Shown one piece after another: positions 1-64,000 of a DNA stretch of 64,000 nucleotides (position 1 is its first letter; every line of letters begins with the position of its first letter). The stretch comes from Styela clava (lineage: Eukaryota > Chordata > Ascidiacea > Stolidobranchia > Styelidae): NCBI RefSeq assembly GCF_964204865.1, contig NC_135255.1, forward strand, positions 13,173,135 to 13,237,134. The letters are read 5' to 3'. The notes below the pieces were generated by a model. The model was not told where the DNA came from. It did not search any database and was given only the letters and a program-made list of their open reading frames with translations. Both the position numbers and the translations under genes were made by a program.

Positions 1-529
1 GGGGAGCCAACGCCCGCGTTCCGATCTAGATAGCCTAAACCCATTTACTTGCACCATTGCACTTGCACCATTTAGCCAGGATTCATTTGACGTAGCTGAG
101 TGAAATCGCCCGCGCACATGATAAATACAGTTTTGGTTAACAAAAGCTGACCTTAGGCAGGTTAGAACATGTAGGAAACGCTTCGTTCCTTGCAATAATA
201 GACCAGGTTGGCGCTGAATAGACTTTGTTAAACTAGGGTGAAAAATTGCACGTCGCTGGGAAGTTGAGAGGGGTTGTTGGGACGGCCGAATAGTTAGTAC
301 TTAGTTAGGGATAGATAGGAATAAGGGTGATAAGTTATTATCACTCTCACTTGTTGTCCTCTCTTGTGACTTCAAGCTGGGTTTGATAATTTACTTTTTC
401 ACGGTGATAGGGACGCGTTAGGAGAATGAATCATGTAACGGTTCTCAGACATCTTGTCTGGGGATTGAAACTCTTCTAATCTACTAGGCTATATTTGTTA
501 CACTTGTGCATAGTTTATTTTTTCATGAT
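1..529. other. intergenic sequence, no gene seen
   Basis: No reading frame with coding character, splice-bounded exon or RNA gene is visible. The stretch looks like ordinary non-coding DNA, possibly old repeat. Confidence 0.5.
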
Positions 530-830
530 TTAATGTCTTAGCGACAAAACCATGTTTATACATGTGTATACATTGTCGTGTAATAGAATGCAAGGCATTT
601 GTCATATTCGACTTAGTTTTCCATCGTGTTCACATACACGGTGATAACGTGCGGTAAAATGCAAGACATTTAATATTTACAGACTTGGTTCTGTATCATG
701 TTTATATACACCCTACTGTCGTGCAATCAAATGCAAGACATTAATTTTGTGTTCATGGTTATTGTGTTCCGAGACAAAAACCATATAGCCGTGCATTCAA
801 ATGCAAGGCATCTATATGCAGTGCCGTGCG
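530..830. repeat. diverged tandem repeat, unit about 71 bp, four copies
   Basis: The core TGCAAGRCATT recurs at 589, 660, 732 and 802, giving spacings of 71, 72 and 70 bp. The flanks of each core (variants of GTCGTGTAAT upstream, and CATGTTTATA or CATGTGTTCA-like sequence) are also related. Copies are clearly diverged, so this is an old minisatellite. The open frame across part of it is a by-product of the repeat and is not called as a gene. Confidence 0.75.
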
Positions 831-1380
831 AACAATTGTACGGCACTTTTTATTTCACACATAATATATTTGTTATTTTTTGTGTTATTTCAGTGATCAT
901 ATACTCGAAAATTTGCTTCTATATAAACTAGCCTACTATCATTTCGTCAACTAACACTGTTTTCATATTTTCAGATACCATCAACAGAAGATGAGCATTA
1001 GTTATATTCAATAATATTTGCCAATGCATAACTTAATTCGACTGATCCAGCTTAATTACCGAATCCATATCAATTGACTTGAAAATCCTTTTCCAATGAT
1101 ATGAAACGGCTGGTTTGAATTGACACATGGAATAAATTTGGCCAAAAACGATACTTCAAATTCGAATGTCGAAAAGTTCCGAAACTGTGATCTGAGTGAT
1201 ATGAGTTGAAGTTATGTGAATCGGACCAGCAAACTATAGATGGCTTAAAAATTTGGCATTATCTTGCCCACCAAAATCTTGCATAAGGATAAAGAACTAT
1301 TTCGAATTTTTATTAGGATTTATAATTTTTATTAGGTTTTATATATTCATCTTGGGGTAAGAGGTACGCCAATATGACAA
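831..1380. other. non-coding AT-rich stretch
   Basis: No exon, RNA gene or clear repeat family recognised. Confidence 0.4.
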
Positions 1381-1890
1381 CTTAATCACATGGCGAACCA
1401 CGGCCTCTCGTCTACCATTTCATCTCGAGTATGGAATTATTAAGCCGGGTTTTTGTTTCGGATGTATGGACTGGGTTTCAGATGCATGGAATTAGTGGCG
1501 AAGGAAGCCATAACGAACCACGGCCTCTCGTTCGGCTACCATTTCATATCGAGTATAGAACTACTACGTTATTTGTTTCGGAGGTATTGGCTGGGTTTTA
1601 GATGCATGGACTTCGTGGGGAAGAAAGCCATAGCGAAGCACGGCCTCCCGTTTGGTTACCATTTTAAATCGAATTACTAAGCTAGTTATTTGTTTCGGAT
1701 GTATGGACTCTGTTTCAGATACAAGGAATCGGTGGCGAAGGAAGCCATAACGAACCACGGCCTCTCGTTCGGTTACCATTCCATATCGAGTATAAAATTG
1801 CTAATCCAGTTATTTGTTTCGGATGTACGGACTTGGTTTCAAATGCATGAACTTGATGGTTGAGGAAGTCATAACCAACCAGCGGTCACC
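1381..1890. repeat. minisatellite, unit about 120 bp, four to five copies
   Basis: The core CGAACCACGGCCTCTCGT recurs with its anchor base at 1395, 1515, 1635 (slightly changed) and 1752, spacings of 120, 120 and 117 bp; a fifth degenerate copy lies near 1873. Each unit also carries a TTGTTTCGGATGTATGGACT-like segment and a GGTTACCATTTCATATCGAG-like segment. Open frames on both strands here are repeat translations and show no protein family. Confidence 0.85.
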
Positions 1891-3070
1891 TGAACTACAC
1901 TCACTGATAAATTTGGCGTCGAACATCAATTGGTTTAACAAAAACTTGAAATAATATGAGATGAAAGATTCAATTTGGTGCTAAAAATAAGCTGCGCCAT
2001 CAAACATTTCGACTCTACACAGTTCCCAATAATGTTTCAAATTTATTGAAATAACTGTTTCGGATTTGCACTAAAATTGAGTTAACCGACTTTAAAATGG
2101 TAAAAGCTTCTAATGCTTCCAAATGGTTGGTTTAAATTTGCGACTAAAAAATTAATTACGGGTTCCCTGAGTAGTATATGTGTGTCGGACACGACACATT
2201 TTTGTTGTGCAAATGGTTGTGCTTGCAAATGGTTGTGCGTGCAAATGGTTGTGCAAAGCGTGTCCAGATTGACTTTTTGTTGTGCTGTATAATTGTGGGA
2301 TGTTGTTTTGTAATATTGTTTCCGGTATCGGGGGATTAAGATTTTCGCATTGTTCTGTGAATCGGCCCATCGTTGTCAACCGTTTTCATTTTTATTTTAA
2401 GCGCGTTTTTTTAATTTTCATTTTTTTACATTTTGATTTGTATTTTACAGTTTTCATTTTTCATTACTCTTTTATTTTATTTTCGGTTTATTTTTGATTT
2501 TGAAAATTTTTTTTAATTTATTTTTTTAATTTTACGCATGACAACGATTGGCCACCATACTTATGCGTTAGTCATTAAGTTTATGGTATATTTTGTACTT
2601 TGTGTCCATATATTTGAGCATTGAGCAAAACAATATATATGAGAAGGGTTTAAATCTTGGGAGCCCAAATGCAGTTAGAATAGCTAGAAAAAAAACTCAA
2701 ATGTTCGGATCTTTTGTACAAATTCCTTGCCGACAATTCAAAAAATCTGAGATATCAGAAAAACACCCCCGCCATGTTTTAAAATAATAAATTTGTAATT
2801 ATCCAGTTGAGGTTGAGAATAATTTGAAAATTTGAATTTTCATTGCAAGTTGCATTCCTCGCCCTGACCCTAACTCCTTCTTTTTTATTTTGAGCCGAGT
2901 GATGCAGTTATGTATGGAGTGGCGATTTATGTCGTGTTTAGGAAATCATGCAAAACAATAGAGCGTCGTATTTCGTGTTAAGTGAGTTTTCAGTTTTTGC
3001 GCATCTGTTGACCGATTGGAACAAACGGATATATTAAAAGATAGAATTACATGAATAATATAATGATGTA
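1891..3070. other. non-coding AT-rich stretch with a short GCAAATGGTTGTGC repeat
   Basis: No gene seen. At about 2207-2256 the 14-bp motif GCAAATGGTTGTGC occurs three times in tandem. The flanking T-rich DNA is low complexity. Confidence 0.5.
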
Positions 3071-4035
3071 ATGACTGTAAAAATTGCAATAAATAAGAAA
3101 CAGCTGATGAAAAAAAAGGTGTTTTCCGGTCTAGTCTCTATAAAACGCGAAACTGAAATCAGCATACCATTCGTGAGTTTTAGCAACAGACAAGCATCGA
3201 CTTTTGCAACAACGCGCAGTATGCCTCAAAAAAAGCATGCTAATTTAACCTCTGTGAAAGAACCATGCTCTTCCAAACGTCGACTTTTTTGAAAACAACT
3301 AAAGGTGTCAGATATACGTGAAGCTGCGCCTTACGTGACCGTACATGGTGTTATTTTTGACCTTTTGCCGGTGAAAGAAACTCCGAAATGTCGATTTTTC
3401 ACCGGGAGTCTGACTGATGGTCAAAAGTTTATTGAATTTGTTTTCACTCGAAGAAATTCGCGGAATTGAAAGAATATTTTGATAAACAACGCCCAGTTGC
3501 TTTTGAGTTTGTCGACGTGATACCGAACAAGAGAAGGGGTGATTTACAGATTGAAGTTTTGTCAGATTCTTCCTCCAAAGGGTCCGACTTTAAGTTTACA
3601 CTCGACGCTGTTGACTGTTATTCACCTGTTGTGAACGTTTTGGATAGCGAGGTCTCTTGGGGTAACATAGTCGCCGACGTTATCGACATCGAACCTATTA
3701 AGGAATTGGAAGTGCACAATCGTAAAGTATTCACGTGAGATGTTACACTAGCTGACTCTTCTGGGCATATACGACTAAAACTTTGGGGTAGCCACACAAA
3801 CGCTTTCAAGATCGGAGACTGCTTACGCCTGAGACATTTGAAGCTGAATGAATTTAATGGACATCGGTACGTGCAATTGACAAAGTTTAGCAGATTTGAC
3901 AGAATTAATCCTGTAGTGGGAAGCTCTCCAACAGAAGTAACCGAACTTACTAATACCTTAAACGACTATACCAATCCTTTGGAAACGAAGATCGTCTGCC
4001 CTTTAGATGAGTTGACAAATAGCATGCTTGCTTAA
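3071..4035 (+). pseudogene. decayed OB-fold (replication protein A-like) reading frame, probably from a mobile element
   Basis: An intronless frame runs through 3071-4035 but is broken. The first part (frame of 3071) meets a stop just before 3300, then reads on as SDIREAAPYVTVHGVIFDLL; a frameshift at about 3448-3456 moves it to a second frame, and a single TGA at 3736-3738 interrupts that. Before and after the TGA the protein is coherent: the part after it, DVTLADSSGHIRLKLWG followed by KIGDCLRLRHLKLNEFNG, has the strand pattern of RPA-type OB folds, which bind single-stranded DNA (family knowledge). An upstream segment around VTVHGVIFDLL looks like an earlier OB fold. RPA-like OB proteins are carried by some animal transposons, so an element origin is inferred, but no terminal repeats were found. 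A decayed host retrocopy is the alternative. Confidence 0.6.
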
Positions 4036-5391
4036 TTTTTTTCTCGGTTTTGAGATTGTCACTGATTCTTTTAACTATAAATACACGGATTTCTGTTCTG
4101 AATACATTTATTATAATCAACACATGAAAGTTACTACTAGGCAATTAAACAAGATAGGTAGTCAGTCACTAACGCGTCGTTAGCCTGGAGGTCTTCTCCG
4201 AAGAGTGAGACGATGTTGTTCAAAATTAAATTTTAAGTTTATCCATAATAAGAAGCAATCTAATTATTTCCAAAACTATCCCACGTTTCGTCGAAATCTA
4301 CTACGTTTTATCTAGTCTGTCTACGTTTCGCCAAAGAGCGATCGTTTTACCGCGGTTTCACACGATGCCATGTGTTATCAAATATTCTGAGCGATCCCAA
4401 GCGGCGGCTATTAGATTTATACGCGTATTAATGAAACAAAAACAAGGGGATGGGATTATTGCGTCTCGTAGTTTAAAGGCGTAATATGATTCAATTTAAG
4501 CACACTACACAAATGGACAGTAAACAAACGAAGATCAGGAAATATAAGATACATGATGGCAGTATTAAAATTTTCTTTGAAAGTGAGATTCGTAACCGTT
4601 TTTGAACCGAGGAAATCACGTTACAGTCTAACTTTATACTAAGTCAACGGAAAGGTCCTTCATCCCTCAACGAAAGTTAAAATAGTTGGGTGATGTAAAA
4701 AATGAACTAAATTGATTTAGTGTATAATGCGTTTAATACTAGCTGCTATTTTCCAGCAATTAGTGCTGAGGTTATGTTTTATGAATAAGTAAAATATGGG
4801 ATCTTATTGTCTTTTGTAAGTTGTACGTGTACCAGATGAGATGCAATCATAGATGTGTGCTGTTGTGAAAGAGGGTGCTCAAGAATTAAATAAAAAAACA
4901 GTGGAATTTTAGATTAAACATTGGCTCTGTTAATATAACAAAAATTTCTGACACATTCTATATAGGCTAGTTTACATAAAAATAAAGCTTTCTGTAATAG
5001 ACTTCGGCCAGTTGTGCGATACGAAACAAAAAAATATCCACGAAAGATTTGAAGTCTGTTGGAGAATCGATTGTGAAAGCACAGAGTAGCATATCACATA
5101 TCAGAGTATGTTGAAATTTCACTTATAGGATTACTTTTACCTATTCAGAAATTCAACAGCAACGTGAAAAGACAGGAACGTGACTCAGTATAACGAAAAT
5201 TTATGATATAAAACTGTTCAAATACACAGAAAACATTACGAATATTCAGAATTTATATTTGGATACTTCAACGATTAAGTGTAATAATAATTTTCATTCA
5301 GTCCACCAAAGCAATCCAATAGCACAGCCGCAGAACATTCACTTGTATAATTCAGTTAAGTGATATTCACTGGTCAAATTTTGCGAAACAG
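4036..5391. other. non-coding stretch
   Basis: No gene, RNA or repeat family recognised. AT-rich with only very short open frames. Confidence 0.4.
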
Positions 5392-5472
5392 TTTTTTGAT
5401 CCACCCATGGAAAAAAGAAGAATATGACATCAATCAAGAATGCTTTGACTACATCGGAATCGGAGTAGAGAA
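5392..5472 (+). CDS. possible orphan exon, unknown product
   Basis: An AG acceptor at 5390-5391 and a consensus donor (GTGAGT from 5473) bracket an open stretch reading FLIHPWKKEEYDINQECFDY followed by IGIGVEK. The residue mix looks protein-like and both ends are in phase 2, but no partner exon was found on either side and no family is recognised. It could be an exon of a decayed gene or chance. Confidence 0.2.
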
Positions 5473-5971
5473 GTGAGTGCATGTTTCATACTTCCATATT
5501 GAATGTATATAAATTCTAGGTAGGGTTATCTTTGACAAGTCAATGATTCAGGTAATTTTTTAAAATCTTTTTACCGCGTGGGTTTGCGATTCTGCCTAGT
5601 GTACAAGTAAGAAAATTGTGTTCTTTGACAATTTACATGTGGGATATTTTCATTTTAAAAACTGGGCTTTGAGGCCCGCAGATTATAAAAAAAAGGTTTT
5701 GATATTTCTGGATCTGCATTTGTACCCGGACAAACAATCTGGCCAAACAGAGAAGTAGCTGGATATTCTTTTGTTATGAAGGAATTCGGGGATCATTGTC
5801 GTTTCTTGTCAACTCGAATATTGTGCGCAATATCATTAGAATTGGGTTTCAAGGAAACTCCATGAACTCTCAATCTGAGTGCAGATGACATCGTATTATG
5901 CTAACTCGAAAATAAATTTAAAAAAATTTTACTACTTTCAATTCATATAATTTCCTAGCAAACTTAGTGAG

Positions 5972-6208
5972 CTATATATGATTCATATGACAACATGGCG
6001 TATTACTTGTTTGTTGAAAACTTTCAACAGCTTTTGCAATTTGCAAAAATCTGTAAATTGAATTTAAGATAGTTTTGATAACTTCTCTCAAATTGAGTAA
6101 CATTGGACGAAATCTTACCATTTCGAGCGCGGTAAAGCATTTTCGGGACCTTGTGTATACGTTTGGGGCAACGTCAGACCTATGAAAGATGTCCAGTGTC
6201 GTCGCCAT
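5972..6208 (-). other. open frame shared by both duplication copies, uncertain coding
   Basis: Minus-strand frame of 78 codons beginning MATTLDIFHRSDVAPNVYTR. The matching frame in the second copy is 8744-8986 (80 codons). The copies differ by a 6-bp indel that keeps the frame (REVIKT against REVGIIKT) and a few substitutions, none making a stop. A GTAAGA donor-like site follows codon ALEM, so a first exon is conceivable, but no in-phase acceptor was found. No family recognised; an old transposon fragment is equally likely. Confidence 0.2.
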
Positions 6209-7029
6209 AAAACTCCGCTGTTACATACGATATTATCTTGGCGTCGTAAAGCTATCAAGCGTGATGCAGCAACAAGACAGTGTCACATTAAATGTCATTG
6301 TAATAATTTTTTAATAAGACGACTGAGTTGAATTCACGAATTGTCGCAGTTTTTACGCACTGTTCCGTTTTTAACTTTAAAAAATATAAGCGACCCGCAA
6401 AAAACTAGCAACCCTAAATTTTGTCCCGCGAGCGAAAGAAAATTTGCCGACAACTGGGCCGTACGTAGCCGAAAGTCGGTCACGACTTCTTCCACATCCG
6501 AGTCCATGAATCCAAAAACAAATGGCTAATTAATTCTGTGGACATGGAGATCGTGGTAGGATGAGGAATCGGGGATGAATTTTACCGAAATATTTTGGTG
6601 CAGGTCATCAGGCTGTAGGAATGAATTAGATGTACGAAAATCATTAATATATGAAAAATTAACTTTGTTTTCATTATTTTAATGTGAAATGGGGTGAATT
6701 TAGGGAGTAAAATGCTATAAGACAAGAGTACACGGCGGTTTTTGAGGAGGTAGAACCCCGAATTCTTTCATTTCCGACCTAATATATGGTAAAAAGGGGG
6801 TTTTCAACCGTGCTACTATTGCTATCAAAACAACGAAATCGCCTTTTTATCAGTAAGCGAGTTAATTTTAGATATATTAAAAAACTCGCTGAAGAACACC
6901 AAGCTCATCCATCTCATTAAAATACACTATAAACTATGAATTGTCTTCTCTTTTGGTCTGTAATATATTCGTTTCTGACTTTACATTTTTTTGTAGTGCA
7001 GGGGGGCGATGAAGTTGTATAAACTACTG

Positions 7030-7073
7030 TAGGGGGGCAATGATCAAAAAAGTTTGGGAACCACTGCTCTAGA
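7030..7073. mobile_element. solitary hAT-type terminus (left duplication copy)
   Basis: A GGGGGGCAATGATC segment followed by GTTTGGGAACCACTG at about 7051-7065 is the typical 3' end of hAT DNA transposons (terminus CAGTGGTTCCCAAAC read inward). CTCTAGAG follows directly as a possible 8-bp target duplication, but no matching left end was found, so only a remnant is called. The same end is present in the other copy, where it reads GTTTGGGAGCCACTG. Confidence 0.6.
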
Positions 7074-8254
7074 GTCCAGAAGTTTGTGCATTAATATGTC
7101 GCACAGCCTGAAAGCTAACCGGTACACACAATCTATGTTCAGTTGTGCGCCATTCTGCTGCACATACTTAATTATTGTGTAGAGCCACCTAATGTTTGAA
7201 TGCATAACAAATTGTGTCGCCAATATCTTATCTGATATCTTTATATTACAATGACCAGATATCGAGTGTAGTAGCCACTTGCATATGCAATATTGCCAAT
7301 GCATATATACCAGTACGGTGAACATTCTCATACAATATCTGAATACTCAGTTAGTTGTTTCTAAATTTACAAAACGCCTGCGAAATAATTGCTGAAAACC
7401 GGGCGCTCTTGGTGCGTTTTTTGCGTCCTAATTAGTAAACTAAAACGATATAAAGTAGTCATATGTATAAAAAGAAACCGACCGCTCGACATTGACGCCC
7501 CTGGCTTTTTGCGAGAGCCATGTGTATACTCTTGAGGGTTTGCCTGAAGTCGATGAAGGTCATTTTTTTATTCAGTCGGGAAGCGCACCCACTTGGAAGG
7601 CATAGTGCAATTATTCAGCGTTTAATGTTTATGATAGCGGTAATCTATCAGTGCTGTTTTAATTTTACGTGACACGAATGTGACTCCCTCAAACATAAAT
7701 TATTTTATTGAAACAATATCTTACTTTTATATCGCCATCTACACAATAGGTGCCACCGAGATTAAATAGGCATAGGCAAGTACGTCAACCTCGCCGAAGT
7801 GATTATACAAAGCTTGGGTAATTTTTTTACTGATGGCGACGTAGGTATTCTTGCCTTGTTCTCATTTTGCAGCTAAAACACACACCAAACGATCACCGAT
7901 TTCATATTCGATGGCCGTATACGGACGTAACTTGTGTATACCCCTGGTTCAGAGTATATACCGAGACTCGTTAAAAGTCGAAAGGATTCAAAATAGATCT
8001 CCGAAATATTTAAATCATTAAAAAAAGTTTATTATATCGCTGAATATGGGTAGTAACTTCATTCCAGAAAAAAGTTGCCGAATCGATACTGGTATATTCG
8101 CATATGCGAAATGTGAATCATTTTCTGTGATATCTTATAAGGCGATTAGAGCACTTGCTTAGAGCTATACAGGTTATCCGGAAGAGTTACTTAAAACACT
8201 TTAGTGAAATTACGCCAGTAATGAAACATATTGTTTTATTTTATTTCGACAATT

Positions 8255-8372
8255 TTCTAACATAATAATGATTAACTTGCATTCTTCATGAGTAGGCTAT
8301 CTAACTTGTCTAACATAAATTTCTAACATAATAATGATAAACTTGCATTCTTCATAAGTAGGCTATCTAGCT
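8255..8372. repeat. 58-bp direct repeat pair inside the left duplication copy
   Basis: The segment starting TTCTAACATAATAATGAT and ending near GTAGGCTATCTAACTTGTC occurs twice in tandem with few changes. The same pair is at about 11138-11260 in the right copy, so it predates the 2.8-kb duplication. Confidence 0.75.
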
Positions 8373-8464
8373 TGTCTATCGCTGAGAACTGTCAAAGAAT
8401 CAAAAATTTGTCGTTGTGAAATGCTGTATTACTTTTTACTTGTAGTCTCTCCGTCTTTGAAAGG

Positions 8465-11348
8465 TTTTGATATTTCTGGATCTGCATTTGTACCCGGACG
8501 AACAATCTGGCCAAACAGAGAAGTAGCTGGATAGATATTCTTTTGTTATGAAGGAATTCGGGGATCATTGTCGTTTCTTGTCAACTCGAATATTGTGCGC
8601 AATATCATTAGAATTGGGTTTCAAGGAAACTCCATGAACTCTCAATCTGAATGCAGATGACATCGTATTATGCTAACTCGAAAATAAATTTAAAAAATTT
8701 TTACTACTTTCAATTCATATAATTTCCTAGCAAACTTAGTGAGCTATATATGATTCATATGACAACATGGCGTATTACTTGTTTGTTGAAAACTTCCAAC
8801 AGCTTTTGCAATTTGCAAAAATCTGTAAATTGAATTTAAGATAGTTTTGATTATTCCAACTTCTCTCAAATTGAGTAACATTGGACGAAATCTTACCATT
8901 TCGAGCGCAGTAAAGCATTTTCGGGACCTTGTGTATACGTTTGGGGCAACGTCAGACCTATGAAAGATGTCCAGTGTCGTCGCCATAAAACTCCGCTGTT
9001 ACATACGATATTATCTTGGCGTCGTAAAGCTATCAAGCGCGATGCAGCAACAAGACAGTGTCACATTAAATGTCATTGTAATAATTTTTTAATAAGACGA
9101 CTGAGTTGAATTCACGAATTGTCGCAGTTTTTACGCACTGTTCCGTTTTTAACTTTAAAAAATATAAGCGACCCGCAAAAAAACTAGCAACCCTAAATTT
9201 TGTCCCGCGAGCGAAATAAAATTTGCCGACAACTGGGCCGTACGTAGCCGAAAGTCGGTCACGACTTCTTCCAAATCCGAGTCCATGAATCCAAAAACAA
9301 ATGGCTGATTAATTCTGTGGACTGGAGATCGTGGTAGGATGAGGAATCGGGGATGAATTTTACCGAAATATTTTGGTGCAGGTCATCAGGCTGTAGGAAT
9401 GAATTAGATGTACGAAAATCATTAATATATGAAAAATTAACTTTGTTTTCATTATTTTAATATGAAATGGGGTGAATATAGGGAGTAAAATGCTATAAGA
9501 CAAGAGTACACGGCGGTTTTTGAGGAGGTAGAACCCCGAATTCTTTCATTTCCGACCTAATATATGGTAAAAAGGGGGTTTTCAACCGTGCTACTATTGC
9601 TATCAAAACAACGAAATCGCCTTTTTATCAGTAAACGAGTTAATTTTAGATATATTAAAAAACTCGCTGAAGAACACCAAGCTCGTCCATCTCATTAAAA
9701 TACACTATATAAACTATGAATTGTCTTCGTTTTTGGTCTGTAATATATTCGTTTCTGACTTTACATTTTTTGTAGTGCAGGGGGGCGATGAAGTTGTATA
9801 AACTACTGTAGGGGGGCAATGATCGAAAAAGTTTGGGAGCCACTGCTCTAGAGTCCAGAAGTTTGTGCATTAATATGTCGCACAGCCTGAAAGCTAACCG
9901 GTACACACAATCTATGTTCAGTTGTGCGCCATCCTGCTGCACATACTTAATTATTGTGTAGAGCCACCTAATGTTTGAATGCATAACAAATTGTGTCGCC
10001 AATATCTTATCTGATATCTTTATATTACAATGACCAGATATCGAGTGAAGTAGCCACTTGCATATGCAATATTGCCAATGCATATATACCAGTACGGTGA
10101 ACATTCGCCAGTGTTGTCCCAGTCTTCCCTTTCCCCGCTAAACTAATGAATAAATCTACAATATTCTCATTTGTACACGATTAAAATAATGATCTTTCTT
10201 ATATTCTTCTCATACAATATCTGAATACTCAGTTAGTTGTTTCTAAATTTACAAAACGCCTGCGAAATAATTGCTGAAAACCGGGCGCTCTTGGTGCGTT
10301 TTTTGCGTCTTAATTAGTAAACTAAAACGATATAAAGTAGTCATACGTATAAAAAGAAACCGACCGCTCGACATTGACGCCCCTGGCTTTTCGCGAGAGC
10401 CATGTGTAAACTCTTGAGGGTTTGCCTGAAGTCGATGAAGGTCATTTTTTTTCATTCAGTCGGGAGGCGCACCCACTTGGAAGGCATAGTGCAATTATTC
10501 AGCGTTTAATGTTTATGATAGCGGCAATCTATCAGTGCTGTTTTAATTTTACGTGACACGAATGTGACTCCCTCAAACATAAATTATTTTATTGAAACAA
10601 TATCTTACTTTTATATCGCGATCTACTCAATAGGTGCCACAGAGATTATATAAGCATAGGCAAGTACGTCAACCTCGCTGAAGTGATTATCCAAAGCTTG
10701 GGTAATTTTTTTACTGATGGCGACGTAGGTATTCTTGCCTTGTTCTCATTTTGCAGCTAAAACACACGCCAAACGATCACCGATTTCATATTCGATGGCC
10801 GTATACGGACGTAACTTGTGTATACCCCTGGTTCAGAGTATATACCGAGACTCGTTAAAAGTCGAAAGGATTCAAAATAGATCTTCGAAATATTTAAATC
10901 ATTAAAAAAAGTTTATTATATCGCTGAATATGGGTAGTAACTTCATTCCAGAAAAAAGTTGCCGAATCGATACTGGTATATTCGCATATGCGAAATGTGA
11001 ATCATTTTCTGTGATATCTTATAAGACGATTAGAGCACTTGCTTAGAGCTATACAGGTTATCCGGAAGAGTTACTTAAAACACTTTAGTGAAATTACGCC
11101 AGTAATGAAACATATTGTTTTATTTTATTTCGACAATTTTCTAACATAATAATGATTAACTTGCATTCTTCATGAGTAGGCTATCTAACTTGTCTAACAT
11201 AAATTTCTAACATAATAATGATAAACTTGCATTCTTCATAAGTAGGCTATCTAGCTTGTCTATCGTTGAGAACTGTCAAAGAATCAAAAATTTGTCGTTG
11301 TGAAATGCTGTATTACTTTTTACTTGTAGTCTCTCCGTCTTTGAAAGG
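8465..11348. repeat. right copy of the 2.8-kb tandem duplication
   Basis: Direct repeat of 5697-8464, 2,884 bp long. It is longer mainly because 103 bp at 10107-10209 are absent from the left copy; a TTC triplet flanks the segment on both sides, which fits a small deletion in the left copy as well as an insertion here. The copy ends at AAAGG (11344-11348), 57 bp beyond the stop codon of the minus-strand C-type lectin gene, so the duplicated block includes DNA just downstream of that gene. Confidence 0.93.
9815..9857. mobile_element. solitary hAT-type terminus (right duplication copy)
   Basis: Second copy of the remnant at 7030-7073, brought by the 2.8-kb duplication. One base of the terminus differs (GGGAGCCACTG instead of GGGAACCACTG). 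Confidence 0.55.
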
Positions 11349-11404
11349 TGCAACACATTATGACTTCAACAATGGTAATTAGATGGCCAAAGGAATAAGA
11401 TATG

Positions 11405-13273
11405 TTAAATTTGACAAAATACGCCATGTGTCACTACATCACCCGAGCCATCGTAATTTCCCATTCCGCCCCCTGGCGTGTTTGGGTCCACGAATACTTT
11501 TATGTCAATATTCACACGCTTAGCAAAATCAGTTCCAAGTTTTGGATATTCTCCAGCTATCCAGTTAGCATATGTTGCAACGTCACCATTGCGATATAGG
11601 ACGTCCCCGGTCTGAAAAAAGAAAACAAAGCATCACTACATAATTTTTTTCTATATCGTTTTACCCTTAAGCAAAACTACAGCTCTGAAAGGAAGATTGA
11701 GGAAAACAAGTCTGTACGCGAAGGTTGGATAGTTATTCAGAATAAAGGGAATGAATTATGTTCTCCAGTCGTCATTTAAAACTACATTCTTTGGGTCAAC
11801 ATATGCGGAGCACAAAGTATACGAAAAGGCGAAGCACCATGCACAATAATCAAGTAGTTTTCACTGAAGTCGTTACTTAAAAGACTCCGTGAGCATTATT
11901 AGATCCTAATTCACCACAAAAAAAATCTTACAAGTGGGTTAAATCTCATTCCAATCCAAACGTAAACATGTTCAGAATTTGACGGCATTTCTGAACGAAT
12001 TTTCACCAACATCTTATTGTAATGTTCTTGATTGTATACATTTGCAAGAAATCCACCCCTTTCTCTACAAATTGTTTTGGCATCAGTAAGCTTTATTAAA
12101 TCAGATTTTGTGTGAAGTTCCAACCAATAACACCCTTCGCCATGAATTACATGACAGTAACCTGACGTATATAAAAATATGAAGCATAAAAATATTGTGT
12201 AATCGTGATGGTGATTTCTGACATTCTATATATTTCTCAAAAAAAGAAAAAAATTTAAATTAACTTTCTCACTATGTGCTTATTGCAAAGTAACAGATGG
12301 CAAAATTGATTGCTTCAACTGTACAGTAAAATCGTGTCAATCACCAGCAAATTTACACATACTGCTAAGTATCATTCAAAAGCTCCGTTAATGATATAAG
12401 TATATATGTTGTGATGGCAACATTTTTATATGTTATTATATTCTGACTCGCCAAAAGGCAACATGTAAACTTGTGACTTCCATCCGACTGCGTTTAACCG
12501 CAATCCGCATCATAATCAACAATTAAGTGTGCAAGTATTTTGCCGCCATATTAACAGTGTATATCGGCAAACTGTTACTAGAAAAAAATGATCACATACT
12601 TTTTCCAAATTTCATTAAAGGCATAACTTCCGCTTTCAATTCCATCATCTCTTCAGCAAATATAGCTGTTATGTTTGCAGCAGTTTTAAGTTGGTTGGCA
12701 TATAATCTTGATTCCACATTAATGATCTCGGTCCGTAATTTCCCAATGGCTGAGTTTAAAACAACGCAACGTAACATAATGCACTAGTAAATGAATGTTG
12801 CGAAACATGATCTTTTGAAGGATAGTGATAACAATTATCAAAATATACAAAGCAAACGCGTTTAAACGCAAATAAAAGAAAGGACCAAGAAGCTGTTTAA
12901 TTATGCGACACAACACGACGTCAAGTTCCGTAAGATTTCAGGCCATTATGAGAATTGAGGGTTCAAATGCCGATCATTCGACCACTGCTTAATAGAAAAA
13001 GCTATGCGCTCGTGGGCCATAATCGAAAAAGAAATGTTTCGTATTGTGCAAAAATTTACCTTTTGTTATCTTTTCGTCTATTATCAGCATCATTTCGTTC
13101 TTGTTCGGTACTGGTAGATGGTAATTTGTTGTAGTATTGAGACCGGCACCACTCTGTAGAGATTCGACACTATCCACTTCCATGCATATTTTCTGTTTTG
13201 CACATGCCGGACTGTTAACAAATAGACATCCAAGAATGTAAAGTGATATAGAATAAAAACTCGTAGTCATCAT
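11405..13273 (-). CDS. secreted C-type lectin-domain protein (complete, four exons)
   Basis: Minus-strand exons 13273-13060, 12749-12600, 12161-11932 and 11611-11405 all have GT-AG ends and matching phases (1, 1, 0) and encode 266 aa. Exon 1 gives a signal peptide (MMTTSFYSISLYILGCLFVN). Exon 2 is a helical stalk, probably coiled coil. Exons 3-4 form the lectin domain from about residue 123: C124 and C132 (GEGCYW) look like the N-terminal cysteine pair of long-form domains, C153 (AKTIC) and C264 (VFCQI) the main disulfide, and VYVWIGM the conserved core. The inner cysteine pair is not seen, and the usual calcium/sugar motif EPN is EYP (219-221), with no WND, so calcium-dependent sugar binding is doubtful. 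Lectin-like domains of this type act in recognition outside the cell (family knowledge). The start may be either of the two adjacent ATGs. The 3' flank is part of the 2.8-kb duplication. Confidence 0.88.
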
Positions 13274-16074
13274 TCGAGCGAGGTTTCGACAATTACAAAA
13301 TATAGCCCACTTCTTTACAGAAATTATCTATATATATATATATATATAACTGTGACTATGTGATTTTATTTCTATAATAGATGTTTAAAACAAAATTGCT
13401 GGAAATACCCGAAAATGAGAAATCCGAATTGAACTACATATAGCCGAATGTGCCATTAAACAATATATAATTTGAGGCAATAATATCTTGCCTAGGGCAG
13501 AAACGGAAAGTACCACATTATAAACTATGGTATCATGAAGTAATATATACACATATTTCAGCAAACTTACAAGCGCACACGATTACAGCGATCATCGTTT
13601 TGAATTTACGTGAATGGATGGGTTACCCTTTAAATGGACTAGCCAGAATATTTATAATGCTCATTAATTACACATTAAAGTTTTCTTGGCGTGATTTTTC
13701 TGGTCAGGAGAATATTAACGTTATATCATCGGGAACAAAATAACTGAGAGATGTTTTGAGTTGAAACGAATTCTCCTCAAAATCACGTTTTGGCAGAGCG
13801 TGAACGTGAATATATATCATATCAGCATTAGATATTAGGGAATCGAATCGATTGCACTACTAACTTGTCAAAGCCCACAAAACAATATCACTAGTCTATA
13901 TATATATTGATACAAGAACACTGACCGTTGTCTTGGTCGATTACCTAATACTGATTACCTAATTCACATGACAAACAAGGCCGCTCAGCTGGGATGTTAT
14001 ACGTACATGGCTCTGAAACAGCGTTTACCAACCTTTTTTGGTCGCGGACTATTTTCTCACCGGCGAAAACCGTTGCGGACTCAAGGTGCGTTTATTGCAA
14101 CTGTACTCTGTGGGAAGAAGTAATGAAATCAAACACAACAGAATTTTAACGAATTTTAAAATCGGAAATTCGCTGCAATTACGCGTTCGTTAAAAGAGCC
14201 TACTTTTGAATCTGCTAACTTCAAACGCCCGCATTGGCAGACGTGCTTTCACTTGGATCTACTTCAACCTATGACAAAATAATCAATTACCGTCTGTACC
14301 ATTATGTTAGCAGGACTATTGAATAGTTTCGAAACAGCGTATTTGTCAGTTAATTTAAGAACTGTTCCAATAGTTACATTCTTAATACACGGTTATGTAA
14401 ATAACAAAGCGATGTTGGATTTTTGCTTTTTAGCAGCCTTCCAGTTTTTTTTCTGCAAGAAAACAGATAACTTGCGAGAACAACTTCTTTTACGGGAATG
14501 TAGTTTTACGAGGTACGTTAAACAAAGTGGTGTAATATTTTGGAATCAACAAAGTCTAAATGGTAGACAAAGAGCTATAGTGACATCACTAAGTTCGAAA
14601 CTATATGGGCCGAAGACATATTGAAAAATCAAAAGAGCAATGCTAAAAAACATATACACGAATGCCAAAGCGAAGTAGTAATCTTTACAGTACCGGTAGT
14701 CTGACCATCAGATCACTGAGATGTGATCTCGCAACCAGGGTACCGACAGCCAGACTGTCCTCGCTCTCGCTTCCCGAATTTCTGTCACGGTGATGATCAT
14801 GTGTTCAGTGAATCGACATACCAAATAATTCGAGTCACAAATGTAGTATCAAATATTTTACAGTATCGTCTATCTTCAGCTTATCAAAAACTACCGTCTT
14901 CGCTGACCAAGAGATCGGTGACACGCAAAGGGGAATGTTACAAGTAATATTCACGAAATCATCGCACAAAACTTCGAAGTGAGAAACGAATCTCGGCCTA
15001 CAGATGCTTTTAAATGAATAAAAGTAATAGCATTCTTGCAACAACCACAATTTTCAACCAATGAGAATTTAAAATCAATAAAATCATGACTACCACCAAC
15101 AACCACATCATACCAAACTATTCATAGATCCTCTTTATGTCCAATAAGTTGAATAAGGAACAGTCCTTTTTAAACAATATTGCAATATCTTTTTAATTTA
15201 CTTCAACTTGCCTTTCATATTAATGGGAATAAATCACGGCATCACGGAATTTACAAGTGGATCGTAATAAGCTGTTTTGCTCAAAAGAATGGTTTTTCAA
15301 TAAGACGACAAAAGGTGTAAAAGTTTTATAAGCAATTTAAAAATAAGTAGATATATTTGTAGATAAGTAGTCATTATTATTTTACAACATCACTCTCCGA
15401 CGAAAAGTTGGGATATGCCACTACACGTTTGTTCCATATATTAAAGCAATGTTTCCTATCAGTTGCGACCCGAAATTTAATTTTTTAGTAAATTTTATTT
15501 TAATATTTGGTATTGAAATGTTGCTTAATAGTACATGTTTATGTGGGAAGCATCACAGCAGCGTAAAAACTTGGCATCTATTTTGCCAAGTTAAGCCACG
15601 CTACGTTTTGGAAAACTCACCAATGTTTTGTTGCGATATGGAAGAATACAGTAAATTACTGAAAAATTTAAAAAAATTCTTGCGCAATTTATCAAAAAAA
15701 AAAATTTCTAAATTTGAAACATGAAACTAAAGTTTCACATTTTATTTCTCGCACGCCATAATGTGATTGACATAAATCAGACGTGATTTACGTATGGGCA
15801 AGGCTCAAGATATTTTATACACGTCTGCTAATGCCATGATGTAATGAACATAACATAAATTAGTCAGAATTTCCTCAAATCCTTTTTCTTATTCTTCGCC
15901 GGAGGCGTGGCAATTCGGTGAAAGTTTATATTTGGGTTTCCCACCGTTGTTTGTTGTATTGTGTAAAAAAATTTATAAAAAAGAATTTAAAATTTACCTC
16001 ATTGAACACTCTTTTTCTTTCACTCCAGGTAAGTAAGTAATGAAGTCGTGCACACTCAAAAAATGGCCTGTCTA
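13274..16074. other. long non-coding stretch upstream of the lectin gene
   Basis: Holds the lectin promoter presumably at its left edge, a (TA)n tract at about 13328-13348, and a hAT-like end at 14030. Other open frames here (for example 14304-14624 and 15449-15724) show no splice context, family or coding bias and are not called. Confidence 0.45.
14029..14090. mobile_element. solitary hAT-like left terminus
   Basis: CAGCGTTTACCAACC at 14029-14043 followed by TTTTTTGGTCGCGGAC matches the usual start of many animal hAT elements. No matching right end was found downstream, so this is a remnant or the rest has decayed. Confidence 0.5.
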
Positions 16075-16188
16075 TTAATTACTGTAAGGTATGGGATTTG
16101 GCAGGAACATAGAAAGGATGAGGTTCATAGTCATTGCTGTTTGAGTTACATCGTTGTTTGATAAAACTTCTGGATTTATTTTGTTGAT
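16075..16188 (-). CDS. possible terminal exon, unknown product
   Basis: On the minus strand an acceptor (TTTTAATACAG) precedes an open 114-bp stretch of 37 codons plus TAA. It starts INKINPEVLSNNDVTQTAMT and ends FLPNPIPYSN. The acceptor is good and the composition protein-like, but no upstream exon was found. It could be the last exon of an unrecognised gene or a chance frame. Confidence 0.2.
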   Translation of the reverse strand: MNKINPEVLSNNDVTQTAMTMNLILSMFLPNPIPYSN

Positions 16189-16583
16189 CTGTATTAAAAG
16201 TAAAAATTTGTATTAGAGGATGATTGTGTTATACAATTAATTACAAAGGATTAAAATCGAAAGAAGACTACTCATATATGTATATATATACAATTCTTAA
16301 GTCTTTTCAGTTTATGAAGTATCGAGACCGAAGACGACTTATGGGAAAGAGCATTTTGCTATACGGAAGGTAGCATTCTTGGAATTTTAATTTTCGACTT
16401 TGTTGGCGAGAAATTGTGAAAGAAACTAGAAATTTCATAAAGATCGGCGCGTTTTTCGTTGTTACCATGGAAACGAAACTTCAATCCGCACTTTCTATAA
16501 AACGCACATTACTAGGGTGATAGGATAATCCACGTGAAAAATTTCATCCAGATTGTTCCACCTGTTAAGACACTAAATCTAAA

Positions 16584-16617
16584 CAGACAGACAGATACAC
16601 AGACAGACAGACAGATT
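16584..16617. repeat. (CAGA)n microsatellite
   Basis: Imperfect CAGA run, at the end of a segment that resembles a dispersed repeat (from about 16440). A complementary TCTG run lies at 17139-17168 in opposite orientation. Confidence 0.8.
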
Positions 16618-17138
16618 GATGACGATTGATAATAAGGGTCTTATAGAGCGGAAATCCAATATATATAAACTTATATTTGCACCCGCCTGACCTATACCAA
16701 AATCGTGAAACCATTTCTATATATCCAAATGAGAAACGTGGACTTGAACTTTTATTTATTTAGAAGCCTGTGATAAATACAAATCTCTGAATTTTTTTTA
16801 TTGAATTGTTGAATAACAATGAATAATAGACTACGATTATGGCCAATATGAAATCATGCTGTCTCAAGATCCGAATGGGACCCGCGTTTTAAAAGCCCAG
16901 GATACAGACCAAAAACGTTTTGCAGAATCTATAGAAGTAAACCATAATAAAAAATTAAAAAAAATAACTGTACCTAGCACATCGCGAATTCATTATCAGA
17001 ACAAAACGATGCAATCGTGAATCAAAACAATAGGAATCGCTCAAAGTATGAATCGGAATTGGGGCGACTGAATTCTTCTGTACTGTCTGAAGAAGTTATT
17101 ACTTATCGATTTTAATCAGTAAGTATGTTGATAGGTAT

Positions 17139-17168
17139 TTGTCTGTCTGTATGTCTGTTTGTCTGTTA
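17139..17168. repeat. (TCTG)n microsatellite
   Basis: Imperfect TCTG run, inverted relative to the CAGA run about 520 bp to the left. The pair may mark ends of the same kind of dispersed repeat in opposite orientations. Confidence 0.75.
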
Positions 17169-20100
17169 GATGCACGCGATATCTCACGAAAACGAGATTA
17201 AATCTGCTCCCAATTTTGCATTTGCATTCATCTGATTTCGGACCAGAAGCCTATTGATTTTGGGCGAATTATGTCGTATAATTAGCGAGTTATCAATTAA
17301 TTAGTGATGGGACACAAGGTGTCACTATGGAGTAGGAGCGCTGTTTTGAGGGATCCCCTAACTTTCGATCGATAAGTCTTCGGTCTTTGACCGATATTTT
17401 CGTTTACTGTTCTAAACATTTTATGTCTTCAATATTCTAATGAAGTCAAATTGATGCATATCATAATTGTGTTTATTTTGTTATCTATATTTATCTGATA
17501 TTTTAGGCCAGAATGGAGCGAATTCCCAGTATCAGGTTAAGCCAATAAATATTCCAATTTATGAAAATAAACATATTTGAATAAAAACTTTAAAATTACA
17601 TTTGAACTGAAACAGTTTTGCAATACTATATTGAATAACTTTAGCCTCACGGCAGTCTTTCACGTAAATGAAAGAGAATGTCAAACAGTGACAAATCAAC
17701 TACCGTACATTAATACGCTCTCTATAGTTGTTGCTGTTGTGGTTTTGATTGAAATTGAATTTTTACAAATTCGTCAAATCAATGTTTTAGGCTTGCTTTT
17801 TACGCTGGCACAGATTCTAAAATATTCAGATTTATTATTTTAAAGTCAAGGGAAACGAAATTGAACAATTCGAACAAATAATATTTATACCTTTAAATTT
17901 GTGAAATTATTTTATTATAAAAGTTATGATTGCAAATCATGTTGTACAAAATGTCTACCGCACCTGCTAAGCAACGCAAATGTTTAGTGCGCTATATTTG
18001 AAATATCATTGCTAAATAGGTGAATGCGGTATTCTACATATTTTATCAATGACACTTTTGTTTAAGCGATATTCATCAACAATGCATAATATAGGAAAAA
18101 TTGAATGAATTTTAATCAATGGAGGTATTTTTCTCAATATATTGTTGCTTGAAAGATTTATTTTGGACTGTGGAAAGTACCAAAAATGAAAAAATATTTT
18201 CGAGTTATTGGGAAATACAACTGTCTCACTTTTAGTCGTGACTTAGTTATTGTACTTTGACAAGTCCGATTATGTTTCAAACACATAATAAATTTACTAG
18301 TGGTAATTGTTGTTTTATTACTAACATTTTAGTGTGCGAATGTGACCGTTCAAAAACTATCTATCCACTAACTACGCAATTCAGACTTTTCGTATTTTTC
18401 AATTTTTCAATATTACTCAAAATTACACATTTTTAAGAAGAGGAAGCCATATTAAACTATCTTAATTTATTTAACTTTTGAGTCTTAAGTCCCGGATGTA
18501 AATTTGAGAGATCAGACTGGCCCACAAATGTCTATTCTGGGTAGAGTACATGAAACGGTAACATGCTGAATATGTTATTTGCAAAATCTAGTTTTAAACA
18601 GATTCATAAACTGGAAAAATACCAAATTTTTCTCTCTACACTTTGTTTACATTATTCGTTTATTGTAAAACATATTGGAAAATATGAAAAATTCGCCGCG
18701 TTTGAACAGTTTCAAAATTCACTTGATTCTGATTGTAAGTGATTCGACACTCCTCCCACATTCAGTAAGTTTTTCTCGATTTTTTGAACGTGTACTTAAC
18801 GTAAAACGAATTTTATGTTCTTAGCCCGCAAAAGTGCTTTGTTGAAGATCAAAACTCGCGATTTTGGCTTGACGAAATGGAAGAGTATCGCCTCAGGGAC
18901 ATGAGAAATATCACGAGTTTCTGAATTTAGCAGTGGTATCTCAATTGACGTCCACGACAAAAAACGTCGTTGTAAGATTTTTCGCATCAAAATCAAATAA
19001 TTTTTGTCTTGTGTAGACTCTTGAGTGACATGTTTACGACTGTCACTATATGGGTAATTTGGAAAGTGTCGAAATAGCGTTATTTAGAAGGGGGATTTAG
19101 TTACCTTATTCATATTTTAGCCAATATTACTTATAAAAAACATATATATATATATATGTATATTATCAGACAGCTGTCAGTCAAGCGATTATCCCAGAAT
19201 AATATATTCAGCCATCTACATTAGTTCAATGTAGGATGCGTTTGTGTGTTATGCATAGATTCTGTTGTCGTAAAGAGATAGAAACATCTTGGATTAAATA
19301 ACCTTATCGACAACATCACCTATGATGTAGTAAATTAGGAAAACTTGGATAGGTTTCGATTCTTTTAAACACAATAATTCCTAACCTAACATTCAAAACC
19401 TTGTTCGCGCGTTTGAGAGAAATAATTTTCGTAGACAAATCAGGAAAGGAATTATCGACTTAAACGTAAACAGCGACAAAAGGTAATTAATCCGGTAAAT
19501 ATTTTAGTATTTCGAGTAAATTACAGTGACATTGAAACCCTAGGTAGAGGGGGTTAGTAAGCTTTTAGAGTTTTTGATTTGGTATTCTGTTTGAAACATT
19601 ATTTTCATAATTTAACAACGAGATTAATCATAACTTATTTGTATTTTTCTTCCAGTTTAATTGCGATTAATAATTTGTCAGAGACAAAAAGCAAGTGGGA
19701 AACTTATTGGACAGGACAGTGGTAAGAACTATTTTACATCTATATATAAAAATGTACGTCAAAATATTCAAGTACAATATAATTATGAAAATAATCATAT
19801 AACGGATAAATCCAATCAATAAAGTAACGGAAGTCATGTAAAACCGCGTTGAAGTTATGAACAATTTATATAATGATTGATATAAAATTAAACAAATATG
19901 CCAAATCAAAAAAGATCCATATATTTGCACAATGAATGCCAAATTGCGTCAATATCGGAAACAACCTCCGTGTCACTGCCCATTTATGTTCAACAATTTT
20001 AAAAACTAAAATTTTCTATTGATTATACAAGTGAAAGTAACTACGTTTAATAATATATTGGCCAGTTATTTTTATTGTTATATATTTTTAAATGTCGATG

Positions 20101-21327
20101 GTATCATTGTTAGTTTCAAATGAACTTATATGGTCATTAAAATCATGATGTATAATATTTAAAATAAGTGGTGAATTTTTTTGTAAATAAATATTTTAAG
20201 GTAATGTCCAAGTCCATATATTAAATATGTTAGCAAGGTTTTAATATCTCAACAACAAGCTTTGCAATCTTCATAATTTATATCATTTTTAAAAAACTAT
20301 TTTTTAATTGTATTTCTGAATACTTAATTAAACTAGCAAGAACTAGATAAATCTTGATCGGAAAAGTACAAATGTATAATATATACAATTACATGGCATA
20401 CGCTATTTTGAAAAATCAATCATTTGGACACTCCGTCGAAAATTTTGATTCTGTTACCGAAAAAAAGGTTTCAAGCCAATGTCGAAATACCTCAATGCAC
20501 GGAAATACCTCAGTGCAATATTGATTGAAACGCTATAGTAAAGTACAGGAAGTGTTACATTTTAAAATTTAAACTCGTATTAGTGGACACAGATTCGCAA
20601 TGAAGTTTTTATAAATTTAGTGTTTATATGTATTAGATAAGGGAATGCAGCGGTTTCCATATTTGTTCGAGTTGTTAACAAAAGAGTCTAATAAGTGCAA
20701 TGAAAAAAACAAGCACATTATTTAAAATGTGATCCACTAAAAATAGTATCATGCGGTGTCTCAATTTCCCAATACTTCCTTTCGGATAAACATGAAATTT
20801 CACTTAATATCTACGCTTTGAAACATAAAGATAGTGATGTTAAACAAATGCTATGTCAATTCTTTTTTCATCCAAAATTTTGTTTTACATCTGTTACTAC
20901 AAAGCATTTGTTTAAATTTCGAAAAATATAGCGTTAGCAAAAACACCTACAAATTTTGATCATTTTTCCCATTTAAACTTGATCCATATTAACATACTCA
21001 AAAATATGATAAATTTGAGATTAAATTTATTTATCGTTTTGCCGCAGTTCAAAAGAATCATACAAGTTCAGTTTACAAAAATTGGATTATATTTTTAAAC
21101 GAATGATAGATCAGCAGATTTAATCCGGAATAAGTTTACTAAATGCCAGCATGTCTGTCGAATTGAAAATGTCAAATTTTTAGCGTCACAGAGAATTCTG
21201 CGAAAGCAGCGGTCAATCAATGCCTAGCCAATAGTGCGTTTGGTATATGCTTCGATACGTTGCCAGTTATTACCTAATATAACTAACATATCGTGTATGA
21301 TTTCATATTTCATTTTCAGTTGTAGAT
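17169..21327. other. non-coding AT-rich stretch
   Basis: No exon chain or RNA gene recognised on either strand. A (TA)n tract lies at about 19142-19158. The short open frames at 17577-17843, 18796-18996 and 19667-19942 lack splice context or family resemblance. The right end must hold the promoter of the gene starting at 21328. Confidence 0.45.
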
Positions 21328-24300
21328 ATGAAGACGTCTGTTGTATCGGCGTGTTTTACTGTGCTTCTTGCACTTGTTTCAGCATCGGACTATCAGGTGA
21401 CTACTATGATTTCGTTTCTTTTTATGAATTTCACAATCTATTCTTACTAGATTGGTTTCTGAACTTTGGCATATATTCAGACAGCATTGTGCATGTAATG
21501 CAGAACTGAAGTAATATGTTAATGTACGATGGGAAGTATTCTAACGATGTTGAAACAACGATTCTTCAATTTTTTTAAATTTGATGAATAAACTTATTAG
21601 CTTTATTTGTATATGCACTTTGTCGTGAAAATACGCAACATGTTCGGTCTACGATAAGTCTGATTCTGATTGGTAATGGTTCAGTTGCAGTTGTTAGTTA
21701 GAGTTTGTAATATGAAAGTCATTTTTTTTTTGCAAAATCTTTTAATAACTTAGGTTTAAATCAATTTTCTGTACCAGGTTAAACAGGGTAAATTTATTGG
21801 AGAAAATTTTGATGATTACGAAAATACAGAATACGATTACGAAGGTTCAAATGTAGATTCTGAAAACATAACAGCAAGATTCGAAGAATTATCTGGGAAT
21901 GCCGATGGAGTTGAGGTATTAATCGTTAGATAGATTTTGATCAAAGAAAACGGTTTTTAATGCATAAAATTCTGCAAATATAAAAATTAATAAAAGTGTA
22001 TACTACTTAATATGTATTAGGTAAGGGTCACATTGCACCGCCATTTACTCACACCTTAAAATAGTATTTTAATGTTTCATTTTATCGAGACGTAATATGT
22101 TCGTAAAGTTCCATTCCAATTTTCATCAAAATCGAAAATATGTACACGAGGCAGTATATATAATATAGAGCGCGATGTCAAATCTTACTTTTTCTTTTTT
22201 ATAGATATTTATGAAAGCGCTAGAATTGGCGGTTATGGAAGGCGAGGAAACCGTGAAAATACCGATAGAGATTGATCCAGAAGAACACAATATTTCACTT
22301 CAAGTATATAACATTCATTTTCTTCATTCTCATATTCAAAATACGTTGTTTTGGAATACGTTTTCAAAAATATATTTTATCAAACGTTTCTTCATTCGAT
22401 TTGAAAGTGTTCTGGCGCAAAGCCCATTTATGCATTCGAACAAAAGGAATCTTTCTGGTTTGGAGTATTCTTCCATATTTTCTAGTATCCGAAATGAAGT
22501 TAGGTCTCACAACTAAGAAATCAGTCTGGCAATCGAAGTGGTTGTGATGGTCCTAATGGTGTTTGCTGTTGCAATCGGTTGAGGTGTACAGCACAGTTTT
22601 ACAAAACATTGTATATTACTAACAACTAAAAATTTACAATCAAACTAGTATTCCCATTTATATAATTTTAGGATGCTCTTGACCGATCAGAGCAATTTGT
22701 GACTGAACAATTGGATGAAGCCCAGAATCTAATCTCAAAACTCGGAAGCAAAATTGATGAAATGCAAATGAAGCATAAAGATGAAGGAATCTACACTGAC
22801 GATACAGAATCAGCAGATTCTAATCAAAGGTGGGATTCTAGAATATAAAACGTAATATTATAAGCTTTGTATTATCTTTCTACCTACATGTCCAATAATA
22901 AACCTCAAAATAGGAAACAGCATATGTTAATTTTAGCCGAATTACTTTTATCGATTCATTATATCAATATCTTCGTATTTTATTTTTTAGAAATTCTGAC
23001 GTGGAAATCCTGAATACACAGAAAAATGAAATTTTGGAAATCATCGAAGGTTTGACTGATGCGTTAGAAGATTTAAAAGAATTTCGAGGTAGTTTAGCTG
23101 TTGAGGATCTTTACAGTTACTATTATGATGAAGATCTTACCGAGGAATTTGACGAGGAGAACGATGACAGTTCCTGGAATTCAGAGGATTCTTCTGACTC
23201 AGATTTGGGCAAAAACGGCGTAATCTTGGTTGAAGAAAATAGTACCATGTCATCGACGGAATATGATAATTTGCCTGAGGTCAGTGATGGATTTGATACA
23301 TCGGAAGATGGCGAAGAAAACAACACACTGTCACAAATCGAAGAAGCTGAAATTGAGAAATATACTGAAATTGGTGAAATTGAAGAGTCAGACTCATCAG
23401 CAACGCCCAGCGCAAGCAACATTGTTTTAACGGAAGAGTTGAATAACACTATTGTCTTGTCCGATGGAGTCGGAGATAGTATTTCATTGTCTGAAAGCGT
23501 TGGGTTATCGGTTGATAGCAATGGGAACGCTGATTTAATGGCTGACGACGATGAAACATTGTCGTTGTCTACTTCTCCAGACGCATCAGAAAATAATGAA
23601 TTGAGAGTTGCTGACTTAGATGATCCATGGAACGGCCCAGTCGACGAGGCAGATAGTACAATTTCATCAATCGCCTCTTCGGACACAATGGATTGGATCA
23701 ATTATGAAAACGATGAAAAATTGAATTCATGGGTTTTCTCTACTGAGAACACATTGACAGGTAGTACAATTTCATCAATCGCCTCTTCGGACACAATGGA
23801 TTGGATCAATTATGAAAACGATGAAAAATTAAATTCATGGGTTTTCTCTACTGAGAACACATTGACAGGTAGTACAATTTCATCAATCGCCTCTTCGGAC
23901 ACAATGGATTGGATCAATTATGAAAACGATGAAAAATTGAATTCATGGGTTTTCTCTACTGAGAACACATTGACAACCGAAAACTGGAATGACCATAATG
24001 AATACGAAGATGAAAGAGGTATTAACTATGATGGGAACACCGACATTGACGATTACTCGTCATCAACGATTGCTGCAGGAATAGTTTCACCAATTTTCTT
24101 TATTCTTCTATCAATTTGTGCATGCGCACGTTATAGGCGGGTCAATACGTATCGACATCTTGTTATTCGTGCTACACCGGTACCTCCTCAAAAGAAAATA
24201 AGCATCAACAAACCCAAATCATACCAATCCGTTGTTACCGTGTGTGAAATTGCTCCAAAATGCAATATGGCAAGAGGTTCGCCAACTCCACCTGCCGCAA

Positions 24301-24398
24301 AACTACCATCGTACTTGAATGTCGTTTCTAACAAGATTGAAGCACCTCCGAAATACGTTGAAATAAAAAGTGATGCTAAAAATAACATGAAATTTTAA
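21328..24398 (+). CDS. acidic type I membrane protein with 36-residue repeats and PPKY tail; family unknown
   Basis: Exons 21328-21396, 21778-21915, 22205-22303, 22672-22829 and 22991-24398 join in phase (0, 0, 0, 2) and encode 623 aa; the fourth donor is GTGGGA, the others are ordinary. Exon 1 alone is the signal peptide (MKTSVVSACFTVLLALVSAS). Residues about 103-185 are helical and charged, likely coiled coil. The rest of the outside part is very rich in D, E, S and T and nearly lacks cysteine; YSYYYDEDLTEE could be tyrosine-sulfated. Three tandem 36-residue repeats start near residues 377, 413 and 449. One membrane segment follows (about 515-537, IAAGIVSPIFFILLSICA). The tail of about 85 residues is basic and proline-rich, with PPKY at 607-610, a WW-domain binding motif. 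I recognise no family. A role in adhesion or signalling at the surface is inference from the layout only. AATAAA at 24412-24417 follows the stop. Confidence 0.8.
23653..23976 (+). repeat. 108-bp coding tandem repeat, three copies
   Basis: The segment AGTACAATTTCATCAATCGC recurs at 23655, 23763 and 23871, exactly 108 bp apart. The copies are almost identical (one visible silent A/G change, AAATTA against AAATTG), so the array is recent or kept uniform by gene conversion. It encodes STISSIASSDTMDWINYEND plus 16 further residues each time. Confidence 0.95.
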
Positions 24399-24411
24399 AC
24401 TTTCCAAGCAT

Positions 24412-24417
24412 AATAAA
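24412..24417 (+). terminator. polyadenylation signal AATAAA
   Basis: AATAAA 14 bp after the stop codon of the acidic membrane protein gene, in the expected place for a short 3' UTR. Confidence 0.5.
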
Positions 24418-26024
24418 GAAATTTGAAGTCTCATCGAAAACGTTAACATTCAGACCGGGTGTCTAAAAACATTTCAATATTTTATTCGATTCGTAGCACG
24501 ATGTTCAGCTATCTAAGAAATCACCAACAAAGTTTGGTTAAAAGAAAATATGAAGTGCCTTTATTTAAAATCCGTTTATTGACAGTTTTCAAAATATTAC
24601 GAAGAACTTATTTTTAAGGCATTGAAATCTGGTGAATTTTAATATTACTTCTTGCTAATCACTTCTATATAAATTTTGATCAACGTGGCAATATGTGTTA
24701 ACGCAATAAACAACAAAATTTACTGTGATAAGATACAAGATTAAAATTGAATATTACTGCGTGATGAAAATAAAATGTAGTGTTGAATATGTTTGATTCT
24801 CATGTCTTGTTTATTTCGGAAAATAAAATAAAATTATTGTTATTGTGCGTGTCCTATGGTTTGATGATTGTTTTTATCAAATTACAAGTCGTTGATGTTG
24901 ACGTCGTTTCAAGTCGAAATGCCTTATCTACGTACTTGCATCTATTCTTTGTAAATAATACCTAGCCATCATTAATAAGCCTTGCTTTTCGCTTCACTGT
25001 ATATTTTTTCTAGATTCTAGAACACGACTGTATAACATATAAGTATAAAAAATATTTGTGAATCGTAATTAGCTAACCAATGGGCTATGGGGGGGGGGGG
25101 GGGGGTGTCGGGGGGGACATCATTGACTAAAATCTTCAAAATAGCTCGCGATCGACTGATCGGTAATAAGGTCATTCACAAAAACAAATGAGTACTGAAT
25201 ATGTAGATAACTACACATACGCATACAAAATTGCATGCATTGTTCATCATTTATTTAGGATTTATTCGAATCATAAAATTCTGACCTGAGGCCAGCCTAA
25301 TTTTCAGTCTCAAATGTTGAAAATTTTTCAAATAACCTTGCCAAGTATTCATGTATTATCCAAACAGCAGAAAATAAATATTCTTAAACCATGAATGTTA
25401 CATGACTGCTCAACTCTCATTATCTAATTTACTATTTCCTGTTCGCCCGATTCTTTTCCAGCTTGGAATTTGAAAAAATGGGCATTATGACGCCACTGCT
25501 ACCGCTGCGAATAAAAACGATCACAGTACTCTTGGAGTGAGACAATAACTCTCGCATACTGCAGAAGTTGTTCGAGGGTCGTCCGTCGGTCAAGCCAAAG
25601 GGGTCCGCAAATTTGAGTCGCGAAACCCTCCACTCTGGGTCGCGCAACAATTAAATTTTCCATAAATATAAGCATCGTGTCAGTGTATCGTATTTATGTA
25701 CTACAATTTGTAAACCTCTAATTTTACTTATCGATGTTCAACATCTATATTCACTGCCGTAACATTGGCCAATCGGCATAAGTGCAAAATTGAACGTAAC
25801 AATAAACGTTTTAGAAGCAGCTCAGACACTTTTGCGTCACTCGTTACCTCGTTTTCGAGTGCTATTGGTTAGTTTTTAGTTGTGTTTTGGTGTCTCCGTA
25901 GGAGATTTATTTTAATTGCAGTAATCAAAAATTATTCTAGGAATAGATCTGATAGACTAGGCTAAACTTTTCTACCGATACATTTAAATGAAAGGTTGTT
26001 GAAAGTTTTGAATAAAAATAATGG
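24418..26024. other. non-coding stretch with a poly-G tract
   Basis: No exon recognised. Holds a 17-base G run at 25089-25105 followed by a 7-base G run at 25110-25116. The segment around 25560-25650 (GGTCCGCAAATT, GGGTCGCG) looks like decayed hAT sequence, but without definable ends. Confidence 0.45.
25089..25116 (+). repeat. poly-G tract, possible G-quadruplex
   Basis: Seventeen G residues, TGTC, then seven G residues. Such a run can fold into a quadruplex; its length may also be a sequencing or assembly estimate. Confidence 0.8.
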
Positions 26025-26032
26025 GTTGAAAC

Positions 26033-26793
26033 CTGTGGTGGGATTCAGCCGGTTCGCACCGGTTCTATAGCACCGTCTCACGGAATTCTATGAGATCCGC
26101 GAACCTGTTAGCATTACTGGTTACTGTCAATAGATTTTTGCATCTTATCTGACACGGCGATTTTTGAGATCAAGTATCTCACGTGTTTTTTTTCAGAATG
26201 TGAAATGATCAAGTTCGCACGTAACAGTTATACATTGCGTTAATTTTTTATAATTGTAGTAATTTTCCTTTTGTGATTGTTTGTCGGGAAATTGAATTGT
26301 TGCGACATTAGTACAAGTCATGACACGACTGGTGCATTTTAGTTTGACTGTTAGCAGTAAAATACAGATAAAGAAATTGATAACTATCAGGTTGTCATTT
26401 GGAAATATGTAAAAACTGCAAAATTTGAATTTAATTTCAGTAAGCTTTTTTTTTTCTTTGATAAAGATTTCTGGTGGTTATTTTTTTCTATAGAATAACA
26501 GCATTTTATAGAGAATATTAACATTCAAGCATTTGTTTTCAGTAGGTCATACACCTTTAGATTTTTAAGTTTATTGTCAACGAGTATATAATACAGCAAT
26601 ATAGACAATCCTCAATATCATCAAAAATTTCGATGCTAATTTTGACATAATAATGCTTACTTAACCATTATTTTAAAACGTTAATTAGGACGTAATTTAA
26701 AATAATCAGTTTATTTATATGACTTTTTGTAACAGAACCGGCTGAAAAATATAACTTGGAACCGGCTGACAAAAAATTTGAATCTCACCACTG
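26033..26793. mobile_element. 761-bp non-autonomous hAT-type element
   Basis: Ends CTGTGGTGGGATTCAGCCGG and, on the right, the inverted counterpart ending GAATCTCACCACTG. A perfect 8-bp duplication GTTGAAAC flanks it (26025-26032 and 26794-26801); 8-bp target duplications and CAGTGGT-type ends are hallmarks of hAT transposons (family knowledge). Internal GAACCGGCTG/CCGGTTC repeats lie near both ends. No transposase frame is present, so it must be mobilised in trans. A 161-bp relative is at 45215-45375. Confidence 0.9.
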
Positions 26794-26801
26794 GTTGAAA
26801 C

Positions 26802-27823
26802 ATATAAACCGGTTTATAGGCGCCAACTCGTAAAACCACTCTTGAAATGAGTACCGACAATTTTACACTGATAGAGTGTATAGAAATAATTTTCCGCGAA
26901 TTGAAAGTCGGGAAAACATTCTTTACGTAGTTGTTTGCATTGTTATTATCTCACTACGTAGTCAATTGCATTGTTTCGTAGCAATACCAGGTTAGCAGTA
27001 GCTGTGTAGAATTGTTCAATAATCAGATAACGAGATTTTATGTGCTAAGTTTCATATAATTTGGTGCAAGAAATTTGCTAGTTTCAATAATAGTCTTAAA
27101 ATCGATAACTAATTACATGTTTACCAAATGCTTGGGACGCAAGAAATCATAAAAAAAAATTGGGGTCGCGCCACAAACTAGTTACGGGCCCCTGCGTCAA
27201 GGAATACGACATTCGAGCAAAAGTTGATGTTCATGCAAGCAAAAGTTCATGTACAAGGAAAGGTTTTTGCGTAGTAGGGGAGAAATTAGAAGCTCAAAAT
27301 AGGCCAAGAAAGGAATGTTTAAATCGGTTGGGAACCAGTGATATACACAATAAACTCCTGAATAAACGTGACAAAAACAAACGAATACAAAAGCATATTC
27401 TATGGTAATGCTATGTAGAATAGTTTCTTGGTGTAAAACTACTTTAGACTTACGATATCCAGTGGGCGGCAAGCAGAAATTGGAAGGAAGCCTACTGCTT
27501 AGAGATTAACGAATACCCAGATTAGTGTGACTTTGAAAGAAGTCGAATTGTGTCATTAAATGGGTTATATCAAACATTTGTACCGGTAGATGACATTTTA
27601 ACTTCTATTGGTAATTTGATTTTCAACGTGCAATTGTGTGAATTATCTTCGTTAATTTCCAGAACCTGATTATGTGTACAAAAGAATAATATTATCATAA
27701 TCGGGTTGGCTTGACTTGGTGTTAAAAGCGCAATTACCCCGAGGGGATGCAATCTGGTTCGCCTCGTTCGACATGTCTCTTTCAAGCGTATCATATTAAT
27801 ATTTGCTGCTATAGTGTGTGAAC
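26802..27823. other. non-coding stretch with possible hAT debris
   Basis: No exon recognised. GGTTGGGAACCAGTG at about 27326-27340 resembles a hAT terminus, and TTGGGGTCGCG at about 27160 resembles hAT subterminal sequence. Ends and target duplication cannot be defined. The right end is the 5' flank of the WSCD-type gene. Confidence 0.4.
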
Positions 27824-30800
27824 ATGTGTTCTAAAGTATTGCTTTATAGAATTGTGCATTTCGTACAAAAGAATTACATTTTACCGATTGTGACAGTAGG
27901 TTTTGCAACAGGTATTTTATTGATGTCATATGATAGTGGGTATTTCAATAATAAAGTTGCAAAACCCCCAGCTAAGTTAAAACTGCGAGAGGAATTATCT
28001 AGCATTGAATTGAAAATTCTACAGCAGACGACAGAAAAGATAAGTTCACTAATCACTACAACTACAAAGCAAACGACAACAACACAAATCCCTTGGTATG
28101 ACCCAACACGGTTACTCAAAGATACGGAAAAACAGTTCGCAGGATGGAAAGCTCCTAAAGGAAAAATAGAGAAATACATCAGGAAAATAAAACTTAGCAG
28201 TACGGTCCCTCCAATCACAACTGTGAACCTGGGACAAGTTTTCACTATTACCGACAGATGGAAAGGTAATAAATTTATTTGTAACAATATATGCACGTAA
28301 TTTTACTCGGTAGTAAACGAGCGTTTAGTTGGTACTTTTTATAAAGCCATAGCCAAAATTATTGTAGATAGCATGCACTACCACTACCACAATGTAAAAA
28401 ACTTAGTAGATGACCTTGTTATGAATGCCATGCGTGAAACATTCGGATCCTCTCAACTAAAGAGTTGCGGGTCTCGGCCATACATTCGTTCAGATCGAAA
28501 AGCAAAATGAAATATAAAGTCTGTATGTCATCCTTATAACAGTATAAACTTACAAATTGTTATGAATGACTGAATACATATTTGAAAATACCAATGAGGA
28601 GAAACGTTTTTAATCCTAAAATGTTTTGTATAATGGTACAAACAAATTTTCTCTTTTCTAGTTCAACATATTGGTTGCTTCAGGAAAGCTAGATTTGCCA
28701 TACTCACAAGTCCAAATGTCACCACAAATTTTCACGGCGACATAGGAGATTGTTTAGAAAGATGTGGAAAATTGTAAGTTGAGTCAGTATAGTAAATTAA
28801 ATGAAGCAATTGAGTTCACTTACTATATATACGTACATAAACATGAACCAAGCTTATAAATCCAAATTGAATCTGCATAATTCTACAGTCATGCCCTGAT
28901 TTCTAATATATTATTATTATAGCTGATTTCTCTTGTAAAATTTATCAAAAATTTTCTTACTAACATTCGAGATAAATTGTCAATCTGACAAAATTGACCA
29001 GGAAGATCACAATTAATACTGGTTGACCGAAAAACGGAACCTTAGGTTTACACCTGAACTTCTGTATGTGTATGATTGTACCCAAAAGTTTCAGAATTCT
29101 ATGACGTTTTGCACAAAAGTTATGTTCTCTATGGAATATGTTCTAAATACCATCATCGGCGTTCGTAGACATGTATCCGTTGCTCAAAATTTCAATTCCA
29201 TTTCCGTCAAACAAATGAGAATGTATATATTCCCATTGGTCAAACACATGAAGTAAAACCATCGACATCTTGCTACTAGATATAAAGATTGGGTGGCCTA
29301 TGACGGAACAGGAAAGAGATGTTCATGTGGAATTTCTCTCTACAAATCAATGCCAATTATGTTAATGACGGATCATAGCATAACGTGTGGTGCTGGATTT
29401 GAAGATGTTTACAGAATTGTTAAGTTCTCACCTAATGGTATGTTGATCTCAAATATGTATTTGTACGTTCTCAACAATTTTGTTACTATGTTGTATAAAC
29501 CACATCGTTATGGTGTTTTCGGATAATAATCGATACAAAAATGATATTGATCTCATACCGAAAAAATGAGCCTATAATTCATATGTTTTCAAATAATCAA
29601 TACGTAAAAAATTGTTGTATATATATCTTAAAAATGAAACAGGATAATTAAATATACTTATTTTTTTTAAGCCTTCATAACCATGGACACCATAAAACAA
29701 AGTGGCATCGGGTGCTTTCCCCGACAAGAAAAAATGAATGAGATATTTGGCTCTTACATGGATTCTGCCCTAACCATTGGGGAATGTCTACTACAGTGTG
29801 AAACTAATGCTTATCCAAGTGCAGCATGGACAAATCCGGGAATATGTCAGTGTGGACAATTCGACGAGAGGTATGTATATTAGACTTGCAATTTGATCAG
29901 TAATCAGTATTTTTATTTTTTTACCATCATCTAAATACACTTTGCACAAACAAAATAAAAAACAAACGTAAAAACGATATTACAGGGTGAACGGGGGCGC
30001 GGAAAACAATACCGGTTATCAAGCAGCGACACATGTGGTTAAGTCTAACAGTTATCAGGGAGAGAATAAAAGTCAAATATTGAAAATAAAAAAAAGTTTA
30101 CAGCAACAACAAGAAAAAAAAACATTCATTACATACAAAAATATGACTCCGGGCACCGTCCAGTTGGGTCACCATGGAAACGTATTTCCAAAATCAGATG
30201 AATTTGAACCATGATGCAATACATCAATAAATATGGACTCTTTTACTGTACAAGGCATGCATTTTAATACCCTTGCCTGATAACTATTCCCAAATTGGTA
30301 ACCAAACATTAGGACGTGCTGCTAATACGCTCCCGGAATAAAAATACGAGTACTACACTGAATTTCCCAGATTTGCCTAACACATAACAGAACCCAACCG
30401 CGTTCTTTATTTAATTTTCTAAAAATAACTCTTTCACATCCTATGTTGATCAAGTACTTTTCCTGGAAACAGGCTCACACTTCGCGAAATGGGACCTTCT
30501 GTAAACGATGCTTTGTGCGACGAAGCAGAATGCCATGGCGGAGCACCGTGTGAATATGTGAGAATTATGCGGACAAATGCAGAAGACAAAAGGTGCGACG
30601 TCAGAAATTTCTTGCCTCCAACAGTCGGACGATTAGTGTCGCTAATGAGTTTCCCTGGATCAGGCAACACCTGGGTGAGATATCTGATCGAAGAGGCAAC
30701 AGGAATATTTACAGGAAGCGTTTATTCGGATGTAGATTTATACCAACATGGTGTGATGACAGATTTGTATTAATTTTATTCATTATTTCATTGGTGATTT

Positions 30801-32332
30801 ATGATTATATACGTGATTAGAGGCTTTGTTCAGCCTAGTCTCGCGTCTTAATTTATACCTAAGCTGGATAACATAGAGCAAGCCAAACTGTTACACTTCA
30901 GAGGTGTTAAAACCATACCCACAAGTGACAGACTGTTTACAGCTTTTTTGAGCAAAAACTGCAACGAAACAGTTTTCATTAATTTTGCCTCGGTAAGCAT
31001 GGTGATCATTCTAGAATCTAGTTGGAATTCTCATATGCGATTATGGCAACTGTATTATTGAAATGATATTTTCATCTTCGAGTAATAATTTGGGAGCCCA
31101 TTTTTAAGCTGGAAAATGAAACAAAATTCAAGTTTAATAATAAGAGAAATACCTATTTGCGACATGTTCACATGCAGGGTTCATCGGAGAAATTTTGCCA
31201 TGGAATTCCAGACGCACATCAGTGATTAAAACACATTATATCGTTCCAAAAGAAGCAACAAAATTTGATGAAGCAATTTTAATTATACGTAGTCCATATG
31301 ATGCTATAATGGCAGAATTCAATCGTTTTCGAGGAGGACATACTGGATACGCGGAAGAAGCTTTGTTTAAAACTCCAGGTTAGATAGATTTTCTTGCGCG
31401 AAAATAAAAAATATTTAAATAATAAAATCCTCGATTTGGACTGCTGTATGTTTGTCGCTTGATTTGTAAAGAATAAATAGTTGAATCATCAGCGTAAACG
31501 ACACACGTTTTGCTATTAGGTTGTTATTTGTTTTTAATTTTCGTTTTCGCTATTCGTTTTTTTACCGTAAATATTTGTGTGATAACGCTCTCAAAATCAA
31601 AAGTTCCGCACCTAGTGTCGGCTCCGCGGTACGTGATCTTGTGGTCAGTCGAAGTCGGAAAGTCCACAGTAACGGTACTGTAATTTTGATACTCATACTA
31701 TGTCGTGTCCATATATATACTTGATCATTGCTCTATTGTTTCAATTATACTAAAACATTGCAATAAATAGAAATATAATTTAGAAAAAATATCTTTGTAT
31801 AGATGTTAGCGAAATATTGCGATATGTCCATAAAAATATTTCAACCCCGCTCCAGTAAAACTTGAAATTAAAAAAATGCAAAGGTTTTTCTTATTGTTTG
31901 ATCTTTGTGAGATTACTGCAGCATCCTTATTAATCACAGCCATATGCTATTCTACAGCTTAATGACTCAATTCCGCATATTTCAGAATGGATTTACTTCA
32001 TATCGTACAAAATGCCAAAATGGTTCAAGTCAATTGAATTGTACGCACAGATGGAAAAAGTTCAAGTGATATATTTTGAAGACATCGTCAAAGATCCTAT
32101 CACTGAAGTTCGCAAGATTGTCAACTTTCTGAACTACCCTATAAACAACATCGAGGAGCGTTTAATTTGTCTTGAATCTAATTTAAGCGGAAATTTCAAG
32201 AGACCGAAAAGGACGTTGAGTTTCGATCCGTATCCTCAAAAGTCGAAAGATATTGTAAATTATTTCATAAAAACTGCTAGAGAAATATTAGCGAAACGAA
32301 ATTTACCAACTTTGCCCTTATATGAAAAATGA
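27824..32332 (+). CDS. WSCD: WSC-domain sulfotransferase, WSCD1/2 family (complete, seven exons)
   Basis: Exons 27824-28265, 28662-28773, 29280-29437, 29672-29870, 30473-30750, 31178-31378 and 31986-32332 have GT-AG ends and phases 1, 2, 1, 2, 1, 1, encoding 578 aa, close to human WSCD1 and WSCD2. Residues 18-36 ([19 protein letters not shown]) form a type II membrane anchor, followed by a threonine-rich stem. WSC domains start near HIGCF (C153) and GIGCF (C252), each rich in cysteine. The sulfotransferase domain shows the 5'-phosphosulfate loop [13 protein letters not shown] (from S363), the 3'-phosphate motif IIRSPYDA (R434, S435), and ends IEEC-free in a helix before the stop. Vertebrate WSCD proteins are Golgi enzymes reported to sulfate sialic acids using PAPS (family knowledge); the substrate here is not shown. 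The GTG two codons upstream is less likely than this ATG as start. Confidence 0.93.
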
Positions 32333-32425
32333 TATATATACGTTTATTGCTTTTAGACATGTTTAGATTGTTTTTCGCGTTATTTGTGTGTCATGCCGTT
32401 CAGAACTTAAACGGGTTATTGTGAT

Positions 32426-32824
32426 TAGGGATGGAAATTTCGAATCGAATAGTAAATTATTCGAATCGGTTCAGAGCAAAATTTCGAATTGCCGCCATCT
32501 TGTTTTTTTTCTTTCCGCCAATGATCGAGGTGGATTCCCCAATATTTTTTTCATTGAAGCCATATTTTTTCAACGCAATTCTGACATATGACTATTTTAT
32601 GTAGTGAGTTATTAATAAAACGTGTTTTTTATTGTGTGTGAACGCTCAGTAATCTATCTGAGTGACGTATTCTATGTCTTCAGTAATTCATTTGTTGAGA
32701 GGACCAATTACAATAAAAAAGTCGCTTACAATTATATATTTTCAAGTATTCAAGATTCGATTCAAAAAAAATATTCGATTCGAGGTTGTTGAAATCACAA
32801 GATATTCGAAAATGGCCAGCTCTA
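32426..32824. mobile_element. 399-bp hAT-like MITE just downstream of the WSCD gene
   Basis: Perfect 8-bp target duplication ATTGTGAT at 32418-32425 and 32825-32832. The ends are imperfect inverted repeats: TAGGGATGGAAATTTCGAAT on the left and the complement of TAGAGCTGGCCATTTTCGAA on the right. TTCGAATCG-type blocks recur inside at both ends. No coding capacity. It starts 94 bp after the WSCD stop codon and contains an AATAAA at 32614-32619 on the plus strand, so it may supply that gene's 3' end. Confidence 0.85.
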
Positions 32825-34021
32825 ATTGTGATATGCATTATATGGAATTTCAGGGTTGTTGATTTGTTTTTGGATGAAAATATGTCATTAAATCCCTGTA
32901 TCCACCGTTCAAACATTTTTGTCACAAAATTTTATAAACAAATGGAACTAACACTGAAACATGATTTTTGCGACTATATTTGAAGATGTAATCTTAAAAG
33001 TGCGGCGATTTGTCAAAACATTCATTCTTGGTCATTTTATGTTAGAAAACTTATCGAATGCTGCCTCTACGACCACACTGTTTTACGATCTATTTTTATA
33101 TTGTTTCATCGTCGCTGTTTAAATACAATACGCAACAAAGATTTTACACGTTCAATTAGACACTAGAAGTGACAGTAACAAGGAAGCCAGTCTCGACACG
33201 CAGGACTAGTGGAGAAACTTACCACGTACTCTACAGAAAGTTGGTGACATCCCAACGTGATCAAGATCAACTTCAAGCCTCAAACTCAAACGAGCCAAAA
33301 CGAAGAATCATAGAAACCGGACACTAAACTCTTGCTGTCCATACGAGGACTGCACTGATGTATGCTTGATTGATTCGTTTGTCAAAACAAAAGGCTCGTT
33401 GAAAATATTCGGCATTTTGACATAATAATGTTTGCTCCTGGTTGGAACTAAAATCGCTTCAAAGAGTAATGTTATGGATGTTTCCCCGAGCATCGGTTTC
33501 TTTGTTTATTTCCGTAACAATTACAAATCAGCAATAAGTTAACAATGACGTAACAATTGGAATTTATGTCGCCGCTCAGACACTTCTTTTGCTCAGACAG
33601 ATATTCAAGCGTATTGTAAACATTGCCTCTTTTTTGGTAGTTTTGCCTGGTATTAGTCACCCGAGTACCTTTAGATTAGTTACAATAATCAAAAATTGAT
33701 ATCGCAAACGCTATACAAAATACCAGCCCTAAATTAGCTATCAGTACCAATAAGCGGCACGTGGTTAATTGTTTTGAATGAAAACGATAGTTTTGAACAT
33801 GTGAGCCAGTTTGTAAGCCGCAACACTCCAAAACACTCAAAATCAACATTTTTGCAATGTTAAGCATAGGGAGAATCGTTCAGGGGTCAAGAGTCGGGGA
33901 AACGTCTATTGTCTTGTTCTTGTTTTGAATTCTAAATTTTGTCCAACTGTGGAACGACAGAGGATTCAGCCTGTCTATTTATTAATCCACCAGGCAAATC
34001 TCGATTTAACAACCCTCTTGC

Positions 34022-34051
34022 CGTCCTGTAACAACTAACTATTACAGGACG
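34022..34051. other. 10-bp perfect hairpin
   Basis: CGTCCTGTAA at 34022-34031 pairs with TTACAGGACG at 34042-34051 across a 10-base loop. No known RNA class recognised. Confidence 0.6.
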
Positions 34052-34722
34052 ACGGGATGGGTAACAGACGTGTTTTCACCCCATGCAAACCTTGAGCACA
34101 GTAGGGTTATTCATGTATATTTCCATACATGTGTAAACTACAGCATTTTAGTTTTACTGGCTTGTCTGATTAACTTTCTACACAGACTACTACCATTTTA
34201 TTGTTGGTTGTGCGCAAGAATCCAAGTCGCGATCCATATATACCACACATACGCAGATGCCTCTGCTTTACTACAGGTCATCCACTTTACACGACTTTGT
34301 CTTCAAGTTAGTGACAGAGTTTACCAAGAAACGCAACACGTATTTCCAACAACAACAAAAAAGGTTATTAACCCAAAGCATGTATTTGGTGCCTCACAAA
34401 GTTTAGGAATGTTTTTTCAGCTGACTAACACTAGCCCTGTTTCAAACTAATCAAAAAATGGCTATATAATCCACAGATGTCGCTGAAACTATTGTATTGA
34501 TTTGACAGACCACAATTCCCAACACCGGGGCTATGTTGTCGGAGTTCGGTCTAGTTTTCTAGTATTGGGATACAAGTTTAATGGCGTGGTAATTTATTTC
34601 TTCGTTGATTGATAAGGGAATATAACGGGCCGTTTTCCTACTAAACAGCACAGTGATTTGCAGTTATACGTAACATGACATGTAATTTCAATCACTCATA
34701 TGTCTGTACGTTGTTGTGATAA

Positions 34723-34728
34723 TTTATT
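34723..34728 (-). terminator. polyadenylation signal AATAAA
   Basis: AATAAA on the minus strand about 55 bp after the stop of the galactosyltransferase gene at 34782-38068. Confidence 0.5.
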
Positions 34729-34781
34729 TAAATAATAAAAAAGTAATTTTTTATATATTTTGAAAGCATTTTTGTTTGTCT

Positions 34782-37700
34782 CTATAAAATTTTTGGACCC
34801 CATTCTTCAAGAATAGACGGAATAGTACGATTGCATCTTTGACTCCGAATATTTGGTATTTTTTTCGACATGAATAGTTTGAAAATCTGTGATGGTGCAC
34901 CGATGTCTACAGTTATGTTTGTATATAATGGTTCTCGTTTTATTGACAAAACTCCGTACCTGATAAATTGAAAAAAACAATGTTATTTTTTTTACTTCGT
35001 TAAATAAACTTCAAAAGTAATAAAATGACCAAATTTTCCGGATATTTTTTTTTATAGTTATTTAAATTGAAGATACATTCCCCGGTATTTCTTTGTCGTT
35101 TGTGTTCTAATCACAAGACGTATTTTCTGATGATACTCACATTTTTATCTCACAAATCAATTTTTTAAAATAACTTTTTAGAGCTTTTTTATATCATTAG
35201 AAGAAAATATTTTACTAATATTTTACATACATATTAAAAAAAAATTTCCACAGAATGCAATCAATGTTTGAATAATTTTAATTGTTAATTTCCCATACGA
35301 ATGACGCAATTTTTTAAATGCATTGATAAACAATGTTGAAGGAATTTTCTAATGTAAATATTGAACAGATGGTGCTCCCGAAGTATGCGAACCAAGATGG
35401 CGGACATCGGAACGTAACATGGGTAACAGGTTAGGGTTAGACGATAAATTTTTTCCAATTTTCCTTATATTAGTCCTATTATTAGTTCAAAGACTAGCCA
35501 AGAGCTTCCCGTAGTATTTATACCTATAATTATGGCCTAACCCTAACCTAGAACACATATTACATTCCGATGTCCGCCATCTTGGTTCGCATACTTCGGG
35601 AGCCCCGAACAGATACTGAAATTTCTTTAGGTTTATAGTTCCCCCTCAAGTATGAATAACTTACTTACTTTAAACTATTTAGTCCATCTTTACCCATTCG
35701 TGAAAGAGACTTGTAGTACAGAGCAAATCTTCCGTCTTGCTTCTCATTTGATTTTTCTCTCGTATGTTTAATCATGTGGAAAACACATGACTTGTTATAT
35801 AAATCTCTTTGAACCTCATACCCTGAAAAATACTTTCTGTTACAGCAGTGTTCTAGTTTTTAGTATACGGGTAGTGTTTTTTTATCGTATTCAACCAACA
35901 CCAAGCTTTAATGAATTGTAGGACAATTAGTAAAATCACACATAACGCCAGCTACTATAATTGCTATTTTACTTCAACGCCTTTTTTTTATATGGCTGAA
36001 ATTCTAATGTGATGCAAAAAATATGGTCTGGGCTACATTTTTGGCATCTGAACAAATCGTCTTTTTCATACGACGCTTATTCATGTTTTTCGCTCCGAAC
36101 AAGTCCCTGTAAATTAGCCACTGATATCTAACAAGATGTAAAGAGCTACTTATTATTCAGAAGAACCCAATTTTTGGGTTCGGCATCGCCTATCCAATTT
36201 ATTAAAACTTGGGTGAATTGGGAATGATTATTTCTCACGAAATAATCATTGTAATAGCCTTAATAACATAACAAAAGATTATTCACCTTTGCTCCATAAA
36301 CGTACATACAGATCGTTATCTTCTGCGCCCCAACCCCAATATGCATTCGAGCATCCATTTATGTCATTGAGTTGTTTAGATGTTAACATAGAAACTCCTC
36401 CAAATAAATGTACACGCTCTCCCGTTTTCCTGACTTGAAAAAATATTTGTTAATATTAACATTTGAGTTTTAGAACTTAGGGTAGCTTATGATCATCATA
36501 GCATTGACTATCGATTCTTGAAATGATCTTGGAAAAAACACTGCCAATGTGGAGCTGTGTTCATCAGATGTGATGTTGACGTCCGATGTGATGAAGTAAA
36601 CTCAAAAAACTTTTGGCTTGATATTACTTGAATATAACCTAATCTCTTGCTCGAATTCAATACTCATTCAACTTTTTTTTATTGAAATTTGTAACAAAAC
36701 TTTCTTCTGCTCACACCTATGTTCCAGGATAATTTATAATAGAGAATGAGATTCATCCGAGCAAAAATAACGCTTTATTGAATATTCGAAAATTGTTCAG
36801 CGGGAAAAGCCGTTTGGAAGATAAACTTGATTGGTAGTGCTTGTTTGGGAATATTCTTGACAACAATTTACTGAAAAAAAAGGTGAAAAAAAAAGATTAT
36901 GACATAAAATATTTCTGTGCATGAGAAGACAGAAAAGAGCCGATTAATTAGAAATAGTGAACTAGTTTTTAACTTTAAACTTTCTTTCAAAAGTTGAGAA
37001 TACCATTGAAATGGAATTTAAAAAACTTATGATTCGGCAATGATATTGTGCCGAAAAAAAATCGCAAAACTTACATGGTTCAGGGGCACATATGGAGCCA
37101 TATGATACCGGCTTGAAATTGAACTTGTCAATGTAAATAGAAATCGATCGAGGATTATCTTCTTCCGGACACCAATAAAGACATCGATCGTCCATAAGGA
37201 GTAAATCAACGTCGTGAAAAACATAGCAGTCATACTTTCTTTCTGAAATTGACAAAACCAATTTCTCAAACATATCACTTCACGTCCAACATATTTATCA
37301 TATGGGGCGATATCGATCGAGTTCAACCAATACGGTATAAACAAACAGATAGAAATAATCATATAATGTGATAATTGCAATAACTGGGTATCAAACGTTT
37401 TTATTTGTCTAGAATTGTATACCAATATTATTACCTTTACTCGCTTCTGAAAATCCAATATTCATAAGTTTGGCACGATTGAATAAGTTTTCTCCACTTT
37501 GCCATATTGTGTAAACTGTGTAGTCCAGTTGTTGGCGTTGCCATATAAGATGCATATGATTCAGCAAACTTCTGAGTTGCGTTTCCCTTCCACGCAAAGG
37601 TATTATAATTGCCACCTTATATTGCGCACGACAGTCTAATGGAGTGTATCGTCCTCCTGCTTCAAGTCGTAAATTATTTCTATATATTTCGTCCAAACTA

Positions 37701-38068
37701 GGTGGATTTATGTCCGATGCGTTATTGTAATTTAATCGTCCCAACAAGTTGGGTGGACTTCGAGAACAAGTGTAACCAGTCACATTTGTTGTAACCTCCA
37801 AACCCTCATTTGTGGAGGATATTGTTTCATTCGTACTTGAAACGGAAGTTATGTTTCGAGTGAAATAATTTGAACTATAGTTTGTGAAAAAATTAATCCT
37901 TATACTTCCATTCGTTTTATATCCTTCAATGTACGATTTTACTGCCTGAGAGTTTGTAAAAAAGGTCCCGGATAGCATTAATAAGAGTGCTGCCAAGACA
38001 ATTGCTGCGAATAGTAATTCCCGTTTTGTTAAGAGAAAATTTTCATTTTTCGTTTCTACTGGCTGCAT
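34782..38068 (-). CDS. B4GALT: beta-1,4-galactosyltransferase family, paralogue with altered catalytic motif
   Basis: Exons 38068-37435, 37242-37075, 36433-36287, 35822-35669 and 34959-34782 (phases 1, 1, 1, 2) encode 426 aa. A type II anchor lies at about residues 19-38 ([20 protein letters not shown]), then a stem with several NxS/T sites. The GT7 fold is clear: [15 protein letters not shown], metal-binding DVD (222-224) in [27 protein letters not shown] (metal site), and [12 protein letters not shown] near the end. Family enzymes move galactose from UDP-galactose to N-acetylglucosamine in the Golgi (family knowledge). The catalytic motif WGWGGEDDD reads WGWGAEDND here (A304, N307); E305 and the presumed catalytic base D306 are kept. 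By alignment N307 replaces the residue equal to bovine D319, which touches the acceptor, so acceptor use may differ. Tandem paralogue of 40197-42972. Intron 4 carries a 236-bp inverted-repeat element. Confidence 0.9.
35371..35606. mobile_element. 236-bp inverted-repeat MITE in a galactosyltransferase intron
   Basis: Perfect 8-bp target duplication GAACAGAT at 35363-35370 and 35607-35614. Arms of about 47 bp pair almost perfectly (GGTGCTCCCGAAGTATGCGA on the left; GGGGCTCCCGAAGTATGCGA as complement of the right end), and the pairing continues imperfectly into AGGTTAGGGTTAG/CTAACCCTAACCT. Each arm contains CAAGATGGCGGAC, close to a YY1 site. No coding capacity. It lies between exons 4 and 5 of the gene at 34782-38068. 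Confidence 0.9.
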
Positions 38069-38846
38069 ACTGAGAGAAATAAATTTTATAATGAGATTGA
38101 TAAAGACTCTGCACTCTGCACTTTCATTCGAATAAACCTCCTATAATTTAATTTCTTCGACTTATTCTGGGCTTTATCATATTTTATAAAAATGCTTTGC
38201 TCATGTAAAAGATATAAATTTAGAAAAAATCCACCAGAGTCGTTCGCTTAAATTGCTGTAGCCCATATTTGTTGATGTTTCAATCAATAAAAAAAAATTT
38301 CCCAATGCGGAACGATTGCTTAAAAGCGATAGCTCTCAAATTATGTCAGTTCGTTTCTATATCCATATTCACAATGCTGATTATTACAGAACAGTTTTGC
38401 TTTACCGGTAAATTCTGCACAGTTATCTAATTATGTTATTAAATTCAATGTTTTTATCCCAATCAATACGCTGATTTCAAACCGTTCACACAACATTCAA
38501 CTTTTAGCTTTCTTTGCTGGATTACGATACTCGAACAACTTCTATTCGATCGTTCGGATCTATCTCATGCTGATTTAATGGATTGCCCGGGGCAAGCAGT
38601 ATGTTGTAAATCGCAGATACATTGCTCGACACTTGATGTCAGAACTCCGCGACCGTTCAATATTGTTTACTTATTTGTTATCAGAGTGGGTAATTGGATG
38701 TGGTAATTTAATATCAATTAATTATTTGAAAAATAGCTAAATCCAAATGCAATATCATATCTTTATTAAAGCCATTCTTATTTTGCCCGTTCCTGGATTT
38801 TTTCGTATGGTGGTCGTTAGTCCTATTGATCTCTACGACACTGCCT
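38069..38846. other. 5' flank of the left galactosyltransferase gene
   Basis: No exon seen. A segment at about 38570-38597 (GCTGATTTAATGGATTGCCC) resembles GCTGATTGATTGCCCGAGGC at about 43624 upstream of the paralogue, which suggests that the flank was duplicated together with the gene. Confidence 0.45.
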
Positions 38847-39684
38847 GTGGGTTATCACGTTTTTGCAACAGAAATACTGAAACTCTTGACATGCATTTCG
38901 CTTATCGTAAAATTTGATAATGTTTCCAAAATTGATTGCCAATGGTCGTGATGTAAACTTTCAAATAAATAATATAACCCCTCGGTATTGTTAAAATATT
39001 TACCAAAGTTGCCAAACCATTCCTGAAATGGGCTGCGGAGTTGAAGTTCGGCGTATTTTTCTCGAGTCTCGGGGTCAATGTTTCAATTTTTTTTTAAATT
39101 CTTCTTGTAAAAAACGGTTTATTTCACGGCGTGACTTCTAAATTTCCGAAAAATCTGAATCGAAATTTCCAATTCATAAAAAAAGATTTTACCTAATCCG
39201 GATTGGAAAACATGAAGGAAATGATTTTTTTAATTGCATTGAACTTGATGAAAAAATAGATTTTGGTGGGTTATCACGTTTTTGCAACAGAAATACTGAA
39301 ACTCTTGACATGCATTTCGCTTATCGTAAAATTTGATAATGTTTCCAAAATTGATTGCCAATGGTCGTGATGTAAACTTTCAAATAAATAATATAACCCC
39401 TCGGTATTGTTAAAATATTTACCAAAGTTGCCAAACCATTCCTGAAATGGGCTGCGGAGTTGAAGTTCGGCGTATTTTTCTCGAGTCTCGGGGTCAATGT
39501 TTCAATTTTTTTTTAAATTCTTCTTGTAAAAAACGGTTTATTTCACGGCGTGACTTCTAAATTTCCGAAAAATCTGAATCGAAATTTCCAATTCATAAAA
39601 AAAGATTTTACCTAATCCGGATTGGAAAACATGAAGGAAATGATTTTTTTAATTGCATTGAACTTGATGAAAAAATAGATTTTT
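38847..39684. repeat. tandem pair of identical 419-bp units
   Basis: Unit 38847-39265 is followed directly by 39266-39684 at an offset of 419 bp. Line-by-line comparison showed no difference. The unit has no coding frame and lies between the two galactosyltransferase genes. Identity this high means a very recent duplication or an assembly artefact. Confidence 0.93.
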
Positions 39685-40196
39685 TTTATTACTTCACATC
39701 CTTCATCCACATCCTTCACTAACACTAGGATTACGATTTTAAGTTACGTTAAACAGTCTGTGATTGCGGACACAAACTGTCTTTTCTGTTCGTGATTACT
39801 CGCCTTTTTTGTTAAATTTTTCCCTTTGTTCATATTGTCATTCCTCATTCCTTCCTACCTATTCATGTAACTACTTCATTTGTTCAATATGTAATAAATC
39901 ATTTGCTATTACTATCACGCGCAAGTCGCATTCCTCTTCTTGTACAGTTTAAGTAGTTTGGTATATTTTCGTGAATAAGTATTATAATAATATTAAAAAA
40001 CTGAAAAATATTAGTGATACAACCACAGCGAATACGAAAAAAAAAATCCCTCTCTCAAAATCGCAAAATTTCTCTCCTGGGATGAATTCTTCACCAGTTG
40101 GGAAACGGTATAACAGAGGAAAAATAATCTTTCTTCCTATATTTATGTTCAAAAAATTGACAAACATTTTTATATATCTCTATAAAATATTCGAAC

Positions 40197-42972
40197 TCAG
40201 TCCTCAAGAATATACGGAATAGTACGATTGCACTTCTCAGACCAAAGGTTTGATATATTCTGCGACATGAATTGTTGTAAAACCTTTGATGGTGCACCTA
40301 TGTCTACAGTTATGTTTGTATATAGTGGTTCTCGCTTTATTGACAAAACTCCGTACCTGAAAAATTGGAAAAAAAGATTATATATATATTCACATATATT
40401 CATATATATTCAAAAGGAATGATTTAGGGAAGCGTTTCCCAAGCGGGGGTCCGTGGCCCTCTCAAGACGTCCACAATGCTAGTGGCGAAGTTGATTTTTA
40501 TTGCAATTTCGTTTGCATAATTTTCCCTTTATAATACCCCGTTTTCCCCAGTTTCATTATCTGATAAGGTTATTTCACAGGATGTTTTATCTTTCTTGAG
40601 CATGAATTGTTTGGTCACAATGGGATTTTGGAATCTGCCAATCAAAAACTATAAATACCTCTGCTCTCTGTGAATTCTAACCTTTAAAAAACTTACTTTA
40701 AACTATTCAAGCCATCTTCACCCATTCGTAACAGAGATTTGTTGATCAGGGAAAATCTTCCTAAATGACTTGCGTTGGATTTTTCTCTTGTGTGTTTAAT
40801 CATGTGGAAAACACATGACTTGTTATACGATTCTCTTTGTATCTTATACCCTGAAAAAAATTGTAATATCTGAATGTAATTATTATTTGGCAATTAATTT
40901 AGTTATCTGCATTAAGTTAGAGCACATTGTGATTGAAAACCGCTGGATGTGAAGAACTATTCTAACTAATAACAGGCTTTTATAGTTTGTATAAAATTGT
41001 TAAAGTTTTAATTTAAGTTTGAAAAAATTAATTGGTTCATTGTTGCCAAGGGAAACGATTTTCCAACAACAAGCAACAATTTTGCAATTGAATCATTGAG
41101 CATGATCGTGTCTAAAGCTTCACCTTTACTCCACAAACGTATATACAGATCGTCATCTTCTCCGCCCCATCCCCAATATGCATTTGAGCACCCATTTATG
41201 TCATTGAGTTGTTTAGGTGTTAACATGGATACTCCTCCAAATAAATGTATACGCTCTCCCTTTTTCTTGACTAGAAAAAACAAATATTTGTTTACACCAA
41301 CTCAAACAATCGTTCCTTATATATATATATATATCATTAACTGGACTATATACCACAAAGAATCGACAACTGTTCCACGGAACGTTAACAGAATTCGAAT
41401 GTGATTCTATTTTTTTCATTTCAAGATCATTTCTATTGGGAACTACAACCTGTTTCCTAGATAGTAGACAAATTTCTCCAGGGCAACCGTTGGAAAGAGA
41501 AACTTGATGAATACGATTTTTAGACCTTTTTTTGGCAATGACTTATTATACAAAAAGTGATTCCTGTGACACGAAGGATTTTTAAAAAAAATGTTTCTAT
41601 GCGCGAAAAAACGAAAAGGAGGCGAGAAATATGAAGTCGTCGAACTAACTCTCAATAAAAAAGTTTTTTAAAAACTGAGAACCCTGTATCTTTGTAATAC
41701 AATTCGATGTCCATTAGGCCTACTTGAAAAACACATAATTTTCTTTTGGGGGAGCATATGGAAATGTCCTAATTGTGCAAGTAAATCACAAAACTTACAT
41801 ACTTCAGGAGCACATACGGAAGCATATGAAATAGGCCTGAATTTGAATTTATCGATGTAAACAGAAATCGATCGAGGATTATCTTCTTCTGGACACCAAT
41901 AAAGACATCGATCGTCCATTAAGAGTAAATCAACGTCGTGAAAAACATAGCAGTCATACTTTCTTTCTGGAATTGGAAAGCAGCTTATCAAACATATTAT
42001 ATTACGCCCATCATTTGTTTTTATATTAATATTTAATCATGAGCTAGATCACAACTTATTCAAAAGTAAAATATACTCAAAATTTCAAGTTTTCATAAGC
42101 ATTAAAGTCCAGGAGTTCAATATTCAAGTATTGTCTAGATTTTTTCACATAAAATTTCGTTGAGAATGCAACAGGAACTTATAAACAAGTTTTTTCTAAG
42201 CAAATGTTTCAGACCTCAATTTTGAAGTGTAGATAGTATAAAAGTAGATATTTATATAATAATAATATCGTTAGAAAGATTGAAAAAATAGATAATAATA
42301 AATATTATCATTTGCCAAGCATCGTATATCAATCTCACCTTTACTCGCTTCTGAAAATCCAATATTTATGAGTTTGGCACGATTGAATAAGTTTTCTCCA
42401 CTTTGCCATATTGTGTAAACTGTGTAGTCCAATTGTTGGCGTTGCCATATAGGATGCATATGATTCAGCAAAGTTCTGAGTTGCGTTTCCCTTCCCCGCA
42501 AAGGTATTATAATTGCCACCTTATATTGTGCACGACAGTCTGGTGGAGTGTATCGTCCCCCTGCTTCGAGTCGTAAATTATTTTTATATATTCCGTCCGA
42601 ATTTGGTGGATTTATATCCCATGCATTATCATACTTCATTCGTCCTACCAAGCCAAGTGGAGTTTTAGGACATGACAAAACAGTCGAATTTGTTGTCACC
42701 CCCAAATCTATACTTTTCGAGAAAATGGTTTTTTCTGCACTCGAAATGGGAGTAACTTCACGAGTCAAATAGTTTGAACTATAGTTTGTTAAAAAAATAT
42801 TCTTTACCATTCCATTTGTTTTGTATCCGTTAATATATGCAGTAACTGCTTCAGAGTTTGTATAAAAAACTCCGAAAAACATCAATAGCAGTGTTGCCAA
42901 GATACATGCCCCCAATAATAATGTCTTTTTTGACAATGAAGACCTTTCATTATTTGTTTCTATTGGATGCAT
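40197..42972 (-). CDS. B4GALT: beta-1,4-galactosyltransferase family, canonical paralogue
   Basis: Exons 42972-42339, 41966-41799, 41270-41124, 40850-40697 and 40356-40197 (phases 1, 1, 1, 2) encode 420 aa. The first four exons have exactly the lengths of those in the neighbouring paralogue (634, 168, 147, 154 bp). Type II anchor at about residues 19-38 (LLLGACILATLLLMFFGVFY), stem with NxS/T sites, then the GT7 domain: [18 protein letters not shown] at 222-224, LFGGVSML, intact WGWGGEDDDLY (W302, E305, D306, D307, D308), HMIKH, and [12 protein letters not shown]. All expected metal, donor and acceptor residues are present, so it should be an active Golgi galactosyltransferase acting on N-acetylglucosamine-type acceptors (inference from family). 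An extra segment with cysteines (CAPEV) lies between IDKF and LFGG compared with human B4GALT1. Which B4GALT subgroup it belongs to cannot be told here. Confidence 0.93.
40431..40480. mobile_element. solitary hAT-like terminus in intron 4 of the canonical galactosyltransferase
   Basis: AGCGTTTCCCAAGCGGGGGT followed by CCGTGGCCC has the sequence of a hAT left end and subterminal region. No right end or target duplication was found nearby. Confidence 0.45.
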
Positions 42973-44280
42973 TCTGAATAAAAATAATTTTGTAATAATA
43001 AGATTAAATTAAGTGCAACAAATACACTTGGATTTCACTCATGTCGATTTTTTATTTCTTCATTGTATGCACAGATAATTACTTGCATGAGTCGTAACTC
43101 ATGGAAGAGGAAAGTGAGTATTCAGTCAGGTATCACAGCGCAAATAGCGAACAAGTATCAGTAAGTATGACACGTTTTTCTTACATGACTAATAATAGCA
43201 TTTCATTCAACTTGGAGTCACAAATAATTTCGAGTAGAACTCAGCATTTTAAATTTACTTAAATATCAAGTATTAAAATCTAGAATCATTAGCGATGTTG
43301 CCTCCCGTTCATTGTGATATGTTGCCTTACAATCGCAATGCTTGCTAAAACAGCACGGAGAATTATTATGTAGTCTCGCTAAATCCTGTACTTTTACCAA
43401 AACATTTCATGTAGCATACTATACAATTCTGATTATATTTCCTCATTTGTCCATTCGATACTGTCTGATGAGAAAAAACAACAAAAGAACCAGAAACGTC
43501 TCGTATAGTTCTGCCTTCACTACCTCACGAATATTTCTGTATCTTATCATTTACGATGCACCATTTCTCCGATATTCAACTCTCAGTGTTTCTCAACGAA
43601 CTGCTCGTTCTATTCTGCCTTGCGCTGATTGATTGCCCGAGGCAACATCTTGCTAATCATTACTCGGGACTTCAACAAATGCATTTTCCGTCGATTGATG
43701 CCACAACCAGCTAAAACACTATTTATCATCACCAACCAGATGACACACGCAGTCGTAAAGCATCCCTCACATTTTTATGACTAATAGCCAATATTATTCC
43801 GCCTGAACATATTTTTATTTATATGTTTTATACGGTTGGTTCGTTAGATGTGGCACTTACATTCGAAACTAACTGAGTTACAGAGCAATACCACATAACT
43901 AATCTTCAATCTATTCTATCATGAAACATATCTATCTAAATCGATACAGATATAGTCAATCTAACTCGTTGTGTCCGTTTCTCGTATTATTGCATATGAA
44001 TGTCTTTTAATTAAAGACTTTTTCCCAGATGTATCGTATCTTGGACAAACACGATACCATATTTTCCCTTATTTGAACACGAAACAAGCGCTTCGTCAAG
44101 ACTGGTTGAAGATAAATTAATTTCAGGCATGTTGTTGAGGATCGACCACTCGAAACGACCGGCCCATTGCGATCGACTTTTGGCTGTCCCTGATTTAGAG
44201 AAAACAAAACCTACAAGTATTGTAAGAGATTTATATCTGTACCTAAATTAGAACCAAGCTGTGGCGCTCGAGGGGGGGGA
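42973..44280. other. 5' flank of the canonical galactosyltransferase gene
   Basis: No exon seen. Shares short similarity near 43624 with the flank of the paralogue. The open frame at 43342-43632 has no family resemblance. Confidence 0.4.
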
Positions 44281-44289
44281 GTGGGGTTG

Positions 44290-44720
44290 GTAACTTGATA
44301 TACATATACAGCCAATGTCCTATGCATATACAACCAATTGATATATAAATACCGCTATTTTGGTGATGTACATACATATCCAATATCAGATGCATATACA
44401 GCCAAATTAATATACATATACGGCCAATCGAATAATGTTCATACACAGCCAATGTAATATGCTCATATGGTCTACGCAATATACTTATACAGCCACTCGA
44501 GCAATGTACACAATCAGCCAATGTCATATGTATGTATAGTCAACCTTATGTACTTATGGAGCTAATCAAGCGATGACATACAATGTCATATGCATAATAT
44601 ACAACAAATTTAATATTATTAAATTAATATATACATGGAGCCATTCATGCAATGTACATATACAGTACAACGAATGTCATATGTACTTATAATCAACTCG
44701 ATATAAATAGACAGCTATTC
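44290..44720. repeat. degenerate minisatellite of CATATACAGCCAATG-like units
   Basis: Variants of CATATACAGCCAAT with ATGTCATATG or TAATATGC recur about every 30-35 bp through the stretch. Copies are diverged. The open frame on the minus strand at 44243-44527 is a translation of this repeat. Confidence 0.75.
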
Positions 44721-45214
44721 AAGTGATGTACACACACCTCCACTTTATTTCATATCCATGCACTCTTTGTATATTATGTACCGATGCGGTTGCATCTACA
44801 ATTCGCAGCTTGAAAGTCATATTGATATAATAAGTGCGTTAAAAAGGACTCTCAAAAACTTCAAAACGGCTTTTGATGGAAGTTTCTTACAATAAGTGTA
44901 TATGTATAGTATATGTATGTATAAGTATAAGCCTGCAGATAAACATTACCTTAACACAGAGTTTAATAGCTCCTTACTTTAACACAGACAAAACATAAGT
45001 GACCAGTAAACAGCACCAGATAATTATATGTGTAGACAAAGTAATCATTGATGTGAACAAACTGATCTAAAGTAATTAACACAATATTACTACAGTATAT
45101 ATAATAAATTATTGTAATATCAGCATCATAGAGACACTGAAATCCAAGTTTGGTAAGCTACTCTGTGCGTGAGGGCTTAGCAAAACTTCCTTATTACTAA
45201 ATTGTATTTGAGAC

Positions 45215-45375
45215 CAGTGGTGGGATTCAGCCGGTTCGCACCGGTTCTATAAAACCGTCTCAAGGAATTTTAGGGTTTATTTGCTAATAAAAAATGATTT
45301 TTTGTAACAGAACCGGTTGAAAAATATGACTTTTGTGATGGAACCGGCTGACAAAAAAATTGAATCTCACCACTA
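45215..45375. mobile_element. 161-bp deletion relative of the 761-bp hAT-type element
   Basis: Starts CAGTGGTGGGATTCAGCCGG and ends GAATCTCACCACTA, sharing both ends and the subterminal CCGGTTCGCACCGGTTCTAT and GGAACCGGCTGACAAAAAA blocks with 26033-26793, but lacking about 600 bp of its middle. Flanked by TTTGAGAC (45207-45214) and TTCGAGAC (45376-45383), an 8-bp target duplication with one mismatch. Confidence 0.87.
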
Positions 45376-45881
45376 TTCGAGACCCACGTGGGGCCAAATA
45401 TTTCATCTAAATGCTAATATCGTATTTAATTCATAAGTACACTTTTATATCATGCAAGAGAATGGGTCATTCTATCATGCATGTCCGTCGATCTTTTATT
45501 AACAAACTCAGTGGTCAGCAAAGGCCTATTACGCCATCTTTGTGTCAATATATTTTAGCATTGCTTCCCCCATAGTCATGATATACTGGTCGAGCCAATT
45601 TAAATTATGTCTCATTTAGTTCAAGTTATTCAATGCCAAATTAGTATCTAGTTTGAACTCACTCTAGCTATTGCTTACCTTAAAATAAGGCATAAATATT
45701 TTAAATATAATAACCACCGTTCATTCTCAATTTTTGATTTTTTTTTGTTTGACAACTCGAGGGTGACCGGAGTCTCACAGTAACCGAAAATATCCAAATT
45801 AAGGGTCCTCGAAAAGTATATATGCAAATATAAAAAGACAAACTAAAATAAAAACACACGGATAATAATATCCGTGACACT

Positions 45882-46040
45882 TCTATAAAGACTCTTTAGA
45901 TACGCATGTCACCAGAATAGTGGTTTGTTGCCAATGTGGAAAATTTTGATCCTGAAAATACAAAATATCCATCTAGTAATTCTACAAAGACTCTTTAGAT
46001 ACCCATGTCTTCAAAATAGTTGTATGTTGCCAATGTGGAG
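45882..46040. repeat. direct repeat pair, offset about 99 bp
   Basis: TCTATAAAGACTCTTTAGAT at 45882 and TCTACAAAGACTCTTTAGAT at 45981, each followed by related sequence ending TTGCCAATGTGGA. Confidence 0.75.
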
Positions 46041-46245
46041 GATATTTTTGAAAAAAGATCTAAAATATTTCAGTTGAACATTAATTTCAAAATTATTAAA
46101 TCTCCAAATTTGAAGTCCCACAGTTCGTTAGATGGTGATGCTGACTCGTTGCCAGTTTGAAACCGCATATTTCGTTGAATTTAATAGAGTGCCCCCATTG
46201 TGTCCCAAGGTGTGTTCGAATCCACCCCACCATCGCAGTGGGGCT

Positions 46246-46605
46246 CGAAGAGAGATTTTCATTCAGCATATTTCTCATGTTATCCACGATCGGCTGTTGT
46301 GGGCATTATGACATCATAGATTGGCGCCTATTGGATATTTATCAAGAACTACGGGCGCCAGCAGTTTTATGTTTTATATTTTTTGCCAAGCGTTAATTTG
46401 ATTATTTTGTGGTTAATTTATTGCCAATAACCAAAGAATAGTTCTCTGAAAAGAGATTTGGAGCCAGCACATATCTCGTGTTATCAACGATAAGATCTTG
46501 TGGGGTATTATGTCATCCTAGATTGGCGCCTATTGAATATTTATTAAGAACTACGTGCCCCGGCAGTTTTATTTTTTATACATTTCATCAAGCGCTAATT
46601 TGCCC
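46246..46605. repeat. diverged direct duplication of about 150 bp
   Basis: Two related blocks, about 46246-46396 and 46448-46605, share AGATTGGCGCCTATTG, ATATTTAT(C/T)AAGAACTACG and GCAGTTTTAT in order. Spacing is about 200 bp. No coding frame. Confidence 0.7.
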
Positions 46606-47907
46606 AAATCTTTGTTGCAATAAATATTCGACGTCTAGTCACTGGAACGCTCTGTACACTCACAAAGCTTTGTTCGTAAGTACTAATACATCGTCTCTCT
46701 AATTTTATTTTGTTGGGTGGATTTCAATACTAAACTTCTAGCATATCGTCAATATAAATAGTATCAAGTAAACGATATTGTCACGATTGAAGCTATCTCG
46801 GCTATTTCCATAAAATAGGCATCATTGGTTCGTGTCACTTAATCGGGAAATACCCAGGTGCACCCGAGAGATCTCTAATACAGCCGCGAGCGGGCGATGT
46901 TGGTTGGCAAATGGCAATCTCACTAATATCATACTTATCGATAATGACAGTATTCTTAGAACATCAAAGTTCCACGAAAATTTGGGTGACGCCACTTGGT
47001 AACCTGCTTTGGTTCCCATTTTTTTTCTCGAGTACATCCTGGTATTCATTCAGTTTTTCGTGTGATTTTATTACTCTAGAAAAAATGAACTTCATTAAGA
47101 CAACACAAATTATTGCTTTTTAAAAATATCCATTAAAAACCCGCGTCAGTTCTGAAGTACCTACAGTAGTTGTACACATCCCCTGTGCATTCCTATTATT
47201 TTTTCATTAAATTATCTACAATTTGGTCAAATACTCCCATGGTAGGTAGCTATATTAAGAAGACTCTCTGATCAAAAATGTATAACGCAATTTACTTCTC
47301 GCCCTTTGCTAGTTAACCAATCCATCATTCCTAGGACGCATTTCAATTCCTGGCAAGACTGGAGGTTCTATCTCAAAAGAAATCAAGCAATGTAAAGTCA
47401 AATGTATTCACACGAGCAATATTTATGAAAATTATAAAACACTATACTGAGAAGAAACAAGTAGACAAAATAAAATAAATTATCTTAAACATTGAGCAAA
47501 TTAATCAGATTTTTGTGTAATCGGGGTTTAAAATTGCGTTCCTTATATATGAAATTTGCATTACATTTTCATTACAAGTTTAGCAAATAATCTACAAAAT
47601 CACAAGGGGGTCCTTCCACTGAAATGAAACATTTTAGGTGAATATTGAAAGATTTTAGACTTGTTCTGCGAATCTTATTATTTCACCTGTCGGCTGCTCG
47701 AAAAGGTACAGGTCGAGTATGTTCTTGTGCACGCAAATTCCAGTAAATTGAACCAATTAGTTGACGATAACGTATACACCAATTAAATATGGAAATATCA
47801 TAAATTTTGATGGATTACTAGATCCATTCATGTGCCGCGGAAGATATTCTTAATTTATGGTTAGGGAATTATTACAGATAACCTATAATATAATGTATTT
47901 GGAACAG
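46606..47907. other. non-coding stretch downstream of the GTPase gene
   Basis: No exon recognised. The left part of the 3' UTR of the minus-strand GTPase gene must lie just below 47908, but no clear AATAAA was seen close to the stop. Confidence 0.4.
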
Positions 47908-50900
47908 TTAGTGAACTCCAGCGGTCACATGAAAATGGTGGTTTTTAAAATGTCCTTGATGTTGTGTGTTTTGATGCGCTTGATCATTTGCAAACGATGT
48001 TTTGATTTTTCGAATTCCTTCCCTAAAAAGTTTAGAAGGAGTTTTACGTTCTCTCAAACGTCTTGTGGTTCGAGCTTCACGACATAGATGCTTGAAAGGC
48101 TCTGAGGCGTTAAATGTTTTCTCGTGCAAAGTTGGGGTTTCCTCAACATCGTATGATAAGACGTTACAGTTATTGTTCTCATTTGTACGTTGTTGTGTCG
48201 TCACGCGAGTTTCGCTGTGCCCCCTTGTGTGATTTATAGCGGGATGCAGTCGATTTTTAGTATGATCACTGTCAGAATTGTACCGACGGTTGTTCATCAA
48301 TTCCTCCAGATTTAAGTCTCGGCATATTGAACGAGATCTTCTAATTGGTGAAATAATAAGTTTTTTCACACTAGTGCTTCCGTTAATTATGGTTGTGTCT
48401 GAGTTTGTTCCAAATTCGTCTTCACTAGATGAAGTAGTTGAATCGGATACTGGTGTTTCAGGCCGGAGAAAGAAGGTAGCGCAAGCATCAGTGTCTTTTC
48501 CGTTTAATGAAAGGCTTTCTGTACTGCTGTTGCTACTGCTTGCGCTATCGAGTAACGTTCCATTGCATCTGCCATCTGCACGTAAACTATTTACTCTAGA
48601 TGTTGCAGAGACTTTTCGTTGGAAGGACGACTGTATGGGTAAAGTGTTACATCTATCACGACCCATAGTTCCAACAGCTAAACCAGTAGTACCCATTTTT
48701 GCTAAACTCGCTCCGATGTTTGACATAGCTCTTGGTGATGTTTGTTTAGAACCGCCAAACTTTCTAGAAAATCTCGGAGAGAGTTTTTGCATCAACTTTC
48801 TGCCTCTACTCTGGGTCTGTGTCTCTGGTGGTAGCTCATCCGAAGGAGAGACTGAAATAAATGGAACCGTTGGAGTTGGAACAGAAAGATTGGATTTCTT
48901 TGAATCGTTATTGTTCATGTCATTTACTGGAGATTTTGATTCAGGTATTTTAACTCCAAATATTGTGTTTAGCACAACTGCTGGATCACTTCTTCGTCTT
49001 CCATTTTGTGTTTTAGTTTCAGTCCAAAGAGTAGTCGGACGTTGCATTTCTGTAACTCCTAATCGGCGTCGTGATTTGTTAGAAGATTCCTTCCTTGTTG
49101 GCGTAGTATTGTATTGTTTCGACCAACCTTCACTTGCTGATGTCTCGTAAAAATGACACCCAAGCTCATTGGCTAGTTTTAGTCCTTGTTGTGGTGTTAC
49201 TTGCCTCATGTGATCCAAGTCTCCCTTGTTACCAACGACAACCATTCCAGGTACACTGTAAATAATAAATATAATATATTAACATAGAACGGGATGCCTC
49301 GGTCTCAATAGTCCAAATTTTCCTCTGAAATCCCACAGATCAGGTTATCGAATAAAATTTTCGTGAAACTAGTTCGCTGCTGATTCTGATTTTTCTTGTT
49401 TGACATTTAGAATAACGTTTGATATCTAAAATTACGTTTCCTATGTCTAATATACAGTAATGGCGGATGTTTCAAAAATAGAAAATGAAATACATAACAA
49501 GAGTACTAAAATTGTTGAAAAATCATACTTTGCATCTAATGACTCGTATTCCGCAACTCTTTCTTTTATTCGAGTGGCGGCATAGCGGAGTCGCTGGTAG
49601 CTCATCTTGTCTGTTACGGAATAAACTAGCATAATCGCATCTGCCCATCTGAAATGATGATCAACCGTTGGAACGCGGATTCCCTTTTCTGAAGTATCTT
49701 GTATCTTCAAATGTAATTTTTCGCCATCTACCTCTACCACTCCATTGCAAGTCATTTCTGGAGTGAAAAAAAAAATAAAGTTTACGATATAAACAAAGAC
49801 CCACGCTGAAATTAGCGTCGAATATCACAAAACTTTAGTTTAATGTTATATCCACGACTTTGATCAACAAAAGTATGGTTTTTAACATTAAAATGTACAG
49901 AAATAATGGATTGATCAACACAGTTGGTTGTGACTCGTCACGTTTCTACCGTAGTACGGACTAGAGAAATGAGAGTCGTCGGAAATACACAAACTTAGTA
50001 TCATTGATAAATAATATTCATGTTCAGTATGATATACGAATCACCTAATTACAGTTCATGAAAATAATGAAAATTTGAAAAATGAAATAAACAAAATTTT
50101 CTTCTGATTTTTATATATAGAAAAACTTATAGTGATTAACATTCATATATGACTACGTGACTGTATGAACATTTAGAATGGTCTAATCCCGACGAAAACA
50201 CACAAATAAAGCAACAACTACGTAATTATCAAAGTAAGAAATTGGCAAAGCAATTAAAAGGCGCAATGGTACCATTTTATTCACACCACAATATTGTTGT
50301 TCTATAATGACGACACGAATCCAAATAATATTCCTGTACACGTTTTGGGTAAATAAATCAAGAATTATGCCATTGTTTTTCACATTTCATGCTCGATGAA
50401 AGATATGAGCGTAAAAATATTTTCATGTGATTTGAAATGTTGCCAACATATTTTACACTTCAACCCCCAAAATAATCCAAATAAAAATGATTTACTAGTA
50501 ATGACCACTTTCAATTCGATTCAATCTTCATTGAGAATTATCAATGCCACCCGTGGATTGCTTTTCGTGCAAAAAAGGGTCAAAAATTGAGGAGCGAGGC
50601 AAAATCCCGTGGGGTATACACAGCAAACACGTTATGTCATGTCGGCTTCATCCATTACAATTATTTTCAAGATAAAATTGGGTCTGGTAGCATGCGCATA
50701 TCACGAGTATAAATGAGATTTATCTGCTAACGTGTGCCTGCGAGAAATGAAGATTTAGAACCATGAGGCTACAATTAGATATGTATTGGCATATCGCGAA
50801 AGAAACTGACGTAGCGGGTTTATTTAAGAACTGTGTAATATATTTCCCAAAACCTGTCATCTGTCATGTTCTTATACTAATCATGAATTTATTTTTCATA

Positions 50901-53900
50901 AAAATACTCATAAAATCGTGTTTTCATATGCAGTATAGATATAACGCAGTATGCATGTAAATTTTGTGTATGTATATGCAAACCTAGTAGCAAGAGATGT
51001 CAATTACTAGTTGGATTCAAAGTACGATCCACCGAATAATCATATTTCAGAGGTTCAAATTTTAATATAACTTTCAATAAAGAAATTATATCAGCGTATT
51101 TTAACCTCTTTATCATATTTAATATTCCTGGATTAAATCTTAGAACATCATGAATAATTAAATGACCTTGGCCCGGTTCAATATCTCACCAAATGCGTCT
51201 GTGCATGGGAACATGATGAAGGTTTCTTTCTAACATAGTAATATATAAATCATGATAAATAAACGTATACTTACATCAGGTTCTGGTTTAGCTATATTTT
51301 TAAGACAACATCTACTTGAACTAAGTTAGGCCAAATATGGGATATGATCGGAACATGATTTTATATTGTATGACAAACTTGAAAGCATTTTGTTTATAAA
51401 AACAGAATTACAAAATTCCACTCGGCCTACATGGTGTGTATCAACGACTGCATCGCTGAAGAATAGGTTTTTATCCTTAAGCTTGGCATTTTTTGTCGAT
51501 AAATCGAAACAGTTTGTTTATAGCACATCCATCACTACATGGAGAAACTTTTGCGGCGAAATCCATTAAAATGATTTACTTGCTTGGCAAACAAATTAAA
51601 ATCTGCCATTTCTTGCAATTTGCAAATTGGCAATCTCTTGAGCACTTCATGGTATTGCCTTGATTTCGTCATCATCACTATGACTTAAAATCATTTCCAC
51701 AGAAGTGATTCCGTTTCAAATGTATTGAAAATAACATGAACAGATTTACAAAATTGTCAAATGATTATTAAATATTGATTTTTTGTCAATTTCATGCCGT
51801 TTCATTACAAATTTCTCTAAACCTATGACTTCACTTTAATAACTTGTTAATTTAGATTTATGCCATACCAGACATGTTATTTATGTACATGTAACCTATG
51901 CCATAGAAACTTATACGGTGCAATACCTTAATTCATAGAATATGAGAAATCAATAGGAGATACAATAAACGTATTCTGGCGAGTTCATAACGATTTTAGT
52001 TATTTGCTTTTATGTATACTGACGGTGAATATACGTTTACTTTGCACAAAATTGGCCGTGAAGTTGCGGTTTCAATTTATCTTTAAAAGCATGAAATTTT
52101 ATACCCTTTTCGTTAAAAGAATTATTTTAGAAATTATGTAATGTTCACACAGCTATCATAATTTTTTTTAAAGAATATCACAAGGTCAAAGATTATCAAC
52201 AATACCTTTAAAAGTCACTTATTTAACGAAATCAAGTCATCTGAAATTTTGAGTCGCGTTTTTTTTTTATTCTATAGACATTAAAATGCAAAAATATCTG
52301 ATACATTCAATTTTTCAAGCTTTACTTTTTCGCATATCAGTTAATCTTTGTAAATATTTTTTTGGATTAATTTTTTTTACGTAAATGACGGATTGTTTGA
52401 ACATTAAAATTGTTGTTTTCTCAATATTTAAGCAATGTGTCAATTTAGTCATAAAGATTGGAATGGAAAAGCTTTTAGGGTGATATATTTGATATTTATC
52501 CCAAAATATCGTTAGCCCAAGGGTCCGTGGAAGAACCGAATAAATTCAAAAAAACATCAATATATTTCATATTTATATAAAAATTTATCAAAATTACAAT
52601 GAAAAAGCTTTAAAAATGCGTTTGATTCACCAGAATATAATTAAATAATCATTCATGCACAAAACAATTCTTGACTTATTTCTTATTATTAATATAGCTA
52701 CAATTATTGCTAGTAAAAGGAGACTAACGATGTCAAATGTTCTCAACAACATAAAAAAAACACCAGTGAAAAATAATAAAAAACGAGTCTTATACTGTAT
52801 CAGATCTGTTATGAATTCCGTCCAAATTATTTTGTTTACAATAAAACTTCAGACCCATTGTCGCCTATGAAAGATTCCTGCTATCCGAGATGAAACAAAG
52901 AATTTATTTTTTTTGTCGGAGTATGGGTGTAGCAGACCCACTTAGCTCAATAAGTATGTCGGATAAAAGTATTTTGAGTATTTGTGTGTAGGTTGTCCTC
53001 AGAACAACAGATAAAAACATATGAAATGGGTAAACATAATATAATACTTTATAATTCTGTCAAATAATGAAATCTCCAGTCATTTTAGAATAAGTTAAAC
53101 ATACAAGAATTGTAACAATATTAAAAATTAGGTTCTTTGGCAATGCTCTATATCATACACTATACTGGATCGCAAACAACAGCAGCTTAAGTACCTATTC
53201 TTATTTTATTCCGGGATTAGTGGAGTAATATGAAAACACAATATATATATATATAGTAAACATATAATACCACTTATATGAACAAAATAATATATTCCAC
53301 GTAAGAGACTTTATTTATTCAGACTGGGACGAACCATCACTAATAGAACACTTGAATGAATTTTCAGCTTTGTCTTGATTTACGTAGTACGATAATACTT
53401 TTCTAAATTATTACATAAAAAATATCCGGATTTCTAAGCATGATACTATATCGAGAAATTGTCCTTCGATTGCGTAAGTTAAGACCATTGGTTATTTAAA
53501 TATAGATATTTAAAAGAAAGTCGATAATATGGCAAGTAATTCAGACACGTATTTATATAGAGAAAATAATGCAAAGCGAATGTGAGTGCATTTTGCAGGT
53601 CATTAAAATACATAATTAGCTCAATATCGAATATTTTATGCTTGTAATTATGCCGTCATTTAATATTCAGGGCATGTACACAATTGGTGTTGTTCCAAGG
53701 GTTAAAAATAAAATAAATAAACAAAGTACTCTTGTTGATTTTTAAAATACTTGCTGTGCCGCAGTTTTCGTCATGGTGTGCAAAGTAAACAATGATTGGT
53801 GTTAATTAGACATTGTTGACATAGAACTCACGAATCTCAATCTCAACATGCAACAAAGACGTATCGCGTTTTTGAAAATCTCTTGCTTAACAGCTAATGT

Positions 53901-56900
53901 CTTTTAAGCCATGTACCCGTATATTAAAATTAAGTTTTGAAAAGTACTTCAGAGTGATATTACTGGCAGAAAATTTTCAAAATAATTTTGAGTGATTATA
54001 TATTTCGACCGCTCCCCTACTTGAGAAGGAACTATTTATGAATCATGTTATCTATAATATACGAAGCAAGAATGTTAGAAGAGAATAGTTTTAAGTAAAC
54101 GAAATCAATTGTTTTGATGATAAAAACAAGTAAAATGTTGCTTTGTGATTAAAAATAAAGAAGGTTTGCAATTCTGATACAAAAAATAACAAAGAATCGC
54201 AGAGAACTGAATATGTATTTTAGTGTAACGTCACCACCAATAGATAAACGATTTCCGTCTGCACGTATGACCACCCACTTAACCATATACAAATATGTCG
54301 AGTACTCCTCACAATTTGTTTTGAAAAAAAAAAAGTAAATATTGTACAATTGAGAGTTTTATTCTATTTTGAGCTTAAGTAGTTGATGTGGATAAGGTAT
54401 TATTTATTTATTTATTTAATATTCTCTCTTCAACTTTTATTGATAAACATAAAATTTTAATTTAAATAATATTAAATTAATAACTTGAGTTCAAGTCTGC
54501 TCAAATCAGAATATTCATTTTTTTATGACATCTCTATGACAATATATTGCACCAAAAATGTTTGCACTAGTTTTGTGCAGACACGTTCACCACCAACGTC
54601 CATGCCCCAACATTTGACTTAAAACAATTGGGATTCTATGGGAGCTTATCAATTATTTAAAAATTACACTTTTATAATTTGAGCCAATCCGCCTTGGACG
54701 GGAGCCTACGGCTCACTAACTAAATTTTCATAATCCCCAGAGTGCTTTAGCCTTGGCATGATGACGTTTACTTACGCAATAGAAAAACCACAAAAACTGC
54801 CAAGAGAGCATCTTTTGACAACAGAAAATCATTGAAAATATACATGGGATCATGCCTAGAGCGCACAAATTTTGAGTTACATCAATAGCAAAGTATACAC
54901 TGTTTTTGCATGATCCTTTATTGTGCTGGGGGATGAAATTTCACTTTGATGACATTTGTATTGTTTGTTTACACAGTTTGACTTTTACGTTCGTCAATCG
55001 TCTTCATAACAGGATGCAATAACTGTCAACCCCAGAATTTTATTCCCCATCGTCCATCTTACTTCTGCATTCGCATGAGAGTAATACATATTATTCGATT
55101 TGCATTCAAATTTTATCCTGATACATTTGTTGTTTTATATTCTATTCGCCATGACAGAGCATGAAATGCGAGATAAACGTGCGCCGTATTCAATAAATGA
55201 ATTAGTATCAAAGATAATTTTATGATCGTGAGTGTTTTTCAACTTTTTAATGTAACATATATATTCATGAGGACAATAATCGCCATCAATTTAGCATGAT
55301 AGAATTTTTTCAACACGTATACGATCTAACTGCTCACGGTTCTATAGTGTTTTTAACCAACGATTTCAGTTGGTAACAAGCTTAATTCAAACCAGAATAG
55401 AGTTATGTATACATAGCGAGACGTGAACACCATTGTTTTCTTTGCTGGCCCGTATTAGTACAGAGCAAGATTGGAAATTTACGAATTCAGTAAACAAAAC
55501 ATACTATACAATTTAGAGATACTTGAATATAAATAGGCACAAATTTAAGGGGAGTTTTTAATGAAATATAACGACTTTAATTTAAAAAATGAATCTAAAA
55601 TTTTTGCTAATATTTGTTGAAATCATTCGATGAAATATTGAAGACGTTCATATTGAAGGAATTTGTCTTTGCAACTCTATTTTCATTACCATTTTTGCGA
55701 GTTTTTACCCGCCGATCTTAATGACCGATAAATTGCCGATTATACGGCAACACAATTTTCTCAATTCTCCATGGACCACAATTGGTTGCGCTGTAACGCG
55801 TTAACGTGCGTATCATATCTTATTTTCTCAAGGAAGTTAAGGTGCAAATAAGCAGAATTACATAAGCAAAAATGTCTGAATCATTATACTAGAATGTCAT
55901 GGAATGCAAAAAAGCTCTTCGTATCGAGTTGTGACAATATTATCATGGCTTCGTACATTTGATTATTTGTTTTGACAACGCTCAGATGACAATTTTTATC
56001 ATCGAATTGATAAAATAATTGGGGTATGTCTAATTAAGTATGGGCAAATAATAAATCTCCAAACTTGAGTTTTAGTTATCTATGCCACATAATTGGCAGG
56101 TAGTTGGTATAATCCACTCATTCAATTCATTCGTTTTAAAAATTCTTGTTCGTGAAGTACAACAGGTGCAGATTCATATTGGATGAGAAGTCAATGGCAA
56201 CTTTGTCAATGAACTTCAGGCCAAATTCTCACACACATGGTCCTAATATACGTACTCAATTATATAATAATCATACTTGATTGTATGTTAAATTTAAAAG
56301 CAACTGAGCGACTTTTACCACATGACATCACCGACCTTGTATTTGTGTTGTTCTTGTACTGAAGATCCACCAAGAAGTTTGACAACTTACAAATGACAAC
56401 ATTCCTTTAGTGCGCTTACGATACAAAAATAATTTCAAGTGAACGTGAAACAAGACTCTTGGCGTGATAGCATTTATATGTAATAATAAATAGTAACTAA
56501 CATAATTAACATAACTCTCCACCACAAATAATTTGAAGATTCAAAATTTTGATATATTTTGAAAATATAATACCTAACGAAAAATAACCCATGCGATACA
56601 AAAATTCTGAGAAAACAATATTTTCCACCAGTCTGTTGAAAAAACTTCGAACATAATTTTGGTAAAAATACTTCTTTCTAAATAGAACAATGTACTATAT
56701 TGGGTGCCATAAATCAATGAACATGAATGTGTATGCCATATGCTATTTCTAGTACCGTTTGGAGTCGAAATTTGTAAAAGTATCAATGATTTATTTTTAC
56801 AAGACTTGTTACTTGATCCCCAAGGATGTGAGATTATTTAACTTCACGCGCGAATAAAATGATCATACAATAATTGTAAAAACGCTGAGATACTAAATCA

Positions 56901-59740
56901 CATATAAATTCAGATTTTTTACGTTTTTTATTGGTTCCCGAAAACTGCCATAAAATCAATAGGAAAATGACGTGAAGTCAATCCTACAACAAACGTGGAT
57001 TAGTATGATGGAAAACATTTTGAACCCGGATTAAAAAGAAGATAATACAACACAAATAACATGAGTCACCTTCGAAAACATACTTCGTGAAGGAATTATG
57101 GCAGAATTATATTCTTGATAGACAAATGCACAGGAATGATTATCAATAGAAAGGCTCAAGACAAATGCACAGGAATGATTATCAATAGAAAGGCTCAAGA
57201 CAAATGCACAGGAATGATTATCAATAGAAAGGCTCATCGCAGGGTCACTTCAACGTCATGAACTCCGGAGTTAGTTGTTGAAACAATTTTTGGCCGTGTC
57301 AGACAATTTGCATTCTGGATTCAATTGGCATGGTCGTAAATCATGTTTTTCCATTATTACATAAACACAAACCATTTGTTTCGCTATATACAGCATACAG
57401 CATGTGTATATAGCCTTGCAAATTTGTAAAAGTGAATCTCAAATTCAAATTAGAGAGTACATAAACAAAACTTGTCACTACCTTTTCTACATTTGACGAA
57501 AAATTTTTCCCGCGAACTATACATTTTACCACGAATCCCACTTTATTTGTTTACTCTAAGCAGTTTCATAATTGACCTGATTCTCAAACCATCCACGAAG
57601 TTCATTAATGTACACCACGCCAACAAAATTCAAAAGTATTCGTGTAAAAGTAAAAAAAGGATTCCCAGTTATTTGTGACGTCAACTTATTAAGTTTTTTT
57701 AAGATTTTTGTGAAAACATGCATGCAAAACGGCGTTGGTTTTTGATTGAACGAATAATATAATTGTAGTTAGAAAGTCAGATCGTAGCAGATTTGGGGCA
57801 AAAATTTTCACGAGAAAATCAAAAATGCCCAGCTAGCTGAAGGCCTAATATAGAAAAAAATACGTGACCGAATACGTCACTATGTGTATTCAAGAAATAG
57901 GGAGTGTAAACAGGATGCCAGTTCTTCGCGTGTGTGCAAAGTAACACTTTCGACGATACCAATTACAGCAATTAAACCCTCAACTTGTTTGCCCGGATGC
58001 GAACCTGAAAATTAGCAGACGAAAACACAAATTTTCTTGTGACGTCGCATGACGTCACTACCACATGGCGTGACACATTTAACTTGATACAGTATAGGCC
58101 ACAGATGTATACACAGCGCATGGTTATGATATGTTTAATTAGACTGAGGTGATACTTGTACATTCAATTTTATTAATTTTAGAATAATAACAAGACATAC
58201 CCCTATAAAACGAAAGAACACATAAATACTTATCGCTTCGCGTACATTTTCAAAATTTATTTGAAATTGAAAGATTTTTACAATTAAATAGTTTAACGAT
58301 CTCGTTTCTAATAACTTAACCGAAGCAGACGCCAAGATAACCGTTCCAAGCTAAATTACTATATATTATATCTAGTTCGGAAGTAATGACTGAAATTATA
58401 AAAATTTGGTAGCTAGAATTGCGATTTAATTTGATTTCGATTACACGTTGATACTATGAATTATACAAATACCTCGGTACGGTTGATAGTTCATATATTT
58501 CATTCGCATGTTTTAATAGAATATCACTTAAATTGCGTGTTTTACGCAACAACGCTTCATAGCCCAAAACGTTTATTTATTATAAAATATATCTTCAACA
58601 AATAACAAAAGCGTTGAGCGAGTATCTAAGATTTACTATTTTATAAAAACAAAAAACATACATGCTATAAAGTCTGTTTTAATAAAGTGGCTTTTTATGC
58701 TTTGCCTCGTTTGAATACTATTTGCTACGTCGCTCTCTTACCCCCGATGGAAATTCAATTTGTTGTGAACGACCAAAACGGATGGGCTGTGTATGAGTGT
58801 TATGTTTATGTTTCTCACATTCATAAATTATAATCGAAGTATCAAAACAAAAAATTTTACAGGGCTAGTTTAACCACAAACAAATTAATTTCCACAGTCT
58901 AGACTTGAAGGAAAAAAAGTACATACCAGAATTTTCTTGATATTCACTGATAAATCTTTTTGTTAAGAATCTCACGACAAGTGCTGTCAAAGTAAATTAA
59001 CAGTTGGTTAGTTTTAATTAAGGCTTTCTGAGTACTTGAATTTTAATTTTAATTTCGATCTACCATGCCCAAAGTATACCGTTAATGACGTTTAATTCAA
59101 GATTTGAAAAAGAAATATAGCTTGGCCAATTATAGCTCTCCGTGCCTAGCAGGCGTGGCATTCTTTATAAAGGTTTCTACGGTATAAGTTTACCAAAAAT
59201 TATTATGGTTGATGGACAATGTACAATTCACGAAAAGTTTGATCTTTTTCCAGTAAAAATAGCATGATGAAAAAGTATGATGAAAAATAAAATAACCACA
59301 TAATTTTGTTACTTCGTTCAAGACTTGAGCAATTCGGGAAATAGAAATTCAGAATAATAAAAATCAATCTCAAAAACATGTTGAAAATGTATTTACTACA
59401 TTTTAGACTGAGATTATGGTTTGAAATAACTTAGAAGATAACTAGAAGAAAACTATTATTAAATGCTTCAAGCTAACCTCCGAAATATAATTAAATTTGA
59501 GTTGAAAGGCAGTTGGAATTACAGTAATCCAGCATATGTGGTTAAGCCAGAGACATGTACTAATTCATTGCAAATGAAGTATTCGAATGAAAATATAATG
59601 TAACACTAAAATCACCTATTATATACCATACCTGATTTTCCCACGGCTCTGTGCCCCACTACGACCATCTTATAATCCCTATTAGCATGGGGTCCACGTG
59701 TTGCCTTTGGCACCGTTAATTCAGTCATATTTCCATGCAT
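47908..59740 (-). CDS. RERG/RASL-type small GTPase with long C-terminal extension (four exons)
   Basis: Exons 59740-59632, 58983-58927 (57 bp), 49757-49529 and 49255-47908 have GT-AG ends and phases 1, 1, 2, encoding 580 aa. The GTPase domain starts near residue 23: P-loop [12 protein letters not shown] (29-37), then [15 protein letters not shown], which closely resembles RERG, with RASL11 and RASL12 next; NKGD (141-144) and ETSAS (169-173) are the guanine-binding motifs. Switch II is DTSEK (76-80) instead of DTAGQ, so the catalytic glutamine is missing. After SEGW (176) the usual last helix is not seen; about 400 residues of serine-rich, basic, mostly disordered sequence follow, with no lipid-anchor CAAX end. 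RERG/RASL proteins are Ras-like switches, several without membrane anchors (family knowledge). Subfamily placement is uncertain. Introns of 648, 9169 and 273 bp; the second holds only repeats. Confidence 0.88.
49758..58926. other. 9.2-kb intron of the GTPase gene
   Basis: Lies between exons 2 and 3. AT-rich with simple repeats: (TA)n near 53241-53256, (TTTA)n near 54397-54418, and a 39-bp triplicate at 57121-57237. No other gene was recognised on either strand. Confidence 0.6.
57121..57237. repeat. 39-bp tandem repeat, three near-identical copies
   Basis: Units 57121-57159, 57160-57198 and 57199-57237 each start GACAAATGCACAGGAATGAT; only the last base of the third differs. It lies inside the large GTPase intron. 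The minus-strand frame [11 protein letters not shown] repeated here is a by-product. Confidence 0.93.
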
Positions 59741-62700
59741 TGAACTGTTTTCGTCGTTTCACTTTTAGTTACAAAATATTTTTATGCTTTATCTGTAAAC
59801 ATAGAACAATTCGTAGCTAGTTCAATGATACAAAAAAACTTTTACGTCGTAAGTTCATATTAGACTAAACTTTTATGAATTGCCATTTAAAATTGAAGAC
59901 CCTTTTTGATAGAATTTTATGCATGGACACAAGAGACAATAATTGTAGGCTTGTTGCCATTTCTATTAGACCGACAAAAAAAAAAACATCTACGTGGTCA
60001 TATAAGTTTAATTAAAATGGCGAAAGTTTGTTTACAATTTTTAATTGAATTTATTAATAATAATTATAAATTGTTTAGCTTTTTGTTCTCAACAATAATT
60101 CATCATTAGTCAGTCATAGCATCAAACAATTCAATCATCATTTTTAAGGAAGCCATATTTAATTAATATAATTAGGTAAACACTTCCGACAATAATCCAA
60201 CAAATAAAGTCAAGTTCGTTTGCATTGCTGCCTCGAGGAGCGATTTACTGTGTCCATGATTGATGCGAATTTATATCTAGATTTTTTCTATATCAATAAA
60301 ACTCGCACAATAAATTCATTTACAATACTTTAAACACATGCTATTCAAATTACTTTAATTCCTGTGCAGTCACGCCACGAAGATCAACTGCAAAAACATT
60401 CTCAGCCTGATTTGATTCGAAATTCGATCTGCTGTGGCAGACGACCAAGGAAAATGCGAGTATTAGATTACCATGATCTTAAACCTTCCCTTTTAAATGA
60501 TAAACAAACATGCAACTTGACGAAATTTTGTTTTTTCAAATTTTTGAATTGTTCTGAAATTTTAACATAATCCAATCAATTGATTTGCTTTTATCGTATT
60601 TGACGCAATATATGATATATTATACCAAATATTTGTTTACGATTTTAAACAATTGTTCCTACAAACCTACGAACAAAGTACAAAATTTTATTTGACTGTA
60701 AACTTTTATTTATATGTAATAATATTGAACATGATATGATTATAATGTAAAAAAAATTATATTGTAGTCATCCATATAAAACGGTGGTATTATCTCAATA
60801 AAAGTATTTATGGAATTTTTTTGCAGTATTTTGAATTTTTATTGTAAAATTTCGGATCAAATTTCATAAATTTCTTATCGTGGAATGAGAACTATCTATC
60901 ACTAACTTGTAACAAAAATAGCGTATGTACATTGAGTTGACGTATACCATACCCGCTTCAGTATTTTCGTAATTTATATAATTTTACCGATATTATTGAC
61001 TTATATATTCTGGTAACCTATTTTGATAATTTTAGATTTTGGGCGATTGTATGGTTGGGTTGTCTGTAGTATTCTATTTTCAAGGCTGGCAACACTCCTT
61101 AACAGCAGAAATTAGGCCCTAATGACTGTAGCACTGCTTGAGTTAAAGAATTCAGAAGAAAAACTAACATACGTTACATTTCCTAATCTTTTTCTTCTAC
61201 CCACCGCACATGTAACACAACCTATCTGCTATTCAACTATATTATCAACTAGAAACGTACATAATTAAACAAACAAATTCCGTGTTACGTAAACGACTAA
61301 TCGCCCGAAATAAACCTTAATCATTTCCAAATTTGATTATCGATGCCTTATTATTATGGAGGCAAAAAATAATGGAATTCTTATTTGCTTTATGTGTGGC
61401 CTATGTATAGTAGATTGTAATGACTTCGACTAATCACAAAATTTAAATGAAGGATAATCCATATTCTGGAATAGAAACCTATAAATCAAAACCATGTTTC
61501 AGAGGGATAAGCCCGTGTTAAACGTAATTTTTTAGCTAATTTTTCATCAGTTGCCCCAATAGATACAGAGGTAAAGCGCGTTGCTTGAGATGTTGTTTGA
61601 TGTTTTTTTTTAAATTCTTTCCGAAAAAGAGTTGTTCAAAATTATAACATAATTTAAATTGCAAAAATATACATTCCTAGCAACTGACAGAAATAAATAT
61701 CTCTACCTATCTCTACCTAGCGAAGTATAGGATCAAAACTAAACGACAGGCTATATCTGAATTTTTATGAAAAATTCCAAAATTTTTCAAAAGACTATTT
61801 AACATTAAAATCCTGCTTGCATTAACAGCGATTTACAATCTAATCAGTACATTCCGATAGCAATACTTTTTGAAAGTATCTAGATACCTGTACTGAAACA
61901 ACGACGCAGACTTTCTCCTCATGCTACACCTAACAATGACTTGCAATTTGAACTTTGTATCTGTTTAAATATCAGCGCTGGTTTTAATTATGCCAGTTAA
62001 CCCAAATAGCCGTTTGTGGTCTTGCGATCGACGCCTCAAGCCTAAGCCTAATTTCGCCTATGCGACGAGTCGCGGCTTACGGCTAAATATATATACGGGA
62101 CGAACGATCTCTCGCTTTGTGAGAATGATTCAACCTTTTTTTAATCACAGCCTTCCTGATCAAGGCGATTTAAAGCAAAATAAACTCGAAAGGAGTTAGT
62201 CACCACTTGTTCAAGTTATTACTGGACATTGATACTTTAAAGAAATACATTGGTCAGTTTGTGGGCAAAGAAAGTGAAAAAGAAATCGATACATCAGGGG
62301 AAATTTTGGAAACTGATAAAAATACATTAAAAAAAGTCATTGTCACTAAACAATACGCTCATGGAAATTGTAGTCATACCCTGCATGGGTATCAAACGTG
62401 TCCAACCAATTATGACCAAAACCAGAAAAAATACATTATTGATCATTGAACAACAACTGTTTGTCACGACCGGACAGTCCGATAAATTTCCTTTCATCCT
62501 AAATGATCTTGTACGAGTGAAGGGCCGCGAATTCACGCGCGTGGGATTTTATTTATTTTTTTAGTATAAGTTCTGAATCATATTAATTATGACAAATAAT
62601 ATGAGCTGATAGATAAGTTAAATTGCATAGCTGGTATATATGATATATTTTTTGTAAAAACATGCATTGTACTTCCTAATGTCTGGAAGTCGGTGTCTGG

Positions 62701-63847
62701 GAGTCCCTTGTCGTAATGTTTTTGATGACGACATAATAGATAGCATGCTCGTAACAGGAGAATAGATAATTCGCAAACACGTAAACAACACCAGAAAAGC
62801 GTTAACGGAGAAAATTACACACTAAACTCAATGGTAATTAAAATATTGCGCTTTTGGTTTTGAAAAACAAAACTCATTTTGTCAGATTTTTGCTGATTTT
62901 ATTTGTTTGAACTGCAGGAGAATTAGCGTTATTTTGTTTTGAGTTATTGAAACGTTTTGTTTTCAATTGACCTATCCATTTTTTTGGCTCTTTCCTTCTA
63001 TGTGCAGATTTATCTTGTTTTTAATAATATGAAATACGACTTTTTAAACACTTAATAAAAATGACTATTTTTATGGGAGAAAAATTATGGAAAAAAGAAA
63101 GAAAAGTACAAATATAACGATTTGGTGTAAAATTACAAGTAGCCTATTTGAGACTGACCTCAAAGCTACAATCTTGAAGCCAACCCTAGCAGGTCTTTTT
63201 TATTGAAGATCCGTCTTTCTAAATAAAATTTAGTCTTTCATAATAATAAATCAATCAATTCTCACATGCGATTTTGTTGATTTTTTTATTAAAAAAGATT
63301 TCATTTTAATGTATGGTCGTACTGGGGCTTAGACACGGTCAATTGGTACATCAGGCTTGTCAACACGCATGAATTCCATGTTGATCGAATAGAAATCCAC
63401 TTGTAAAGTTTCTATCTCATGAAAGACCCAAATTACGGTTATATCGCATACTTTTTGCGACATATTCTAGTAGTAATGACTATAGCCATGTCCAGTAACA
63501 TAACAAGCCAATTACACCGATACCATCTATTCTGTTTCGCGCACGTTTCCAAAATGTACAATTAAAAAACGATATTTTAGTATTTGATGACGTTGTCGAT
63601 GACGCCAGAAATATTAAAATAGCTCTTTCATGATCACTAAATAATATGCTTAATATATTCAATATTACTAACATTTTCTCTTCGATATAAAGTCGACAGC
63701 AGGTTCCATTCTAAATAATAGATATATGGCTTCATTACCATCAATGTCAAACATTTTATTTCAGTTTACACCAATTAGGAATTAAATATTTAATCAGTTC
63801 AAATGTGACATATCTGTCTCGAATACAACCCTGCATATACATTTAGC
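59741..63847. other. mostly non-coding stretch
   Basis: Includes the GTPase promoter at its left end. Frames at 61990-62199, 62207-62449 and 62340-62564 are moderately protein-like but overlap in different frames and have no splice context or recognised family; they may be fragments of an old repeat. Confidence 0.4.
60364..60570 (+). CDS. possible terminal exon, unknown product
   Basis: A CCTGTGCAG acceptor-like site ends at 60369; the open frame after it reads SRHEDQLQKHSQPDLIRNSI, then CCGRRPRKMRVLDYHDLKP, and stops at 60570. AATAAA follows at about 60798. No upstream exon was found and no family is recognised, so this may be chance. Confidence 0.2.
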   Translation: MQSRHEDQLQKHSQPDLIRNSICCGRRPRKMRVLDYHDLKPSLLNDKQTCNLTKFCFFKFLNCSEILT

Positions 63848-63939
63848 ATGTCACGTGTTCGCCTACAACTCATTGTGAATACTCCACACTTCTGGTTAGT
63901 AGCGTTGGTCATACTTGTAAAACAGATAACATGTCAAGA
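63848..63939 (+). CDS. first exon of a secreted or membrane protein gene, cut by the window end
   Basis: ATG at 63848 opens 30 codons plus two bases, then a strong donor GTAAGTATG at 63940. The product begins MSRVRLQLIVNTPHFWLVAL and continues VILVKQITCQE: a basic start, a hydrophobic core and a likely cleavage site, that is, a signal peptide. The remaining exons lie beyond 64000, so the family is unknown. A chance frame is possible, but the combination of start, signal peptide and near-perfect donor is suggestive. Confidence 0.45.
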
Positions 63940-64000
63940 GTAAGTATGTAAAACGAGCAGCCCAAATGACAAACAACCATATTCAGGTAAGATCAATTGG

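Follow-up and report, generated by a model that had tools for sequence, protein, structure and literature searches.

In SUSD4 the intracellular tail contains a PPxY and an LPxY motif, one of each, and NEDD4 ligases are reported to be bound through both (PMC7972451). Mutation of the PPxY motif weakened NEDD4 binding and mutation of the LPxY motif abolished it, while the motif mutations had no significant effect on the level of SUSD4 (PMC7972451). ENTREP/FAM189A2 is described as crossing the membrane once and having two PPxY motifs; it binds the NEDD4-family ligase ITCH and is located at the plasma membrane and in endosomes (PMC8811627). We analysed a window of 64,000 nucleotides of DNA from Styela clava, which contains at 21328-24398 of the forward strand a believable animal gene that probably encodes a membrane protein without recognised family. 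The protein of 623 aa has a single membrane span and PPxY/LPxY motifs in its tail, the combination taken here as the mark of NEDD4-family-binding single-span adaptors such as SUSD4 and ENTREP. As our main reading, with a probability of roughly 45%, we propose an orphan protein that spans the membrane once, has a polyanionic stalk and would recruit clathrin adaptors and a NEDD4-type ligase through its tail.

The gene consists of five exons, which spliced in frame give 623 aa without a stop, and all four introns have GT donors and AG acceptors. Coordinates and exon layout proposed in the first-pass annotation agree with these data; the splicing of the chain is a model that we infer from the sequence. 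Exon 1 (21328-21396) contains the start codon, the signal peptide and four further residues, shows a hydropathy of 1.74 at residues 1-19 and is followed by a GT donor. Exon 2 (21778-21915) codes for an acidic N-terminal segment with clustered tyrosines and is followed by exon 3 (22205-22303) and exon 4 (22672-22829), the latter carrying a first heptad helix at about residues 103-139. The second heptad helix, the acidic stalk, the repeats, the membrane span, the tail and the stop codon all reside in exon 5 (22991-24398). An AATAAA polyadenylation signal is located at 24412-24417 (+), 14 bases past the stop codon.

Exon 5 lies within an ORF of 494 codons, measured from stop to stop. In 60 order-2 Markov sequences of 64 kb, read in six frames each, the longest stop-free run was only 232, thus the ORF far exceeds chance. 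A codon score trained on 1041 codons from four other ORFs of the window placed the model frame at the top of six in four of the five exons. The preference was clear in exons 2 (0.214), 4 and 5 and marginal in exon 3 (0.064 vs 0.057 for the next frame), and in exon 1 one antisense frame was slightly ahead of the model frame (-0.015 vs -0.019). The weak scores of exons 1 and 3 would fit a gene model that is partly wrong, with other exons or another start, or a young gene whose function is not settled. For a young gene speaks also that no relatives were found in the collections searched, i.e. viral and prokaryote contigs and the host genome, the one animal genome in scope. Yet five exons that join in frame, an ORF of this length, and a signal peptide and membrane span at their right places argue against an erroneous model, and we regard this explanation as most improbable.

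Hydropathy exceeded 1.4 in just two segments of the 623-aa protein, residues 1-24 and 510-537. The former comprises the predicted signal peptide (about residues 1-19, within exon 1; cleavage site placed by eye), the latter the predicted membrane-spanning segment at about residues 514-536 (24066-24134, +), where hydropathy reached its maximum of 2.46 and a helix was modelled with low confidence. A signal peptide on an exon of its own and one membrane segment had both been claimed before; the boundaries of exon 1 and a hydropathy profile with a single peak beyond the signal peptide are in accord with this, and the type I layout given there is supported. Likewise, the outer part was rightly called very acidic and poor in Cys: residues 21-513 (493 aa) contain 129 D/E, 21 K/R, 100 S/T and 9 Trp, but no Cys, with a net charge of -108. 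The protein has five N-x-S/T sites, none of them within the repeats.

A coiled coil had also been suspected. Heptad scores surpassed those of shuffles of the same segment at residues 99-139 (P 0.0036) and at residues 156-191 (22992-23099, +; P 0.0012), using a simple home-made score and segments picked after looking. In AlphaFold models, which were built without alignment, exon 4 formed a helix at residues 2-37 of 52 with a block-mean pLDDT of 94-98 over the first 30 residues. The second heptad helix was likewise helical; here the block-mean pLDDT was 67-83 for the 30 residues that open exon 5. On the other hand, residues 52-79, outside both helices, had a heptad score of 6.0, which lies between those of the helices (6.5 and 5.8). 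The score is thus not specific. The acidic stalk that follows (residues 192-375; 23100-23651, +) is probably disordered, its pLDDT being mostly below 50. Over the whole of exon 5 pLDDT was below 50 in 399 of 468 residues and the mean of the long model was 38.8, although a low pLDDT from a model without alignment is a weak sign of disorder. When the whole protein was scanned in 16 windows, 12 had a negative FoldIndex-type score, whereas the window at residue 289 had a positive one. Taken together the anatomy of the protein is well supported on paper, and its function is predicted from it.

A type I layout would place the tail (residues 539-623; 24141-24395, +) in the cytoplasm. It is basic and proline-rich with 11 Pro, 14 K/R and 4 D/E in 85 aa. 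The PPKY motif already pointed out in the first-pass annotation is present at residues 607-610 (24345-24356, +), and an LPSY motif that had been missed is located at residues 593-596 (24303-24314, +). Four Y-x-x-hydrophobic motifs start at residues 542, 566, 596 and 610 (24150-24365, +), the last two overlapping the LPxY and PPxY motifs. Such YxxPhi motifs bind clathrin adaptors; short motifs in general bind in context only. With tests that were chosen post hoc, the tail had two [LP]PxY motifs compared to a shuffle mean of 0.08 (P 0.0016) and four YxxPhi motifs compared to 0.97 (P 0.0024). PPxY alone had a P of 0.06, which is within chance for so proline-rich a tail. The proposal that the tail binds WW domains is plausible and, because there is an LPSY in addition to the PPKY, better founded than had been claimed.

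The main reading may be spelled out as follows. Self-association of the protein is probably brought about by the pair of heptad helices close to the N-terminus, and the remainder of the outer part would form an extended polyanionic stalk which is lengthened by the 36-residue repeat. In view of the LPxY, PPxY and tyrosine motifs in a basic tail, we propose that the LPxY and PPxY motifs probably bind a NEDD4-family ubiquitin ligase and that the tyrosine-based sorting motifs probably lead to uptake through clathrin adaptors. Toward the ligase the protein could be a substrate or cargo, or it could be an adaptor like SUSD4 that brings in partner proteins. We infer surface location, self-association, binding of ligase and adaptors and, indeed, all function.

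The net charge of -108 and the four YxxPhi motifs would also be compatible with a lumenal or granule-matrix protein, in which the part that is acidic and free of Cys would hold cations or basic cargo within a secretory or lysosome-related organelle; the tyrosine motifs would sort it and the repeats lengthen the matrix part. That no recognition domain exceeded its cut-off agrees with such a role. Yet each repeat unit contributes a net charge of just -5, and it contains four aromatic residues. In addition, S-x-E sites (4 vs 9.1) and CK2-type sites (13 vs 26.3) were depleted relative to shuffles, unlike in a secreted acidic phosphoprotein. We consider this explanation possible, if doubtful. SIBLING-type proteins are secreted acidic phosphoproteins. 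An assignment to this type was rejected, since S-x-E kinase sites were not enriched; counts against shuffles of the protein likewise gave no enrichment of Fam20C/CK2 sites. PMEL and GPNMB are type I proteins, and PMEL has an acidic repeat region; the 623-aa protein differs from both in having no Pfam domain over its cut-off and no Cys in the outer part.

PSGL-1 and membrane mucins are stalk proteins of type I whose tandem repeats can vary in number. A stalk of this kind, glycosylated and tyrosine-sulphated, with its reach set by the length of the repeats, might be read from the 100 S/T in 493 aa, from the five N-x-S/T sites, even though none is in the repeats, and from acidic tyrosines at residues 37, 42, 198 and 199. 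These four acidic tyrosine sites, however, do not go beyond composition (shuffle mean 3.0, P 0.35), and a sulphotyrosine stalk like that of PSGL-1 was rejected on this basis. The repeat differs from those of PSGL-1 and the membrane mucins in that it has neither Pro nor an N-glycosylation site. We thus hold a mucin- or PSGL-1-like stalk to be unlikely.

The first-pass annotation had named no family with this layout, and nothing convincing emerged from Pfam, NCBIfam or the PDB sequences. In Pfam none of the five matches listed up to E 10 was over its cut-off, which bears out the absence of a known family as far as these libraries go. CssAB (CS6 fimbrial subunits) reached 22.4 bits with a cut-off of 23.6 (E 1.7e-4), the best stretch being the repeats, and was no longer listed when Pfam was rerun with a single repeat unit; we therefore consider it an artefact of a weak motif summed across the repeats. 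Lectin_C was rejected with 9.4 bits, or 13.9 bits with one repeat unit, at a cut-off of 22.6 and an outer part without Cys. DUF848, Rv2175c_C and PAC4 in Pfam and two SigK matches in NCBIfam were rejected as well, all being below their cut-offs. Among the PDB sequences 15 had E values of no more than 10; most of them were antibody light chains, the best E of all was 0.039, and we took these matches as chance. In the viral and prokaryote contig collections 1 and 25 stretches, respectively, fitted a peptide pattern, and none was a relative, which is expected for an animal gene and says little. When DNA from 23600 to 24400 was compared with the host genome (376,610,584 bases in 379 contigs) there was one match. 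A search of the same genome with the protein, with 16 of 16 candidates scored, returned its own five exons and two places with E 0.6 and 6.5, which were dismissed as chance. Apparently the gene is single-copy and has no close relatives in its own genome. The parts of the literature that were covered contained nothing specific on proteins of such a layout.

The three in-frame 108-bp repeats at 23652-23975 (+) begin at 23652, 23760 and 23868 and encode 36 residues each (residues 376-483), the unit being devoid of Pro. Their near identity was confirmed: the copies differ at two sites in total, of which one is synonymous and the other, in the first codon, exchanges Asp and Gly. Older decayed units were not detected in three test stretches, where the best ungapped scores of 16, 18 and 16 were below the shuffle medians of 19, 20 and 18. 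As background we sampled 18 stretches of 10 kb, i.e. 180 kb of the 376.6-Mb host genome, for tandem arrays with a period of at least 30 and a match of at least 95%. There were 8 such rows, equal to 2.8 per 64 kb; three of them overlap in one sampled stretch (L014), leaving maybe 6 independent events or 2.1 per 64 kb. By the same rule the window has 3 arrays including that at 23652-23975, and two 66-bp arrays with 94% match narrowly miss it. The window also contains a tandem duplication of 2.8 kb with about 98% identity at 5692-11349. With arrays at this frequency and a duplication of this size, fresh duplication is background here, and the three 108-bp repeats have the look of an ordinary duplication of local DNA.

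From the near-identical repeats, diversifying or length selection had been suggested. The repeats support neither, because the units are nearly invariant, only one residue apart, and because equally fresh arrays are common in the sampled stretches of the genome. The same data bear on the idea of a surface recognition or gamete/allorecognition protein in which variation of the repeat number is selected. A type I layout combined with a fresh repeat array is what such a protein might show, but similar arrays are background in the sampled stretches, the repeat units are one residue apart, and a second copy was not found in the host genome. Furthermore, no recognition domain attained its Pfam cut-off, Lectin_C included, and Cys is absent from the outer part. 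Thus the surface-recognition role put forward earlier is unsupported, and we judge it quite improbable. In a bolder version of our main reading the orphan protein would be a NEDD4 adaptor that resembles a receptor and is specific to tunicates. Its polyanionic, coiled-coil stalk would catch partner membrane proteins or basic ligands, its LPxY/PPxY tail would direct them into ubiquitin-driven uptake, and stalk length would vary between individuals via the 108-bp repeat. This we regard as a long shot. The 108-bp array offers a cheap marker for neutral versus selected coding minisatellites in such genomes.

The start codon of the 623-aa gene is preceded by an acceptor-like cag that ends 8 bases upstream of the ATG. 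Acceptor-like sites ending 1 to 9 bases before the ATG were seen in 4 of 4 genes of the window with a recognisable start codon (21319 and 27814 on the plus strand, 38070 and 42974 on the minus strand) as compared to 217 of 2507 ATGs overall; the four genes were picked by eye, and the lectin-like and Ras-family genes, whose starts could not be placed, were omitted. This suggests either spliced-leader trans-splicing or that the 5' leader contains introns. An assumed spliced-leader pattern of Ciona had no matches, so that, if the pattern is right, the species would not be close to Ciona. A search for COX1 gave no match either. Tunicates are reported to use spliced-leader trans-splicing (PMC2760879).

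Several other features were observed in the window and the host genome. To our knowledge, GH6 is confined to tunicates among animals. A GH6 domain was present on a 23.8-Mb contig of the host genome (35.4 and 42.4 bits, cut-off 27), and two neighbouring ORFs of that locus had no cellulose-synthase match. In tunicates, both cellulose synthase and GH6-1 are described as bearing GH6, and the same report cites an analysis that detected cellulose synthase in no other animal (PMC7464555). The GH6 domain is in keeping with a tunicate host. The CpG observed/expected ratio of the window (1-64000) was 1.10, with 0.92-1.16 in 8-kb blocks, i.e. there was no depletion. Two tandem beta-4-galactosyltransferase-type genes (Glyco_transf_7N/7C) occupy 37409-38140 and 42271-43008 on the minus strand (parts also at 41008-42036), and their first coding exons share 81% DNA identity across 673 bases. 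One or more possible genes at 27815-32332 (+) contain a sulfotransferase domain (26.5 bits, cut-off 22) and a WSC-like segment below cut-off (25.4 bits vs 27.8). At 47908-49824 (-) there is a Ras-family GTPase that is extended at its C-terminus by about 400 residues, its best solved matches being RERG and Rit1, and at 11911-12225 (-) a C-type-lectin-like exon (22.5 bits vs a cut-off of 22.6). A 419-bp tandem duplication with 100% identity at 38847-39683, which contains two copies of a minus-strand ORF of 75 aa, is either very recent or an assembly artefact. In the sampled stretch L014 positions 4568-10000 form a satellite-like array of a 194-bp unit with 28 copies and 98% match.

As it stands, the locus is one orphan gene with a predicted function. 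If real, it would add an uncharacterised single-span membrane protein to the probable sister group of vertebrates and would be a case in which the LPxY and PPxY pair that docks the ligase is combined with an outer part unrelated to those known. Present evidence does not make it a new kind of system; it is by layout and motifs alone that we liken the protein to SUSD4 and ENTREP. SUSD4 is named for its sushi domains, whereas no sushi domain was among the five Pfam matches listed for the 623-aa protein and the outer part is free of Cys. The motifs of ENTREP are PPSY and PPPY, 42 residues apart, compared to LPSY and PPKY with 10 residues between them in the Styela protein. With SUSD4 the 623-aa protein shares both the predicted transmembrane nature and the same pair of motif types, PPxY and LPxY, in the tail.
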